Source: Yoonia tamlensis (GTDB lineage Bacteria; Pseudomonadota; Alphaproteobacteria; Rhodobacterales; Rhodobacteraceae). From it: DNA of 64,000 nt. The notes below the pieces were generated by a model that ran no database searches, had not been told where the DNA came from, and was given only the letters and a program-made list of their open reading frames with translations. This document shows positions 1 through 64,000 of this stretch, piece after piece. Position 1 is the first letter of the stretch; every line of letters starts with the position of its first letter. Made by a program: the position numbers and the translations under genes. The DNA is taken from contig NZ_FOYP01000001.1 in NCBI RefSeq assembly GCF_900115105.1, positions 1,886,097-1,950,096 of the forward strand. The letters are read 5' to 3'.

Positions 1-1
1 G

Positions 2-1390
2 GTCACGCCGCGCGAAGACGACGCCGAACCGCAGGACGAAATCGCACCGGCCCCTGCCGCGCCGCCTGAAATCGTTGTGGTCAACGACCCCGCACCAACG
101 CCCGCGCCCGCCACTGCACCGACACCCGATAGCGTGCCGCAAACCGCCATCCCGAAAGCCGACAGCAAACCCGCAAAACGCAGCGCAACCAGCCTGCGCG
201 TAGACCCTGAACGGGTCGACAGATTAATTAACGCGGTCGGCGAGCTGATCATCAACCAATCCGTCATTTCGCAGCGGCTGGAAAAGGCCAAGCTACCAAA
301 TTCTTCCGAACTGTTTGCCGATCTTGACGACTACAAACTTCTTGCCCGCGAAATTCAGGAAGGCGTAATGGCGATCCGTGCGCAGCCGGTCAAACCACTG
401 TTTCAACGCATGTTGCGGATCGCGCGCGAAGCGGCGGATGGCACAGGCAAGGACGTCGCACTGTTGACCGATGGCGAGAATACCGAGGTCGACAAAACCG
501 TTGTCGAACGGCTTGCAGATCCGCTGACACATATGATCCGAAACGCGATCGATCACGGGATCGAATCGCCCGCGCAACGCAAGGCCGTAGGCAAGCCCGC
601 ACAGGGTGTGCTTTCACTGACCGCGCGGCAAAGATCGGGCAGTATTGTCATCGAAATCGCCGATGACGGCGCCGGATTGAACCGCAAACGCATCCATGAA
701 ATCGCCATCAAAAAGGGGCTTGTTGCCGGTGATGCGGTGCTTAGCGAACAAGAAATCGACCAATTGCTCTTTGCGCCAGGTTTTTCGACGGCCGCCGAGG
801 TGACAAACCTGTCGGGCCGCGGGGTCGGGATGGATGTTGTAAAAACGGCGATCACGGCGCTCGGCGGGCGCGTCGCCATCGCCAGTATGCCGGGCAAGGG
901 CACCACGTTTTCAATAACCCTGCCGCTCACGCTGGCGGTGATGGACGGGATGATCATCAATGTCGGTGGCCAAACGATGGTGGTTCCGATTTCGAGTATT
1001 CTTGAATCGATCCGGCCAAATGCGGCTGACCTTTCGCGCATCGGCCTGAACGGCGAACTTTTGCGGATTCGCGGCGAATATGTCCCGATTATTGATCTGG
1101 CGGACAGGCTCGGGCAGCCGCGCGACGGGCGCTCCATGACAGAGCGTGTGCTGCTTTTGATCCAGACAGAGGCTGTGCCGCAATGCGCGCTGGCCGTCGA
1201 CGACATTTACGACCAAAGGCAGGTCGTCGTGAAAAGCATGCTTGGCAATTACGGCGCAATAGCCGGCATTTCCGGCGCAACCATTCTGGGTGACGGTAAA
1301 ATCGCCTTGATCATTGACCCCGATGCAATCGCGCAAAACGCGCGCCCCCTTAACTATGAAGAGGAGCCGGCGCATGTCGCAGCAGGCTGA
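2..1390 (+). CDS. cheA: Chemotaxis histidine kinase CheA, 3' part
   Basis: CheA is the cytoplasmic kinase that takes signals from chemoreceptors through CheW and phosphorylates response regulators. The frame is already open at base 2 with no stop or convincing start, so the gene begins outside the window and the phosphorylated His (HPt) domain is not visible. What is present, in order: a Pro/Ala-rich linker (to about base 180), dimerisation helices (about 200-420), an HATPase domain with N box NAIDHGIE (542-565), G1 box DDGAGL (662-679) and G2 box GRGVG (815-829), and a C-terminal CheW-like regulatory domain (about 940-1380). Its last 17 bases overlap cheW, which suggests coupled translation within the che operon. 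Identity is secure; which CheA paralogue it is cannot be told. Confidence 0.96.
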   Translation, partial: VTPREDDAEPQDEIAPAPAAPPEIVVVNDPAPTPAPATAPTPDSVPQTAIPKADSKPAKRSATSLRVDPERVDRLINAVGELIINQSVISQRLEKAKLPNSSELFADLDDYKLLAREIQEGVMAIRAQPVKPLFQRMLRIAREAADGTGKDVALLTDGENTEVDKTVVERLADPLTHMIRNAIDHGIESPAQRKAVGKPAQGVLSLTARQRSGSIVIEIADDGAGLNRKRIHEIAIKKGLVAGDAVLSEQEIDQLLFAPGFSTAAEVTNLSGRGVGMDVVKTAITALGGRVAIASMPGKGTTFSITLPLTLAVMDGMIINVGGQTMVVPISSILESIRPNAADLSRIGLNGELLRIRGEYVPIIDLADRLGQPRDGRSMTERVLLLIQTEAVPQCALAVDDIYDQRQVVVKSMLGNYGAIAGISGATILGDGKIALIIDPDAIAQNARPLNYEEEPAHVAAG

Positions 1391-1841
1391 ATCCCCGCAA
1401 GCAAAACAGCTCGAATTTGTCACTCTGGTTGCCGGTGGCCAGAATTTCTGCGTCGAAATCACGCAAATCCGCGAAATCAGGCGCTGGACCCCGGTCACGA
1501 TCCTGCCGCATTCGCCGCCGCATGTTTTGGGCGTCATCAACCTGCGCGGGGCCGTCATCCCGATCATCGATCTTGCCGTGAAGATGGGATTTGAAAAAAT
1601 CCAGCCAACAGAAAGGCACGTCATTATCATCACAGCCATTGATGAACGCATTGTCGGGCTTTTGGTTGAATCGGTTTCCGAAATTCTCGGGGTCAGCGCC
1701 GAGATGGTGCGCGATACCCCGCGCGGCCCAGAAGATCCGGCAACGCGCGCGATCCAGGGAATCATCCCTGTCGCCGACGATATGACCAAAATCATCAATC
1801 TGAGCGCGTTACTGCCCAGCCCTGATCCGGTGGCGGCATGA
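1374..1841 (+). CDS. cheW: Chemotaxis coupling protein CheW
   Basis: CheW bridges chemoreceptors and CheA in the cytoplasmic receptor array. The 155-residue product is one CheW domain, recognisable by ITQIREIRRW near the N terminus and GVINLRGAVIPIIDL around residues 53-67, both typical of the paired SH3-like barrels. I chose ATG 1374 because a GAGGAG sequence lies just upstream (about 1361-1366) and the domain starts shortly after it; a longer upstream reading lies wholly inside cheA and lacks support. The gene overlaps cheA by 17 bases and cheR by 4 (ATGA), so all three are probably co-translated. The length is normal for the family. Confidence 0.95.
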   Translation: MSQQAESPQAKQLEFVTLVAGGQNFCVEITQIREIRRWTPVTILPHSPPHVLGVINLRGAVIPIIDLAVKMGFEKIQPTERHVIIITAIDERIVGLLVESVSEILGVSAEMVRDTPRGPEDPATRAIQGIIPVADDMTKIINLSALLPSPDPVAA

Positions 1842-2737
1842 ATGCACCCGCACGCGCCACAACGGATAGTCAACTGGCTGAATTCACCTTTTCAGAAAGC
1901 GATTTTTCACGCATTGCCAAGCTGGCCCGCGAAAAATACGGGCTGGATCTTCAGCCATCAAAAAAAGCGCTGGTCTACTCGCGCCTTGCCAAACGGCTGC
2001 GTTTTCTCAAGCTGACGGCCTTTTCCGACTATTGCGACCTGTTGACCCAAGCCCGCGGCCAAGAGGAAAACCCGCATTTCTTGTCTGCACTCACGACAAA
2101 TGTGACGCATTTTTTTCGCGAAGCGCACCATTTCACTTATCTTGAAAAAGTAGTGATGCCAAAACTGGTTGCAAAAGCACGTGCAGGTCAGCCCGTGCGC
2201 CTGTGGTCATCGGCGTGTTCGTCGGGACAAGAAGCCTATTGTATGGCCACCGTGGTCGATGCCGCCTGTCCCGATTTTGCGTCGCTCGATATCAAGATTC
2301 TGGCGACAGATATCGACCCTGCGGTGGTTGCACAGGCCAAAGCGGGCAAATATCCGGACACGCAGATATCGGCGATCCCGCAAAAATACCGGAAAACCAT
2401 GATCGGGGCGGGTGCGGAACCCGACGCGACGATCGTCATCCACCCAAAGATCAAATCATTGATTTCGTTTGCAGAGTTGAATTTGATCGGCGATTGGCCA
2501 ATGCGAAAGGCGTTTGACGTCATCTTTTGTCGCAATACTGCGATCTATTTTGACCCCGAAACGCAACACCGGCTATGGGCGCGGTTTCACGATCTGCTTG
2601 CCCCCGACGGATACCTCATGATCGGCCATTCGGAACGGCTTGGCGGAGAAGCTGCAAAGCATTTTCGCAATGTCGACATCACGACCTACCAAAAATGCCA
2701 GGAACACAGCGCGTTTCTGGACAGACAGAAAGCATAA
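1838..2737 (+). CDS. cheR: Chemotaxis protein methyltransferase CheR
   Basis: CheR methylates glutamates on chemoreceptors with S-adenosylmethionine, opposing CheB in adaptation. The 299 residues show the small helical N-terminal domain followed by the SAM-dependent methyltransferase domain. Visible motifs are the SAM-binding loop SSACSSGQEAY (around residues 124-134), ATDID after it, and FCRNTAIYFDPE near residues 229-240, the counterpart of the family's FCRNVxIYF. It starts on an ATGA overlap with cheW and is followed after 3 bases by a receiver gene. Length is slightly above the E. coli enzyme, normal for alphaproteobacteria. Confidence 0.96.
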   Translation: MNAPARATTDSQLAEFTFSESDFSRIAKLAREKYGLDLQPSKKALVYSRLAKRLRFLKLTAFSDYCDLLTQARGQEENPHFLSALTTNVTHFFREAHHFTYLEKVVMPKLVAKARAGQPVRLWSSACSSGQEAYCMATVVDAACPDFASLDIKILATDIDPAVVAQAKAGKYPDTQISAIPQKYRKTMIGAGAEPDATIVIHPKIKSLISFAELNLIGDWPMRKAFDVIFCRNTAIYFDPETQHRLWARFHDLLAPDGYLMIGHSERLGGEAAKHFRNVDITTYQKCQEHSAFLDRQKA

Positions 2738-2740
2738 AAC

Positions 2741-3127
2741 ATGAGCCTCAAAGACTCGCTACGCGTAATGATTGTTGATGATATGGGGGTTAGCCGCGGG
2801 CTTTTGGTCCAAGCAATCGAAGAGATGGGCATCTGGAAAAACCAGGCCGAAAACGATGGCCGTGCGGCCCTGGCAAAACTGATTGCCGATCCGGTCCACC
2901 TTGTGCTGTCCGACTACAATATGCCCGGGATGGACGGGTTGGAACTGCTTAAAGCTTTGCGCCAAAACCGATCAACCGCGCGTGTGGGCTTTATTCTGGT
3001 CACCGGCAACCCCACAGCCGAACTGGTCACCAAGGGCAAAGAGCTGGGCGTGAACAATATCATCAAGAAACCCTTTACCACGGCGAGCATGAAACAATGC
3101 ATCGAAAGCGTCGTTGGCCGCCTATGA
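2741..3127 (+). CDS. CheY-like single-domain response regulator
   Basis: A 128-residue stand-alone receiver domain with the full catalytic set: acidic pair D13/D14, phosphoacceptor D58 in LSDYNMPGMDG, T88 in LVTGN and K110 before P111. It has no output domain, so it most likely acts like CheY, taking phosphate from CheA and binding the flagellar switch or serving as a phosphate sink. It sits between cheR and a small unknown gene and shares an ATGA overlap with the latter. I leave the symbol empty because such clusters often hold several cheY copies and the number cannot be assigned by eye. Confidence 0.93.
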   Translation: MSLKDSLRVMIVDDMGVSRGLLVQAIEEMGIWKNQAENDGRAALAKLIADPVHLVLSDYNMPGMDGLELLKALRQNRSTARVGFILVTGNPTAELVTKGKELGVNNIIKKPFTTASMKQCIESVVGRL

Positions 3128-3501
3128 GCAATGCAGGCAATCAGATGGACCGACATGATCTCAAGGCCGTGCTCAGGAACACAAGTGCCGCGATGCGTGA
3201 ACTGGGTCAGACGCTTACTCAATTGGAAGAAGGGCTGTTGGCGGATGTGCTGAACGGCACAAAATTGCAGCACAACAAGCAGGCCCTGCAAACGATCGAT
3301 TTCCTGATGCAGTCAATCGAAGAACTTGCCTTGATGTTTGACCGGATGGAAGCGCACGAACATGTCTCGGGCGAGGTGGACTATATCGATGTGATTGCGC
3401 CAATCCGGTTGCAACGCATCCGCGAACATATTGCAGGCCGGCGGGCGCGATATGCGCAAACCGACGATTTACCAAAAACCAACGGGATTTCAATGTTTTA
3501 G
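3124..3501 (+). CDS. Unrecognised small protein in the che operon
   Basis: 125 residues starting on an ATGA overlap with the cheY-like gene, an arrangement that fixes the start better than the longer reading upstream. The product is polar, with no signal peptide or membrane segment, and looks all-helical: long amphipathic stretches such as MRELGQTLTQLEEGLLADV around residues 23-41 and FLMQSIEELALMF around 60-72 suggest a helical bundle or coiled coil. I do not recognise the family. Position between a receiver and cheB suggests a chemotaxis accessory, for example a phosphatase-like or CheT-type factor, but no catalytic motif supports a specific role. Confidence 0.85.
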   Translation: MSNAGNQMDRHDLKAVLRNTSAAMRELGQTLTQLEEGLLADVLNGTKLQHNKQALQTIDFLMQSIEELALMFDRMEAHEHVSGEVDYIDVIAPIRLQRIREHIAGRRARYAQTDDLPKTNGISMF

Positions 3502-3537
3502 GCCATGATCGGTGACATGGCTTTCGAGGAAAGCAAA

Positions 3538-4239
3538 GTGCACATAGTTGACCAGCAAATGCCCGCGATACGGCGCTGTGACGTGCAGATGGCCGCGCAG
3601 GCCGGCACGGCACCCGCACGGCCGTTAAAACCGGACAAATCCCGCCAGAATGCCGATAACGGGCGGGATCAAAAAATAATTTTGCTGGGCGCATCGACCG
3701 GCGGGGTCGACGCATTGTTGCAAATCCTGCGTCATTTTTCGCCGTTTTGCCCGCCGACGCTTATTGTCCAGCATACCGGCGGTCAATTCGCGGCAAGCCT
3801 GATCCGGCTGCTTGACCGCGCGACGCAAGCAACAGTCTGTGCCGCCCAGGATGGTGCTGTGCCGACCATGGGGCATATCTATCTTTCGCCAAGCACGGAA
3901 TATCACCTGCGCATCGCCACCGGAACGCCGCTGCGGATCGCGCTATGCAACAGCCCTGCCCGCATGGGCCACCGCCCCGCGGTCGACGCGCTTTTTGAAT
4001 CCGCGCTGCCATTTGCGCCAAATATCACCGCAGCGCTGCTGACAGGTATGGGGAAGGACGGCGCGCGCGGGCTTTTGGCGCTGCGTCAGGCAGGCGCGCG
4101 CACCCTTGGGCAGGACGAGAAAACATCGATTATCTACGGCATGCCGCGCGTTGCAAAAACGCTGGGCGCGGTCGAACGCGAACTTCCAATTTCGGAAATC
4201 GGGCCCGCCCTGCTGCGCACTGCAATGAACAGGAGCTGA
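3538..4239 (+). CDS. cheB: CheB-type methylesterase lacking the receiver domain
   Basis: Catalytic domain of the chemoreceptor methylesterase/glutamine deamidase. From the chosen GTG start the product has 233 residues: a non-conserved N-terminal stretch of about 45 residues, then the Rossmann-like domain with nucleophile Ser in GASTGG (about residue 53), His in IVQHTGG (about 79) and Asp in LTGMGKDGARG. The usual CheY-like receiver of about 120 residues is absent, so activity cannot be switched by CheA phosphorylation in the normal way. The GTG at 3538 is preceded by GAGG at a good distance; ATG 3505, eleven codons earlier, is the alternative but has a weak ribosome-binding site. cheD follows directly. 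Confidence 0.9.
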   Translation: MHIVDQQMPAIRRCDVQMAAQAGTAPARPLKPDKSRQNADNGRDQKIILLGASTGGVDALLQILRHFSPFCPPTLIVQHTGGQFAASLIRLLDRATQATVCAAQDGAVPTMGHIYLSPSTEYHLRIATGTPLRIALCNSPARMGHRPAVDALFESALPFAPNITAALLTGMGKDGARGLLALRQAGARTLGQDEKTSIIYGMPRVAKTLGAVERELPISEIGPALLRTAMNRS

Positions 4240-4240
4240 C

Positions 4241-4780
4241 ATGAATTTTCCGCGCACAGCCGAACAACCAATGCAGATCGTCACCGTGATCCAGGGCGAC
4301 TTTGTCGTTTCCGCCGACCCACATGTGATCTTGTCGACCGTCTTGGGGTCTTGTGTCGCGGTTTGTCTGTTTGATCCGTTTGCGCGGGTCGGAGGCATGA
4401 ACCATTTTTTGCTGGCCAGCAGCACAGGTAGCCAATCAAATGACCTGCGCTATGGCGTCAACGCGATGGAGCTTTTGATCAACCGCGTTTTGCATGCCGG
4501 CGGCGATCGCGCGTCGTTGCAGGCAAAGGTATTTGGCGGCGCCCGCATGACCGCCCATGCGGCCGCAATCGGGCGCAATAATGCCGATTTCGCGCTTGAT
4601 TTCCTGCACCGCGAGGGGATCGCCTGTGTGTCGCAAAGTCTTGGCGGCGATCAGGCCCGCCGCGTCCAGTTCACCCCGACTACAGGGGCCGCACGGCAGT
4701 TACAAATTCTCGGATCAGAGCCCGTCATCGAAACCGTGCAACCACCCGTCCCCGCGACAAGCGACATCACATTGTTCTAG
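4241..4780 (+). CDS. cheD: Chemoreceptor glutamine deamidase CheD
   Basis: CheD deamidates glutamines on chemoreceptors and in some bacteria is also a CheC partner. The 179 residues carry the conserved Cys context LGSCVAVCLFD and the His in MNHFLLASS about 25 residues later, the expected catalytic pair, plus KVFGGARM in the middle. It starts one base after the cheB stop, with AGGAG just upstream, and ends the chemotaxis operon: its last four bases overlap the convergent dehydrogenase gene, leaving no room for a terminator in between. Confidence 0.95.
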   Translation: MNFPRTAEQPMQIVTVIQGDFVVSADPHVILSTVLGSCVAVCLFDPFARVGGMNHFLLASSTGSQSNDLRYGVNAMELLINRVLHAGGDRASLQAKVFGGARMTAHAAAIGRNNADFALDFLHREGIACVSQSLGGDQARRVQFTPTTGAARQLQILGSEPVIETVQPPVPATSDITLF

Positions 4781-5658
4781 GATTGCCCGTCAAGCGCCCG
4801 CAACCGTTTCAACAGCGATGACGTATCCCAGCGCCCGCCGCCCAGTTTCTGCACATCCTTGTAGAACTGGTCCACCAGCGCGGTCAGTGGCAGGCTCGCG
4901 CCATTTTCATCGGCAGTGTCCAGACAGATGCCCAGATCCTTGCGCATCCAGTCCACCGCAAACCCGTGTGCATAATGATCGTCAAGCATGGTTTCATAGC
5001 GGTTGGCCATCTGCCAGCTACCCGCGGCACCTTGGCTGATCACCTCGACCACGGCGCGCCCGTCAAGGCCTGCCTTCTGGGCGAAATGCAAGGCTTCCGA
5101 CAGGCCTTGCACCACCCCTGCAATGGCGATCTGGTTGCACATTTTGGTCAATTGCCCTGCGCCGCTTTCACCGATGCGACGACAAATACGCGCATAGGCG
5201 TCCAGCACAGGCGCGGCGCGGTCAAAGTCTTCTTGCGCGCCGCCGCACATCAAAGACAGCACGCCGTTTTCGGCACCCGCCTGCCCGCCGGACACGGGCG
5301 CATCAATAAAGGCAATGCCTTTTTCAGCGGCCGCCGCGTGCAATTCGCGCGTGACGGCCGCGGAAACGGTGGTGTGGTCGATAAAAATCGACCCCGACGC
5401 CATGCTTGCAAATGCACCATCTTCGCCAAGACAAACCGCGCGCAGGTCATCGTCATTGCCGACGCATGCCATCACCATTTCGGCACCTTCGGCGGCGGCG
5501 CGCGGTGTTGCGCCGGTTTGCCCGCCGTGGGTTTCGGCCCATTTTTGGGCCTTGGCCGCCGTCCGGTTATAAACCGTGACGGCGTGCCCTGCCGCTTGCA
5601 AATGCCCTGCCATGGGAAACCCCATAACGCCAAGCCCCAAAAACCCCAGTTTCGCCAT
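4777..5658 (-). CDS. 3-hydroxyisobutyrate dehydrogenase-family enzyme
   Basis: NAD(P)-dependent beta-hydroxyacid dehydrogenase of 293 residues, the usual length. The N-terminal Rossmann motif GLGVMGFPMAGHL (8-20), the substrate-binding signature DAPVSGG (119-125) and the catalytic Lys (about 172, in GQLTKMCNQ) are all intact. The family includes 3-hydroxyisobutyrate dehydrogenase (valine breakdown) and tartronate semialdehyde reductase; the motifs do not decide between them. It lies 26 bases downstream of the acyl-CoA synthetase gene and is probably co-transcribed with it, which mildly favours an organic-acid catabolic role. It converges on cheD with a 4-base overlap. Confidence 0.9.
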   Translation of the reverse strand: MAKLGFLGLGVMGFPMAGHLQAAGHAVTVYNRTAAKAQKWAETHGGQTGATPRAAAEGAEMVMACVGNDDDLRAVCLGEDGAFASMASGSIFIDHTTVSAAVTRELHAAAAEKGIAFIDAPVSGGQAGAENGVLSLMCGGAQEDFDRAAPVLDAYARICRRIGESGAGQLTKMCNQIAIAGVVQGLSEALHFAQKAGLDGRAVVEVISQGAAGSWQMANRYETMLDDHYAHGFAVDWMRKDLGICLDTADENGASLPLTALVDQFYKDVQKLGGGRWDTSSLLKRLRALDGQS

Positions 5659-5684
5659 GTCTTACGTCCTTTTGTAACGGAGCG

Positions 5685-7571
5685 TTATGTGGCGATTTCC
5701 CATGCAACCGTATAGGCACCCAACGCTTTCTCGATCACTTTTTCGTCCACATCGGCGGGTTTTGCAATACGCGCAACCAGCCCACGTTTTTTGTGTTCAA
5801 CGACAGCAACAACGGTCGCGCCTGTATCTGCCAGCTCTGTGTTGTAAATGCGGGCAATCGCTTTCTTGCGCAGGTCGGGCTTAAAGATCTTGCCGACCGC
5901 AGTTTTTGGCAACTCGTCAAGGATTTCCAGATATTTCGGATAGGCTGCACGTTCGTGGATATGCTCCTTGGCAAAGGCGATCAGTTCTTCGGGAGTAATT
6001 TCAGCGCCCGCAACCAGTTCAACATAGGCGCAAGGGATTTCGCCCGCATGCGCATCCGGCTGGCCGATCGCACCTGCAAAGGCAACGGCGGGATGACCGG
6101 CAAGCGCCTCTTCGATCTCGGCGGGATCGATATTATGCCCGCCGCGAATGATCAGATCTTTGGCGCGTCCTGTGATCCACAAATAGCCGTCAGGGTCAAA
6201 GCGTCCCAAATCACCGGTGCGCAGATATTGGGTTTGCGACTTGTCGCCGGGGTAATACAGATCCTCGTTTTTGTCGGCTTCGGTATAGGTTGCGCCCATG
6301 GACACACCTGGGTTCGAGACGCAAATTTCACCGATTTCATCAACGCCGACGGCCTCGCCGGTCGCGACAGACATGATTTTGACGTCTGTATAGGGGAACG
6401 GAATCCCGATCGAACCGACACGTTTTTCACCTTCTGGCGGGTTGATCGAAACCAGACAGGTGGCCTCGGTCAGGCCGTAGCCTTCGCAAATCGTGACGCC
6501 TGCGGCCGCTTCGAACCGTTTGTATAGCTCAAGCGGCAGCGGCGCAGAGCCGCAAAATGCCAGCCGCAATGTCGAAATATCGGCATTCACGGGCCGTTGC
6601 ATCAGCGCCGACATCGCCGTTGGCACGGTGATCATAAAGGTGACTTTGTGCTTTTCGATCAGCTTCCAGAAGTTGTCAAACACGCCGTCACCACGATAGC
6701 CTTGCGGTGTCGGGAATACCACTTCGGCGCCCGACCCCAATGATGCCCCCAAGGACACAATCGTCGCAAATACGTGAAACAGCGGCAGCGGGCAGATTTG
6801 CACGTCTTTTTCAGTAAACAACAGCCGCGCGCCCAGCCAAGCGTTGTAGACAATCCCTGAATAGCGGTGTTGCACGACCTTTGGCATCCCTGTGGTGCCG
6901 CCGGTGTGGAAATAGGCCGCAACACGGTCGCCAGCACTATCCGCAAAGGCAAGCGTGCGGGGCTGTTTTGCCATTTCTTTGTTAAAATCCAGCACCTGTG
7001 CGTCGTGATTGGTCGGGTTCTTGGGCCGGATCAGCGGCACAATAAATTTCTTTACGCCTGTCAGATAGCGCAGCAAATCCACCTCGAGAACGGTTTTGAC
7101 ATTCGGTGCAAACCGGACCGCCTCGGCGGCCTTTTGCGCAACGTCGGTCTTTGGAAACGCCTTGAGCGTCACAAGCACCTTGGCGTTGGTTTCGCGCAGA
7201 ATGGCCGAAATCTGTTCGGCTTCCAGCAAGGGGTTGATCGGGTTGACGATACCGGCGACCTGCCCGCCCAGATAGGTCAGGATGGTCTCAGTCGCGTTGG
7301 GCAGCAAAAACGCGACGACATCATTTTCGCCCACACCCAACGACCGGAACAGGTTTGCAACCTGCGCGGTTTGCGCGCGCAGTTCATTCCAGGACAAGGT
7401 TTCGCATTTTGCCGCGGGATCAGACAGCAAGCTATAGCTTACCGCGTTGCGCTCTCCGAATTTGTCAGCGGTCTGGCTTAGCAGCGCAAAGGTGGTCTTG
7501 GGCAAATCGCGTGCGTCCCAAGGCATTTCATTCTGAATCGCATTGCGATCCTCTATCGTAGCATAAGCCAT
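5685..7571 (-). CDS. Acyl-CoA synthetase (AMP-forming)
   Basis: ATP-dependent ligase that activates a carboxylic acid to its CoA thioester through an acyl-adenylate. The 628-residue product has the adenylation P-loop HTGGTTGMPK (222-231), the EGYGLTEAT motif, the RTGDLGRFD hinge and the C-terminal GRAKDLIIRGGHNI motif; a Lys in the A10 position (AVGKIFKPDLR) is present. The start is supported by a strong GGGGAGGAG ribosome-binding site. A C-terminal extension of about 70 residues beyond the A10 Lys is longer than in medium-chain synthetases. The substrate cannot be read from sequence; neighbouring genes only suggest a fatty or branched-chain acid. Confidence 0.93.
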   Translation of the reverse strand: MAYATIEDRNAIQNEMPWDARDLPKTTFALLSQTADKFGERNAVSYSLLSDPAAKCETLSWNELRAQTAQVANLFRSLGVGENDVVAFLLPNATETILTYLGGQVAGIVNPINPLLEAEQISAILRETNAKVLVTLKAFPKTDVAQKAAEAVRFAPNVKTVLEVDLLRYLTGVKKFIVPLIRPKNPTNHDAQVLDFNKEMAKQPRTLAFADSAGDRVAAYFHTGGTTGMPKVVQHRYSGIVYNAWLGARLLFTEKDVQICPLPLFHVFATIVSLGASLGSGAEVVFPTPQGYRGDGVFDNFWKLIEKHKVTFMITVPTAMSALMQRPVNADISTLRLAFCGSAPLPLELYKRFEAAAGVTICEGYGLTEATCLVSINPPEGEKRVGSIGIPFPYTDVKIMSVATGEAVGVDEIGEICVSNPGVSMGATYTEADKNEDLYYPGDKSQTQYLRTGDLGRFDPDGYLWITGRAKDLIIRGGHNIDPAEIEEALAGHPAVAFAGAIGQPDAHAGEIPCAYVELVAGAEITPEELIAFAKEHIHERAAYPKYLEILDELPKTAVGKIFKPDLRKKAIARIYNTELADTGATVVAVVEHKKRGLVARIAKPADVDEKVIEKALGAYTVAWEIAT

Positions 7572-7687
7572 GCCGTTTCTCCTCCCCTGTGAGTGACGCT
7601 GCCATGCTTTTTACGGCAGTCGCATCTGAACGCCAGCGTGAGCAAATCTACAGCATTGCGCAAGTCTGACGCTACGCAATTTCGTGA

Positions 7688-9478
7688 TTATTCCGCAGTT
7701 TGCCCTTCGGTGAATTGCAGCTTGGCCAGCCGCGCATAAAGCCCGCCTTGCGCGACAAGGCTGTCATGCGTGCCTTGGGCGACGATCCGGCCCTCTTCGA
7801 ACACGACAATCCGGTCGGCTTTTTTGACGGTGGCCAGACGGTGCGCCACGATCAATGTCGTGCGGGTCTTGGCCAGCTCTTCCACCGCAACCTGCACCGC
7901 ATGTTCGCTTTCGGCGTCCAGTGCGCTCGTTGCCTCGTCCAAAAGCAGGATCGGCGCGTCGCGCAAAATGGCGCGCGCAATAGCGATCCGCTGCTTTTGC
8001 CCCCCAGAAAGCATCACCCCGCGTTCGCCGACATAGCTGTCATAGCCATCCGGCAGCGCAGTCAGGAAATCATGCGCAGCGGCGGCTTTGGCGGCTTGTG
8101 TAACCTCTTCGTCGGTGGCGGTAGGGCGGCCAAAGCGAATATTTTCGCGGGCGGTATCGGCAAAGATAACAGGGTCTTGCGGCACAAGCGCGATGTGCTG
8201 GCGAAACGCTGCGCGTTCCATATCACGCAGATCCTGCCCGTCGATACGCACAGCACCCTCCTGCGGGTCATAGAACCGCTGCACCATATGGATCATCGTG
8301 CTTTTGCCCGCGCCGGACGGTCCGACAAGCGCCACGGTTTCACCAGGTTTGATATCAAGATCAATGCCATGCAGCGCCGGAATATCCGCGCGCGACGGGT
8401 AGCTAAAGTGTACATTATCAAACACCAGCCCGCCTTTGACGGGCGTCACCACAGCATCGGGTTCGGCAGGGTCTTGCACCGTGTCCTGAATGGTTAGCAA
8501 TTCGACTAAGCGTTCTGTTGCCCCTGCCGCGCGCTGGAGTTCCCCCCAGACTTCGGACAGGGCCGCAACCGCGCCGCCGACCATGATCGTGTAGATCATG
8601 AATTGCACCAATCCGCCTTCGGTTGTTTCGCCCGTGCGCACATCTTGCGAACCCATCCGCAAAAACAGCACAATCGCGGAAAACACCATAAAAATAACCA
8701 ATGCCGTCAACATCGCGCGGGTGAAAATCCGCCGACGGGCCGAACGGTAACTTTGCTCTGTTACGTCATCGAACTTGGCGCGGCTGCGGTCCTCGTGGGT
8801 AAAGGCCTGCACGGTTTGCGCCGCAAGCAATTGTTCGGATGCACCGCCGCTGGATTCCGCGATCAGGTCCTGGTTTTCCTTGGATTGGCTACGCACCCGC
8901 CGGCCAAGAATGACCATCGGTATCAAAACAACCGGAATCGGCCACAGGACCATGACGCTCATCTTGACGGATGTCAGCATCATCAGCACCACACCCCCAA
9001 GGAAAATCAACACGTTACGCAGCGCGATTGAAGCAGAACTACCAACCACCGACAGGATCAGTGTCGTATCGGTGGTGATCCGGCTAAGCACCTCACCTGT
9101 CATGACGCGTTCATAAAATGCAGGGCTCATCCCGATCATCCGCGCAAAAACCGCCTTGCGAATATCGGCGACAATCCGTTCACCCAGCCGCGTGACAAGG
9201 AAATAGCGCAGCGCCGTCCCTACCGCCAAAAGTCCGGCAAAGGTCATCATTGTTTTGAAATGCTGCGCCAGCATCGTGCCGTCATCAGCGCCAAAATTGT
9301 CAACAATCAGCCGCGCTGCAATTGGCAAAACCAATGATATCGACGCCGTAAACACTAGCGCAAGCGCTGCTGCGATCACGTTCATGCGGTAAGGTTTCAA
9401 GAACGGCCATAACGCCCTGAGCGCACCCACCTTTTTGCCGGGTGTGCGATCTAAACCAATCTTCGGGGGTCGGGCCAT
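7688..9478 (-). CDS. ABC exporter, fused permease and ATPase (MsbA/LmrA type)
   Basis: Half-transporter of 596 residues that would work as a homodimer in the inner membrane. The first 320 residues hold the six-helix transmembrane domain; the ATPase has Walker A GPSGAGKST (386-394), LSGGQKQR (490-497), Walker B ILLLDEATSAL (510-520) and the H-loop His in IVAHRLATV. This layout is shared by lipid A flippase MsbA, multidrug exporters and BmrA-like proteins, and I cannot choose among them. The gene is monocistronic by spacing; the upstream ribosome-binding site is weak (GAG 7 bases before ATG). Confidence 0.93.
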   Translation of the reverse strand: MARPPKIGLDRTPGKKVGALRALWPFLKPYRMNVIAAALALVFTASISLVLPIAARLIVDNFGADDGTMLAQHFKTMMTFAGLLAVGTALRYFLVTRLGERIVADIRKAVFARMIGMSPAFYERVMTGEVLSRITTDTTLILSVVGSSASIALRNVLIFLGGVVLMMLTSVKMSVMVLWPIPVVLIPMVILGRRVRSQSKENQDLIAESSGGASEQLLAAQTVQAFTHEDRSRAKFDDVTEQSYRSARRRIFTRAMLTALVIFMVFSAIVLFLRMGSQDVRTGETTEGGLVQFMIYTIMVGGAVAALSEVWGELQRAAGATERLVELLTIQDTVQDPAEPDAVVTPVKGGLVFDNVHFSYPSRADIPALHGIDLDIKPGETVALVGPSGAGKSTMIHMVQRFYDPQEGAVRIDGQDLRDMERAAFRQHIALVPQDPVIFADTARENIRFGRPTATDEEVTQAAKAAAAHDFLTALPDGYDSYVGERGVMLSGGQKQRIAIARAILRDAPILLLDEATSALDAESEHAVQVAVEELAKTRTTLIVAHRLATVKKADRIVVFEEGRIVAQGTHDSLVAQGGLYARLAKLQFTEGQTAE

Positions 9479-9576
9479 TTGTGTCTCAATCTATTGCTTA
9501 GCGCAGACATAAAACCGCCCCGCCCAATTCACAAGGCGCAGCTACAATTAACCGTTATACAAATTGAAAGGGATTT

Positions 9577-9650
9577 TGGAGCGGGCGACGGGAATCGAAC
9601 CCGTGTCATCAGCTTGGAAGGCTGAGGTCTTACCATTACACAACGCCCGC
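9577..9650 (-). tRNA. tRNA-Gly (anticodon UCC)
   Basis: A 74-base cloverleaf with the 7-bp acceptor stem GCGGGCG/CGCCCGC, a D arm containing GTAATGGTAA-like loop bases, anticodon loop CTTCCAA giving UCC, and a T arm with GGTTCGATTCC. The discriminator T and the CCA end are encoded in the DNA (9577-9580 read on the minus strand). The sequence closely matches the well-known bacterial tRNA-Gly UCC pattern. It stands alone between the ABC exporter gene and the giant exported-protein gene. Confidence 0.97.
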
Positions 9651-9725
9651 GCTCGGGCTTTCAATATGCGAGCCCATTTGGATGGTCAAGCGTCCAGCGA
9701 CCACTTTGGCGCGCAAATCGGTCAA

Positions 9726-12700
9726 CTATTGCCCCGTCTGGCGCGCGGCATCCGCCAAAGCGCGCGCAGCCTCTTGCGACATAACGGGCGCATAGGGCTG
9801 ACCGGGGGTGATCGTGCCTTGCAAATGCAATGTGGCATAGAAATCTTCGCCACGGCTGGCCGCCGCATTTTCAAGATCGCGTAGATGCGCCAGATCAGCA
9901 GGCGTCGCCGCGCCGCGCTGCACCCTGTCGGCAAGCTGCGCAAAATCGGCCGTGGCTTGGGGCGGCAAGACGGTATAGCCTTGGCGTGTCAGCGCTTCGG
10001 TCTCAAGCGCTGCAATCGCGCGCAACTGGTCATCAAACGTGGCATCGGGCCCTGTGACCAGCGTCTCTAATATATCTTCGGGCACCCCTGCCCCGCGTGC
10101 ATTGGCCACGGCTGTCACCATCGTGCGCGCGGCATTGGCCCGCGTCACAACCGCCCGCGCATTCACAAAGGCATCGCTGCGATGCGTTGGCACCGCGTCA
10201 TTGGCCAGACGGTTTGCAATATCGGAACGCGCTGCGGCATCCGCACGGGCGGCTGCGGTTTCGAGTTCCGCCAGCCGGTTGTCGACCACGGGCGAAGGCG
10301 CGGACGCGGGCGCGGGCGCGCGAGTCAGCGGGCTGTTTGGCAGTGTGTTAAAGTCCAGATCGCCCACGCTCCAAGGCGCGCTGTCGGATGCAGGTGTTGT
10401 CGGCGGCGGCGCGAACCCCGCGTCGGCAACAGGCCCAGTGGCGCGTGCAGGGCTGGCGGGCGGCGCAAAGGCAAGATTATCAAAACCATCCGCAAATTCC
10501 GCCACATCATCCAGCAAAGCGCCTTCATCCACCATGCCGCGCAGGCTTGCGATGGCATCAGGGGTCATCGCGGGCTGGAAACCATCGGCGGTGGAATAGC
10601 GGCCCGTGCGGGCCAGATCGTCAAAATAATTGCCACCGCGCGCCGCCGCATCATCAATGCTGGCACGCAGCGCGATCAGATCACCGGGTTCGGGCTGTCC
10701 GGCCAAAACCCGCGTCATGCGGCCTTGCAAGGCGTTGCCATCTGCGGCCGATTGCAAGAAGTGGCCGGATCGGGTCAACAGTTCGCGCTGCGCATTGCCG
10801 ACAGGGCCTAGCCAGCGGCTGATATTATCCGGCCCCGCAATACCCAAACCGCCGACCAGATCCATGATTTCCGCCTCGCTCGCGCCAAGCCCGCGCAGCT
10901 GGTCAACCGCCGATTCCAGCGCCTCTTGATGCGCCATGCCTTGGCGCGCGTCCAAAACAGGCTGCAAGGTTTCGGCCAGATCTTCAGGGGCAAGCTGCGC
11001 GTAATCACCGCGTTGCCATGCTGTAACGATGCCCTGCACACGGGCCTCCTCGGCTTCAAGCATCTGGCGGCGGCTGGCGACCAGATCGGCGGGATTATCG
11101 AACCCGGCTACAGGTGTCGGCGCGGTATCCGCCGCGGCCCCCGGCTGGATCACGGTTTCGTCCAGCCCGGGCGTGGCATTGCCCGGCCCCGGCTGGATCA
11201 TGGTTTCATCCAGCGCGCCACCCGCGTCAGCATCCCCCGCCGCGCGGTAAATGGATTGGTCCTCGACCCCGCGCATGGATTCCAGATTTAGCCCACCCAG
11301 ACGGCCGACCTCATCAGGCATCGGGATCGGCGTCAGCCCGCCTTCGGGGATGGTCAGCTGCCGTTCAAGCCGCAGCGCATCATAAAGCGATCCATAGGTG
11401 CCGCGCAGGTTTTCGCGCAGTGCGGAAACGGCTGATACCGGCCCGTCTTCGCCCGCAATGCGTGCAAATGCGCTGGCGTCATCAAGCTTGGCCGCGCCTT
11501 CACGGCCCATTTGCCGCAAAAAGTGGAACTCCTCCATCCATGCGCGCATTTCGCCGTGGCCCATCCGATGCGCAAATTCGTGAATAAAGGTCGCCGCCAT
11601 ATCATCAAGCGTGCGCACACGGGACGCCCCGCCCGTGATCGCATCATGCCGAAAGAACGGGTTGACGGCGATTTCATCAATCGGAATTTCGCGCCCGTCC
11701 GGCAGCACGCGTTTGGGCGCATAGCCCAGAAACGGGCTTTCGGCATCAAACCGCAGCCGCACGTTTCCGGCATCCAGATGCGCCAGAAATGCCTGTGCGG
11801 TCTGGTTGTCATTGGGCGGCGCGGCCGCGCGGCGGATGATATCAAGCACCCCGTCTTGCACCTCTTGTTGCAGCCCCGGGTTATTGCGCCAAAGCGCGAC
11901 CTGTTCGGGTGTCGCAATCGGGCCGTTATCGGCGCGCCGCAGCGTGTTCATATAGCTGCTTTCAAGCCCCGCAAGATCGTCGATCTCGCGCCGCAAGGCC
12001 TGCACCATCGCGGCGCGTTCCGGGCCGATTTCGCCCCTGCGGATCGCGTCATAGACGCTGTCCCAATCGCCGCGGTGCGTGTCCCCAAAGACCAGATCGG
12101 TGGTCCGGTTCAGATCATCCGCCGACATATTCGGCGTGCGTGAAGTCATGAATTGCACCAAAGGATCATCCGCCATATCGGGCGGCACGCGGGTGCCGTC
12201 TTGCATCCGCACCCAGTCGTCGCCCACAGCCGCCCCATCCGCAGGGCGCGCATAGGCCGACACCGGCGGCAGATTTCCATCCGTGATATCAGGTAGCCGC
12301 GCTGGCGGCGGGTTTTGCGTCAAAAGCGGGATATCAGGCCCGAGGCTTGCCGGCGCTTCGGGCAAGTCAGGGATCGGATCGGGGCGCGTTGGCACAGTTT
12401 CAGCCGCATCCGCGCGCCGTGGCAGCGCAGGCCCTGTTTCGGGGCGCGGTGTTACGGGTGGGGCCGCGCCCGTGGATGGTGCGCCAATATCCAACCGGTC
12501 GAAATCATCCGCAGCCCCCGCAGGCGGCGCACCGCCATCGCCCGCCATGCGCCCTGGCGGCGGCAAATCATCCGCAGCACCAATCCCGTCGGCGGCACGA
12601 ATTTCGGCCTCAAGCGCGTCAAGCGCGGCCGCGCGCGCGGCGACAGGTGCGATTTCAGCGGCGCGCGGGTCGCCAAGGTTGCGGCTGATCACATCCTCGG

Positions 12701-15700
12701 GCACGCCGGCGCTGCGCGCATCGGCAACACGCCCGTCGATCGCATCTTGCAGACGCGCGGTCTCAAGCGCCTCATCCGCACGCAAGGCTTCTGCCGCATA
12801 CCCGCCATCGCGGGCCGTATCGGCGGCGCGCGCAACCTGACGGTCCGCAGAGCCGCGCAAGGCTTGCGTGCGCGCATCAACCTCGGGCGGTGCGGCTGTG
12901 CGGCGCGGCAGACCTTCGGAGGCGGCACGGACAGGCTCTGCATCCGCAATTTCCGCCGGGTCGCGGGTGGTCGGCGCATCAGCGCGCGGGGTTTCAGCGC
13001 CGGGGGTTTCAGGGCGCACATTTGTTGGCACATCTGTGTCAGGCGCGCGCGCATCAGGGCGCGGGGTTTCAGGCTGCACGCGCGCAGTCGTGCCCGCATC
13101 ATCCGCCGCACCCGCATTTTCAAGCCGGTTACTGATCCCTGTGTTTTCAGCGGGTGGGGCATCAGCAGCGGGGGTGCGCGTGCCTGCGGTGCCGCCCGCC
13201 TCGACCAGTTCGGCATCCAGCGCATCAAGATCATCAGCCCCGGATCGCGGTGGCGTAATTGCACGGCCAGCATCAGTAGGCGTCACATCCGGTGACACAT
13301 CGGCGGGCCGCGCGGCGCTGACATCTTCAGCGCTTGCAAGCCGCGCGACATCGCCCGTTTCGGCCGCCCCCCCCGCGCGGTTGGCGGCGGTTGCTTCGTC
13401 CAGCCAAGCCAGCGATCCGCGTTCCAGATCGGTCAGGCTATCCGCCCCGCCTTCGGCTGCGCGTTTTGCTTCGGCGCGCGACAGGAATGACAATAAATCG
13501 ACCTTCTCTGCCTCGCTCAGATTTGTGGCTGCCGTTCCGCTGCGCAACCGCGCGGCAACATCCGCGCCGCGCCGCGCCGAGAGCGCATCGCTTACCAGAC
13601 CCGCGCTGCGATACGCAGTAAAACCCGCCCCCACACCAGAACCAAGCACACCAAGCGCGGCCTCGTACCATGTCTTGGCTTCGGCGCTTTCCATATCCAG
13701 CCGTTCGGTGCCAATCACCGGCGATGCGCCGCGCGCGAATGTCACGTTGGATTGGTCTTGCAGGTATTCGGGAATTTCAGTGGCCAGCGTAAAGGCCAGA
13801 TCAGCCGTATCCACGCCGAGCGTGACAACCGCGCTTAGCACGCCTTCGCCCAGAATGGCGCCTGCGCCAACCGATACTGCCGCAATCGACAAGGCGATCA
13901 TCGTGTTATCAAGCGCTGCGTAATCCTCTTGGGCTTTGACGGCGGCGGCCAATGTGCCAAGGCTGCTTACCCAGCCGCGCGCGGCCAGATCGGGCTCCCA
14001 ATATTGGCGGTCGGGTTCGCGTTCTGTGCGCAGGCGTAACAGATCCGGCAACAGATCACGCGCCACCGCGTCAAAGCCAAACCCCGTCAGTTGCAACAAT
14101 TCTTGCGCATCGCAATCGCCCGCGGCATTGCCTTTGGCAATCGAGGTTTCCATATGCCCGATAAACACATCCAGCGCCGCGCGCGTCTGCGCCAATTGCC
14201 ATGCGGCAAATTGGTCTTGCGTCAGCGCCCAGCGGCGGCGCACCCAATCAGCATTATTCACCGCCGTAAAATCAAGCTTGCTGCCATCGGGGGCTGCAAT
14301 TTCAATACGGTTGATCGGCAGATTGCGATCAAACACCTGCCCCGACATCAGGCGGATGAAATTGCGCGTTTTATCCGTATCGGCCCGAATGGCGCGGTAT
14401 TCACCCAAAATGCGGGCCATCTTTTGGTTAAAGCGGTCGCGCAGCAAAATCATCGCCGCATGATCGCCAAAGGTCACGCGCAACGACCGCCGCGAAAACC
14501 ATTCCGAGAAATTGCGATCAAACACGATCCGGTTGGATATTTCGTCAGATTCCTGTGCCGCAATCCTGCGAAAATCGATTCCCGTCATATCGTGGCAGCG
14601 CGCCGCGCGTGCCAGCGCCTCTGTCCACAGCCCGTTGACTTCGGCGGGGCCGGAAATGACCGGCACGCGCAGCAATGCAGGCGTGGCGCGGATTTGATCG
14701 GGGTTGGCAAGCATAGCCTGGATCACTTGCCCCGCCTGCACAGGCAGCCCGATTTGCCCCGCAACAGGCGGCGGCGCGCGGTGCGCCTGCACCGGATGAT
14801 GCAGTGCAATCGCGGGGCTCAGGTAGGTGTTGCCGTCACCGCCGCTAACGCGGGTCAGGGTGATCAGGTTCGGATCACGTGGCGCGGCATCCGGATTGGC
14901 CGCCGTAGCGTCCGGCATTTCAAGCGTCACGGGCTGCCCGTCAACGCCCAGCCGCACGCCGATTGTTTCCATCGGCAACCGCCCCGCAAGCCTGACACGC
15001 ACAAAGGCGCGCTCCATCGGGGTGACACGCGCAGTGGGTTCAAATTCGTCCTCGCGGATTTCGCGCACAAACGCCAGCTCGCCCAGCGCATCGCCAAAGC
15101 CCAAGGTCCAGACCCCCGCTGCCCCGTTCATCTTAAGCAATGTTTCACCGGGCAAAACACCCGGCTCTAGGGTAGCCGTGACCAGAAATGCATCCTGCCC
15201 AGCCGCAGGCCGCGACCCGCGCCGTTCAAAGGCCCAGTCGAAATCATGGCGCAACACCCCGTTGCTCCCAACGTCCCTGTAATCCCCGCGCAACGCATAG
15301 CGGATCGGGTTGCCTTGCGCGTCGAAAACCACCCGATCATCGGCACCGCCACGCGGAAAATTCTGCCCAATGACCAAAAGTGTGCGCCTGTTATGCCCCA
15401 GATTGCGACCTTGCGCGTCAAACGGATAGGGGTAGGAAATACCGGCCTCGTCTTGGTGGAACTGGTCGGTGACAACAAAAATTTCTTCAATAATCGGGGT
15501 CTTGTTCCGCCAAAGCGCCGTGCCGCTGGCGCGCGGCTGGCCGGCATTGTCAAAGCTTTGCCAAAAGCCCTGCAAATCGCCCGTTTCCGTCTGGCCCAGC
15601 CGGATTTCAATGTCGCGCCCTTGTGCGGCATCAATGGTCGCGCTGGCCGTCGCCGCCGCATAGGTCAGCACCATCGTTCGCGCATTTGCGGGCACTTCGA

Positions 15701-16988
15701 ACACCTGTGCAGCGGCCGCACCCAGTTCCAGATTGCCCGCAACGCTGGCTTGGGCGGGCGGGTTTGGCGGTTCCGGCCATTCGCCGCGCAAGCGCAAGGT
15801 GAGCGCGCCCGCATCCATGCGCAGGGATACGGCCTGCGTGGCGTAGCTGCGGTCAAAATCTTCAAGCGCAAGCGTGACCGCGCCATTTGCATCAATCTGC
15901 ACAGGGCCGCCAAATTTGATACGCGCCGGATCGGGGTGCTGGTGTTCGGCCTCCCACGGGCCGGCAAGCTGGGTCAAAAGCCCTGCAAGTTCCGGTGCAA
16001 CCTCTGGCCCGGGCAATGCCGCGCCCTGCCCGGGCGCGAGCCTGATCGGCCCCGAACGATAAAGCCGCGCGGTGATTTTGGTCAGCACCACGCCGGTTGG
16101 CGCGGCCCCTTCGGGGGTTAGCAGCACGGTGATTTGGTTTTCGGGCGGGGCGGTTTCAAACTGCGCCTCAATCACATAGGGCCTGCCATAGGTCAGCGGC
16201 ATCGGCGCTTGCCGCCAGCGCCAGCGTCCATTTTCCGCAGGGCCGGATTGCGCCGCCACACGCAGCTGCGCGCCACCACCAGGCAGGGCCACAGTGACCA
16301 TCAAGGGCTGCGCCAGCCTGAAGGTTGTCAACACCGCGAACGGGGCCACCACGGGAATCTGCACAATCAGGGTTTCACGCAGCTGCGCGGCCTCGGTTTC
16401 GGTTAACATGCGGCTAAACCCGATCAGCCGCAGATGCGCAATCTGGCTGTCGCGGCGCAAAGCGGCCGCGGTTGCGGCTGGCACTTCGGCCCCGATATCA
16501 AGCCTGCGCGCACCAACCGCAAGCGTCAGCCGGTAACCACCGTTTTCGGCTTGCAGCAACGGGCGCACCATAATCTCGGCGCGCGCGGCGGTCGGCAACT
16601 GGCTGCGTGCGCCCGTGGTGCCTGTGCCACCCCCGCCCACGCCGGCATTTTCCATCGCGGCAGCAACGCAGCCCAATTCGCCAACAATCGACCCGCCCGC
16701 ACAATTCTGGGCTTGTGCGCCGTCACCAGTTCCGTCGCCGCTTTGGTCTGCGCGCGCCCCTTGAAACACCAGCCGCGCCGCGACCGGCCGACCCAAACCA
16801 GCCGAAGGCGCGTCAGGCAGGGCGTCGATAAAATCAGCCGCCGCTGCGCTCGCGTCCTGCACGGCCCGCGCGGTATTCGCGATTGCATCGTCCAGATCAT
16901 CAAAAACGTCATCTTGGGCCGCAACTGGCAAAATCCAGACCCAAAGCAGCAGCATCAGCCCTGCGGTATGTGCGAAAATGCGGCTCAT
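9726..16988 (-). CDS. Giant exported protein of unknown function with an HExxH motif and C-terminal repeats
   Basis: 2420 residues, not recognised as a whole. Residues 1-24 form a clean signal peptide (basic start, hydrophobic LMLLLWVWI, cleavage near VAAQD). Residues about 120-800 look like several beta-rich domains; about 1025-1080 contain a hydrophobic Ala/Gly/Val stretch that could cross or insert in a membrane; about 1130-1600 are Ala/Pro/Asp-rich and probably disordered. A zinc-protease-like motif HEFAHRMGH lies at 1803-1811 inside a conserved-looking segment (about 1590-1880). Near 1920-1950 DETxIQPG occurs twice. The C terminus holds degenerate repeats (about 2030-2150 and 2298-2412). 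Its ATG overlaps the stop of the beta-helix gene by 4 bases, so the two are translated together. The strand is supported by unbroken reading over 7.2 kb. A surface protease, adhesin or toxin-like protein are all possible. Confidence 0.88.
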   Translation of the reverse strand: MSRIFAHTAGLMLLLWVWILPVAAQDDVFDDLDDAIANTARAVQDASAAAADFIDALPDAPSAGLGRPVAARLVFQGARADQSGDGTGDGAQAQNCAGGSIVGELGCVAAAMENAGVGGGGTGTTGARSQLPTAARAEIMVRPLLQAENGGYRLTLAVGARRLDIGAEVPAATAAALRRDSQIAHLRLIGFSRMLTETEAAQLRETLIVQIPVVAPFAVLTTFRLAQPLMVTVALPGGGAQLRVAAQSGPAENGRWRWRQAPMPLTYGRPYVIEAQFETAPPENQITVLLTPEGAAPTGVVLTKITARLYRSGPIRLAPGQGAALPGPEVAPELAGLLTQLAGPWEAEHQHPDPARIKFGGPVQIDANGAVTLALEDFDRSYATQAVSLRMDAGALTLRLRGEWPEPPNPPAQASVAGNLELGAAAAQVFEVPANARTMVLTYAAATASATIDAAQGRDIEIRLGQTETGDLQGFWQSFDNAGQPRASGTALWRNKTPIIEEIFVVTDQFHQDEAGISYPYPFDAQGRNLGHNRRTLLVIGQNFPRGGADDRVVFDAQGNPIRYALRGDYRDVGSNGVLRHDFDWAFERRGSRPAAGQDAFLVTATLEPGVLPGETLLKMNGAAGVWTLGFGDALGELAFVREIREDEFEPTARVTPMERAFVRVRLAGRLPMETIGVRLGVDGQPVTLEMPDATAANPDAAPRDPNLITLTRVSGGDGNTYLSPAIALHHPVQAHRAPPPVAGQIGLPVQAGQVIQAMLANPDQIRATPALLRVPVISGPAEVNGLWTEALARAARCHDMTGIDFRRIAAQESDEISNRIVFDRNFSEWFSRRSLRVTFGDHAAMILLRDRFNQKMARILGEYRAIRADTDKTRNFIRLMSGQVFDRNLPINRIEIAAPDGSKLDFTAVNNADWVRRRWALTQDQFAAWQLAQTRAALDVFIGHMETSIAKGNAAGDCDAQELLQLTGFGFDAVARDLLPDLLRLRTEREPDRQYWEPDLAARGWVSSLGTLAAAVKAQEDYAALDNTMIALSIAAVSVGAGAILGEGVLSAVVTLGVDTADLAFTLATEIPEYLQDQSNVTFARGASPVIGTERLDMESAEAKTWYEAALGVLGSGVGAGFTAYRSAGLVSDALSARRGADVAARLRSGTAATNLSEAEKVDLLSFLSRAEAKRAAEGGADSLTDLERGSLAWLDEATAANRAGGAAETGDVARLASAEDVSAARPADVSPDVTPTDAGRAITPPRSGADDLDALDAELVEAGGTAGTRTPAADAPPAENTGISNRLENAGAADDAGTTARVQPETPRPDARAPDTDVPTNVRPETPGAETPRADAPTTRDPAEIADAEPVRAASEGLPRRTAAPPEVDARTQALRGSADRQVARAADTARDGGYAAEALRADEALETARLQDAIDGRVADARSAGVPEDVISRNLGDPRAAEIAPVAARAAALDALEAEIRAADGIGAADDLPPPGRMAGDGGAPPAGAADDFDRLDIGAPSTGAAPPVTPRPETGPALPRRADAAETVPTRPDPIPDLPEAPASLGPDIPLLTQNPPPARLPDITDGNLPPVSAYARPADGAAVGDDWVRMQDGTRVPPDMADDPLVQFMTSRTPNMSADDLNRTTDLVFGDTHRGDWDSVYDAIRRGEIGPERAAMVQALRREIDDLAGLESSYMNTLRRADNGPIATPEQVALWRNNPGLQQEVQDGVLDIIRRAAAPPNDNQTAQAFLAHLDAGNVRLRFDAESPFLGYAPKRVLPDGREIPIDEIAVNPFFRHDAITGGASRVRTLDDMAATFIHEFAHRMGHGEMRAWMEEFHFLRQMGREGAAKLDDASAFARIAGEDGPVSAVSALRENLRGTYGSLYDALRLERQLTIPEGGLTPIPMPDEVGRLGGLNLESMRGVEDQSIYRAAGDADAGGALDETMIQPGPGNATPGLDETVIQPGAAADTAPTPVAGFDNPADLVASRRQMLEAEEARVQGIVTAWQRGDYAQLAPEDLAETLQPVLDARQGMAHQEALESAVDQLRGLGASEAEIMDLVGGLGIAGPDNISRWLGPVGNAQRELLTRSGHFLQSAADGNALQGRMTRVLAGQPEPGDLIALRASIDDAAARGGNYFDDLARTGRYSTADGFQPAMTPDAIASLRGMVDEGALLDDVAEFADGFDNLAFAPPASPARATGPVADAGFAPPPTTPASDSAPWSVGDLDFNTLPNSPLTRAPAPASAPSPVVDNRLAELETAAARADAAARSDIANRLANDAVPTHRSDAFVNARAVVTRANAARTMVTAVANARGAGVPEDILETLVTGPDATFDDQLRAIAALETEALTRQGYTVLPPQATADFAQLADRVQRGAATPADLAHLRDLENAAASRGEDFYATLHLQGTITPGQPYAPVMSQEAARALADAARQTGQ

Positions 16989-19900
16989 GGCAGCACCCCG
17001 ACGCCAAGCGCCTGCCCCAAACGGTAGGCCAATGTGCCAAAGGCGCAGTCTTGCAGCACCGGCTGCGCATCGGTTTGGGCTTCAAGCGCCGCAAACAGGG
17101 ACACATGACAGGGGCTTGGTGCATTGGGGTCATCTGCATCCTCAAGCCCTGACGGCACGCCCAGATCAAATTCCGGCGCGAAATACAGCAATGTCGCATC
17201 GGGTGGTGGTGGCACTGCGGCTCCGGCGGCGCGCGAAAGCCTGCGTTCCAGCATATAGCTGACCGCCGCATGCGCGCCCGGATCACCCGCCTGCAAATCC
17301 ACCAGAACACCATCGGCCGATCCCGCAAGCGCACGCGTCACAGCCGCCCACCAGCGTGCATTTGCATCCTGCGCGGCGATTTGCCCGAAAGCCGCCGCAG
17401 CCGTCGCATAATCCGATAGCACATATGCCACATCAGCCCTTTGCCGCCAAAGCCCGGCATCCTGCGGATATTGCCCGACGGCCACCGCCAAAAGCGCATC
17501 AGCCGCAGCGATCCGGTCGTGATCGAGATACATATTCACCGCCACACGCGTTACGCGCGCGGGGTCGCCGATCATATCGCCAATGGCCAGTATCTGTGTT
17601 GCGGCCGCATCGATCTGGCCGGTTGCGGCCAGCGCGCGTCCCAAAGCCAATCGCGTACGCGGGTTATCAGGCGCGGCATCATATGCGGCGCGCGCCTGCG
17701 AAAGGCGGGCCTGCGCCATGCGCAAGCGCGCAGCGTCCTGACCGTAACCGATTGGCATGACCAGTTGTTGCTGCGTGCCAAAGGCATCCAGCAACACATG
17801 CAGCACCAGCCCGTCTATTCCGACCACATTATCCGGCAGCGCGGCTTGCAGCACAAAGGGCCGTGACCCGGGTGGTGGGCTATCGATCAGCGCAATGCGC
17901 TGCCCTGCGTGTGTCAGGTAAACATCCGCAACCAAGGGCCGCGCGCCGTCGCGCATCAGATGTGCCAAACGCAAGGGAGAGTTTTCAATCATCGTGGCAA
18001 GGCTTGCCTCGCGGTGGCGCGCCCAGTCGAATGTCAGCGCGATCCGCAGATCACCTTCGATCAGTCCGGCCTGCGCATGCAAACGGCCGATCAATGCCCC
18101 TTGCGGCGCGTCCGATGGGCGGCGCAACGAAAAGTGACACCAGTCGGCGGCGCAATAATCGGGGGCATAGGTTTCGGCCGCAACAACCAATGCAGGCGCT
18201 ACCACCGTCGTTTCCGAGGCGATAACCCCTTCAAGCGCTTGCGCCAGAGCATCCACACCCGCATGGCGCGCCACCCCGAACCTGCTGTCGTCACCGCTTG
18301 CAAAATCGGTCAAAGCTTGGGGTTGCGCCCAGTCCCTGCGCATCCAGGCGGCATAGGTGATATAATTTTCAAACGGTGCAAACAGCGATTTTGCGGCAAA
18401 TGCGTTTGGCCGGCATTCGGCGATATGCCCGTTAAACAGGTAACTGCCAAATAGCGCGCTCCGCTGCGCCCCAAGGTTCGTGATCTCGAGCAGCGCCGCA
18501 TTGGTTTGATACTGCGTGGCCAAAGCAGCCTCGAACGCGCGCGCCTCGGGTTCGGGCAACCGGTCAAGCACGGGGCAGAACATGCGGATCTGGTTGGTTT
18601 GAAACAACGGGCCGTCAGGGCGGGCCGCGCCGATCAGATTGGCCACCAATGCTTCACGCCCGGCAATCAGCGGCAGGATTTCACGCAGCATATGTTCCGC
18701 TTGCGGCACGGAAAAGGCGGCGGCCAATGTCTCTGGATCATCCGACCGCCCGATCAGCGCGATTGCGGCGCTGCGTGCAGCCCAGACTGTCGGATCATTG
18801 CGCAGCGCCTGTGCATCCGCCCCTTGGGCGCGCAATTGTGCGGCGCTTTCATGATGCGCGGCGATAATTTCACGCAAATACCCGTGGCTTTGCGGCAAAT
18901 CGCCGGCAGGCACATAGGACAGCCCCGCCATCGCAAGCCCCCATGTCTGCGGATCGGCCAGCCCTTGCAAAATCACATCATCCGCCGCAGGCATCCCGTA
19001 TTGGCGCAGCAGTTGCGCCGCGTGCTGGCGCAGATCCGGATCATCGCGCAGTGCCATGACCGCGCCGTCTTGCAAGCGGCCCAGACGTATCTCGATTGCA
19101 ATCGCCCGATGCAGCGCGCTGTACGGGCCCCGGCCATCCTGCGCAGCCAGCCGCGCGGCCGCAATCGCGGCAGCGACATCGCTTTGGTCACCGTAGGCGA
19201 TGATCAGCCGTTCGGCCGCATCGGCACTGCGCCGCACCCTTTGATAGGTCGCATTCAACGCGGCAAACCCGCCAGGAAACTGGTCGGGCGTCGCATATTG
19301 CGCGCCAAGCGCAACAACACGCGCGTCCAATCCGGCATAGGCCGCGCGTGCCTGCGCCAATGCGGCCTGCGTTGCACCCGAAGGTGCAAGCACCGCCGCC
19401 GGAAGCTGCCGGCTAGCGGGTGGCGCCCAGCGCGCTTGGCGCTCTGCAAGTGGCAAAAGCGTGACGGGAATGTCGGTAAGTACATATTGCCCCGCAGCAT
19501 TCGACCATTGCTCGAGCTTCAAAAGCGCCGTGGTCGGCAACATGATTTCGACGCTTTTGGCACCCGATCGGGTGATGTCGACGACTTGCGGATCATGCGC
19601 GCCCTGATCTGCCGCAACGACATAGGTGCCCAAGGGCAATCGTAGCTCAGCGCCACCCGATTGCAGCGTAGAAATGCCCGCCCCGACGATCCGGTTATCC
19701 AGATCATAAACCGTGTAGCCGACCGCTATGTCCTGACCGAAACGATCCTTGACCGTCACCTGCAGCGCGCCCATCGCATCCACCTGCGCGCGTGCATCCG
19801 CGTCAAGCTCCGCAAGGGCTGCGCGCGCTGCAATAACACCAGACCAATCGCCGGAAATTGCCGCATCCACAGCCGGTGTCAGCGCTGCCAGCACTGCATC

Positions 19901-21385
19901 CACCGCGCCCCGATCAAGCGGCACCTGCCCAAGCGCGCGGGTCGTGCCATCGGTTGCAATATCCATTTCGGCATAGATCGCCCCGCCGCTGTGTGCCGGT
20001 GCCGCGCCCGCCCAGATATCGGCCTGCGCATGGTGCCCTGCCGCCGCTGATTGCAAGATCACCAACGCGTCAGCCGTTGCCAGCCCCATGCTGCGCGTCG
20101 ATTGCAAAACTGCCGCGTGCTGCACATAGACCGCAGTTTCGCCTTGCGCGGCAAACAGATTGTTCGCGAACGCGGTTTCGGTGCCGTTCTCGAACAAAAG
20201 CGCAAGCCCGTTGGCCGCCAGAAACGCGTTTGCGGATATATCCACCGGCCCTGTCATCCCCCCATAAAGCGCTTGCCCCGCGCGCGCCGCAACCGCGTTA
20301 TCGTGCAATTCAACCCCCTGCGACTGGCCGCTCAGAACGACGCCCGACCGCCCGCCAACGATGCGATTGGCGCGCACTTGGCCCGTTACAGGCCCCTCGA
20401 TTGCCAACCCGTTACTATCGCCAAATGCGCGCAAGACATTGTTTTCAATATGCAATCGGCCCACGATATTGCGCAGATCCACGGCGCCCGACAGGCCAAG
20501 CAACGCACTGTCGGTCACGGCAACAGGGCCAGTATCTTGGATGATCAGCGCGGTATCATTGACCGCCGCGATATCGGCGCGTTGCATGCGCAGGCTGCCT
20601 GCCTGTAACGCCAGAACCCCCGTGCCCGTAACATTGCGCATCTGCACATCCGAGGCGGCAAGCTGCGCATTTTCTTGCACCAGAATACCATGGCCTGCGG
20701 CCCCATCAATTGTGACCTGCGCCAGCTGCAACTGCGCGCCCTGCGCCGCAAAAAGCGCACCCGCCCCGATTTCCGCGACATCCACCTGCTGCAGTTGCGC
20801 GCGCGCAGGCCCTTGAATGGCAAGCGCTTGGGCCGCAAAGCCTGCTATGCGGCAGTTTGTGATTTCGATGCTTGATGCGTCAAACGCCAGAATTCCCTGC
20901 GCCGCCCCGCGCGTCAGGACCGCACTGTCAACGCCCAGCCTACCGCCCGCCAGATAGACCGCAGGCCCCGTGGAATCGGTGATCGTGACATGGCGCATTT
21001 GGGCCTGCCCGCCCTGAACATAAACCCCCATGCCAACTTGCGGCTGCGGTGTGATTGTCAGGTTTTCAAGCGTCACCTGACCGGTTTCGTCAACCGTCAC
21101 AACCATTTCCGCCTCTGCGCTGCCTGTCAGAACGGTGCTGCCATCGGGCGCGCCAAGAATGGTCAGGTCTTTGGCATAGGCGACAATGATCCCCGGATAG
21201 GGGCCAGGGCCAAGCTGGATCGTCGCACCGGATTGCGCGGCTTGGGTAATTCCTGTCAGATCCGTACCCGCCGGTACCGGCTGCGCATGGGCCACACCGC
21301 CAAAAATGCACAACGCGCATATGATCAGCACGCCTGCCGGGCTTTGGCAAAAACACTGCCACAATGATCGCAAACAAGCGGGCAT
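16985..21385 (-). CDS. Exported right-handed beta-helix protein with C-terminal TPR-like region
   Basis: 1466 residues, no known function. A signal peptide covers about residues 1-34 (ending in VAHAQ). Residues about 40-460 repeat a pattern of roughly 22-25 residues with short beta strands and phrases such as VTLENLTITPQP, MRHVTITDSTGPAVYL and IEITNCRIAG, the mark of a right-handed parallel beta-helix (PbH1/NosD-like). About 545-640 resembles a transthyretin-like or carboxypeptidase-regulatory beta sandwich (LPLGTYVVAADQG). About 700-1050 is helical and may be HEAT-like. About 1330-1440 shows TPR-like helices (ARLSQARAAYDAAPDNPRTRLALGRAL is the clearest part, within limits). No catalytic residues of pectin lyases could be identified. 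It is the first gene of a coupled pair with the giant downstream protein. Confidence 0.88.
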   Translation of the reverse strand: MPACLRSLWQCFCQSPAGVLIICALCIFGGVAHAQPVPAGTDLTGITQAAQSGATIQLGPGPYPGIIVAYAKDLTILGAPDGSTVLTGSAEAEMVVTVDETGQVTLENLTITPQPQVGMGVYVQGGQAQMRHVTITDSTGPAVYLAGGRLGVDSAVLTRGAAQGILAFDASSIEITNCRIAGFAAQALAIQGPARAQLQQVDVAEIGAGALFAAQGAQLQLAQVTIDGAAGHGILVQENAQLAASDVQMRNVTGTGVLALQAGSLRMQRADIAAVNDTALIIQDTGPVAVTDSALLGLSGAVDLRNIVGRLHIENNVLRAFGDSNGLAIEGPVTGQVRANRIVGGRSGVVLSGQSQGVELHDNAVAARAGQALYGGMTGPVDISANAFLAANGLALLFENGTETAFANNLFAAQGETAVYVQHAAVLQSTRSMGLATADALVILQSAAAGHHAQADIWAGAAPAHSGGAIYAEMDIATDGTTRALGQVPLDRGAVDAVLAALTPAVDAAISGDWSGVIAARAALAELDADARAQVDAMGALQVTVKDRFGQDIAVGYTVYDLDNRIVGAGISTLQSGGAELRLPLGTYVVAADQGAHDPQVVDITRSGAKSVEIMLPTTALLKLEQWSNAAGQYVLTDIPVTLLPLAERQARWAPPASRQLPAAVLAPSGATQAALAQARAAYAGLDARVVALGAQYATPDQFPGGFAALNATYQRVRRSADAAERLIIAYGDQSDVAAAIAAARLAAQDGRGPYSALHRAIAIEIRLGRLQDGAVMALRDDPDLRQHAAQLLRQYGMPAADDVILQGLADPQTWGLAMAGLSYVPAGDLPQSHGYLREIIAAHHESAAQLRAQGADAQALRNDPTVWAARSAAIALIGRSDDPETLAAAFSVPQAEHMLREILPLIAGREALVANLIGAARPDGPLFQTNQIRMFCPVLDRLPEPEARAFEAALATQYQTNAALLEITNLGAQRSALFGSYLFNGHIAECRPNAFAAKSLFAPFENYITYAAWMRRDWAQPQALTDFASGDDSRFGVARHAGVDALAQALEGVIASETTVVAPALVVAAETYAPDYCAADWCHFSLRRPSDAPQGALIGRLHAQAGLIEGDLRIALTFDWARHREASLATMIENSPLRLAHLMRDGARPLVADVYLTHAGQRIALIDSPPPGSRPFVLQAALPDNVVGIDGLVLHVLLDAFGTQQQLVMPIGYGQDAARLRMAQARLSQARAAYDAAPDNPRTRLALGRALAATGQIDAAATQILAIGDMIGDPARVTRVAVNMYLDHDRIAAADALLAVAVGQYPQDAGLWRQRADVAYVLSDYATAAAAFGQIAAQDANARWWAAVTRALAGSADGVLVDLQAGDPGAHAAVSYMLERRLSRAAGAAVPPPPDATLLYFAPEFDLGVPSGLEDADDPNAPSPCHVSLFAALEAQTDAQPVLQDCAFGTLAYRLGQALGVGVLP

Positions 21386-21478
21386 CCAACGTCTCCCCCT
21401 CGGGCAAGGGTAACGCCAGAAACGATTCGTCGCAAATTGGGGCAGATTTGGGGGGGGACGCGCGCCCGCGCTAGGCCG

Positions 21479-22024
21479 CTAGCCCGCGCTTTTCCATTCT
21501 TCAGGGCTGACATAGATGATCTTGTCGTCAACGCTGACCATCACTTCGCTATCTTGGATATTGACCTGCAACTTCATCGAACGGTTGGCAAGCTGACCCA
21601 ACGCGGTGGTGTCTTGCTCTGAAATGTTGATGACGCGCAGATTGTCAAAACGGGTGGTCTTGTTCTGGGTCTTGTCCCACCACATCTGCGCGGTCCTGCC
21701 GCCATAGCAATAGACAACTACCGCCTTGGCCTTGCCGCACGACTGCCGGATGATCTTCTCGCTTGGTTGGCCCAGCGCGACCCAAAGCTCTAACTCGCCG
21801 CTCAGGCTTTTTTGCCAAATATCAGGCTCGTCATCTGTCGAAATGCCTTTGGTCATTTCCAGCTGCTCATGAGCATTCAAAGCAAAGGCCAAAAGCCGCA
21901 GCATCAGCCGCTCTTCGGTTTCAGACGGGTGCTTGGCCACAGTCAGATTGTGGGTCTCGTAATAGTTGCGATCCATATCGGCGACGGAAAGCTCGGCTTT
22001 GTAGATCGTGGATTTTTGCGCCAT
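21479..22024 (-). CDS. yaeQ: YaeQ family protein
   Basis: 181 residues matching the YaeQ family from end to end: ATIYKAEL-type start (STIYKAELSVADMDRNYY), AKHPSETEERLMLRLLAFAL and KGISTDDEPDIW are its hallmark segments. The family has a PD-(D/E)xK nuclease-like fold; YaeQ was linked to suppression of RfaH-dependent haemolysin defects, but its biochemical role is unknown. It is a single-domain cytoplasmic protein. It lies 93 bases upstream of the beta-helix gene on the same strand, so read-through into that operon is possible but unproven. The length is normal. Confidence 0.93.
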   Translation of the reverse strand: MAQKSTIYKAELSVADMDRNYYETHNLTVAKHPSETEERLMLRLLAFALNAHEQLEMTKGISTDDEPDIWQKSLSGELELWVALGQPSEKIIRQSCGKAKAVVVYCYGGRTAQMWWDKTQNKTTRFDNLRVINISEQDTTALGQLANRSMKLQVNIQDSEVMVSVDDKIIYVSPEEWKSAG

Positions 22025-22144
22025 GGTTTGCCCCTAACTTGCGAAGATTGGTTTGCTTAAGGCGTCGCGCGTGATTGTGAAAGGCGAAACCTATGGCTGC
22101 TGCCATGAAGTTTGGCTAAGCGCGCCCAGACACAGGCGCAAAGC

Positions 22145-22179
22145 AAAAAAAACGCGCCGCAAGTTTCCTCGCAGCGCGT
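22145..22179 (-). terminator. Rho-independent terminator after the 5'-nucleotidase gene
   Basis: Read on the minus strand, ACGCGC and GCGCGT pair around a TGCGAGGAAACTTGCG core that extends the stem, followed by a run of eight T. It lies about 20 bases past the stop of the 5'-nucleotidase gene. Confidence 0.85.
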
Positions 22180-22200
22180 CACGTTTCAGATTACCCGCGC

Positions 22201-23757
22201 TTATTTCAGCGTAATGCGGCCATCTGTGTAGGGCGTGTAGGGCGCATTTTCTGCGAGGTATTCGGCGGTAACATCGGCCAGATCGGGGCCAAAGTCATAG
22301 GCGTTTGCAGCGTCTTTGAACATTGCATAGCCGTCGCCGCCGTTACGGACGTAGTTGTTGGATACCAACCCGTAAGTCGCGGCCAGATCAATGGCTTCGC
22401 CGCCGACCATCACGTCGGACACGCGGCTGCCTGCTTCGGCGGATGCGTCAACCGTAAAGGTGATGCCTGCCACTTGTGGGAAGCGCCCAGCGCCTTCTTC
22501 GATTTGGCTCACACCGTTTTCAAGCGCTGCGACCACTGTTTCGCCAGACACAAAGAAGGTCGACAAAGTGTTCTGGAACGGCAGCACTGTCAGCACTTCG
22601 CCCATTGTCACATCGCCCGCGTCGATAGACGCACGGATACCGCCAGAGTTGGCAATCGCGATTGAAATGCCTTGATCGGCCACACGGTCAAGCATCGCAT
22701 CCGCAATCAGGTTGCCGCCGGAACATTCCATCGCGCGGCAGATATCGCGGTTGCCTTCGATGGTTTCAGCTGCTGTTGCCACAACTTTGTTGCGGATTTC
22801 TTCGAGCGGTTCGGCCAGTTCGGCGATCCGCGCGACAGCCGCCGCATCTTCAGCCACTTGGCCGTCAATCAGCAAAGGTGCGCCGGATGCTTCGGTCACA
22901 ACGCCCGCGTCATCAAAGGTGACATTCAATTCACCCAAGAATTTGCCATAGGCATAGGCCTGCACAATCGCCGTATCGCCAACCATTGTTGGATAGGCAC
23001 CTGCGGCCCCCTCCATATCGCCCAGCAATGTGTTGGAATGACCGCCGACGATCACGTCAACGCCCGTGGTATTGGCGGCAACCTGTTGGTCAACCACGTA
23101 GCCAGAATGTGAAAGAACGATGATCTTGTTCACGCCTTCAGCTGTCAGCTTGTCAACTTCGCCCTGCACCGCCTCGGAAGGGTCGGTAAAGATAATGTTG
23201 TCGCCAGGGCTTGCCAGTTCATCGGTGTCTTGAGGTGTCAAACCGATCAGGCCGATTTTTTCGCCGCCCTGTTCGATGACGGTCGATTTCATCAGCACGT
23301 CCGCTAGCAGCGGCTCGCCCGATACATCGGCGTTGGACATCAGCACAGGGAATTCGACCGCATCCATAAAGCCGCGCAGCACTTCGGGGCCGTCGTCGAA
23401 TTCATGGTTGCCCACAGTCATCGCGTCATAGCCAAGCAGGTTCATGAACTCGGCCGCCATCGCGCCTTTGTAGTAGGTATAGAACAGCGTGCCCTGGAAC
23501 TGGTCACCGCCATCCACAAGGATGCTATTGTTGCTGCGCGCACGCGCGTCAGCCACAGCTGTGATCAAGCGCGCGGTCCCGCCAAAGCATTCGCCGGCGG
23601 CGTTATCTTCCGCTGAACAGCCCGAATCGTATTTGCTGATCGGCTCAAATCGCGCGTGGAAATCGTTTGTGTGCAGAATGGTCAGCGAATAGTCGGCCGC
23701 AGCAGCCCCCGCAGACAGCGCAAGCGCACAGGTTGTTGTCATAATACGTGAAATCAT
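22201..23757 (-). CDS. Periplasmic 5'-nucleotidase / cyclic phosphodiesterase (UshA type)
   Basis: Bifunctional metallophosphatase family enzyme that releases phosphate from nucleotides in the periplasm. From ATG 23757 the product has 518 residues with a signal peptide of about 20 residues. The metal-binding blocks LHTNDFHARFE, VGNHEFDDG, VVLSHSG and GGHSN follow in order, then the 5'-nucleotidase C-terminal domain with NSGGIRASIDAGDVT and SNNYVRNGGDGYAMF. I preferred ATG 23757 to the ATG five codons upstream because GGGGACT lies at a suitable distance and the signal peptide then begins correctly. It is monocistronic and ends in a clear terminator. Released nucleosides could feed the salvage operon at 37.5-42 kb. 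Confidence 0.93.
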   Translation of the reverse strand: MISRIMTTTCALALSAGAAAADYSLTILHTNDFHARFEPISKYDSGCSAEDNAAGECFGGTARLITAVADARARSNNSILVDGGDQFQGTLFYTYYKGAMAAEFMNLLGYDAMTVGNHEFDDGPEVLRGFMDAVEFPVLMSNADVSGEPLLADVLMKSTVIEQGGEKIGLIGLTPQDTDELASPGDNIIFTDPSEAVQGEVDKLTAEGVNKIIVLSHSGYVVDQQVAANTTGVDVIVGGHSNTLLGDMEGAAGAYPTMVGDTAIVQAYAYGKFLGELNVTFDDAGVVTEASGAPLLIDGQVAEDAAAVARIAELAEPLEEIRNKVVATAAETIEGNRDICRAMECSGGNLIADAMLDRVADQGISIAIANSGGIRASIDAGDVTMGEVLTVLPFQNTLSTFFVSGETVVAALENGVSQIEEGAGRFPQVAGITFTVDASAEAGSRVSDVMVGGEAIDLAATYGLVSNNYVRNGGDGYAMFKDAANAYDFGPDLADVTAEYLAENAPYTPYTDGRITLK

Positions 23758-23918
23758 TGTTTCAGTCCCCATGTTGGAATGGTCGCAGCTTGCCGCTGGC
23801 CCAGTGCAGAGTCAAATATCTTCGCCATCATGCCCGCTTGCCCCCACGTTAGGAAAACGAATATTCCGGCGCCGATCAGGTGCTTGACCAATTTGTGTGC
23901 AACCTGCATGACAAAACC

Positions 23919-24251
23919 ATGAAAATTTACAAGATATTCCGCGCCGATGAATGGGCCGAACTGCAAGCCAATGGTGAAACCCGTGGCGCGCCGATTGATA
24001 TTTCTGACGGCTATATCCATTTTTCAACGGCGCAAACCGTCGCCGAAACCGCCGCCAAGTATTTTGCGGGCATCGACGGGCTTGTGCTGCTGGCGCTTGA
24101 GGCCGACAGTCTCGACCCGCTGAAATGGGAGCCCGCCCGCGCAGGTGTTCTGTTCCCGCATCTTTACCGCAATCTGCGCATGGATGACATTCTTTGGGAT
24201 GCACCATTGCCGCTGGTTGATGGCATCCACCAATTTCCGGATCTGACATGA
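23919..24251 (+). CDS. DUF952 domain protein
   Basis: 110 residues spanning one DUF952 domain: [17 protein letters not shown] at the start, then [20 protein letters not shown] and a C-terminal [13 protein letters not shown] are typical. The fold resembles ADP-ribosyltransferase-like/KptA-related proteins, but no function is established. ATG 23919 was chosen over an upstream in-frame ATG because the domain begins right there. It shares an ATGA overlap with pyrD and is the promoter-proximal gene of that pair, a linkage common in alphaproteobacteria. Confidence 0.9.
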
Positions 24252-25300
24252 AACTGCTTGAAACCATCGGGCTAAAGGCCTTTTCGAAAATTGATTCCGA
24301 AACAGCACACGGTCTGGCGCTCAGGGCGTTGAACACAGGGCTTGGCCCGCGTGGCGGGCCGTTTGCGACGGATCGTTTGCGCACCCAGATCGCGGGGCTT
24401 GATCTGCCGAACCCTGTGGGGCTTGCCGCCGGTTTCGACAAAAACGCAACTGCACTGGCAGCGCTCGGGCGTACGGGATTCGGGTTTCTAGAGGTCGGCG
24501 CCGCCACACCCCGCCCACAACCCGGCAACCCTAAACCCCGCCTGTTTCGTCTGACCGAAGACCGCGCCGCGATTAACCGTTTCGGGTTTAATAATGACGG
24601 GATGGAAACGATTGGCGCGCGCCTGTCTGCGCGGCCCGCAGGGCGCATTGTCGGGCTGAACCTTGGCGCAAACAAAGATAGCACAGATCGCGCCGCAGAT
24701 TTCGCAACCGTTTTGGCCCATTGCGGCCCGCATGTGGATTTTGCCACCGTCAATGTGTCGTCCCCCAACACCGAAAAACTGCGCGACCTGCAAGGCAAGG
24801 CCGCACTCGCCGCCCTGCTTGCAGGTGTGATGGATGCCCGCGCGGGGCTGGAAGCCCAAATCCCCGTCTTTCTGAAAATCGCACCCGATCTGACGGGCGA
24901 TGAGCTGTCCGAGATTGCCGAGGTCGCCAATACATCCGGCATTTCCGGCATCATCGCGACCAACACGACGCTGGACCGTATCGGGCTACACGGACCCCAT
25001 GCCGCTGAAAAAGGCGGGCTTTCGGGCCAGCCATTGTTTGAAAAATCCACGCGTACGCTGGCGCAACTGTCGGGGTTGACCGATCTGCCAATTATCGGCG
25101 TGGGCGGGGTTGGGTCCGCGGACCAAGCTTACCAGAAAATCCGCGCAGGCGCGTCGGCGGTGCAGCTCTATACGGCGCTGGTCTATGGTGGTGTTTCTTT
25201 GGTCGATGAAATCACGCGCGGGCTTGACGCATTGCTGGCGCGCGACGGGTTTGCGAACGTTGCAGACGCTGTTGGATCAGGGCGCGGCGACTGGCTCTGA
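24248..25300 (+). CDS. pyrD: Dihydroorotate dehydrogenase (quinone), class 2
   Basis: Membrane-associated FMN enzyme of de novo pyrimidine synthesis, oxidising dihydroorotate to orotate with quinone. The 350-residue product has the N-terminal extension of class 2 enzymes (residues 1-45, quinone access helices), [22 protein letters not shown], the [15 protein letters not shown] segment with the catalytic Ser, NTTLDR and the FMN phosphate-binding [15 protein letters not shown] motif. It starts on an ATGA overlap with the DUF952 gene and its last 24 bases overlap the convergent MATE gene. Confidence 0.97.
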
Positions 25301-26605
25301 CGCGGTCTCTAGCGCCGGATATTTCACCGCCAAAGTCGCCCCGCGCACGATAAAACTGATCAAAAACCCGATCCAAAGCCCGTGATTGCCAAACATCTGC
25401 ATCAGCGGAATGACGGCGGCAAAATAGACGATGGTGGACAGGATCATCATGTTGCGCATGTCTTTGGTACGCGTTGCCCCGATAAATATCCCGTCCATCA
25501 TCCATGCCACCACCCCGACAATCGGCGCGGCCACCATATAGGGCAGGTAAATCGCGGCTGCCTGTTGTACGGGGATATTCTTGGCCATGATCGCAATAAT
25601 CATCGTGCCAAACAGCGCAAAACAAATCGCAAGTATGACCCCCACAACGCCGCCCCAAAACGAAGTGAGCAGCGCAGAGCGGCGCAATGCCGCGCGCGAC
25701 CGCGCGCCCAGCGCATTGCCGACAAGCGCCTCTGCCGCCACGGCAAACCCGTCCATCGCATAGGCGGTCACGCTAAGAAATTGCAGCAGAATGTGGTTCG
25801 CGGCCAATTGCACTTCGCCAAAGCTCGCGCCAAAGAATAAAAAGCTGACAAAAATCGCCTGTAGCAGAACCGACCGGATCATGATGTCCGAATTGACAGC
25901 CGCCATGTTGACCAGCCTTGCACGGTCCAGCACCCGCGCGCGGTCACGCCATGCAGGCACCGCGAATGCCGCGCGACACAGCCAAAGCCCCAGCACGACC
26001 CCCGCCCATTCAGCGATAAACGTGGCCCAAGCCACCCCTGGCACGCCCCAGTCAAATTGCAGCACAAACAGCAGGTCCAGCCCGATATTCACGCCATTCA
26101 TCAGCAGTTGAATGGCAAAAACCGCACCAGTGCGTTCCTGCCCGATCAGCCATCCGGTAATGCCGTAAAGCGCGATCATCGCCGGCGCGGACCAGACGCG
26201 GATTGCCATATATTGGCGCGCCAGATGTTCGACCTCCGGCGTGGCGGGCGACACGCGGAAGGCGCCCGCGAATAGCAGCGATTGCAACGCTATTATCGCA
26301 ACCCCTGCCCCCAGCCCGATGATCAGCGAACGGGTGAGTAACGCGGCGACTTCGGGCGTGTTTTTGGCGCCCACCGCCTGCGCGGTCAGCCCCGAAGTGC
26401 CCATCCGCAAAAAGCCGAAAATCCAGTAGATCGCGGTCAGGATAATCGCGCCGATACCCACCGCGCCAATCGGGGCGGCGGCCCCCATCTGCCCCACCAC
26501 GCCCGTATCCACGACCCCGAGGATCGGCACGGTTGCGTTAGATAAAACAATCGGCACCGCAATGGTCAGCACCCTGCGGTGGGTCAGCGGGCCTGCGTCA
26601 GCCAT
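25277..26605 (-). CDS. MATE family efflux transporter
   Basis: Inner-membrane protein of 442 residues with about twelve hydrophobic segments in two pseudo-repeats of six, as in DinF/NorM-type multidrug and toxin extrusion proteins; these export cationic compounds using a sodium or proton gradient. The start region [40 protein letters not shown]-like content (residues 2-40) is typical of the DinF branch. The gene begins 8 bases inside the preceding thioesterase gene and is the last member of a three-gene leftward operon. The substrate is unknown. Confidence 0.92.
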
Positions 26606-27089
26606 CGCGCTGCGGCATCAGGAAATGTCCGGTCGCTTGGGCAAACAGACGCGTACGGTTATCCTGCCATGCCTCGACGTGGACCGACGCATATCGGCGG
26701 CCCGACCGGTTTACCCGCGCACGCGCATAGGCATCGCGCGGCAGCCCCGTGCGCAGATAATCAACTGTGAAATCAATGGTCTTGGGCAGCACCACGCGCG
26801 GCGCGTCATTGGTGATCTTGCCCGCTTCCATGTCTTCCCAGATCATCGACCATGTCAGTTCCATGATCGCGGTGACCTCAAGAAACGCGGCCGTCACACC
26901 GCCGTGCAAGGCGGGCAGCATCGGGTTACCGATCAGCTTGTCATCATAGGGCAAAACGCCCGTCAGCTCATCGCCCCGACGGTCCATGCGGATACCCAGA
27001 AACCGGATATAGGGCACGCCTTCCAGCATTTTTTGCAAGGCGGCATCGCGGCGTTGTTTGATTACCTGAACAGGTTCGGGGCGTTTCAT
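26598..27089 (-). CDS. Hot-dog fold thioesterase (PaaI type), copy 1
   Basis: 163 residues with a single hot-dog domain. The segment ALHGGVTAAFLEVTAIMEL corresponds to the HGG(x)AAxLxD active-site helix of PaaI-type acyl-CoA thioesterases, with Glu in place of the usual Asp. It would hydrolyse an acyl- or aryl-CoA in the cytoplasm. The gene starts on an ATGA overlap with a second, related thioesterase gene and overlaps the MATE gene by 8 bases. The two neighbours may form a heteromer, but that is inference. Confidence 0.9.
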   Translation of the reverse strand: MKRPEPVQVIKQRRDAALQKMLEGVPYIRFLGIRMDRRGDELTGVLPYDDKLIGNPMLPALHGGVTAAFLEVTAIMELTWSMIWEDMEAGKITNDAPRVVLPKTIDFTVDYLRTGLPRDAYARARVNRSGRRYASVHVEAWQDNRTRLFAQATGHFLMPQRDG

Positions 27090-27526
27090 GCGCGCGCCCT
27101 TTCTACGGTGAACGCGCCGGTGGCTGTGGCCACGGGGCGGTCAAAATCGCCGTCATAGGCCGTTGCGCGCACAAAGGCGACCGAGCGCGCCACGTGGTAA
27201 CATTCGGCGCGCGTTGTGATCATATCGCCCGGTTTTGCCGCGCGCATATAGTCGATCCGCAAATCCAGCGTCGCGGTGGCGACAGGCGCCGCTGGATGCG
27301 CCATGACGGCCGCGCCGCAACAGGTATCCATCAATGCCGATACCGCGCCGCCATGAATGACCCCCGTTTCGGGATCACCGACCAGACGCGCGTCATAGGG
27401 CATCGTGATTTCCGCACCGGCGTTGTCGATCCGCGTCAATTGCATACCCAGCACTTTGGCATGGGGAATGGCCTCGATGAACTGGCGCGCGATTTTTGTG
27501 CGCACATCGGCATTTGGGTCCGGCAT
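27086..27526 (-). CDS. Hot-dog fold thioesterase (PaaI type), copy 2
   Basis: 146 residues from ATG 27526. The active-site helix reads GVIHGGAVSALMDTCCGAAV, with the standard Asp nucleophile/base position that copy 1 replaces by Glu. Further PaaI features are LDLRIDYMRAAKPGD after it. The start has AGGA six bases upstream; ATGs 5 and 23 codons earlier are also in frame but the earliest gives a Cys-rich lead that looks untranslated. It is the first gene of the thioesterase-thioesterase-MATE operon and is divergent from a MerR regulator 135 bases away, which could control it. Confidence 0.9.
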   Translation of the reverse strand: MPDPNADVRTKIARQFIEAIPHAKVLGMQLTRIDNAGAEITMPYDARLVGDPETGVIHGGAVSALMDTCCGAAVMAHPAAPVATATLDLRIDYMRAAKPGDMITTRAECYHVARSVAFVRATAYDGDFDRPVATATGAFTVERARA

Positions 27527-27570
27527 GGAGAATCCTTGCATTGCGTTGCCCTGATTGTGACGGGCTGGAC

Positions 27571-27590
27571 CATATCCGCAAGTACAGATT
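27571..27590. promoter_or_regulatory. Sequence element shared by the two MerR gene promoters, copy 1
   Basis: CATATCCGCAAGTACAGATT lies between the divergent thioesterase and MerR genes. Seventeen of its 20 bases recur at 29190-29209 in front of the second MerR gene, with the first 13 identical. A regulator site or core promoter element is likely; which protein reads it is unknown. Confidence 0.5.
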
Positions 27591-27660
27591 GCCAAAAGTC
27601 GCCACGGTCATAGTTGCCGCCCGGCTAAACACCCGCTACGTTAGCAATAGGGAGATCACG

Positions 27661-28029
27661 ATGCCGGATAAACGCCTTTCATTCAAAGAGATGTGTGCGC
27701 AGTTCGATGTAACGCCGCGAACCTTGCGCTATTACGAATATATCGAGCTGCTAACCCCCCTGAAAGAGGGCCGCGCACGGTTTTACGGCGCCAAAGAACT
27801 GGCCCGCATGACCCTGATCCTGCGCGGTCGCCGTTTTGGATTCTCGCTCGAGGAAATTCGCCAATGGCTGCTGATTTATGAAAATGAAGGCACGCAGGCC
27901 CAAATGCGCGAATGGATTGCACTTGCCGACCGGCAGATGGTCGAACTCGCCGAGCAGAAAAAACAGCTCGAAGACACAATGACCGAACTCAGCGCCCTGC
28001 GCGAGGCGACCGCCAAAACGCTTGGCTAG
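27661..28029 (+). CDS. MerR family transcriptional regulator, copy 1
   Basis: 122 residues: winged helix-turn-helix [19 protein letters not shown] (residues 8-26) and a C-terminal coiled coil from about residue 80. There are no clustered Cys residues, so a metal-sensing role is unlikely. It is closely related to the regulator at 29232: both have DVTPRTLR and [14 protein letters not shown] 27661 is preceded by AGGGAG; earlier in-frame starts lie in non-coding DNA. MerR proteins of this type govern fatty acid or branched-chain acid catabolism in proteobacteria, and the divergent thioesterase genes fit such a role. Confidence 0.9.
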   Translation: MPDKRLSFKEMCAQFDVTPRTLRYYEYIELLTPLKEGRARFYGAKELARMTLILRGRRFGFSLEEIRQWLLIYENEGTQAQMREWIALADRQMVELAEQKKQLEDTMTELSALREATAKTLG

Positions 28030-28121
28030 AACCGCCGCCAGGGCCTTGTTTTATTGGCAATCCGGCAAGCGCCGCAAATATTTTCTGGACGCAATACTTT
28101 GCTCTGATGCATAATCGGGCC

Positions 28122-28946
28122 ATGAAACATGCATCCTTGGTATTATCGTTCGTCGCTGCCTTCGTCATGTTGCCGACACTGGCCCATGCGGATGATGCGG
28201 CGTTTTGTAACAATTCCCCCCTCGCGCTGCTTGGCGCGATCGAAGGGCAGTGGACTTTCGAACAAAGGGCCGGATACGGCATCGGCGGCCCCCTGCCATT
28301 TCCGCTGCCTGCGCAGCCTGCGCAATCGGTACGGATCGAACTGAACGCGGATGAGGGCGCAGCCTATCTGCGGCACGCGGGCCAACAAATGGCGATGATC
28401 CCCGTCGATGCAGTATTTGCGCGCGAATTGGACTTTTATCTATCGCCCGAGGAAGAAGCGAACATTCTTGGCGAAAGCGATGGCTGCGACTGGCAAACAA
28501 TTCCGCTGATTGTCGGGGCAAATGTCTATTCACTGGTTGCAGAAGCAGACGAAGGGCCAAGAAGTCGCTTCATTATGCAAATTGGCGATGAATTTCTGGA
28601 AAAGTGTACCGGCACTGATTATCAGTTGTCGAACCCTCCGGGCGAGCCGCAAACTTTTTTCAGTTACACTGCGGCTAATGGCAGGCAGATGCGCGCGGAA
28701 GTCGTGGATGGCAAAGTTTATGTTAGCTCGGAAGATGAGTATGGAGATCGAGCCGCAAACAGGGAATGGGCCGAAAAATATTGCGATAGACTCGCTGACG
28801 TTCCGGACGCCGCCCCGGGTCAGATGGTTATGTCGCTGATTGTCAAATTCAACTCGGCCAATTCAGGCGCAGGCGTGCTGCAGTTCAATGGCCAACAAGG
28901 CCCTGTCAGCTTTGCCGCACGGGCACCGGTCATTCTGTCACGGTAA
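28122..28946 (+). CDS. Exported protein of unknown function
   Basis: 274 residues from ATG 28122. Residues 1-23 form a signal peptide ending in LAHADD, so the protein is periplasmic or secreted. The rest is not recognised: four to six Cys residues (for example FCNN just after the signal and YCDR later) could form disulphides, and the C-terminal 50 residues look beta-rich. ATG 28107, five codons earlier, is an alternative start; neither has a strong ribosome-binding site. It lies between two paralogous MerR genes on the same strand, which does not reveal its job. Base composition of its 3' half (28550-28800) looks richer in A and T than its surroundings. Confidence 0.75.
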   Translation: MKHASLVLSFVAAFVMLPTLAHADDAAFCNNSPLALLGAIEGQWTFEQRAGYGIGGPLPFPLPAQPAQSVRIELNADEGAAYLRHAGQQMAMIPVDAVFARELDFYLSPEEEANILGESDGCDWQTIPLIVGANVYSLVAEADEGPRSRFIMQIGDEFLEKCTGTDYQLSNPPGEPQTFFSYTAANGRQMRAEVVDGKVYVSSEDEYGDRAANREWAEKYCDRLADVPDAAPGQMVMSLIVKFNSANSGAGVLQFNGQQGPVSFAARAPVILSR

Positions 28947-29152
28947 AAGCCGCCCCCGTTGCGATGCCCTTGTCATGCCGTAATAACCGGATAGGGTTTG
29001 CGCACATTCGCAACGCCAAACCAACATCGTTTTCATATTCTCGGGCGCAAGCACGTGGCGCACGCACGCTTATTTGCCCGCAATTTTATTTCACATTCCC
29101 CTGCGTCACCTTGCCTTACCTTTCGTCAGCTTCGAAATGACGCCACGTTTCG

Positions 29153-29167
29153 TTTACGTTAACGTCA
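29153..29167. promoter_or_regulatory. Operator-like palindrome before the fatty acid degradation operon
   Basis: TTTACGTTAACGTCA contains the perfect 10-base palindrome ACGTTAACGT (29156-29165), 66 bases before the MerR start. It resembles, from memory, the TTACGTxxACGT-type sites reported for LiuR-like MerR regulators of acyl-CoA catabolism. The likely ligand protein is the MerR encoded next to it. Confidence 0.55.
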
Positions 29168-29189
29168 CCTTTACTTGTAAGGTACGACT

Positions 29190-29209
29190 CATATCCGCAA
29201 GTGCAGACC
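29190..29209. promoter_or_regulatory. Sequence element shared by the two MerR gene promoters, copy 2
   Basis: CATATCCGCAAGTGCAGACC, 17 of 20 bases identical to 27571-27590. It lies 22 bases before the MerR start codon, whereas copy 1 lies 70 bases before its MerR start. ACTTG at 29172-29176 and CAAGT at 29198-29202 also make a spaced inverted repeat around it. Confidence 0.5.
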
Positions 29210-29231
29210 AATCATGGCACTAAGGAAAAAT

Positions 29232-29636
29232 ATGATGACGACCGAAATGATGAACATTCGCGAAATGTGTGACGCCTTTGATGTCACGCCACGCACGCTG
29301 CGCTTTTACGAATCAAAGGAACTATTGTTCCCGACCCGTGAAGGCCAAAAGCGCCTGTTTTCCAAGCGCGACCGTGCGCGCCTGAAGCTGATCCTGCGCG
29401 GCAAGCGCTTTGGCTTCAGTCTCGAGGAAATCCGCCAGTTGCTGGATCTTTATCACATGGATGACGGGCAAGAGGCGCAATTGTCAAAAACCTACGTCAC
29501 CGCCGAACGCCATCTGGCCGACATGGAAGCCCAGCGCGCCGAACTGGACGAGGCGATCAGCGAATTGAAACAACAAATGGCTTGGGGTGCGGCAAAACTT
29601 GCTGAACTCGGCCTACGCAAAACCGACGCGGCCTGA
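29232..29636 (+). CDS. MerR family regulator of the fatty acid degradation operon
   Basis: 134 residues with the MerR winged helix [19 protein letters not shown] near the N terminus, the linker [16 protein letters not shown], and a long C-terminal coiled coil (about 80-125) for dimerisation. No metal-binding Cys. ATG 29232 has AAGGA at the right distance; an ATG six codons upstream lacks this. It is the first gene of the beta-oxidation cluster, 38 bases before the acyl-CoA dehydrogenase gene, and a palindromic site lies before it, so self-regulation together with the fad genes is a natural reading. LiuR/PsrA-like function is inferred from context. Confidence 0.92.
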
Positions 29637-29674
29637 CCGCCGCGCAAGACACGACCCTAGGGAGAGAGACCAAA

Positions 29675-31453
29675 ATGCCGATTTACAACGCCCCCACCAA
29701 AGACCTGCAATTTGTTTTGCACGATCTGCTGAAAGTCAGCGAACAGGATATCGCCGGCTACGAAGATCTGGACCGTGATTTCACCGGCGCGGTTCTGGAA
29801 GAAGCCGGCAAGGTTGCCACGGCTGTTCTGCACCCGCTGAATGTTGTCGGCGACAAAGAAGGCTGCGTCTTGGAAAACGGCGTTGTGCGGACACCCAAAG
29901 GGTTCAAAGCCGCGTTCGAGCAGATGAAAGAAGGCGGCTGGACCGCGATGGACTGCGACCCCGAATATGGCGGTCAGGGCCTGCCCTATGTGATGAACAG
30001 CGCCGCGATGGAACCCTTTGTTTCGGCCAATATGGCGTTCAACATGTATCAGGGTCTGACCCATGGCGCCTATTCCGCGATCCACGCCCACGGCACAGAC
30101 GAACAAAAACAGAAATTCCTGCCCAAAATGGTGTCCTGCGAATGGACCGGCACGATGAACCTGACCGAACCGCATTGCGGCACCGATCTGGGTCTGATGC
30201 GTACCAAAGCCGCCCCACAGGCCGACGGCAGCTATAAAATCACCGGCCAAAAGATTTTCATCTCGGCGGGCGATCACGATCTGGCCGATAACATCATCCA
30301 CCTTGTGCTGGCCAAAATCGAAGGCGGCCCCGAAGGCATCAAGGGCGTGTCCTTGTTTATTGTCCCCAAGATCATCGTGAACGATGACGGATCACTGGGC
30401 GACCGTAACGCCGTGTCTGTTGGCTCCATCGAAGAGAAAATGGGCATCCACGGCAATTCGACCTGCGTGATGAACTATGACGGCGCGACAGGTTACCTGC
30501 TGGGCACCGAACACAAAGGCATGCGCGCCATGTTCACCATGATGAACGAAGCCCGCATCGGCGTTGGCCTGCAAGGCTATGCCCAAGCCGAAAGCGCCTA
30601 CCAAAACGCCGTGGCCTATGCCAACGACCGCCTGCAAGGGCGGGCTGTAACTGGCGCAGAAAATCCCGATGGCCCCGCCGATCCGCTGATCGTGCACCCT
30701 GATATCCGCCGCAACCTGATGGACCAGAAATCATTCGTTGAGGGCGCGCGCGCATTCACATTCTGGGGTGCAAACCTGATCGACCGCGCACATCGCAACG
30801 GCGACAAGGACGCAGACGGGCTGATCTCGCTGCTGACACCGGTGATCAAAGGGTTCCAGACCGACAAAGGTTTCGAATATGCCGTTGCCGCACAACAGGT
30901 CTACGGCGGCCACGGCTATATCGAAGAATGGGGCATGTCCCAATACGCCCGCGACGCCCGCATCGCCATGATCTATGAAGGCGCAAACGGCGTGCAGGCG
31001 CTTGACCTTGTGGGCCGTAAACTGGCCCAGGACGGCGGCAAACATGTCATGGCCTTCTTCGAGATGATCAAGACTTTCATCAAAGAAAACGAAGGCAATG
31101 AAGCGCTGAAAGCTGATTTCCTTGATCCGCTGAAAGCCGCGTCAAAAGACCTGCAAGCAGCGGGCATGTATTTCATGCAAAACGGCATGAAAAACCCCAA
31201 CCACGCGCTCGCCGGATCTTATGACTTTATGCATATGATGGGGCATGTCTGCTTTGGCCTGATGTGGGCGAAAATGGCCAAGGCCGCGATGGAAGCACTC
31301 GAAGGCGGCGCATCCGACACCGCGTTCTACGAGACGAAAATCGCAACAGGCCGCTACTACATGGCCCGTCAATTGCCCGCCACCACCATGCATCTGGCGC
31401 GCATTAACACCGGTGCCGATACTGTGATGGCACTGGACGCTGCAAACTTCTAA
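29675..31453 (+). CDS. Acyl-CoA dehydrogenase with C-terminal extension domain
   Basis: FAD flavoprotein of 592 residues that makes the trans-2 double bond in acyl-CoA, the first step of beta-oxidation. It has the long form with an extra C-terminal domain (about 460-590). Visible are the FAD/substrate segment [13 protein letters not shown] (about 154-166), [10 protein letters not shown], and the [18 protein letters not shown] stretch holding the catalytic Glu. DmdC, which oxidises methylmercaptopropionyl-CoA in DMSP breakdown, belongs to this long family, so that activity is possible, but the neighbouring fadA and fadB genes favour fatty acids. GGAGAG precedes the ATG. Confidence 0.93.
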
Positions 31454-31460
31454 GCTCTGC

Positions 31461-31487
31461 GCGGGCGCTTCATTCTGCGGCGCCCGC
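31461..31487. repeat. GC-rich intergenic hairpin
   Basis: Perfect 8-base arms GCGGGCGC and GCGCCCGC around an 11-base loop, just after the acyl-CoA dehydrogenase stop. No T run follows, so it is not a standard terminator; an mRNA-stability or processing hairpin within the operon is more likely. Confidence 0.6.
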
Positions 31488-31540
31488 AACCCGATGATCC
31501 ACCAGCGACATCGCCCACAAAGGTTTAGGAGGCCTGCACC

Positions 31541-32176
31541 ATGACCATGAAATTGCACTGCTTTGGCGAAAGCGGCCATTCGTACAAAGTTGCGATGGCC
31601 CTGTCGATGATGGACATCGAATGGGAACCTGTTTTCGTCGACTTTTTCAAAGGTGCATCACGTAGCCCCGAATACCGCGACCTGAATATCATGGGCGAAG
31701 CCCCCGTGCTGCAAGACGGCGACCTGACGCTGACGCAATCGGGCGTGATCCTTGATTATCTCAGCTCGAAAACCGGCAAAATGGGCGGGCGCTCTGCCGA
31801 TGCCCGCCGCGAAGTGTTGCGCTGGATGTTCTTTGATAACCACAAGGTGTCCAGCATCGCGGGCATTCTGCGGTTTCAGATGAATTTCCTGCCCGAAGAA
31901 AAACGCAACGCCGATGTGATCGGGTTTCTGTCGGCCCGCCTTGCTGGCGCGCTGAAAACCTTGGACGACCAGTTGACCAACCACGCGTGGCTTGCTGGCG
32001 ACGATATCACCGTCGCTGACCTGTCCTGCGCGGGCTACCTGTTCTACCCCGAAGCCTTCACCTTTGATCGCAAAGATTACCCCCATATCGACCGCTGGCT
32101 GGACGCAATCGCCGCCCAACCCGGTTGGAAACCACCCTATGACTTGATGCAGCCCGCATTTGCGGCGCCTGCGTAA
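31541..32176 (+). CDS. Glutathione S-transferase family protein
   Basis: 211 residues with an N-terminal thioredoxin-like domain (1-80) and an all-helical C-terminal domain. The start MTMKLHCFGESGHSYKVAMAL places Ser at the usual activating position, and the cis-Pro region NIMGEAPVLQDGDLTLTQSGVIL is clear, split over residues 47-69. GSTs conjugate glutathione to electrophiles or act as peroxidases. Here it is inside a beta-oxidation operon (GGAGG before the ATG, 87 bases after the dehydrogenase, 13 bases before the thiolase), so a role in removing reactive enoyl or aldehyde by-products is plausible but inferred. Confidence 0.92.
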   Translation: MTMKLHCFGESGHSYKVAMALSMMDIEWEPVFVDFFKGASRSPEYRDLNIMGEAPVLQDGDLTLTQSGVILDYLSSKTGKMGGRSADARREVLRWMFFDNHKVSSIAGILRFQMNFLPEEKRNADVIGFLSARLAGALKTLDDQLTNHAWLAGDDITVADLSCAGYLFYPEAFTFDRKDYPHIDRWLDAIAAQPGWKPPYDLMQPAFAAPA

Positions 32177-32189
32177 ACCGGAGGAAACT

Positions 32190-33401
32190 ATGACCGAAGC
32201 CTATATCTATGACGCCGTGCGCACCCCGCGCGGCAAGGGCCGCAAGGACGGCAGCCTACACGAGGTGACATCCGCGCGGCTTTCTGCTGGCGTTCTCAAT
32301 GCGCTCAAAGAGCGTAACAACCTTGAAGGCCACGCCGTCGAGGATGTCATTTGGGGCAACGTGACCCAAGTCGGCGAACAGGGCGGTTGCCTTGCGCGCA
32401 CGGCGGTTCTGGCTTCGGATCTTGACCAATCCATCCCCGGTCTTGCGATCAACCGTTTCTGCGCCTCGGGCATGGAAGCTGTGAACTTGGCCGCGAACCA
32501 AGTGAAGGGCGGCGCAGGGTCCGCCTATATCGCAGGTGGCGTCGAAATGATGGGCCGCGTCGCGATGGGATCTGACGGCGCGGCAATTGCCGTTGACCCA
32601 TCCATCGCGATGGACACATATTTTGTGCCCCAAGGGATTTCTGCCGATATTATCGCGACTGAATACGGGTTCACCCGTGAGATGGCCGACCAATTGGCCG
32701 TTGAAAGCCAGAAACGCGCAGCCGCGGCATGGGCCGACAACCGTTTTGCAAAATCCATCGTGCCTGTCACCGACATCAACGGCCTGACCATTCTGGACCG
32801 CGACGAATACATGCGCCCCGGCACGGATATGCAATCGCTTGGCGGGTTGAATCCTGCGTTCCAAGCCATGGGCGAGGTCATGCCCGGCTTTGATAAGGTC
32901 GCGCTGATGAAATACCCGCACCTTGAGCGGATCAACCACATCCACCACGCCGGAAACTCCTCTGGTATCGTGGACGGTGCGGCTGGCGTGTTGATCGGGT
33001 CCAAAGAATACGGCGAAGCCATGGGGATCAAACCCCGCGCAATCATCCGCGCCACGGCCAAGATCGGCACTGACCCGACAATCATGCTGACAGGGCCCGT
33101 GCCCGTCACCGAGAAAATTCTGGCAGATAGCGGCATGTCGATTTCCGACATCGACCTGTTCGAAGTCAACGAAGCCTTTGCATCGGTCGTCCTGCGGTTC
33201 ATGCAGGCGTTCAACGTCGATGACAGCCGCGTCAACGTCAACGGCGGGTCCATCGCGATGGGTCACCCGCTGGGCGCAACCGGCGCAATCATCATCGGCA
33301 CATTGCTGGATGAATTGGAACGCACAGGCAAAGGCACAGGTCTTGCCACGCTTTGCATCGCATCCGGCATGGGTGCAGCCACAATCATCGAGCGTATCTA
33401 A
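32190..33401 (+). CDS. fadA: Acetyl-CoA acyltransferase (3-ketoacyl-CoA thiolase)
   Basis: Thiolase that cleaves 3-ketoacyl-CoA with CoA, the last beta-oxidation step. The 403 residues show NRFCASGMEAVNLAANQV with the acyl-carrying Cys (about 89), NVNGGSIAMGHPLGATGA with the catalytic His, and the C-terminal Cys in LCIASGMGAATI. ATG 32190 has GGAGG just upstream; the longer upstream reading runs back into the transferase gene. One base separates it from the next small gene and fadB follows, so it very likely forms the alpha2beta2 complex with that FadB. Confidence 0.95.
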   Translation: MTEAYIYDAVRTPRGKGRKDGSLHEVTSARLSAGVLNALKERNNLEGHAVEDVIWGNVTQVGEQGGCLARTAVLASDLDQSIPGLAINRFCASGMEAVNLAANQVKGGAGSAYIAGGVEMMGRVAMGSDGAAIAVDPSIAMDTYFVPQGISADIIATEYGFTREMADQLAVESQKRAAAAWADNRFAKSIVPVTDINGLTILDRDEYMRPGTDMQSLGGLNPAFQAMGEVMPGFDKVALMKYPHLERINHIHHAGNSSGIVDGAAGVLIGSKEYGEAMGIKPRAIIRATAKIGTDPTIMLTGPVPVTEKILADSGMSISDIDLFEVNEAFASVVLRFMQAFNVDDSRVNVNGGSIAMGHPLGATGAIIIGTLLDELERTGKGTGLATLCIASGMGAATIIERI

Positions 33402-33402
33402 T

Positions 33403-33690
33403 ATGGCATACACGCATCCCATCGGCGACGATCACCCGTTTCCCGCAGTGTTCGCCTTGGCGCAGGCCGAAGGCTTTGCACAGCTTGAAATCGTGAACGC
33501 CCACGATGGGGCGCTGTTTCGCTTGTTTTGCAATAATCCGGACCTCGTTTTCCGGCTGCAAGGCGATCCGGGCAGCGCGATGGATCGGCAGACATTCGAC
33601 TATTACAAACACATCACCGTCGACCCTGCCGAGCCGCATAACATGCTTGCCACACTGAAATCCCACATCGCTGCGAGCGGCGCGCAGTAA
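33403..33690 (+). CDS. Small unrecognised protein between fadA and fadB
   Basis: 95 residues, starting one base after the thiolase stop; no separate ribosome-binding site, which fits translational coupling. The product is acidic and soluble with no signal peptide or membrane helix. The sequence alternates short strands and helices (VFALAQAEGFAQLEIVNAHD, FRLFCNNPDLVFRLQGD). I do not recognise a family. The placement between the two subunits of the trifunctional enzyme suggests a factor serving the complex or another acyl-CoA protein. Confidence 0.8.
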   Translation: MAYTHPIGDDHPFPAVFALAQAEGFAQLEIVNAHDGALFRLFCNNPDLVFRLQGDPGSAMDRQTFDYYKHITVDPAEPHNMLATLKSHIAASGAQ

Positions 33691-33717
33691 GCGCCCCCAG
33701 ACGAAAGGAGACTTTAA

Positions 33718-35913
33718 ATGACTGACTTTACAATGAAAACTGATACCGATGGCGTCGCGGTAATCACTTGGGACGTGCAGGGTAAATCCATGAACGTCAT
33801 GACCCTAGAGGCATGGCCGCTGCTTGACGGCCTGATCGACGAAGCCCTTGCTGACGATGCGGTCAAAGGCATCGTGATCACATCCGGCAAAGACACATTT
33901 GCGGGCGGCATGGACCTGAACGTTATCGCCAAGATGAAAGAAAGCGCGGGCGACAACCCTGCAAAGGGCCTGTTCGACGGGCTGATGGAAAGCCACGCAA
34001 TCCTGCGCAAGATCGAACGCGCGGGCATGGACCCCAAAACTAACAAGGGTGGCAAGCCTATCGCAGCCGCCCTGCCCGGCACAGCGCTTGGCATTGGTTT
34101 GGAAATCCCGCTGGCCTGTCACCGCATCTTTGCCGCTGACAACCCCAAAGCCAAAATCGGCCTGCCCGAAATCATGGTCGGCATTTTCCCCGGCATGGGC
34201 GGCACCACACGGCTGTCACGCAAGCTGGGTGCAATGGGCGCATCGCCCCTGCTGCTTGAAGGCAAATTGAACGACCCACAAAAAGCCAAAGCGGCTGGCG
34301 TTGTTGACGAAGTCGTGCCCGCAGATGAATTGCTGGCAGCCGCCAAAGCATGGGTTCTATCCGGCCCCGCGATTGTCAAACCATGGGATGAAAAAGGCTA
34401 TAAAATGCCCGGTGGCACGCCTTACCACCCTGCCGGTTTCATGACCTTTGTCGGCGCATCCGCAATGGTCAACGGCAAGACCCAAGGCGCATTCCCTGCG
34501 GCGAAGGCATTGCTTTCTGCGGTTTATGAGGGCGCATTGGTACCGTTCGACACGGCGTTGAAAATCGAGGCCCGCTGGTTCACCAATGTCCTGATGAACC
34601 CGTCATCATCTGCAATGATCCGCAGTCTTTTCATCAACAAAGAGGCACTTGAAAAAGGGGCCAACCGTCCCGTTGTGGCGGACCAAAAGGTGCAGAAAGT
34701 CGGCGTCATCGGCGCAGGCATGATGGGTGCGGGCATTGCGCTGGTCTCGGCCTTGGCTGGCATTCAGGTTGTCCTGATCGACAGCACCCAAGAGGCCGCG
34801 GACAAAGGCAAAGCCTATACCACCGCGCATCTTGATAAGGGCATCGCGCGCAAGAAAACCACGCCCGAGAAAAAAGACGCCGTGCTTGGCCTGATCAACG
34901 CGACAACCGATTACGCGGCCCTTGCTGGTTGTGATCTGATCGTCGAAGCCGTGTTCGAAGACGTGGGTGTAAAAGCCGAAGTGACCAAAAAGGTCCAAGC
35001 CGTCGTCGGCCCTGATTGCATCTTTGCAACCAACACTTCGACCCTGCCGATCACCGAATTGGCCAAAGCATCAAATGACGCCGACAAATTCATCGGCATC
35101 CACTTCTTTAGCCCTGTCGATAAGATGCTGCTGGTTGAGATCATCAAGGGTAAACAGACAGGCGATGTAGCCGTGGCCAAGGCGCTCGATTTCGTGCGTC
35201 AGATCCGCAAAACACCGATTGTCGTCAATGATGAACGGTTCTTCTATGCCAACCGCTGCATCATTCCTTACATCAACGAAGGTATCCGGATGGTGAAGGA
35301 AGGCGTGGAACCCGCGCTGATCGAAAACGCGGCAAAACTGCTGGGCATGCCTTTGGGGCCGCTACAACTGGTTGACGAAACCTCTGTCGATCTGGGCGTG
35401 AAAATCGCCAAAGCCACGCGCGCCGCGATGGGCGATGATTACCCAGACGGCGAAGTCGATGAAGTTCTGTTCTGGATGTTTGACCAGAAACGTCTGGGCC
35501 GCAAATCCAACAGCGGTTTCTACAGCTATGATGACAAAGGCAAGCGGACAGGTCTTTGGGAAGGTCTTACCGCGCAATACCCTGTCGCGGATGATCAACC
35601 CGAACTGACCACCGTGCAGCACCGTCTGATGTTCGCGCAGGTGCTTGAGGCCGTGCGTGCGCTGGAAGAAAACGTGCTTGAAGACATCCGCGAAGGCGAT
35701 GTTGGTGCGATCCTTGGCTGGGGCTTTGCGCCTTGGTCGGGTGGCCCGTTCAGCTGGCTTGATATCATCGGCGCGCCCTATGCGGCCGAACGTTGTGACC
35801 AGTTGACCGCCGAATTTGGCGCACGCTTCACAACCCCTGCCTTGCTGCGTGAAATGGCCGACAAGAACCAGGAATTCTACAAACGGTTCGCGGCAGCTGC
35901 CAAAGCGGCCTAA
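33718..35913 (+). CDS. fadB: Fatty acid oxidation complex subunit FadB/FadJ
   Basis: 731-residue fusion of enoyl-CoA hydratase (about 1-200) and 3-hydroxyacyl-CoA dehydrogenase (about 325-731). The hydratase part has TSGKDTFAGGMDL and GLPEIMVGIFPGMGGTTRL with the catalytic Glu; the dehydrogenase part has the NAD motif GVIGAGMMGAGIALVSALAG, ATNTSTLPITELA, GIHFFSPVDKMLLVEII and the NRCIIPYINE segment. It catalyses steps two and three of beta-oxidation with the thiolase encoded upstream. It closes the operon and is followed by a strong terminator. Confidence 0.95.
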   Translation: MTDFTMKTDTDGVAVITWDVQGKSMNVMTLEAWPLLDGLIDEALADDAVKGIVITSGKDTFAGGMDLNVIAKMKESAGDNPAKGLFDGLMESHAILRKIERAGMDPKTNKGGKPIAAALPGTALGIGLEIPLACHRIFAADNPKAKIGLPEIMVGIFPGMGGTTRLSRKLGAMGASPLLLEGKLNDPQKAKAAGVVDEVVPADELLAAAKAWVLSGPAIVKPWDEKGYKMPGGTPYHPAGFMTFVGASAMVNGKTQGAFPAAKALLSAVYEGALVPFDTALKIEARWFTNVLMNPSSSAMIRSLFINKEALEKGANRPVVADQKVQKVGVIGAGMMGAGIALVSALAGIQVVLIDSTQEAADKGKAYTTAHLDKGIARKKTTPEKKDAVLGLINATTDYAALAGCDLIVEAVFEDVGVKAEVTKKVQAVVGPDCIFATNTSTLPITELAKASNDADKFIGIHFFSPVDKMLLVEIIKGKQTGDVAVAKALDFVRQIRKTPIVVNDERFFYANRCIIPYINEGIRMVKEGVEPALIENAAKLLGMPLGPLQLVDETSVDLGVKIAKATRAAMGDDYPDGEVDEVLFWMFDQKRLGRKSNSGFYSYDDKGKRTGLWEGLTAQYPVADDQPELTTVQHRLMFAQVLEAVRALEENVLEDIREGDVGAILGWGFAPWSGGPFSWLDIIGAPYAAERCDQLTAEFGARFTTPALLREMADKNQEFYKRFAAAAKAA

Positions 35914-35935
35914 GCCACAAATTTAGCGAAATTTG

Positions 35936-35965
35936 AAACGCGCCTTGCTTGCAGGGCGCGTTTTT
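35936..35965 (+). terminator. Rho-independent terminator of the beta-oxidation operon
   Basis: AACGCGCC (35937-35944) pairs with GGCGCGTT (35955-35962) around a 10-base loop, and a T-rich run follows. It lies 23 bases after the fadB stop. Confidence 0.9.
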
Positions 35966-35998
35966 CTTTGGGATAACCGCAGGGTAGGAGATTTTTCA

Positions 35999-36400
35999 AT
36001 GCATTACATTACTCTGGCCGCCGCCGCATTGCTGGCAACCCCGATGACTGCCGGCGAAATTACCAGCTATTACGCCGATCTGGATGCGGCCGATATGCGC
36101 AATTCGGGCGGCGCGGTACTGCGCGATATGGGCGCAGTGTTGCAGCAAGACCGCGCCAATGTGCACCGCTTTGGCATCACCCAAGAAGGCGATGAAATCG
36201 ACGCCGTGTTTGCAGACCGTGACATGCGCGCACAAATTCCGGCGCTTTATGCCAATGGTCCAAAGGTGGACGGGCTTGCCGGTTGGATCGCGCGCGGACA
36301 AAGCATCCGCGTCTTTGTCAGCATTTGCGGCACAAAATCGCGCCCCGACTATATGATCGTCAACTTTGGCGATGGCGCGCTGGCCTATACCTGCGATTAG
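35999..36400 (+). CDS. Small exported protein of unknown function
   Basis: 133 residues from ATG 35999, which has AGGAG nine bases upstream. The N terminus (MHYITLAAAALLATPMTAGE) is a short signal peptide. The mature part is not recognised; it has one Cys in SICGTKSRPD and one near the C-terminal end (AYTCD), which could form a disulphide. It follows the fadB terminator and precedes the membrane-anchored unknown gene at 36476, on the same strand. Confidence 0.8.
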   Translation: MHYITLAAAALLATPMTAGEITSYYADLDAADMRNSGGAVLRDMGAVLQQDRANVHRFGITQEGDEIDAVFADRDMRAQIPALYANGPKVDGLAGWIARGQSIRVFVSICGTKSRPDYMIVNFGDGALAYTCD

Positions 36401-36475
36401 GACGCGGGCGGGTAATTCCCTCCATGACAATCACGCGCCCCCGCGATAAGTTCAAAGAAAAGGGCGGTTGGGGCA

Positions 36476-37492
36476 ATGACAGCACTTGCAAAATATGAGC
36501 GGCTGGAATGCGACGGGCTTTGGCGCGCGGATAAGGATGCGCAACGGCGCGATGTTGTTGTTTCTTTTGGCAACGCAACGCTGGTCATTGCCGACGGGGC
36601 CGGACGGCCGCTGACACATTGGTCGCTGCCCGCGCTCGAACGGCGCAACCCGGGCGAAGTCCCCGCGATCTATGCGCCCGGCGAAGATGCCGACGAATAT
36701 TTAGAGATCGCCGACGACCTCATGATCGACGCCATCACCGCAATCCATAAAGCCTTGGATAAATCACGGCCCAAGCCCGGAAAATTGCGGCAGTTCATGA
36801 CGCTCGGCACGATCGTCGCAGTGCTGGCAATCGCGATATTCTGGCTGCCCGGTGCCTTGTCGCGGCAAACGCTGGCGGTGGTGCCAATCGCCAAACGCAT
36901 GGAAATCGGGGCAAGCCTGCTTGGGTATATGCAAGAAACCACAGGGCAAGCCTGCAACGAGCCGCGCGCAAATGCGGCGGCGACAACACTGGCCAAACGT
37001 CTGTTCGGGGCTGATACGCGCACCCGTATTGTGGTTGTTCCCGACCTTACTCAGGGTGCGCTGGCGATCCCGGGGCGGCTGATCCTTGTCGACTACGGGT
37101 TGCTGCAACGCGCCGATGATCCGGCAGCCGTTGCAGGGTTTATTGTAGCAAGCCGCGCGAAAACGGGCGAAAGCGACCCGCTCGAAGCCTTGTTGCAGCG
37201 TGCAGGGCTCGGGGTGACATTCCGGCTGCTCACCACCGGTGAAATTCCGGCGCAAGTCCTGCAAGACAACGCCCGCACCCTGCTCGACACGCCGCCCCAG
37301 ACAGCTGGCCGCGATGCCATCCATACGGCCTTTGGCAAGGCGCAAATTCCGCTGGCCCCCTATGCCGCGTTGCTCGACCGGACAACCGGCAATATGCCGG
37401 ATTTGGGCGCGGACCCTTTGGATGGCCAAGCGCTGCCGGCCATTTTGACCGACAGCGCCTGGGTAAGTTTGCAAAACATCTGTAACGGGTAG
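36476..37492 (+). CDS. Membrane-anchored protein, possibly a degenerate M48-like peptidase
   Basis: 338 residues: a cytoplasmic N-terminal part of about 105 residues, a single transmembrane helix (GTIVAVLAIAIFWLPGAL, about 110-127), then a periplasmic domain. The stretch LAIPGRLILVDYGLLQRADD is reminiscent of the substrate-side strand and helix of M48 metallopeptidases (ALPGG..VxTRGLL), but where M48 enzymes have HExxH this protein reads IVASRAK. If homologous, it is catalytically dead. I know no function. It ends before a pair of strong hairpins and converges on upp. Confidence 0.8.
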   Translation: MTALAKYERLECDGLWRADKDAQRRDVVVSFGNATLVIADGAGRPLTHWSLPALERRNPGEVPAIYAPGEDADEYLEIADDLMIDAITAIHKALDKSRPKPGKLRQFMTLGTIVAVLAIAIFWLPGALSRQTLAVVPIAKRMEIGASLLGYMQETTGQACNEPRANAAATTLAKRLFGADTRTRIVVVPDLTQGALAIPGRLILVDYGLLQRADDPAAVAGFIVASRAKTGESDPLEALLQRAGLGVTFRLLTTGEIPAQVLQDNARTLLDTPPQTAGRDAIHTAFGKAQIPLAPYAALLDRTTGNMPDLGADPLDGQALPAILTDSAWVSLQNICNG

Positions 37493-37495
37493 CCG

Positions 37496-37543
37496 CCAAA
37501 TCCTTTCAAAGGATTTGGTCGCAGACTTTGGGACAAAGTCTGC
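37496..37543. repeat. Two tandem perfect hairpins between convergent genes
   Basis: First inverted repeat: CCAAATCCTTT (37496-37506) and AAAGGATTTGG (37508-37518), 11-base arms. Second: GCAGACTTTG (37521-37530) and CAAAGTCTGC (37534-37543), 10-base arms. Both are bordered by GCCGCC-type bases. They lie between the unknown gene at 36476 and upp, and could end transcription from both sides, although no long T run is present; a dispersed repeat is the other reading. Confidence 0.75.
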
Positions 37544-37546
37544 CGC

Positions 37547-38179
37547 CTATTTCGTGCCGAACATCCGGTCGCCCGCATCGCCCAAGCCGGGAACGATATA
37601 GCCTTTTTCATTCAGCTTTTCATCAATTGCCGCGGTGACAATCGGCACATCCGGATGCGCCTGTTTCATCCGCGCGATCCCTTCAGGGGACGCCAGCAAG
37701 CACAGGAAACGGATGTTCGTTGCGCCCGCTTTTTTCAGCAGATCAATCGCGGCAACAGATGAATTGCCGGTTGCCAGCATCGGATCAACGGCGATCACCA
37801 AACGGTCCTCAAGCTCGGTCGGGACCTTGAAATAATATTGCACAGGTTCCAGCGTGACTTCGTCGCGGTAAAGCCCGACAAATCCGACCCGCGCAGAGGG
37901 GATCAGTTCCAGCACCCCGTCCAGCAACCCGTTGCCTGCGCGCAAAATCGACACTAGCGCCAGCTTTTTACCGTCGATCACCGGCGCGTCCATCTTCTGC
38001 AGCGGCGTTTCGATCTGGCGTGTGGTCATCGGCAGACCGCGGGTCACCTCATAAGCCAAAAGCTGTGAAATCTCGCGCAAGAGCTGGCGAAAGCCCGCTG
38101 TTGACGTGTCTTTCTGGCGCATCAGCGTCAGTTTGTGCTGCACAAGCGGGTGGGTCACATGGGTGACGTGGTCATTCAT
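37547..38179 (-). CDS. upp: Uracil phosphoribosyltransferase
   Basis: Makes UMP from uracil and PRPP. The 210 residues carry the PRPP-binding loop DPMLATGNS (about 133-141), the dimer-forming [12 protein letters not shown] segment and the C-terminal [10 protein letters not shown] end that is diagnostic of the family. ATG 38179 was chosen because the preceding codons belong to add and the homologous start is HPLVQHKL. It is the last gene of the salvage operon and overlaps add by 8 bases. Confidence 0.96.
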
Positions 38180-39164
38180 CTTTTGGCTCCAGTCGTTTTG
38201 CCACGCGGGCGCGGGTTTCATCGTCGCAGAATGCGGCATCAAGGGCGATTTTGTTAAGCGCCCGGAAATCATCTGCACCCCAGCCAAATGTCTTGGCCAG
38301 CATGTCATATTCATCGGTCATTGTTGTGTGGAAAAACGGCGGATCATCGGTTGAAACCGTGACAGGCACGCCCGCGTCGCGCAGTTTGGCAATCGGGTGC
38401 GCGTCCCAGCCTGATACAGCCTTGAGCACCACGTTTGATCCGGGGCAAACTTCAAGAACAATGCCCTTATCGGCAATCTCGGCCATCAACTTGGGATCAT
38501 CAATCGCGCCGATCCCGTGCCCGATCCGTGCGACTTTTAAATCACGAATGGTTTCCGCCACCATCGACGGCCCGCCCCATTCGCCCGCATGGGCGGTCAG
38601 CTGCAAACCGGCCTCGCGGGCCATGTCGAAACTATAGGCGTAATCGCCGGGACGCCCGACCATTTCGCCACCCGCCATGCCAAAACCGGTGATAAAATCA
38701 CCCTTTGTCTCTGCGGCGCAGGCGGCGGCGATCTTGCACTGGTCGGGGCCAAAATGGCGGATGCCAGTGACAATCCCGCGCAGGGTGATGCCCATTGTGC
38801 GTTCGGCCTCATCCGCTGCATCCTGCATTGCGGCGAGATAATCGCGCCATGCCGCGACATCGCCACCGCCGCAAAAATCGGGCGAGACAAATGTTTCCAT
38901 ATAGACCACGCCATGCGCTGCGGTTTCTTCAAGCACGGCCAAGGTCAGCCGGCGAAAATCCTCGGGCGATTGCAGCGTGGTGCAGGCGGCCTCGTAGACC
39001 TGGAGAAAATGGTCGAAATCGCGGAAGGCATAGCCGCCTTGGGCGTCAAAAATCCCCGAGATGTCGATGTTTTTCTCGCGCGCGAGTCCCGCGATAAACG
39101 CAGGCGGTGCCGATCCTTCAAGGTGGGTGTGCAGTTCAACCTTTGGAATGTCTCTGAAATTCAT
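38172..39164 (-). CDS. add: Adenosine deaminase
   Basis: Zinc hydrolase turning adenosine or deoxyadenosine into (deoxy)inosine. The 330-residue TIM barrel shows the metal ligands in ELHTHLEGS (about 10-18), the HAGE motif (AHAGEWGG) with its general acid Glu, [11 protein letters not shown], and [10 protein letters not shown] with the terminal Asp pair. It starts on an ATGA overlap with deoB and overlaps upp, so it is firmly part of the nucleoside salvage operon. A close relative, adenine deaminase, has the same motifs; context favours the nucleoside enzyme. Confidence 0.93.
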
Positions 39165-40339
39165 AAGAAACTTTGCCCTTCTCCGTCATATTCCACGTTC
39201 AAATGCGCAGCGATGCTGGCGGCGACATCCACAAATTGCAGCGGCCCCAGCGCGCGCGCCCCCAACCCATGCACCAAGACAGGCACCTGTTCGCGGGTAT
39301 GGTCCGTTCCGGGCCATGTCGGGTCATTGCCATGATCGGCGGTAACGATCAACAGATCATCGGGGCGCAAGCGCGGCAATATCTGCCCAAGGCGGCGGTC
39401 AAACCATGCCAGATGCGCGGCATATCCCGCAGGGTCGCGGCGGTGCCCATATTCGCTGTCGAATTCTACCAGATTGGCAAAGACAAACGCCCCGTCTTCG
39501 GCCGTATCAACCAGATCATCGATATGCCCCATCAGTGCCACGTCGCGCCCTTTGCGCAGATCATCAATCCCGCGCATCGAGAAAATATCGCCGATCTTGC
39601 CCACGGCGTGCACCTTGCGTCCGGCCTGATGCACATAGTCGCAAATGGTTGGCGCAGGCGGCGCGATGGCAAAATCCTTGCGGTTGGCGGTGCGTGCAAA
39701 GCTGCCCACATCACCCGCAAAGGGGCGCGCAATCACCCGCCCGACCTTCATTGCGTGCAAGGTCGGGGCAATATCCGCGCAAAGCTGCAAAAGGCGGTCC
39801 AGCCCGAAATGTTCTTCGTGGGCGGCAATCTGCAACACCGAATCCGCCGAAGTATAGCAAATCGGCCAGCCGGATCTGACGTGGGCCGCGCCCTCTTGTT
39901 CGATAATCGCGGTGCCGGAGGCGTGGCAATTTCCCAAAATCCCCTCAGTCCCTGCGGCTGCACAAATCTGCGCAACCAGATTTTCGGGGAATGAATTCTG
40001 CTTGTCGGTAAACACATGCCAATCCCACGGCACCGGCACGCCCGCCAGTTCCCAATGGCCGGATGGCGTATCCTTGCCCCGCGATATTTCGCGCGCAGCC
40101 CCCCAAGCACCTGTCGGGTCAGCGCCCAGCCCCGGAGCAACATCGCCAGAGGCCAACGTGACCGCAGCGCCAAGCCCCAGCGCATCCATCACCGGCACAT
40201 CCAGCCCCGCCGTTTGCGCGATATGCGCCACCGTATTGGCGCCGGTATCCGGCAAATCACCGTTGAAAAACTGGTCCGCATCGGGTGCGCCGCCAATGCC
40301 GACGCTGTCGATAACAATCAAAAAGGCACGTGCCATCAT
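39161..40339 (-). CDS. deoB: Phosphopentomutase
   Basis: Alkaline phosphatase-superfamily enzyme that interconverts (deoxy)ribose 1- and 5-phosphate, linking nucleoside breakdown to sugar metabolism. The 392 residues hold the metal/phosphate-binding start VIDSVGIGGAPDADQF (about 8-23), GSFARTANRKDF, and the second metal site TADHGNDPTWPGTDHTRE. It starts on an ATGA overlap with deoA and ends on one with add. Confidence 0.96.
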   Translation of the reverse strand: MMARAFLIVIDSVGIGGAPDADQFFNGDLPDTGANTVAHIAQTAGLDVPVMDALGLGAAVTLASGDVAPGLGADPTGAWGAAREISRGKDTPSGHWELAGVPVPWDWHVFTDKQNSFPENLVAQICAAAGTEGILGNCHASGTAIIEQEGAAHVRSGWPICYTSADSVLQIAAHEEHFGLDRLLQLCADIAPTLHAMKVGRVIARPFAGDVGSFARTANRKDFAIAPPAPTICDYVHQAGRKVHAVGKIGDIFSMRGIDDLRKGRDVALMGHIDDLVDTAEDGAFVFANLVEFDSEYGHRRDPAGYAAHLAWFDRRLGQILPRLRPDDLLIVTADHGNDPTWPGTDHTREQVPVLVHGLGARALGPLQFVDVAASIAAHLNVEYDGEGQSFL

Positions 40340-41631
40340 GTGATCCTTTCAATGATCAACGGGCCGGGCGTGACCGGATCGCCAATGGTGATTGCGGCCT
40401 GCACCGCAATGATTGCGGCATCCGCATCCGCATCGGTGGCGGCATGCACCGTGCACAGCGGATCGCCCGATGACACCGCCTGCCCCAGCCCGACCGCATC
40501 AGCCAGCCCGACGCTTGGGTTGATCCTATCCGTTTCAACCCTGCGGCCTCCGCCAAGCGCGACAACGGCAAGCCCCAATGCCTCGCCATTGATCGCGGCC
40601 ACATGACCCGCAGTCAGCGCATGCACAGGTTTCACGACAGGGGCTTTGGGCAGATGGGTGTGCCAATCGTCGGCCATATCGGGCGGGCCGCCCAAGGCGG
40701 CGACCATCTGGCTGAATTTTTCCAGCGCAGCCCCCGATGTGATCGCGGTTTCTACTTGCGTCTTTGCATCCGTGGCCCCGCGCATCGCGAGCAAGCGTTC
40801 GCACAAGGATAGGGTCAATGCATAGAGGCGGGGTGCGGCGGCATGATTGCCCGATAGCACCTCCATACAGACCGCGACTTCGAGCGCATTGCCAAGCGCT
40901 GGCGCCAGCGGCGCGTTCATATCGGTAATCAGGCTTTCGGTCTTGCAGCCCGCGCCATTGCTGGCATCGGTCAGCGCCCGCGCCAAGGCCCGCGCGTCAT
41001 CGGGCGTTTTCATAAATGCACCTGATCCGCATTTGACGTCCAGGATCAACCCTTCCAGCCCCGCGGCCAGCTTTTTAGCCAAAATCGACGCGGTAATCAG
41101 ATCGACGCTTTCGACCGTCGCGGTCACGTCGCGGATCGCATATAGCCGCTTGTCCGCAGGCGCGATTTGCCCCGTGGCGCTGACAATCGCGCAGCCCACT
41201 TCGCGGGTGATTTTGCGCAAACGCGCCTCGTCGACATCCACTGAAAGGCCCGGGATCGCCTCTAGTTTATCGAGCGTGCCACCCGTATGCCCAAGGCCCC
41301 GCCCCGAAATCATCGGCACGTAAACGCCGCAAGCGGCCAGCACAGGCGCAAGGATCAGCGACACACAATCACCCACGCCGCCGGTGGAATGCTTGTCCAG
41401 CACAGGCCCTGGAAGATCCCACGCCAGCACATCGCCGCTGTCGCGCATGCCCTTGGTCAATGCCACGCGGCCCGCATCCGACAACCCGTTCAGACAGACC
41501 GCCATCGCAAAGGCACCCGCCTGCGCATCGCTGACCGCACCCGAGGCCAAGCCATTGGCAAACCACGCAAGTTCCGCGTCACTTGGCGTTTGCTTGCGGC
41601 GCAGGCCTGCAATGATCGCGCGGGCATCCAT
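40336..41631 (-). CDS. deoA: Thymidine phosphorylase
   Basis: Phosphorolyses thymidine or deoxyuridine to the base and deoxyribose 1-phosphate. From ATG 41631 the product has 431 residues: N-terminal helical domain, DKHSTGGVGDCVSL (about 80-93), the phosphate and pyrimidine site with KLEAIPGLSVD and SGRGLGHTGGTLDK, and DVKCGSGAFM. The longer reading upstream overlaps cdd and is not used. One base separates it from cdd. Confidence 0.95.
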   Translation of the reverse strand: MDARAIIAGLRRKQTPSDAELAWFANGLASGAVSDAQAGAFAMAVCLNGLSDAGRVALTKGMRDSGDVLAWDLPGPVLDKHSTGGVGDCVSLILAPVLAACGVYVPMISGRGLGHTGGTLDKLEAIPGLSVDVDEARLRKITREVGCAIVSATGQIAPADKRLYAIRDVTATVESVDLITASILAKKLAAGLEGLILDVKCGSGAFMKTPDDARALARALTDASNGAGCKTESLITDMNAPLAPALGNALEVAVCMEVLSGNHAAAPRLYALTLSLCERLLAMRGATDAKTQVETAITSGAALEKFSQMVAALGGPPDMADDWHTHLPKAPVVKPVHALTAGHVAAINGEALGLAVVALGGGRRVETDRINPSVGLADAVGLGQAVSSGDPLCTVHAATDADADAAIIAVQAAITIGDPVTPGPLIIERIT

Positions 41632-41632
41632 C

Positions 41633-42025
41633 CTAGCTGCGCACCATATAGGCGGCATCAAAACTGCCTGGCAACAGGTCGGCCACAGTGGTTTGCGCCT
41701 GCAGCCCTTCAACCGTTGCCATTGTCACCACCACGTCCCCATCCGCAAATTCCGCGATCTTTTGACGGCAACCGCCACAGCAGCTGACGGGTTGCGGGCT
41801 GTCGGCGATCACGGCGATTTCGGCAATGCGTTTATCGCCCGCCGCAATCATCGCGGCAATCGCGCCCGCTTCGGCGCAGGTGCCTTCGGGATAGGCGACG
41901 TTTTCGACGTTGCAGCCAGCATAGACCGCACCAGATGTCGCACGGATCGCCGCCCCGACCTTGAAATTCGAATAGGGCGCATGGGCATTTTCACGCACGG
42001 CGCGTGCGGCTTCGATCAGGGTCAT
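41633..42025 (-). CDS. cdd: Cytidine deaminase
   Basis: Zinc enzyme converting (deoxy)cytidine to (deoxy)uridine. The 130 residues contain the Cys-Ala-Glu motif in YPEGTCAEAGAI and the two-Cys ligand PVSCCGGCRQ, together with the substrate-binding FKVGAAIRA. This is the short tetrameric type. GGAGAG precedes the ATG. It is the first gene of the cdd-deoA-deoB-add-upp operon; the promoter should lie in the 60 bases before it. Confidence 0.96.
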   Translation of the reverse strand: MTLIEAARAVRENAHAPYSNFKVGAAIRATSGAVYAGCNVENVAYPEGTCAEAGAIAAMIAAGDKRIAEIAVIADSPQPVSCCGGCRQKIAEFADGDVVVTMATVEGLQAQTTVADLLPGSFDAAYMVRS

Positions 42026-42085
42026 CTATCTCTCCGGTGTTGATCGACCCAGATTGATCTTTGCGGCCCCCAGATGCAAGTCCGA

Positions 42086-43177
42086 TCAGGCGGTTTGCCC
42101 CCATTCAAACCGGCCCGGCAGGCTCACTTCAAGCAATTCAAGATCGTCGGACGGATCAGCGTAACGCGTGGCCAGCCCCGGCGGGATCACAAAGGCATCA
42201 CCGGGCGCAAGGGCGCGCGGATCGTGGCCGTCGCCATGCAAGACCATCTGCCCCTGCATCACAAAGGTAAAATGGATATCCGCGTCATGTCTGGCCCAAA
42301 CCGGATCCCCCTGACCGCGACGGATCACCTGCACACCAGCCACGTCTTTGGTGTTGGTCGCAATGGTCGTATCGCGCGCAACAAAGCCGGGCAATTGCGC
42401 GGGTAGCCAATCGGCATCTTTCGCCTGATTGAACACAAACTTTTGCCCCTGCCATTCACGGTCTGGCCGCAGATGCGGGGTGGGCAGCGTCATTTCATGG
42501 TCGATTTCGGTGATATGTTCGGCAGGCACGCCGATTTCGATCACTTCGATCCCGTCTGACGCCTCGAGCACGCGGTGCCGGATTTCGGGCGGCTGGATAA
42601 AACAATCGCCAGCGGTCAGGCGGATCGGTGGGCCTTGGTCCTCATAGACGACATCAACCCAGCCGCGATAACAGAAAATCAACTGGAACCCGACACGGTG
42701 GAAATGCACCATATCAGGCACAGGGCCGCCGTCGGGAATACGGATATGGCTGGCAATGATCGACCCGCCCAGACGGCTGGGGATCAGATCGCGGTAATGC
42801 ATGCCCGCACGGCCAATCACCCAAGGGGCCTGATCGGCAAGACGGCGCACCACAAAATCATGCGCCGTAACGGGCTGCGCAACAGGCGGGTTCAGCGGAT
42901 GCACAGAAATTTGCGTACCGCCCGGCGCTGTCAGGCTGATCGCCCCATCCGCAAAGGCCTGATCATCGGTCAAAATACGCAATTGCCCCGCAGGCCCATC
43001 GCCTTGCGACAGCCGCACAGACAGGCCGTGCCCTGAAAAAACAGCGGTGTTGGGGTTGTCGGCCGGAAAAATCATATCCAGCCGCATCCCCAGCACTTTG
43101 CCAAAAAAACCAAGGTCCGCGCGCAGATCTGTGGTGGTAAAACAGGCCTCTGCCCGGATTTGATGCTTGTCTGTCAT
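42086..43177 (-). CDS. VOC-bicupin fusion protein
   Basis: 363 residues in three parts. Residues 1-120 look like a glyoxalase/VOC half (AEACFTTTDLRADLGFFGKVLGMRLDM in pieces, then a beta-alpha-beta pattern). Two cupin barrels follow: the first (about 125-240) has MVHFHRVGFQLIFCYRGW and AGDCFIQPPEIRH, the second (about 265-355) has HDADIHFTFVMQGQMVLHGDG and PGDAFVIPPG. His residues in both barrels could hold a metal. This suggests a metal-dependent dioxygenase, isomerase or lyase, but no known family with this order comes to mind. The start has a weak ribosome-binding site. The gene is divergent from maeB. Confidence 0.82.
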   Translation of the reverse strand: MTDKHQIRAEACFTTTDLRADLGFFGKVLGMRLDMIFPADNPNTAVFSGHGLSVRLSQGDGPAGQLRILTDDQAFADGAISLTAPGGTQISVHPLNPPVAQPVTAHDFVVRRLADQAPWVIGRAGMHYRDLIPSRLGGSIIASHIRIPDGGPVPDMVHFHRVGFQLIFCYRGWVDVVYEDQGPPIRLTAGDCFIQPPEIRHRVLEASDGIEVIEIGVPAEHITEIDHEMTLPTPHLRPDREWQGQKFVFNQAKDADWLPAQLPGFVARDTTIATNTKDVAGVQVIRRGQGDPVWARHDADIHFTFVMQGQMVLHGDGHDPRALAPGDAFVIPPGLATRYADPSDDLELLEVSLPGRFEWGQTA

Positions 43178-43280
43178 TGCGCAATCGTGTCGCGCCGGCC
43201 CGCGATTTGCAATCTATGATTTGCCAATAGCGTGCAAACAATGTTTAAACCACAACACATGATATGCGCGGCAGGCGTGG

Positions 43281-43300
43281 ATAGTTTAGCATTAAACTAT
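43281..43300. promoter_or_regulatory. Inverted repeat before the malic enzyme gene
   Basis: ATAGTTTAGCATTAAACTAT has perfect 8-base arms with a 4-base loop, ending 5 bases before the GGAGG site of the malic enzyme gene. It may be an operator or an mRNA hairpin near the ribosome-binding site. TATAAT overlaps its right end but has no good partner -35 box. Confidence 0.5.
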
Positions 43301-43315
43301 AATCCGGAGGAAGTG

Positions 43316-45595
43316 ATGACCGACAATATAAATGACAGCACGCGGCAGGCCGCGCTGGATTATCATCAGTTCCCCAAACCTGGCAAACTTGAAATCCGTG
43401 CAACCAAACCGCTGGCCAACGGGCGCGATCTGTCGCGCGCCTATTCGCCCGGCGTTGCCGAAGCCTGCCTCGAGATCAAGGCAAACCCCGACACCGCCCG
43501 CGACTATACCACACGCGGCAATCTTGTGGGCGTTGTGACCAACGGCACCGCCGTGCTGGGGCTTGGCAATATCGGCGGGCTGGCATCAAAGCCGGTGATG
43601 GAAGGCAAGGCGGTTTTGTTCAAAAAATTCGCCAATATCGACTGCTTTGATATCGAACTGAACGAACCGGACCCCGAAAAACTGGCCGATATCGTCTGCG
43701 CGCTGGAACCCACGTTCGGTGCGATCAACCTTGAAGACATCAAAGCCCCCGATTGCTTTATCGTCGAAAAGATCTGCCGCGAGCGGATGAATATCCCCGT
43801 GTTCCACGACGACCAGCACGGCACAGCCATTGTTGTGGGTGCCGCCGCCACAAACGCGCTGCGCGTCGCAGGCAAGACATTCGAAGACATCAAAATCGTC
43901 AGCACCGGCGGCGGTGCTGCGGGCATTGCCTGTCTGAACATGCTGCTGAAGCTGGGTGTGAAACGCGAAAACGTCTATCTGTGCGACATCGAAGGGCTTG
44001 TCTACAACGGCCGCGAAAAAGACATGACACCGCAAAAAGCGGAATATGCCCAAGGCACCGCGCCCGCCACATTGGATGATGTAATCGCGGGCGCGGATAT
44101 GTTCCTTGGTCTGTCCGGCCCCGGTGTTTTGAAACCTGAAATGGTCGCCAAAATGACCGACGCGCCGATCATCTTTGCGCTGGCCAACCCGACCCCCGAA
44201 ATCAGCCCCGATGCGGCGCGCAGCGTCAAACCCGACGCGATTATCGCCACCGGACGCAGCGATTATCCCAATCAGGTCAACAACGTGTTGTGTTTCCCGT
44301 TCATCTTCCGTGGTGCGCTTGATTGCGGCGCAACCGACATCAACGACGAGATGAAAATCGCCTGCATCGAAGGGATCGCGGCATTGGCCCGCGCCACCAC
44401 CAGCGCCGAAGCCGCCGCCGCCTATACCGGTGAAAAGCTGACCTTTGGGGCTGACTATCTGATCCCCAAACCCTTTGACCCGCGCCTGATGGGCGTTGTC
44501 GCCAGTTCAGTCGCCAAGGCCGCGATGGAAACCGGCGTGGCCACCCGCCCGATCCCCGATATGCAAGCCTATAAGGCAAAGCTCGACGGCTCTGTCTTTA
44601 AATCCGCGATGATCATGCGCCCCGTGTTCGAGGCCGCACGCACCGTCAACCGCACCATCGTTTTCGCCGAAGGCGAGGACGAGCGCGTGTTGCGCGCATC
44701 CCAAGCGATCATGGAAGAAACCACCGACACCCCCATCCTGATCGGGCGGCCCGATGTGATCGCGCAGCGCTGCGAACGGGCGGGGCTCAAAATCCGGCCT
44801 GGCGTGGATTTCAGCATTGTGAACCCCGAAAATGACCCGCGCTACCGTGACTATTGGGAAACCTATCACAATCTGATGGCGCGCAAGGGCGTCACCCCCG
44901 ATCTGGCCAAGGCGATCATGCGCACCAATACCACCGCCATCGGCGCGGTTATGGTGCAGCGCGGCGAGGCAGACAGCCTCATTTGCGGCACCTTTGGCCA
45001 GTTCCTGTGGCATCTCAATTACGTCACGCAAATTTTGGGCGACAAGGCGTTGCACCCAGTCGGCGCGCTGTCGCTGATGATCCTTGAAGACGGGCCGCTG
45101 TTTATCGCCGATACCCAAGTCCACGCAGAACCCACCCCCGAACAGATCGCCGAAACCGTCATCGGGGCCGCGCGCCACGTGCGCCGCTTTGGGGTCCAGC
45201 CAAAAATTGCGCTTTGTTCGCACAGCCAGTTTGGCAATCTCGATAGCGATTCTGGCCGGCGGATGCGTGCAGCGATGGAAATTCTGGACAGCACCCCGCG
45301 CGATTTCGACTATGAAGGCGAAATGCATATTGATGCCGCGCTTGATGTCGAACTGCGCAACCGCGTATTCCCCGAAGCGCATCTTCCTGGTGCGGCGAAC
45401 GTGCTGGTCTTTGCCAATACCGATGCAGCGTCAGGCGTCCGCAACATCCTGAAAATGAAAGGCGGCGGGCTCGAGGTCGGGCCGATCCTGATGGGCATGG
45501 GCAACCGCTGCCATATTGTCACTCCATCGATCACGCCGCGCGGCCTGCTGAACATGTCCGCGCTCGCTGGCACGCCTGTGACCCATTATGGCTGA
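43316..45595 (+). CDS. maeB: NADP-dependent malic enzyme with phosphotransacetylase-like domain
   Basis: Decarboxylates malate to pyruvate with NADPH formation, supplying precursors during growth on fatty or organic acids. The 759 residues comprise the malic enzyme part (1-430) with [27 protein letters not shown], the metal-binding [12 protein letters not shown] and ALANPTPEI, and a C-terminal phosphotransacetylase-like domain (about 435-755) that is regulatory in characterised MaeB proteins. ATG 43316 follows GGAGGAAGTG. The next gene overlaps its end by 8 bases. Confidence 0.95.
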
Positions 45596-46388
45596 CGCAC
45601 CCCTACAAACGTTTCTCTGCTTTAAGTGGGGAAGCGGATACCCTTGCAAATACACCAATATATTGTTCCGCGCGTTGACCGATATCATGGAAACGCCGTT
45701 CGAATTTGTCTGCATGACAGACGACCCGCGCGGGCTGGCCGAGGGAATCAAGGCAATTGAATTCCCGCCATTTGCAATGGACAAATCCTGCTGGCACCGC
45801 GGTATGTGGCCCAAGGTCTGCGCCTTTGCGCCGGATCTTTTCGCCGCAGGCACGCCTGTCATTATGATGGATGTTGACGTGCTTATCTTGCGTGATCTGA
45901 CGCCGTTATTTGATCGGGTGCGCGCGGGAAACGATCTGCATATAATACGCGAAATACCCGATACGCTGCCACGGCTGTTTCCCAAACTGTTCGGAAAAGA
46001 ACTGAAATCAAATTCTTCGACCGTTGGTTTTGTCGCAGGCACCCAAAACCATCTCTATCTGGAAAGCTGCGACAAGACATATGACCAGCTGCGCCACTAC
46101 GGCAACGACCAGAACTATATCCACCGCAACGCCCGCAACCGCCAAAGCTGGCCAGCGGGCTGGATACTGTCGTTCAAGAAAAGCCTCGCTTGGCATTTTC
46201 CGGTCAACCTTGTGCGACCAATTGCCCGCCCCGACGGCTATGTCGTCATCTTTCACGGCAAACCCGATCCCGAAGACATGACCAAACGCCCGTTCAAACG
46301 CTGGGGCACTGCCGAAAAATTCGGTTATTTTCCAGTGCGTTGGATCAAAGACTACTGGTACAAATACCTGCGCGATACGGATCAGTAA
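45588..46388 (+). CDS. Glycosyltransferase-like protein
   Basis: 266 residues; soluble, no signal peptide. The N-terminal half has the GT-A-like pattern: CFKWGSGYPCKYTNILFRAL, then a run of strands and helices leading to IMMDVDVLILRDL (about 93-105), where DVD is the expected metal/nucleotide-sugar DxD motif. GNDQNYIH and the C-terminal YVVIFHGKPDPED, with a lone His, resemble the ends of GT8-like and capsular glycosyltransferases. Acceptor and donor are unknown. It starts 8 bases inside maeB, an unexpected partner for a sugar transferase, and no other cell-surface genes are near. Confidence 0.8.
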   Translation: MADAPLQTFLCFKWGSGYPCKYTNILFRALTDIMETPFEFVCMTDDPRGLAEGIKAIEFPPFAMDKSCWHRGMWPKVCAFAPDLFAAGTPVIMMDVDVLILRDLTPLFDRVRAGNDLHIIREIPDTLPRLFPKLFGKELKSNSSTVGFVAGTQNHLYLESCDKTYDQLRHYGNDQNYIHRNARNRQSWPAGWILSFKKSLAWHFPVNLVRPIARPDGYVVIFHGKPDPEDMTKRPFKRWGTAEKFGYFPVRWIKDYWYKYLRDTDQ

Positions 46389-46507
46389 CGCGCACCCGCA
46401 CGGTTGAAAATAACTTTACTATTTCGCTATTGCCGCACTCAGCGGCGCTTGCCGGGCGGATATGCAATGCGTAACACTTCACCCCAAGTTGTTTTGGGAG
46501 GAACACG

Positions 46508-48400
46508 ATGGGTTACGCGGACGTCTATGCAGCATGGAAGGCCGATCCGGAAGCATTCTGGATGGAACAGGCAAAAGCCATTGATTGGGACACGCCGCCA
46601 ACGCGCGCGCTCAATGATGACAACGCGCCTATGTATGAATGGTTTTCAGAGGCAAAGGTGAACACCTGCTACAACGCTGTGGACCGCCATGTCGAAAATG
46701 GCCGCGGCGAACAGACCGCGATCATCTACGACAGCCCGATCACCCATACCAAACGCGAGATTTCGTTCATCGAGCTGCGCAACCGCGTTGCCAGCCTTGC
46801 CGGTGCCTTACGCGCCAAAGGCGTCGAAAAAGGCGACCGCGTCATTATCTATATGCCGATGATCCCAGAGGCGCTTGAGGCGATGCTCGCCTGTGCGCGG
46901 CTTGGCGCGGTGCATTCGGTAGTTTTTGGCGGCTTTGCTGCCAACGAATTGGCAGTGCGCATTGATGACGCCAAGCCCAAAGCGATCATCGCGGCATCCT
47001 GCGGGATGGAGCCGGGGCGTGTGGTCCACTATAAACCGCTGGTTGATGGCGCGATCGAATTGGCGACACACAAACCCGATTTTTGCGTGATCTTCCAGCG
47101 CGAGCAAGAGGTCGCAGAGCTGATCCCTGGCCGCGACTATAACTGGCACGGGTTCCAATACGGTGTCGCACCCGCTGAATGTGTGCCTGTCGAAGGCAAC
47201 CACCCAGCCTATATTCTCTATACGTCCGGCACCACCGGCGCCCCCAAAGGCGTGGTGCGCCACACGGCAGGCCATCTGGTTGCGCTGAACTGGACGATGA
47301 AAAACATCTATAACGTCGATCCCGGTGATGTGTTCTGGGCGGCCTCAGATGTCGGCTGGGTCGTGGGGCACAGCTATATCTGCTATGGCCCACTGGTCCA
47401 CGGCAACACCACAATTGTGTTCGAAGGCAAGCCCATCGGCACCCCTGATGCGGGCACATTCTGGCGGGTGATCCAAGAACATAACGTCAAATCCTTCTTT
47501 ACCGCGCCCACTGCATTCCGCGCCGTCAAACGCGAGGACCCAAAGGGCGAATTCGTCAAGAAATACGATCTGTCGTGCCTGAACGCGATTTATCTAGCGG
47601 GCGAACGCGCCGATCCCGACACGATCAAATGGACCCAGGAAATGACGGGCAAGCCTGTCTATGACCATTGGTGGCAGACAGAAACCGGCTATACGATTGC
47701 AGGCAACCCCGTGGGGATCGAACCGCTACCCGTCAAGATCGGATCGCCCACTGTGGCAATGCCCGGCTATGACGTGCAGATCCTCGATGATGCGGGCCAT
47801 CCTGTTGCCGCTGGCGAATTGGGCGCAATCGCGATCAAACTGCCGCTGCCGCCTGGTACATTACCAACGCTTTGGAATGCGGCGGACCGGTTTCAGAAAT
47901 CCTATCTCAACACCTTCCCCGGCTACTATGAAACCGGCGATGCGGGCATGATCGACGAAGACGGCTATCTTTACATCATGGCGCGCACGGATGACGTGAT
48001 CAACGTTGCAGGCCACCGCCTGTCAACAGGCGCAATGGAAGAAGTGCTGGCCAACCATCCCGATGTTGGCGAATGCGCGGTGATCGGCGTGACGGACCAG
48101 CTCAAGGGGCAGTTGCCGCTCGGGTTTATCTGTCTCAACAACGGCTGCGACCGCCCCCATGAAGATGTGATCAAAGAGGTCATCGCCTCGGTGCGCAACA
48201 CCATCGGCCCTGTTGCCGCATTCAAACTGGTGACGGTTGTTGACCGTCTGCCCAAAACCCGTTCGGGTAAAATCCTGCGCGCGACCATGGTCAAAATCGC
48301 CGATAACGCGGAATTCAAAATGCCCGCTACGATTGATGATCCGGCGATTTTGGATGAAATCCGCGCGGCGCTCAAACCGATGGGCTACGCGGGCGTCTAG
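46508..48400 (+). CDS. prpE: Propionyl-CoA synthetase
   Basis: AMP-forming acyl-CoA synthetase that activates propionate (and acetate less well). The 630 residues begin MGYADVYAAWKADPEAFW, characteristic of the PrpE subgroup, followed by the adenylation loop YTSGTTGAPKGVVRH (about 237-251), YDHWWQTETGYTI, the GDAGMIDEDGYL hinge and the acylation-regulated Lys in PKTRSGKIL. GGAGG precedes the ATG. Odd-chain fatty acid oxidation by the operon at 29-36 kb would yield propionyl-CoA directly; this enzyme serves free propionate. Confidence 0.93.
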   Translation: MGYADVYAAWKADPEAFWMEQAKAIDWDTPPTRALNDDNAPMYEWFSEAKVNTCYNAVDRHVENGRGEQTAIIYDSPITHTKREISFIELRNRVASLAGALRAKGVEKGDRVIIYMPMIPEALEAMLACARLGAVHSVVFGGFAANELAVRIDDAKPKAIIAASCGMEPGRVVHYKPLVDGAIELATHKPDFCVIFQREQEVAELIPGRDYNWHGFQYGVAPAECVPVEGNHPAYILYTSGTTGAPKGVVRHTAGHLVALNWTMKNIYNVDPGDVFWAASDVGWVVGHSYICYGPLVHGNTTIVFEGKPIGTPDAGTFWRVIQEHNVKSFFTAPTAFRAVKREDPKGEFVKKYDLSCLNAIYLAGERADPDTIKWTQEMTGKPVYDHWWQTETGYTIAGNPVGIEPLPVKIGSPTVAMPGYDVQILDDAGHPVAAGELGAIAIKLPLPPGTLPTLWNAADRFQKSYLNTFPGYYETGDAGMIDEDGYLYIMARTDDVINVAGHRLSTGAMEEVLANHPDVGECAVIGVTDQLKGQLPLGFICLNNGCDRPHEDVIKEVIASVRNTIGPVAAFKLVTVVDRLPKTRSGKILRATMVKIADNAEFKMPATIDDPAILDEIRAALKPMGYAGV

Positions 48401-49452
48401 GCCTGCGTGACATCAATGATCCGGCCATCGCGCGACGATGTTTCGATGGCCGTGATCAGGTGATGGGATGCCAATGCATGGCGTCCTGTCACCATCGGGG
48501 CCGTGCCATTGCGCACTGCATCTGCAAAATCTGCGATTATCGCTTGGTGCCATTCGTGTTTGGCAACGACTGGCCCATTGTCAGACGCACCGCCCGCAAC
48601 AAGAACCTCGTGATCATTGCGCGCACCCCGCCAGAACACATCCAGACTGCCCGTGCCGATACGCAAAGTTGCGTGTTCATAATGCAAGGTGATCGTTTCA
48701 ACCCCGTGCGGATAGCTCGCCGTGCTGGCTGTCAGTGACCCCACGGCGCCATTTTCAAACCGCAGACCGGCCACCGCCATATCCTCGGATTCCATCTTGT
48801 GCAGCGCGGTTGTGGCCACCATTGCCTGCACCTGTGTCACCGCGCCGGTAAAACGCAGCGCCAGATCAATTGTATGGATTGCTTGGGTGATCAGCACGCC
48901 GCCCCCGTCACGCGCATAGGTGCCGCGCCCCAATTCATCATAATAGGATTGGTCGCGCCAAAGCGGGATCGCAATTTCCACATGCGCCAGCTTGCCAAGC
49001 CCGCCTTTGGCAATCAAATCCGCTGCCGCAATCGACGGCGCGCGCGCGCGGTGCTGGAACAGAATGCCCAATGAGACGCCTGCGTTTTCGCAAATCTCGA
49101 CCACTTGCAGGGCTTCGGCGCTGTTTCGCGCCACAGGTTTTTCCAAGAGGATATGTTTGCCCGCTTTGGCCAATGCGGTGATCAGATCAATCCGCACTGA
49201 TGGCGGGGTCGCGACAATCGCCATATGAATATCGGGGTTGTCGGTCACCTGCGCCAGATCCGCCGTAAACAGCGGCGCGTCCCCCGCATAGTGATCCGCC
49301 AAATAGGCCGCATTTTCAGGCCGGCGCGCCACAACAGCGTCCAACCGCAGTTCATTACGCATCGCCGACAGGGCCGCAACATGGGTCGGCGCGATCATGC
49401 CCGCACCGATCAGGGCCACGCCCATGCGGGCATTCAAATCTTGCTGTGTCAT
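48397..49452 (-). CDS. Gfo/Idh/MocA family oxidoreductase
   Basis: NAD(P)-dependent sugar or inositol dehydrogenase family; 351 residues from ATG 49452, which follows GGAGG. The Rossmann motif GVALIGAGMIAPTHVAAL (about 10-27), the EKPVARN motif (about 104-110) with the key Lys, and GGGVLITQAIHTIDLALRF (about 185-205) with the catalytic Asp-His region are present. The substrate is not predictable. It converges on prpE with a 4-base overlap, and stands where ihfB often follows rpsA. Confidence 0.92.
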   Translation of the reverse strand: MTQQDLNARMGVALIGAGMIAPTHVAALSAMRNELRLDAVVARRPENAAYLADHYAGDAPLFTADLAQVTDNPDIHMAIVATPPSVRIDLITALAKAGKHILLEKPVARNSAEALQVVEICENAGVSLGILFQHRARAPSIAAADLIAKGGLGKLAHVEIAIPLWRDQSYYDELGRGTYARDGGGVLITQAIHTIDLALRFTGAVTQVQAMVATTALHKMESEDMAVAGLRFENGAVGSLTASTASYPHGVETITLHYEHATLRIGTGSLDVFWRGARNDHEVLVAGGASDNGPVVAKHEWHQAIIADFADAVRNGTAPMVTGRHALASHHLITAIETSSRDGRIIDVTQA

Positions 49453-49506
49453 CCTAGCCTCCGCTTTCTGGTATACCAGACCAGAGCCGCGAGGCAGAGG
49501 CAAGCA

Positions 49507-49546
49507 ACAAAAAACCCCGCCGCAGTTTCCTGCGACGGGGTAAATT
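49507..49546 (-). terminator. Rho-independent terminator of rpsA
   Basis: On the minus strand, ACCCCG and CGGGGT (with an inner CGCA/TGCG extension) flank a GAAACT loop, followed by a run of six T. It starts about 24 bases after the rpsA stop. Confidence 0.9.
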
Positions 49547-49569
49547 TTGTAACGCTAAAAGCGGGTGAC

Positions 49570-51246
49570 TTATTCGTCGCCGCCCTTAAGCGCCGCGCCA
49601 AGGATATCACCCAAGGACGCGCCGGAATCAGATGAGCCGAACTGCTCAACCGCTTCTTTTTCTTCAGCGATTTCACGTGCTTTGATCGACAGACCCAGTT
49701 TGCGAGTTTTGCTGTCGATGTTGGTGACGCGAACATCAACCTTGTCGCCAACGCCGAAACGCTCTGGGCGCTGCTCGGCACGGTCACGTGACAGGTCCGA
49801 ACGACGGATAAAGGATTTTGCACCTTCATAGTCGACTTCGATGCCGCCGTCTTCGATCTTGGTCACTTCAACAGTGATGACAGAACCGCGCTTCACGCCG
49901 CCAACAGCTTCTGCGAACGGATCACCGTCCAGCGCTTTGATGGACAGGGAAATACGTTCTTTTTCAACGTCAACTTCAGCAACTTTGGCTTTGACAACGT
50001 CACCTTTGCGGAAATCGCCGATGACGTCTTCGCCGCGGCCTTCCCATGTCAGGTCGGACAGGTGAACCATGCCGTCGATGTCGCCTTCAAGGCCAATGAA
50101 CAGACCGAATTCGGTGATGTTTTTGACTTCGCCTTCGACTTCAGTGCCTTCTGGGTGTGTCTCGGCAAAGACTTCCCACGGGTTGCGCTGTGTCTGCTTG
50201 AGACCCAAAGAAACGCGACGCTTGGTGCTGTCGATTTCCAGAACCATGACTTCGACTTCTTGTGAAGTAGACACGATTTTGCCCGGGTGTACGTTTTTCT
50301 TTGTCCAAGACATCTCGGACACGTGCACCAGACCTTCAACACCGGCTTCCAGCTCAACAAATGCGCCGTAATCAGTGATGTTGGTCACGCGACCTTGGTG
50401 TACAGAACCAAGGCTGAATTTCGCTTCGACAGCATCCCATGGATCGTCCTGCAGCTGCTTCATGCCAAGGCTGATGCGATGTGTTTCTTTGTTGATCTTG
50501 ATGACCTGCACCTTGATCGTCTCACCAATTGTGAGGATCTCGGATGGGTGGTTCACACGGCGCCATGCCATGTCGGTCACGTGCAACAGACCGTCAACAC
50601 CGCCAAGGTCAACGAACGCACCGTATTCGGTGATGTTCTTGACGACGCCGTCAACTTCTTGGCCTTCTGTCAGGTTGCCGATGACTTCGGCACGCTGTTC
50701 GGCACGTGATTCTTCAAGGATCGCACGACGTGATACAACGATGTTCCCGCGACGGCGGTCCATCTTCAGGATCTGGAATGGCTGCTTAAGACCCATCAAC
50801 GGGCCTGCGTCACGCACAGGGCGGACGTCAACCTGAGAACCCGGCAAGAACGCAACCGCGCCGCCAAGATCAACAGTGAAACCACCTTTGACACGGCCGA
50901 AGATGGCACCGTCTACGCGCAGTTCGTCAGCATATGCTTTTTCCAGACGATCCCAAGCTTCCTCGCGGCGCGCCATCTCGCGAGAGATAACAGCTTCGCC
51001 ACGGGCGTTCTCGACCTGACGCAGGAACACTTCGACAGTGTCGCCAACAGCCAGTTCGGCTTCTTCACCTGGGTTTGCAAATTCTTTGAGATCAACGCGG
51101 CCTTCCATTTTGTAGCCTACGTCGATGATCGCTTGGCCAGCCTCGATTGAGATGACTTTGCCTTTGACAACAGACCCTTCGGCCGGTGTGTCCATTTCGA
51201 AGCTTTCGTTCAAGAGTGCTTCAAACTCTTCCATTGTATTAGCCAT
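49570..51246 (-). CDS. rpsA: 30S ribosomal protein S1
   Basis: RNA-binding protein that helps the 30S subunit bind and unfold mRNA starts. The 558-residue product has six S1 domains in tandem; typical cores are KVISIEAGQAIIDVGYKMEG (first, about 29-48), GVVKNITEYGAFVDLGGVDGLLHV (third, in two halves), GRVTNITDYGAFVELEAG (fourth) and GEVKNITEFGLFIGLEGD (fifth). Domains 3-6, the mRNA-binding ones, are the best conserved. It is usually downstream of aroA and cmk; here about 2.5 kb of unrelated DNA comes between. It has its own likely promoter and a strong terminator. Confidence 0.97.
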   Translation of the reverse strand: MANTMEEFEALLNESFEMDTPAEGSVVKGKVISIEAGQAIIDVGYKMEGRVDLKEFANPGEEAELAVGDTVEVFLRQVENARGEAVISREMARREEAWDRLEKAYADELRVDGAIFGRVKGGFTVDLGGAVAFLPGSQVDVRPVRDAGPLMGLKQPFQILKMDRRRGNIVVSRRAILEESRAEQRAEVIGNLTEGQEVDGVVKNITEYGAFVDLGGVDGLLHVTDMAWRRVNHPSEILTIGETIKVQVIKINKETHRISLGMKQLQDDPWDAVEAKFSLGSVHQGRVTNITDYGAFVELEAGVEGLVHVSEMSWTKKNVHPGKIVSTSQEVEVMVLEIDSTKRRVSLGLKQTQRNPWEVFAETHPEGTEVEGEVKNITEFGLFIGLEGDIDGMVHLSDLTWEGRGEDVIGDFRKGDVVKAKVAEVDVEKERISLSIKALDGDPFAEAVGGVKRGSVITVEVTKIEDGGIEVDYEGAKSFIRRSDLSRDRAEQRPERFGVGDKVDVRVTNIDSKTRKLGLSIKAREIAEEKEAVEQFGSSDSGASLGDILGAALKGGDE

Positions 51247-51421
51247 GTGGCGTCGTTTTCCTAACGTTTGGTTTTATACGGGCCGTGCGGTTGTCTCCGC
51301 CGGTCTTTCAGTTGCGTTTGGTCTGGGCACCTTTGCGAACATAAAACAACAGGGCCGGTTCATCACCGACCCCGCTCACGTCTCACGTCCGCACCTGTAA
51401 TCGGTACTTCGACAGGGCGGC

Positions 51422-51449
51422 GTATAGGCGCGTTTTGTCATGTTTGCAA
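51422..51449 (-). promoter_or_regulatory. Predicted sigma-70-type promoter of rpsA
   Basis: On the minus strand, TTGCAA (51444-51449) and CTATAC (51422-51427) are 16 bases apart. Transcription would start near 51414, leaving a leader of about 165 bases before the rpsA ATG, long enough for autoregulatory structure. Only the box match supports it. Confidence 0.45.
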
Positions 51450-51480
51450 GGGGTTTTACAGTTCCGCAATCGGTCAGCGT

Positions 51481-52425
51481 CTAACTGTCTGAATCAGAGG
51501 AACTGTCATACCCGGGAAACAAAAGCGGGCGCTGATGCGGTGGAATTTCACTCACCGGCATACGCCCATGTTCCCAAACATGGGCTGCTGACGAATTATA
51601 GAAGGTCGTACCACCGGGCGACATCGGCGCATATTGCGAACTATACGCCATGTTTTGTTCGGTATCATCGCTCATTTCGGCTTCGTCATCGCTGTCGAAA
51701 CGCAGCCTCGGATCAGCGGCCGCGCCGATAAATCGGTTTGTTACAGAATCATCAAGCCGCAGATTATGGGGGGCGCTATTCAGGTGACCGCACAGTACCT
51801 TGACGTTATTGGTTGTGGCGCCTGCCAGCACCGCATTGCGTGCAATGACCATGTTTGCATAGAAATCAAGGTGAGGATTGCTGCCATACAATGCGTCGGA
51901 CGACCCCTCAAAGTAGGGTTGATCTATATCACCGTTCAAGAACGCTTCGACCAGATCGTCACGAATTTCCTGCCATGATCGTGAATGGCATCTGTCAAGT
52001 TCTTCATCGCTTAGATTGACACTGCTTGCGTCAAGCTGCTGGTCCGGCTCATCGGCATGTGTGTCATTCCACTCTGCTACCAGATATCTGGTCAAGACAG
52101 TCGTACGAATGAACGCAGGGCGGCCTGATACCGTCCATGTACCGCCATTATTCACAACACTGACCGCCCTTTGCAGGGTATCACCCGCAGCGGATGAAAC
52201 AGGTGCGCAATCAAATGTATGTTGCGCGGTCAGCGCCGCCATCTGCACCGGCGCACGGCCCTCATCGGCAGCGACCTGCAATGCGGCTTGCTTTGTCGCA
52301 ACGGGGCTCTGGATTGCCATACGCTGTAGCATCGCCAAAGGCCCGGCAGATTGACCTGTGTTCGCCCTGCGTCGCGCGAGGGGCATTGCGGCGGGTATTG
52401 CGCTTTGTGCCGTCTTATAAGTCAT
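51481..52425 (-). CDS. Orphan protein with toxin/effector-like organisation
   Basis: 314 residues, not recognised. The first 100 residues are Ala/Gln-rich with repeated QRMA, PVQMA and LQRAV-like pieces, a style seen ahead of toxin domains in polymorphic toxins and phage-tail-like effector proteins. The central part (about 100-250) is globular, with clustered candidate nuclease-type residues: RCHSRSW, CGHLNSAPHNLRL and NRFIGAAADPRL. The last 60 residues are acidic and Ser-rich, ending in SSSDSDS. There is no signal peptide. GGAAG precedes the ATG. No immunity or secretion genes are adjacent. It lies in DNA that splits the conserved rpsA-cmk linkage, so recent acquisition is likely. Confidence 0.7.
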   Translation of the reverse strand: MTYKTAQSAIPAAMPLARRRANTGQSAGPLAMLQRMAIQSPVATKQAALQVAADEGRAPVQMAALTAQHTFDCAPVSSAAGDTLQRAVSVVNNGGTWTVSGRPAFIRTTVLTRYLVAEWNDTHADEPDQQLDASSVNLSDEELDRCHSRSWQEIRDDLVEAFLNGDIDQPYFEGSSDALYGSNPHLDFYANMVIARNAVLAGATTNNVKVLCGHLNSAPHNLRLDDSVTNRFIGAAADPRLRFDSDDEAEMSDDTEQNMAYSSQYAPMSPGGTTFYNSSAAHVWEHGRMPVSEIPPHQRPLLFPGYDSSSDSDS

Positions 52426-52670
52426 AGCACTTCCGGAAATTCTTCAAATGAATATATGCATAGCTACCACATTCCGCCGTGCAATTACATCAAAAACAGA
52501 ATTCCTGTCTCAGGCGCGGCCGAACGCACTGTGCGACCGCAGTCAATTTGCCATACGCTTTGCCGACGCAAAGCAGACGTCACTCCGACCGAAGATCTCT
52601 TATGTTTTCGAGCGGTAGATCATACCCCCCGCCCGCAGGTATTGCAGGCAGGGGGCTGCGCACGCAGCGC

Positions 52671-53591
52671 CTACATATTGTCGAGCGGCACCAGCGTCGC
52701 CGCTGCGTCCACATACATGCCGACAACGGTGTTCATATTCGCCATTGTGACGTTAAGCTGTTGGAATTTTGCAGTATTGTCGTCGGGGTTCAACGGATTC
52801 CCCGCCAGCACATCCATCACAAACGGCTTTGCAGTGCTCCAATCATTCAGCACCCCGTCCAGCCCTTCGGCAATCGTGTCATTGGGCGGCGGGCGCACGC
52901 CAACCACCGGCATCCCGTGGCGCAATGCCTCAAGCGAGTTCTCGAAAATCACCATCGTGCCATTCAGGTCTTCGGCAGTCACAAGCGTTTCGAAATTGCC
53001 TTCCAAGATGCAGGATTCCTTGGACATTTTCTGGGTCAACATCCGTTGGCGTCCCGAAATATCCACCAGAACCAGCGCCGCGAACGTCGTCGCATTCGGG
53101 TTGGAATACTGCTGCACAAGCCGTTCAACAAGCAGCTGCGCCGCGCGCAAGACGGCAAGGTTTTCGTTATAAAGATAGTCGCGTTCCGCATCGGTTGCCG
53201 CACCGCTTGCGACCGCCTCGGCAGCGGCTTTCAGAGGTTCCCAACGCGACCGCAAATCGGCAATCAGCGCCAGCGTGCGGTCGTTGGTTTCGGGCTGCTG
53301 GATATTCAGATCGGCATCGCCAAACTCAAGACCTGTCAGAATTTTTTCAAATTCCGCCGTTGCACCCGCCAGCAAAGCAGCCGATCCATCCAGATCAATG
53401 CCCCGCGAATAATGACAAGCCGCAGCAGGAATGCGCTGCGACAACATCCGAAGTTTTCCGGAAAAATTGATCCGCTGCTCTGCGTTGTCTTCGATAATAG
53501 GTGCGGCTTGGCTATAGGTCACGCTGGGCAAAAAAGTTACGGGAAATGCAGCTGCAAGTAGCAGTGCAAACTTAAGATACTTCGGTCTCAT
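52671..53591 (-). CDS. Exported protein with two PilJ N-terminal (nitrate-sensor-like) domains
   Basis: 306 residues from ATG 53591. A signal peptide spans about residues 1-28 (ALLLAAAFPVTF). Two copies of the type IV pili chemoreceptor N-terminal domain follow: the hallmark QRINFSGKLRMLSQRIPAAAC (residues 37-56, within the first copy) and DISGRQRMLTQKMSKESC (second, about 173-190). Such four-helix modules form the periplasmic part of PilJ and of nitrate sensors like NarX. Here there is no transmembrane helix or signalling domain after them, so the protein would be a free periplasmic binding protein. It is inserted between rpsA and cmk; a partner receptor is not visible. Confidence 0.85.
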   Translation of the reverse strand: MRPKYLKFALLLAAAFPVTFLPSVTYSQAAPIIEDNAEQRINFSGKLRMLSQRIPAAACHYSRGIDLDGSAALLAGATAEFEKILTGLEFGDADLNIQQPETNDRTLALIADLRSRWEPLKAAAEAVASGAATDAERDYLYNENLAVLRAAQLLVERLVQQYSNPNATTFAALVLVDISGRQRMLTQKMSKESCILEGNFETLVTAEDLNGTMVIFENSLEALRHGMPVVGVRPPPNDTIAEGLDGVLNDWSTAKPFVMDVLAGNPLNPDDNTAKFQQLNVTMANMNTVVGMYVDAAATLVPLDNM

Positions 53592-53928
53592 AATATTCTT
53601 TCTGTCTCTACGCATAGGTGACGGCACCAAACCGGCACCACGGCACATCCGATTCGAATCGTTTGGTCACGATCGGTCCAATTTCTCGGGGTCTTGCTAG
53701 CATTATTAAGCACTTAGCCAATTGATCTACCTCAAACGCGAATTTGCTAGTATACCAGATATGAGGCCTGAGAATTTGGGCGCTAAATATCCCCAATGCC
53801 CATATTTTGATCACTTTGTGCGTCATGAATTTGCGCAAATAGCTGAACGTGCAACGACAGGCGCGCTTGCGAACTACCTTTATGGTTGCAACGCACTGAC
53901 AGGTGAAAATACGGTGGCGTGCGCGCGG
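53592..53928. other. Gene-free stretch of 337 bases between the PilJ-like gene and cmk
   Basis: AT-richer than its surroundings. It should hold the promoter of the leftward PilJ-like gene, but no convincing -35/-10 pair stands out. A rightward open frame from about 53761 has a plausible protein look for some 50 codons, then runs without stop into the antisense of cmk; it is more likely a gene remnant or chance than a gene. Confidence 0.5.
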
Positions 53929-54543
53929 TTAGCGCGCGTCAAGTCGTGCTTGCACTGCGTCAATCGCTGCGGCCACGGCCTGTGCCACTGTCAAATCGGA
54001 GGTATCGATGAACACGGCATCAGTCGCGGCTACCAATGGCGCGGTTGCGCGGTTACGGTCGCGCGCGTCGCGGGTTTTGACATCGGCCAAAACCTGTTCA
54101 AACGTCAGATCCATACCCTTTTCAGCCAACTCCTTGAACCGTCGCTCGGCGCGGCATTCGGCGCTCGCGGTCACAAACAGTTTTGCATTTGCATCAGGGC
54201 AGATCACGGTGCCAATATCGCGCCCGTCGAGCACCGCCCCGCCATCGCGTGCGGCAAATTTGCGTTGAAAATCAACAAGCGCGCTGCGCACATCGACGAT
54301 GACCGCAATTTCGCTGGCGGCTTGGGCCACGGCAGGCGTGCGCAGGCTTTCGTCCTCGAGATCGATCGGATCAAGCCCGCGCGCCGCGGCAACCGGATCG
54401 GCCCCGTTCAGCACTTTGGCCCCGACTGCACGGTACAAAAGCCCCGTATCCAAATGCGCAAAGCCGAAATGCGCGGCAACGGCCTTGCTGATTGTGCCTT
54501 TGCCAGCGGCGGCAGGCCCGTCGATGGCGACCGTAAAAATCAT
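53929..54543 (-). CDS. cmk: Cytidylate kinase
   Basis: Phosphorylates CMP and dCMP with ATP. The 204 residues start with the P-loop [18 protein letters not shown] (3-20), then [11 protein letters not shown] with the nucleotide-binding Asp-Thr-Gly, [21 protein letters not shown] (in two pieces) and the lid region [13 protein letters not shown]. It shares an ATGA overlap with aroA upstream, the conserved arrangement, but rpsA is displaced about 2.7 kb downstream by inserted genes. Confidence 0.96.
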
Positions 54544-55892
54544 GCGTTCGCGCGCACGACCTGCGCGCCAAGGCCGGCCATCAGCGGCTCGAAAATCGGG
54601 AAGGATGTCGCGATGGGCGATCCATCATCAACTGTCATTGGCTTTTGCGTGGCCATGCCCATGACCATGAACGCCATCGCAATCCGGTGATCCAGCACAC
54701 TGGCCACGGTCACGCCGCCGGGCACATTGCCGTGCCCCAATCCGGTGACTTTCCACCAATCAGGGCCTTCGTCGACGGTGACGCCTGCGGCGCGCAGGCC
54801 CTTGGCCATCGCATCAATCCGGTCGCTTTCTTTGACGCGCAATTCCTTGACGCCTTGCATGTCTGTGACGCCTTGCGCAAATGCGGCCACGACTGACAGC
54901 ACCGGATATTCGTCAATCATGCTGGCCGCGCGGGCGGGTGGCACGGCGATGCCTTTCAGGTCAGGCGAGAATTTGGCGCGCAGATCGGCAACAGGTTCGC
55001 CGCCCTCTTCGCGCATGTTTTCATAGGTCAGGTCGGCGCCCATTTCGATCAACGTGGTGAACAGGCCTGCGCGCGTTGGATTCAGCCCGATATTAGGGAC
55101 CAAAACATCTGATCCGGGCGTGATGATCGCGGCGCAAACGGGGAATGCAGCGGATGACGGATCGCGCGGAACGATGATGGTTTGTCCGGTCAGTTCGGGT
55201 TGCCCGTCAAGCGTGATCACGCGGCCTTCGTCTGTATCTTCGACGGTCAATGTCGCGCCGAACCCTTGCAACATGCGTTCTGTGTGGTCGCGGGTGGCTT
55301 CTTTTTCGATCACGACGGTCTGGCCGGGCGCGTTCAGCCCTGCCAGCAACACGGCCGATTTCACTTGGGCCGACGGCACAGGCACCACATAACGCACAGG
55401 CACCGGATCAGCGGCCCCGACAAGCGTCATCGGCAGACGGCCACCTTGGCGACCCACAGTCTGGGTGCCAAACAGCGCCAGCGGATCGGTCACGCGGCCC
55501 ATCGGGCGGCCATTAAGCGATGCATCGCCTGTGAATGTCGCCGTGATCGGCGTTGTCGCCATCGCGCCCATGATCAGGCGCACGCCAGTGCCGGAATTGC
55601 CGCAATCAATCACGTTTTCGGGTTCGGCAAAGCCGCCAACACCAACGCCCTGCACCGACCATTCGCCGCCGCCGTGGTCGGTTACGGTTGCACCAAACGC
55701 GCGCATCGCCTTGGCCGTATCAAGCACGTCTTCGCCCTCAAGCAGCCCTGTCACCCGCGTTTCACCGACAGATAGCGCCCCCAAAATCAGTGAGCGGTGC
55801 GAAATGGATTTATCACCGGGCACATGCGCCTCACCCCTGAGCGGGCCGCAGGGGCGGGATGTCATAGGGATTGGGGTGCCGTGGCCAGACAT
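54540..55892 (-). CDS. aroA: 3-phosphoshikimate 1-carboxyvinyltransferase (EPSP synthase)
   Basis: Sixth enzyme of the shikimate pathway. The 450 residues contain [17 protein letters not shown] (about 24-40), [16 protein letters not shown] (about 92-107; the Gly in LIMGAM is at the position that is Ala in class II glyphosate-tolerant enzymes only in some members, so class is left open), [15 protein letters not shown] and the C-terminal [17 protein letters not shown] precedes the ATG. It is coupled to cmk by a 4-base overlap. Confidence 0.96.
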
Positions 55893-55950
55893 GTCGTGTT
55901 CCTTATTCTTCTAAAAGGCGGTTTACCCTAGGGGCGGCAAAGGGTCTATG

Positions 55951-56664
55951 TCATATCCGCCGGAAAGTCAGGTAATGGGGCGTGCGCCCTTCGCGCAGCG
56001 CTTTTTGTTCGTAGCGGGTTGAAATCCAGTCTTCCCACGGGTTGCGCCAATCGGTTGGGCCTTCGGCCAGCCATTCAAACCCTTGCGGCGGAACCTCTTC
56101 AAGCGTCTGGCGCACGTAATCCTTGATATCGGTGGCGACGCGCAGTTCTGCACCCGGCCTCATCACACGGTGCAGCGGCGCCAGATGTTCAGGGGTCACA
56201 AACCGTCGGCGGTGGTGGCGTTTCTTGGGCCAAGGATCGGGATAGTTCAGGAATACCTTGCTCAGGCTGTGATCAGGCAAGACATCAAACAGATCGCGCA
56301 CATCGCCAGGATGCACGCGCAGATTATCCACATCCGCCTTGCGGATCTTGCCAAGCAGCATGGCAACCCCGTTGATAAAGGGTTCGCAGCCGATCAGCCC
56401 GATATCGGGATAGGTTTCGGCCATGTGGATCAGATGTTCGCCGCCGCCAAAACCGATTTCCAGCCAGATGTCCTTACCGCCAAAAACGGTGCTCAGGTCC
56501 AGCGGATTGCGGTCGGGGTTTTCTTCCCAGCTGATCGCGCCGGGTGACAGCGGTGCCAGATCGTTTTCAAGATAATCCTGCTGGCTACTGCGTATCGTTT
56601 TCCCCCGAAAACGGCCATAAAAATTGCGCCACGGAGCGCCCGAAGGGTGTCTATCATTTTCCAT
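55951..56664 (-). CDS. trmB: tRNA (guanine-N7-)-methyltransferase
   Basis: Makes m7G46 in tRNA variable loops using SAM. The 237 residues show the class I methyltransferase start WLEIGFGGGEHL (about 73-84), GCEPFINGVAML, the family signature FLNYPDPWPKKRHHRRRFV (about 139-157) and a C-terminal substrate segment ending in TFRRI. Genes next to it (metK for SAM, upstream) make sense metabolically. It is a single gene by spacing. Confidence 0.95.
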   Translation of the reverse strand: MENDRHPSGAPWRNFYGRFRGKTIRSSQQDYLENDLAPLSPGAISWEENPDRNPLDLSTVFGGKDIWLEIGFGGGEHLIHMAETYPDIGLIGCEPFINGVAMLLGKIRKADVDNLRVHPGDVRDLFDVLPDHSLSKVFLNYPDPWPKKRHHRRRFVTPEHLAPLHRVMRPGAELRVATDIKDYVRQTLEEVPPQGFEWLAEGPTDWRNPWEDWISTRYEQKALREGRTPHYLTFRRI

Positions 56665-56704
56665 GGCGCTGCCTTACCAAGCCGCCGCGCGCTGCGCAAT
56701 TCCT

Positions 56705-57358
56705 TCAATCGCGCAAGACGCCCGCTTCTTCCAGCTCGCGCCGTGTCGGATACCAGATATTTGACCGCTCGCGCTTGGTTTCGATCGCAAAGACCGGATC
56801 GACACCGCGCGCCACCAGATAGGACAGCTGGCGGTGCATTTCGGTCTGCACATCACGGTAAAGCCATGACCCGAAGTCGAACGGGTTGTCCCAGTTTTCA
56901 TCGCGGTGCCAATATTTATAATATTCGCGCAGCCCGTCCGCGTGCCACGCATTCTGGTGAAAACCGATGGCGCCGCCGCGATCCAGCACGCGCTGGTTTC
57001 CAGCCAGAAACAAGGTCACGCAAGCACTGCTGCATTCACCCGAAACGCGCGTGTCCAGACGGTAATCCATCGCGATACGCGCCATTTCCTCGCCTGCCCA
57101 GACCGACCCGCCGGTGCTGGTCAATTGGAGCAGTTTGGTGTTGGGGTTGGCCTCTAGGATATCAGAAAACAACGCGACATCGTCGCTTTCCATTTCGGCA
57201 TATTGATCGGGGGGCACGTTATTGGTGTTGTAAATCAATGTGGTCCCGTCAACGAAAAACTTGCCAACCTGCGCGTCGACGCCGTTTGGAATTTTCTGCG
57301 CACTGACCGGACCGGCGGTCGCGATGATCAGGCTCAAATACAGGCTAAACAATTTCAT
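56705..57358 (-). CDS. Periplasmic ClpP/crotonase-fold protein
   Basis: 217 residues from ATG 57358, which has AGGGAG at good distance. A signal peptide covers about 1-20. The rest has the ClpP/crotonase fold pattern: LLQLTSTGGSVWAGEEMARIA (oxyanion loop and helix, about 77-97) and SGECSSACVTLFLAGNQR (about 107-124) with the Ser in the ClpP-nucleophile position, then the His-containing GGAIGFHQN. These are the features of COG3904-type predicted periplasmic proteases. Substrate unknown. A perfect 18-base palindrome sits just before its ribosome-binding site. Confidence 0.87.
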   Translation of the reverse strand: MKLFSLYLSLIIATAGPVSAQKIPNGVDAQVGKFFVDGTTLIYNTNNVPPDQYAEMESDDVALFSDILEANPNTKLLQLTSTGGSVWAGEEMARIAMDYRLDTRVSGECSSACVTLFLAGNQRVLDRGGAIGFHQNAWHADGLREYYKYWHRDENWDNPFDFGSWLYRDVQTEMHRQLSYLVARGVDPVFAIETKRERSNIWYPTRRELEEAGVLRD

Positions 57359-57369
57359 AAAACGCTCCC

Positions 57370-57387
57370 TCAACTTGCGCAAGTTGA
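57370..57387. promoter_or_regulatory. Perfect 18-base palindrome at the start of the ClpP-fold protein gene
   Basis: TCAACTTGCGCAAGTTGA is fully self-complementary and ends right at the ribosome-binding site of the gene at 57358. It could be a repressor operator or a hairpin that masks translation. Confidence 0.6.
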
Positions 57388-57430
57388 TCAAAATTGCGCG
57401 GGCACCTCAACCCTATAGGTTGCACAAAAT

Positions 57431-57462
57431 GAAAAAAGGGCATCGTGAAACGCCCCTTTTAT
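57431..57462 (-). terminator. Rho-independent terminator of metK
   Basis: On the minus strand AAAAGGGGC and GCCCTTTTTT flank a short loop, giving a stem followed by a T run, about 20 bases after the metK stop. Confidence 0.85.
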
Positions 57463-57481
57463 TGGTTGTGCTTTTGCTTGG

Positions 57482-58663
57482 CTATACCGCGCGTTTAAGC
57501 GCCTCAACCAGATCTGTACGTTCCCAGCTGAACCCGCCGTCGGCATCAGGTTCGCGGCCAAAATGGCCGTAAGCTGCCGTGCGTTCATAGATCGGCTTGT
57601 TCAGGCTCAGATGCTGGCGGATGCCGCGCGGGGTCAGGTCCATAACCTGTGCAATCGCGCGTTCAATCGCGGCGGCAGCCACTTCGCCGGTGCCGTGGGT
57701 GTCAGCGTAGATCGACAGTGGCTTGGCCACGCCAATCGCATAAGAAAGCTGGATCGTGCAGCGGTCCGCCATGCCGGATGCAACAACGTTTTTCGCCAGA
57801 TAACGCGCTGCATAGGCGGCAGAGCGGTCAACCTTTGTCGGGTCTTTGCCAGAAAACGCACCACCCCCGTGCGGGGCTGCGCCACCGTATGTGTCCACGA
57901 TAATCTTGCGCCCTGTCAGGCCCGCGTCACCGTCAGGGCCGCCGATCACAAATGTACCTGTCGGGTTCACCCACCATTCGGTTTTGGGGGTAATGAAACC
58001 TGCGGGCAGCACTTCGCGGATATAGGGTTCGACGATGGCGCGGATATCGGCGCTGGTCTGGCTTTCGTCGCGGTGCTGTGTGGACAGCACGATTGAAGTG
58101 ACCTCGACCGGTTTGCCGTTTTCATAGCGCATCGAAATCTGGCTTTTGGCATCGGGGCGCAGGGTCGGCTCTTCGCCGGACTTGCGCACTTCGGCCAAGC
58201 GGCGCAGCACCGCATGTGCATATTGGATCGGCGCGGGCATCAGCGCGTCGGTTTCGGTCGTGGCATATCCGAACATGATACCTTGGTCGCCTGCCCCTTC
58301 GTCTTTGTCGACGGCGGCGTCAACACCTTGGGCGATATGTGCGGATTGTTCGTGCAAAAGGTTGGTGATCTTGCAGGTCGCGTGGTGAAATTTGTCCTGC
58401 TCATAGCCGATGTCTTTGATGCAGGCGCGCGCGATATCATCGATGCGGCCCATGTAATCCTTTAGCTTGGATTGGTCGGAAAGCCCGACCTCGCCGCCGA
58501 TCACGACACGGTTTGTGGTCGCAAATGTTTCGCACGCAACCCGCGCTTCGGGTTCTTCGGTCAGGAATGCATCCAGAATTGCATCAGAGATGCGGTCGCA
58601 CACCTTATCCGGGTGCCCTTCGGAAACGGATTCCGAAGTGAAGATATAGTTTTTTCGTGCCAT
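57482..58663 (-). CDS. metK: S-adenosylmethionine synthetase
   Basis: Makes SAM from methionine and ATP. The 393 residues contain [20 protein letters not shown] (6-25), [12 protein letters not shown] (about 120-131) and [19 protein letters not shown] (about 257-275), the three MetK signatures. ATG 58663 is chosen because GGAGC precedes it and the family always starts about five residues before FTSES; the codons upstream belong to the leader. A SAM/SAH riboswitch covers this ribosome-binding site. The gene is alone with its own terminator. Confidence 0.97.
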
Positions 58664-58670
58664 GAGAAGT

Positions 58671-58712
58671 GCTCCATTAAATACATCCGCCACGTCAGGA
58701 AGCCGTTGTGAC
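58671..58712 (-). promoter_or_regulatory. SAM/SAH riboswitch in the metK leader
   Basis: On the minus strand the leader reads GTCACAACGGCTTCCTGACG, then TGGC and an A/T-rich linker up to AATGGAGC. This fits the SAM/SAH riboswitch: stem GTCAC/GTGGC, the loop GGCTTCC, and a pseudoknot between GCTTCC and the GGAGC ribosome-binding site 8 bases before the metK ATG. Ligand binding would hide the site and reduce MetK synthesis. The class is known from metK leaders of Rhodobacterales. Confidence 0.92.
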
Positions 58713-58750
58713 AGAACCGGGGTCGGGTCTATGCCGCGCGCTGCGGCGCG

Positions 58751-60253
58751 TCAATCGCTATCGCGCCGCGCGACAACAATGCAACACAGCGTCAAGACGG
58801 CCAAAATGGCCATAAGCATCCGATCACCATAGCGCGCATAGGGTGTTACCGCACGTGCAGGAGGTAAGGCGACATCTAGCGCGCCTTGGGTATTCAGTGG
58901 CAGCGCGTCCATGATCCGCCCGTACGCATCAATCATCGCGCTAACGCCCGTGTTAGCCACGCGCACCATCGGCAGCCCCTGTTCAATCGCACGCAACCGT
59001 GCCTGCGCGAGGTGCTGGTAGGGGCCCGCCCCGCGCCCGAACCACGCGTCATTTGTGATCAGCATAAGCAGGCGCGGACGCGCACCCGCGCCACCGATTT
59101 CTTCGGCAAAAATGCCTTCGTAGCAGATCAGCGGAATCGCATCACCGATCCCCGGCAGGCTGACGCGCGGCGATGTTGTGCCCGCTGCAAACCCTGCGCC
59201 GTCGCTGGTCGCCAGCCCGTGAATGCCCAACCGCCCAAGCAAATCCCCGCCCGGGATATATTCGCCAAAGGGCACAAGATGCCGTTTGTCATACGTACTA
59301 CGCAGCAACCCGCCTGGCCCCATGACGATAAGGCTGTTGAAATAACGCAGGTTTTCATCGCGCCGCTGGATGCCAAAAACCAGTGGCGCGCCGCGGGCGG
59401 CATCCGCCATCAAGGCCAGATCACCCTGCACATGGTTCAGCAAATAGGGCACGGCGGTTTCCGGCCAGACAACCAGATCGGGCCGCGCGCCCTGCCCCGT
59501 CATCGTGATCATCCGGTTTAAATAGATCTCGCGGTGCGCCGGATCCCATTTTTGGTCTTGCGGCGCATTGGGCTGTACAAGCCGCACGATCGGCGCATCC
59601 GGCAGCGCGGGTACGGCTGGCGGCGGCACCGCCCAAACACCTAATCCCAATAGCGCAATAAGAATGGCACCCCCCGCAATGCGCGCCGGACCAAATAGCG
59701 CGCAAAGGGCCCAAGCCGAGACAAGCGTAAACAGGGTCAACAAATGCGGGCCACCCAACGCCGCAAGCTGCGCCAGCGGCGTCGGCACCCAGATATGCCC
59801 CAATAATGCCCAAGGAAAACCGGTCAGCACCAGCGCACGCGCCAGTTCCGCCCAGACAATCGCCAACGCCAAAGCAATCCTAGAACCGGGTGCCACACGC
59901 GCGGCAAGATAGGCAAACAAAGCCCAAAACAAAGCCGCACCTGCCGCCATCAATACAATCGCAAACGGGGCCATCCATCCGGTTGCAGCTGCATCCACCA
60001 AAAACGGCTCAACAATCCAGCGCAGCGCAACAGCAAAATAGCCCAGCCCGAACACCCAAACCTGCAACGCGCCAACGCGCGCAGATTGCGGGTGCGCGGC
60101 CAAAAGCCCCGCCAGCGCAATGATGGTCAGATACCAATAATCCTGTGGCGCCTGCCCAAGCCCCGCAAGCGCCCCTGCCAACAGCAAACTGCAATACCGC
60201 GCCCAAGGTGAAAAACCCGCAAAGCGCAGTGCGGCGTTAGCTATCTTGCGCAT
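58751..60253 (-). CDS. lnt: Apolipoprotein N-acyltransferase
   Basis: Inner-membrane enzyme that adds the third acyl chain to lipoproteins. From ATG 60253 the product has 500 residues: about six hydrophobic segments in the first 215, then the periplasmic nitrilase domain with VVWPETAVPYLL (catalytic Glu), KRHLVPFGEYIP (catalytic Lys), and PLICYEGIF (catalytic Cys), and a last membrane helix near the C terminus. The start overlaps corC by 17 bases; a longer reading begins inside corC and is not favoured. Confidence 0.94.
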   Translation of the reverse strand: MRKIANAALRFAGFSPWARYCSLLLAGALAGLGQAPQDYWYLTIIALAGLLAAHPQSARVGALQVWVFGLGYFAVALRWIVEPFLVDAAATGWMAPFAIVLMAAGAALFWALFAYLAARVAPGSRIALALAIVWAELARALVLTGFPWALLGHIWVPTPLAQLAALGGPHLLTLFTLVSAWALCALFGPARIAGGAILIALLGLGVWAVPPPAVPALPDAPIVRLVQPNAPQDQKWDPAHREIYLNRMITMTGQGARPDLVVWPETAVPYLLNHVQGDLALMADAARGAPLVFGIQRRDENLRYFNSLIVMGPGGLLRSTYDKRHLVPFGEYIPGGDLLGRLGIHGLATSDGAGFAAGTTSPRVSLPGIGDAIPLICYEGIFAEEIGGAGARPRLLMLITNDAWFGRGAGPYQHLAQARLRAIEQGLPMVRVANTGVSAMIDAYGRIMDALPLNTQGALDVALPPARAVTPYARYGDRMLMAILAVLTLCCIVVARRDSD

Positions 60254-61124
60254 TTGGCAAGCGCACGCGCAGCCGTTTGATCCGGCGCGGATCGGCATCA
60301 ACAACTTCGAATTCAGGGCCGTCGGGGTGCAAAATGATCTCTCCGCGGGCAGGCAGATGCCCTGATAGCATCGTCACCAAACCGCCCAAAGTGTCGATTT
60401 CTTCTTCGTCGATCTCGTGGTGGTCGGTCAGCTTGATCCCGATCTCGGCTTCGAATTCTTCGAGTTCGGTACGGGCCTGCGCCATGTAGACGCCCGGTTT
60501 TTCCATGATCCAGCTTTTGGCTTCGTCAATGTCGTGTTCGTCTTCGATGTCGCCGACGACCTGTTCGATCAGATCTTCGATGGTGACCAGCCCGTCGGTG
60601 CCACCATATTCATCAATCACCAGCGCCATGTGAATGCGTTCGGCCTGCATTTTTTGCAGCAAGACCCCAAGCGGCATGGACGGCGGCACAAACAAAAGCG
60701 GGCGCGCGGTTTCGCGCAGATCCAGATCTTTGGTTTCGCCGTTAAACCCGTGGCGCAGCGCGAAATCCTTGAGATTCACAATGCCGATCGGCGTATCCAA
60801 TGTTCCGTCATAAAGCGGCAGCCGTGTCAGCCCGCTTTCGCGGAACACATTGACCAGATCTTCCTTTGAGATACCCAATGGCACGGCAACAATATCGGTC
60901 TTTGGAACCGCGACATCTTCGACCCGTTTACGGCGCAGGTTCAACATGCCCAAGACAGATTGTGGCAGTTGGCTGACCTCGCTTGGCGCATCTTCATGCG
61001 TGTCGGGCATCGCCTGTGGTTGAAAAACATAGCGCAGCCGGGACAAAACTCCCGGGGTCGTTGCATTTTGATCCATTTGCGCGCTTTGCGCTGCGATAGA
61101 TGGACCGTCGTTGGAGTCGCCCAT
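60237..61124 (-). CDS. corC: CBS-domain protein of the CorC/TlyC family
   Basis: 295 residues: a lead of about 60, two CBS domains (about 75-130 and 140-195; [27 protein letters not shown] and [30 protein letters not shown], each cut by linkers), and a C-terminal CorC_HlyC domain (about 215-290). It has no membrane segments. Despite the haemolysin name, these proteins are linked to Mg/Co efflux and lie next to ybeY and lnt in many proteobacteria, as here. TAAGGA precedes the ATG. Confidence 0.93.
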
Positions 61125-61154
61125 TGTTTCCTTACCTATGTGGGCAAAAGCGCC

Positions 61155-61646
61155 CTAATTTTCCTTATATGGGTCACTTACACCCAGTTTGCCAAGTATC
61201 GCCACCTCTAATCTTTCCATAACGGTGGCGTCTTTGTCACGCTCGTGATCATAGCCCAGCAAATGCAGCGTACCATGAACAAGTAAATGAAGCGTGTGGT
61301 CGACCATGGATTTCCCTGCTTCTTGGGCCTCACGGGTGCAGGTATCAAACGCAATTGCGATATCGCCCAGTTCCGCATCCATCGGCAATTCGGGCGCAAC
61401 CGGCGGGTCACCGTCAACATCCGCCCCGCGTTCATCGGACGGCCAGCTTAGCACATTTGTCGCGGCGGGTTTGCCGCGAAAATCGGCATTCAAGGCGGCG
61501 ATGCGTGCATCGTCACAGGCCAGCAGGCTGATTTCAAATTCTGCGGGGTCATAGCCCAAATGCGCCAGCGCCGCGTCGCTCGCGCGGGTGGCGAGCAATG
61601 CAATCCCCTCCCAGCGCGTGTCTTCAATGATGCAATCGACTGTCAC
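61155..61646 (-). CDS. ybeY: Endoribonuclease YbeY
   Basis: Single-strand ribonuclease needed for 16S rRNA 3'-end maturation and ribosome quality control. The 163 residues hold the zinc site HLLVHGTLHLLGYDHERD, the family's HGxLHLxGYDH motif, close to the C-terminal third, preceded by NVLSWPSDE. The start codon is GTG at 61646, overlapping the phoH stop (GTGA). phoH, ybeY, corC and lnt form one operon. Confidence 0.95.
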   Translation of the reverse strand: MTVDCIIEDTRWEGIALLATRASDAALAHLGYDPAEFEISLLACDDARIAALNADFRGKPAATNVLSWPSDERGADVDGDPPVAPELPMDAELGDIAIAFDTCTREAQEAGKSMVDHTLHLLVHGTLHLLGYDHERDKDATVMERLEVAILGKLGVSDPYKEN

Positions 61647-62656
61647 TTTTCCGCGTCGGCCTCGTAAGCCTCGATGATAGCGGCGACAAGCGGGTGACGC
61701 ACGACATCCTTGGACGTAAAATAGTTAAAGCTGATTTTAGGAATATTCTTAAGCAGGCGTTCCGCGTCGCGCAGACCCGAATTCACCCCGCGCGGCAGAT
61801 CAATCTGGGTGCGGTCGCCCGTGATCACCATGCGCGATCCTTCGCCAAGGCGGGTCAGGAACATCTTCATCTGCATGGTTGTCGCGTTTTGGGCCTCGTC
61901 CAATACCACAAAAGCATTCGACAATGTCCGCCCCCGCATAAACGCAAGCGGCGCAATTTCGATCACCTTTTCTTCCATCATCTTGGCAGCTTGCTTGCCC
62001 GGTAGAAAATCATTCAGCGCATCGTAAAGCGGCTGCATATAGGGATCGACCTTGTCTTTCATATCGCCCGGCAAATAGCCCAGCTTTTCACCAGCCTCGA
62101 CCGCAGGGCGCGACAGGATAATCTTGTCGACATGGCCGGAAATCAGCATGTTCACGCCGACAGCCACCGCCAAATATGTCTTGCCCGTCCCCGCGGGGCC
62201 GATGCCAAAGGCCAGTTCGTTGTCGAACAGCGATTTTACATAGGTTTTTTGCGCATCGGTGCGCGGCTCAACCAGTTTTTTGCGGGTCTTGATTTCAACC
62301 CGCGCATTTTCGCCTTTGAACATTTCGGTTTGCTCAGTAGGGCCGGCAGGGCCGCGCACGGTTTCCGGCCCCATGCGCAATTCGCGGTCGATGTCGCCCG
62401 CATCCAGACTACGACCCGCCTCAAGACGCCCGTAGAGTGATTTCAGCACCTCCTGCGCCTTTTCGCGCGCGGCCCCGCCACCCAGAACATCAAGCTGGTT
62501 GCCGCGGCGCAAGATCTGCACGCCAAGGCTGTCCTCGATGGTGGTGAGATTGCGGTCAAATTCGCCGCAAAGGTCAATAAGTAAGAAATTGTCAGGGAAT
62601 TCAAGCGTGACTTCAGTGACAATATCGTCGGTTACGGTCGGTGCACCAGTGGCCAA
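61643..62656 (-). CDS. phoH: PhoH family ATPase
   Basis: Cytoplasmic P-loop ATPase, related to helicases and found next to ybeY. The likely product has 337 residues: an N-terminal KH-like part, then the ATPase domain with FGIGPAGTGKTYLAVA, VLDEAQNAT (Walker B-like) and VITGDRTQIDLP. No ATG exists before the domain; TTG 62656 is chosen because AAGGAG lies six bases before it. A GTG 9 codons inside is the alternative. Its stop overlaps ybeY. Confidence 0.9.
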   Translation of the reverse strand: MATGAPTVTDDIVTEVTLEFPDNFLLIDLCGEFDRNLTTIEDSLGVQILRRGNQLDVLGGGAAREKAQEVLKSLYGRLEAGRSLDAGDIDRELRMGPETVRGPAGPTEQTEMFKGENARVEIKTRKKLVEPRTDAQKTYVKSLFDNELAFGIGPAGTGKTYLAVAVGVNMLISGHVDKIILSRPAVEAGEKLGYLPGDMKDKVDPYMQPLYDALNDFLPGKQAAKMMEEKVIEIAPLAFMRGRTLSNAFVVLDEAQNATTMQMKMFLTRLGEGSRMVITGDRTQIDLPRGVNSGLRDAERLLKNIPKISFNYFTSKDVVRHPLVAAIIEAYEADAEK

Positions 62657-62749
62657 ACGGCTCTCCTTTGAGTCGGTATAACACCAGCTTGGCAAGGGAA
62701 TGCTGCAGGTGCAAGAACCGATCCAAGCGCGTGCGCCATTTCGGCCCAA

Positions 62750-62781
62750 AAAACTGCCCCGCACCAATGGAAATGCGGGGC
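62750..62781 (-). terminator. Rho-independent terminator of the YHYH protein gene
   Basis: CCCCGCA (62757-62763) and TGCGGGG (62774-62780) pair around a 10-base loop. Read leftwards, CAGTTTTTTGG follows with six T. It lies 9-40 bases after the YHYH gene stop. Confidence 0.85.
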
Positions 62782-62789
62782 CATGGTGA

Positions 62790-63986
62790 TTACCGGTTCG
62801 GTGGCGGTGGCAAAATGCTGCGCAATGCGTCTTCGGTCACGCCCAACGCTGTTGCAGCTTGGCCAAAGTCCAATTGAGGACCGCCCGCAGCGTCGAGCAC
62901 CTGCATCAGCTCTTCAACGCTACGACCCAGCGTTTGCGCCGCCTCATCAAATCCTTCAGGCGCGCCACCTGGGCCATCACCGCGCGGTGGTTCGCCGCGC
63001 GTAATCACTGTACCCTCAGGTGGATTCGCACCAACGCCAGCCTGTGCCGTGGTTACAAAGTTATCTTGTGCCTGCACACCGACCAAACAGCCCGGAAGGT
63101 TCGGGAAATCCGTTGTCGCATGGTAGTGATAGACAGCGTCGGCACCATATTCGGTCTCGCCGATGTGGCCGTTGCAAGTATCCAGATCGGTTGGAACGGT
63201 GCCGTCGATATCTGTGCTGCCATACATTGCAAACCCGTCAAATGCATAACCAAACTGCGCACTGCTATCCTGCGTCAGCCCGCATTCGGCGGCGATTTCA
63301 TGGGCATCATAGACTGTTGCGATATCGGTCGCAGTCGCGTGCCAATGATACCAACCGCCCGGATCAACGTGACCGCCGCAGGTATCCAACACGGGCATGT
63401 GGCCGGTTTGCTGGATGCTTGGCGCGTCAGAAAAGATCGGCACGCCGTCCAAACCAACCCCGACCTTGGACACGGTCCCAAGCCGTGACGGGGCATCGGC
63501 CATGACCGGCGTGGTCGGGATCAACAATGTCATCGTAACGGTTTCGTCAACCGACACATTGATGCACGCGTGATCGTCAACCGGCTGCGCTACCGAAATA
63601 TCGGCGATATGCACCGTGCCGTCATCATCAAAGAACCGATAACCAAGTTCGTCAAGCATCTCGAAATAGGAGCGATCGACACGGTAAATCCCAGCGTTTT
63701 CTCCGGTCCAGTCCCATATCCCGCTTTCGCCATCTATCGTTGCCGGGCAGAACGGGCCGATCTCAAGACCTTCGGGGACGTAATTGACAACAAGCTGGGT
63801 ACATTGCGCGGCTGTCCCGTTTTCAAGGGTGCAATCGACGATCTGCGCCGGAGCGACAAGCGCGGTTTCGGTCATTCCATCGGCAATACCGTGGGCCGCG
63901 CCAAGGCTGGGCGCGCAAAGCGTTGCGGCCGTAAGCAGGCTTAGTATTATCTTGGGTTGCTTTCGCACATCAGGTCTCCGTTGCAT
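62790..63986 (-). CDS. Exported YHYH-domain protein
   Basis: 398 residues. A signal peptide covers about 1-32 (ends in GAAHG). The YHYH domain fills about 115-320, with HVDPGGWYHWHAT and AVYHYHATTDFPNLPGCLVG, rich in His and Cys residues that could bind metal, and GYAFDGFAMYGS between them. The C-terminal 70 residues are Pro/Gly-rich, then helical (TALGVTEDALRSIL). The domain occurs in many marine bacteria, with no established function. The gene stands alone before phoH. Confidence 0.88.
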   Translation of the reverse strand: MQRRPDVRKQPKIILSLLTAATLCAPSLGAAHGIADGMTETALVAPAQIVDCTLENGTAAQCTQLVVNYVPEGLEIGPFCPATIDGESGIWDWTGENAGIYRVDRSYFEMLDELGYRFFDDDGTVHIADISVAQPVDDHACINVSVDETVTMTLLIPTTPVMADAPSRLGTVSKVGVGLDGVPIFSDAPSIQQTGHMPVLDTCGGHVDPGGWYHWHATATDIATVYDAHEIAAECGLTQDSSAQFGYAFDGFAMYGSTDIDGTVPTDLDTCNGHIGETEYGADAVYHYHATTDFPNLPGCLVGVQAQDNFVTTAQAGVGANPPEGTVITRGEPPRGDGPGGAPEGFDEAAQTLGRSVEELMQVLDAAGGPQLDFGQAATALGVTEDALRSILPPPPNR

Positions 63987-64000
63987 GATAGATTGGACGT

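Follow-up and report, generated by a model that had tools for sequence, protein, structure and literature searches.

Contact-dependent inhibition systems of the CdiA/CdiB type employ a giant exported modular protein with a beta-helix, and in this respect resemble the two-gene locus described here. However, neither of its proteins, A or B, has a TPS or haemagglutinin-type match in Pfam, no CdiB-like transporter was found by Pfam among the 10 neighbours scanned, which likewise gave no TPS match, and the beta-helix and the putative enzyme lie on separate proteins. NosD and other right-handed beta-helix proteins are similar to A over roughly residues 40–430, which match Pfam Beta_helix and NosD, whereas TIGR04247, the NCBIfam NosD subfamily model, reaches 24.9 bits (cut-off, 300) and NosD does not match the remaining two thirds of A.

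Among the toxin domains that PMC3482391 describes for polymorphic toxins of the Sec/T2SS class are a kinase and several zincin-like domains. The pair resembles these toxins in its signal-peptide-like start and modular build (PMC3482391), and varied enzymes behind a common front may be a further shared feature. The N-terminus of B, where a trafficking signal would sit, is hydrophobic in all six loci that carry the pair, and the enzyme parts seem to vary: a kinase-like domain in four of four relatives with a complete B, an HExxH segment in the window B, where a single motif connects the front with theirs. Unlike polymorphic toxins, the pair has no adjacent immunity gene that we could see and no known pre-toxin domain, and the gene immediately before B, overlapping it by 4 bases, encodes a beta-helix partner. 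The four complete relatives have the kinase-like domain at their very end, as in polymorphic toxins, but in the window B the HExxH stands at residue 1803 of 2420, about 600 residues before the end, and is followed by two repeats. On the best reading, then, the cassette may work like a polymorphic toxin yet departs from that class in two ways: no immunity gene adjoins it and, in our locus, the candidate toxin is not at the extreme C-terminus.

The A/B gene pair and its relatives

The pair spans 11,660 of the 64,000 bases of the window (the whole stretch of DNA that was analysed), the 18% given in the initial annotation. Gene A directly precedes gene B, and the features of the locus are as follows.

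9577..9650, minus strand: tRNA-Gly(tcc), one border of the insertion site, outside the cassette
9726..16988, minus strand: gene B, 2420 aa, apparently exported, without known family
9756..10229, minus strand: B, C-terminal repeat unit 2, residues 2254–2411
10542..11012, minus strand: B, C-terminal repeat unit 1, residues 1993–2149
11568..11582, minus strand: B, HExxH, residues 1803–1807, putative zincin-like site, no family match
12249..13421, minus strand: B, low-complexity linker, approximately residues 1190–1580, by composition only
13812..13907, minus strand: B, hydrophobic block, residues 1028–1059
16647..16703, minus strand: B, CxGGxxVGxLxCVxxxxEN motif, residues 96–114, common to the relatives' B by profile
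16917..16988, minus strand: B, signal-peptide-like N-terminus, residues 1–24, hydrophobic stretch and A-x-A-type rule
16985..16988, minus strand: A/B overlap, ATGA, 4 bases
16985..21385, minus strand: gene A, 1466 aa, with signal-peptide-like start, beta-helix, HEAT-like region and TPR-like C-terminus
17330..17716, minus strand: A, TPR-like repeats, residues 1224–1352, Pfam match below the curated cut-off
18977..19249, minus strand: A, HEAT/alphaRep-like helical region, approximately residues 713–803, family profile against PDB, approximate mapping
20096..21268, minus strand: A, right-handed beta-helix, approximately residues 40–430, Pfam Beta_helix and NosD
21284..21385, minus strand: A, signal-peptide-like N-terminus, approximately residues 1–34, hydrophobic stretch and A-x-A site
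21479..22024, minus strand: yaeQ, the other border of the insertion site, outside the cassette

Both open reading frames, annotated as coupled genes of 4.4 and 7.3 kb, were recovered at their annotated positions and have bases 16985–16988 in common. The signal peptides proposed for both proteins are likewise in keeping with what we find, namely a hydrophobic N-terminal stretch followed by an A-x-A-type site, as called by a simple rule rather than a dedicated predictor. By the same rule, the site is present in 6/6 A and 4/6 B proteins of the six loci, the start of A being ambiguous in one relative (L042). Third-position GC is 0.654 in A and 0.67 in B, inside the range of 13 other window genes (0.574–0.727), so that composition does not support a foreign origin of the pair. 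Promoter and terminator scans found fewer sites than were found in shuffled sequence.

In protein A, the beta-helix was recognized with confidence (Pfam Beta_helix, E 1.4e-15), and the proposed helical repeats are supported by the A-family profile, which matched designed HEAT-like alphaRep chains in PDB (best E 8e-4). The TPR-like units fared less well: TPR_19 was matched at E 4.8e-4, but its 20.8 bits fall below the cut-off of 25. In alignment, these repeats have no counterpart in any of the five relatives.

Those five relatives of the pair come from three named Rhodobacterales genera and two MAGs; carriers include the culturable Sediminimonas qiaohouensis DSM 21189. A lies immediately before B with a 4-base overlap in 6/6 loci. 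At least one neighbour recurs between loci, but no third gene is common to all six. The initial annotation had named two findings that would refute its proposal: homologues that are mostly separated, or a member of the pair belonging to a known family with an unrelated role. Neither was seen, since adjacency is constant across the six loci and the window B and the three relatives' B scanned all stay below the Pfam cut-offs. Within the libraries and literature searched, the pair does indeed match no known system and can be called undescribed.

The window A is a clear relative of the other A proteins, judging from 1084 residues aligned to a profile of four of them (hhalign probability 99.8, E 2.9e-29). 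All that ties the window B to its counterparts in the relatives is gene order plus one cysteine-containing motif of about 20 residues. The motif scores 21.1 bits against the relatives' B (best of 200 shuffles, 6.7), and comparison of the window B with their profile gives an hhalign probability of 32 and E 4.8e-4. The identities of A and B covary, with a Spearman coefficient of 0.90 over 10 non-independent pairs of the five relatives.

Full-length A is sporadic. It was found in 3/8, 4/14, 3/38 and 1/21 of the genomes with a match, depending on the search. When a further 55 genomes of the genus were searched, none had it, and one had a TPR stretch only. The remaining matches, mostly partial beta-helix with a few TPR stretches, were excluded by match range; among them, L013–L017 were compared by blastp, L037 and L038 by their open reading frames, and L037 by Pfam. 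Single-sequence scans confirmed 0/44 stretches for A in genome contigs, found nothing for B among viral contigs, and gave 0/12 there for the kinase-like domain of one relative. Neither A nor B matched plasmids, and four plasmid records that matched a relative's B only in Thr/Pro repeats were rejected as homologues. Several other matches proved unconvincing: PADLOC Cas8g in the Cognatishimia B (E 6.2e-6, over 88 residues of a coiled-coil-like part), a cyclase (E 0.015) and a PHROGs entry (E 0.0079) in the Sediminimonas B, Pfam TetR_C_12 in the Aliiroseovarius B (E 0.013, below cut-off), and PHROGs entries in A (E 0.0016 over 25 residues, and a tail spike at E 0.28).

Enzyme-like parts of protein B

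Whole B had no match in Pfam or NCBIfam at E<=5. Residues 1–963 alone matched FlgD_ig in Pfam at E 0.11, a weak hint of the beta-rich domains that had been annotated, as the 13 bits lie well under the cut-off of 27. The annotated hydrophobic block is present, and farther along, at approximately residues 1200–1600, nine residue types (P, A, T, D, E, G, S, R, Q) account for 79–89% of the letters, compared with 57–75% in most other hundreds of B. The C-terminal repeats are also borne out: two homologous units of about 160 aa align with a score of 106, whereas 500 shuffles reached no more than 61. The window B also contains two DETxIQPG units.

The annotated HExxH segment is there in a single copy, with Glu residues within the 20 residues that follow it. 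This region is a putative zincin-like metalloprotease domain. A lone HExxH can be of chance origin; the composition expectation is 0.014, and the motif occurs in 24 of 2000 shuffles. The region matched nothing among protein families, PDB entries, plasmids or phages, and across 374 genomes of the bacterial family it had three matches: its own, one in G199 with three in-frame stops (E 3.8e-4) and one in G121 (E 0.0068).

The relatives' complete B proteins end differently. They are 1320–1578 aa long with a signal-peptide-like start, and in 4/4 relatives with a complete B the C-terminal end is a domain that keeps protein-kinase motifs. G-x-G-x-T, D....N and D-x-G, which correspond to the glycine loop, the catalytic Asp and Asn, and the D-x-G of the protein-kinase fold, are invariant among them down to 21% identity. 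Leave-one-out profiles recovered each held-out domain (15.7, 44.8, 148.5 and 155.8 bits; best shuffle, 4.8). All 29 PDB sequences under E 1 against the domain profile are protein kinases, but the best E is 0.15, and Pfam gave no kinase match at E<=10. NleH1 and OspG, effector kinases that have the same motifs, are weakly matched among other kinases (E 0.32 and 0.99, non-significant); here, however, the domain ends a long protein with a signal-peptide-like start. By profile, the domain is absent from the window B, and HExxH is absent from the relatives' B (0/5; four complete, one cut). In one relative (L039), eight TR[IV]EPG units precede the kinase-like domain.

Insertion site and candidate roles

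The pair lies between yaeQ and tRNA-Gly, which starts 75 bases past B. The corresponding site is empty in the genome of a near sister species (G040), and therefore the pair is likely to be a unit of gain or loss. No A or B was found in the stretches read at 5/5 sister sites. A further sister genome (G016) has two other giant open reading frames at this site, of 2187 and 1192 aa, which by eye resemble surface proteins. No small downstream open reading frame is shared among the four relatives with downstream sequence (within 2.6 kb; blastp E<=1e-4); a non-conserved immunity gene may still lie elsewhere. A type II secretin over cut-off was found in 0/5 pair carriers searched and in 2/3 sisters without the pair.

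We tentatively favor a reading, at somewhat less than even confidence, in which A serves as scaffold or binding partner of an effector carrier, B, whose enzyme part is exchangeable, and the two act outside the producing cell. The cassette would be inherited, gained and lost as a unit, and both proteins would leave the cytoplasm through Sec. A, with its long beta-helix and alpha-solenoid, may present, fold or anchor B, with which it would physically associate. B would be modular: a front with cysteines would be followed by a helical, hydrophobic middle, then by a low-complexity linker, and finally by an enzyme part. This last part would depend on the species, resembling a protein kinase in the relatives and being, in the window, an HExxH domain of putative zincin-like type; this difference would reflect domain exchange, as opposed to long divergence of the whole protein. 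The target most likely lies outside the producing cell, either in a competitor or in a eukaryotic host, for instance an alga, whose proteins the enzyme would modify or cut. Of the initial annotation's interpretation, which is supported in part, a "cell-envelope system" and action in "one complex" are inferences; both proteins look exported.

The kept catalytic motifs of the relatives' domain suggest the use of ATP, which is scarce in the periplasm, and so delivery into another cell is favored. ATP would be needed outside the cytoplasm if the pair served instead in periplasmic signalling or protein quality, with an enzyme whose targets are B itself or envelope proteins of the same cell. While the Thr-containing repeats of B (TR[IV]EPG in L039, DETxIQPG in the window) could then be the substrate, the sporadic presence of A across the genus argues against such a housekeeping role, and we regard it as improbable. 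A structural or adhesive pair at the cell surface, used for attachment or as a coat, with the C-termini of B as binding modules or worn-out enzymes, is an unlikely alternative that nevertheless deserves more weight. Surface proteins commonly contain beta-helix, solenoid and low-complexity regions; the two surface-like frames in G016, the lack of a secretin over cut-off in the carriers searched and of a visible immunity gene also fit. However, kinase positions kept to 21% identity would be unexpected in a purely structural protein, and the kinase-like domain that the relatives carry in place of the window's HExxH region fits an effector-like role better than a purely structural one.

Least probable, in our estimation, is a classical polymorphic toxin system, exported by Sec and a later delivery step and aimed at other bacteria. 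It would account for the signal-peptide-like start with different enzyme parts behind it, but not for the missing immunity gene, the lack of a shared small downstream frame, the internal position of the window's enzyme or the lack of a pre-toxin Pfam domain. Returning to the scaffold and effector-carrier reading, a bolder form of it seems to us a long shot: a new Rhodobacterales two-gene secreted system in which the beta-helix/solenoid protein A carries the giant B, and kinase and metalloprotease parts are exchanged. Such a system would pass the outer membrane by neither type II secretion nor any known transporter, with A itself as the delivery device.

A and B together make up a protein family without a name in the Pfam and NCBIfam libraries searched, and a compact cassette that is rare among related bacteria. 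If the favored reading is right, the pair would represent a new modular-effector architecture, with one of two overlapping genes encoding the binding or delivery part and the other the enzyme carrier, and an ATP-requiring enzyme would be exported.

Overlapping giant genes in the window

Both genes lie on the minus strand, and the initial annotation was correct that they overlap by four bases, the ATGA common to A (the upstream gene) and B. The signal peptides that it had placed on both products also agree with the sequence, which has an A-x-A site and a hydrophobic stretch at each N-terminus.

Reading frames in the window
9726-16988, minus strand: gene B, 2420 codons
16985-21385, minus strand: gene A, 1466 codons
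23812-25050: 412-residue ORF, flanked by the MATE gene on one side and the 5'-nucleotidase-like gene on the other

In third-position GC, A and B do not stand out from 13 other window genes, falling inside their range. A is matched in Pfam by Beta_helix, NosD and TPR (weak), and B has no Pfam match at E≤5 and no NCBIfam match. A PDB sequence search at E≤1 returned nothing for either protein, and no published description of the pair was found by title or abstract start among the best literature matches listed. The host genome comprises 3.19 Mb on 7 contigs, and the scanned neighbors are ordinary (5'-nucleotidase-like, YaeQ, MATE, thioesterases, ABC transporter, AMP-binding and acyl-CoA enzymes), with a tRNA-Gly starting 75 bases after B. 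The 412-residue ORF is without a match in Pfam or NCBIfam and was found in four of five sister stretches read.

Occurrence and coupling of A and B

With A as a single query, 2 of 56 genus genomes were matched, the window's own and one with a TPR stretch; at single-query sensitivity, therefore, none of the 55 others shows a full A. The same query matched 8 of 394 family genomes, including pairs in G408 and G373. A profile of three A proteins matched 14 of 390 order genomes (full-length in G000, G408, G676 and G679), and one built from six gave matches in 38 of the 394 family genomes, three of them full-length, and in 21 class genomes out of 327, where the window's own alone was matched at full length. 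These genome sets overlap, and their counts are kept separate. Of 105 candidate stretches in genome contigs, 5 were confirmed by a profile of the B front.

Relatives confirmed by the B-front profile
L039: Sediminimonas qiaohouensis
L040: uncultured Aliiroseovarius
L041: Rhodobacter MAG
L042: Pseudomonadota MAG, B cut by the contig end
L043: Cognatishimia

Because this search used two peptide patterns only, five is a lower bound, and there are at least five relatives. The named relatives (Sediminimonas, Aliiroseovarius and Cognatishimia) all belong to the Rhodobacterales, and four of the five (genomes G408, G373, G676 and G679) fall within the window's own family. Two adjoining trypsin-like proteins at 936-7235 of another stretch, L037, one with TPR and peptidoglycan-binding matches and the other with a long beta-helix, were rejected as relatives of A, the likeness being confined to the beta-helix.

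The proposed co-occurrence of the pair in other genomes held throughout: B directly follows A in all six loci. In each, the stop of A overlaps the start codon of B by four bases, the start being ATG, or GTG in L041; B starts were picked for the signal-peptide-like sequence behind them, and some loci offer longer reading frames. Homologues were not found mostly apart, since the matches include no full-length A without B and no confirmed B without A. Identities of A and B are correlated (Spearman 0.90 over the 10 pairs of five relatives, which are not independent). Window A aligned over 1084 residues with a profile built on four further A proteins (probability 99.8, E 2.9e-29).

No ORF within 2.6 kb of the pair recurs from one to another of the five relatives at E≤1e-4, L041 and L042 offering little flank. 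A wider comparison of the six loci (ORFs of at least 150 residues, E≤1e-10) yielded no third gene common to all. The KLAP22 MAG and Aliiroseovarius loci have two genes in common, presumably aminotransferase-like (78% identity) and peptidase-like (58%); in one locus these precede A, in the other they come after B. ABC-transporter genes, a very large superfamily, occur near four of the six loci. Such genes, which we take to be of the uptake type, lie a few kilobases from three relatives' pairs (L011 2476-5323, L012 6343-7500 and L036 2-2202); this nearness may be chance, as they are common. Two ORFs upstream of the Cognatishimia pair (L043 4510-6037) are assumed to resemble a repressor of the BlaI type and a membrane protein of the M56 type.

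Two kinds of C-terminus in B

The relatives' B proteins are alike in front, their first 430 residues being 23-50% identical at five loci. At the C-terminus of all four complete relatives' B lies a domain with invariant G-x-G-x-T, D....N and D-x-G, and leave-one-out profiles regained each held-out copy at 15.7, 44.8, 148.5 and 155.8 bits (best shuffle 4.8). This domain has no Pfam kinase match. All 29 sequences that fell under E 1 in a PDB profile search with it are protein kinases, TTK for the most part, with NleH1, OspG, RSK and CaMKII among the others; with a best E of 0.15 the likeness is suggestive, not significant. In L039 and L041 the B linker ahead of it contains Thr-containing tandem repeats, eight TR[IV]EPG units in L039; window B has two DETxIQPG units.

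Window B ends in two C-terminal units. Its scores against the kinase-like profiles are no better than those of shuffles (hhalign probability 0.2), and its HExxH, at residue 1803, is without a counterpart in the relatives. A CxGGxxVGxLxCV motif ties it to the relatives' B (21.1 bits; the highest of 200 shuffles reached 6.7), as do gene order and overlap; it is therefore likely of the same family, of which sequence alone is no proof.

The insertion site and a possible effector role

The ABC transporter adjoining the pair was matched in 55 of 55 genus genomes, G035 at 37% identity only, so that it perhaps lacks a true counterpart. The site between yaeQ and tRNA-Gly was read in 5 of 54 other genus genomes, all among the closest, and none of these stretches contains A or B. 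About 95 bases separate yaeQ from tRNA-Gly in G040 (ABC transporter 95% identical), with gene order alike on both sides. G025 has a single small ORF there (L116 9831-10499), presumably hexapeptide acetyltransferase-like. In G004 and G012 the 5'-nucleotidase gene adjoins tRNA-Gly, and yaeQ was not found in either stretch. G016 carries two giant ORFs of 1192 and 2187 residues at this site, which look like repeat-rich surface proteins, and partial tRNA-Gly-like copies accompany its intact tRNA-Gly; the stretch ends before yaeQ.

Features of the G016 stretch L117 (G016:C31:168300-182000)
2588-2936: partial tRNA-Gly-like copies
3559-13672: giant ORFs

The site resembles a hotspot, and A and B resemble a unit of gain or loss.

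What the pair does may be read in two ways. A polymorphic toxin review has both kinase and zincin toxin domains on record and places the immunity gene adjacent to the toxin, a rule from which the A/B pair departs (PMC3482391). A type II secretin scored over the cut-off in none of the five pair carriers searched (those of all loci but L041; G373 88% complete) and in two of three pairless sisters; the step that ordinarily follows Sec export of toxins was thus not found in carriers. A structural role for A and B is, in our judgement, possible but somewhat less likely than an effector role. Because the kinase positions are kept in the relatives, the enzyme part differs in the window and the spread is sporadic, we tentatively read A and B as an effector pair with putative enzyme activity.
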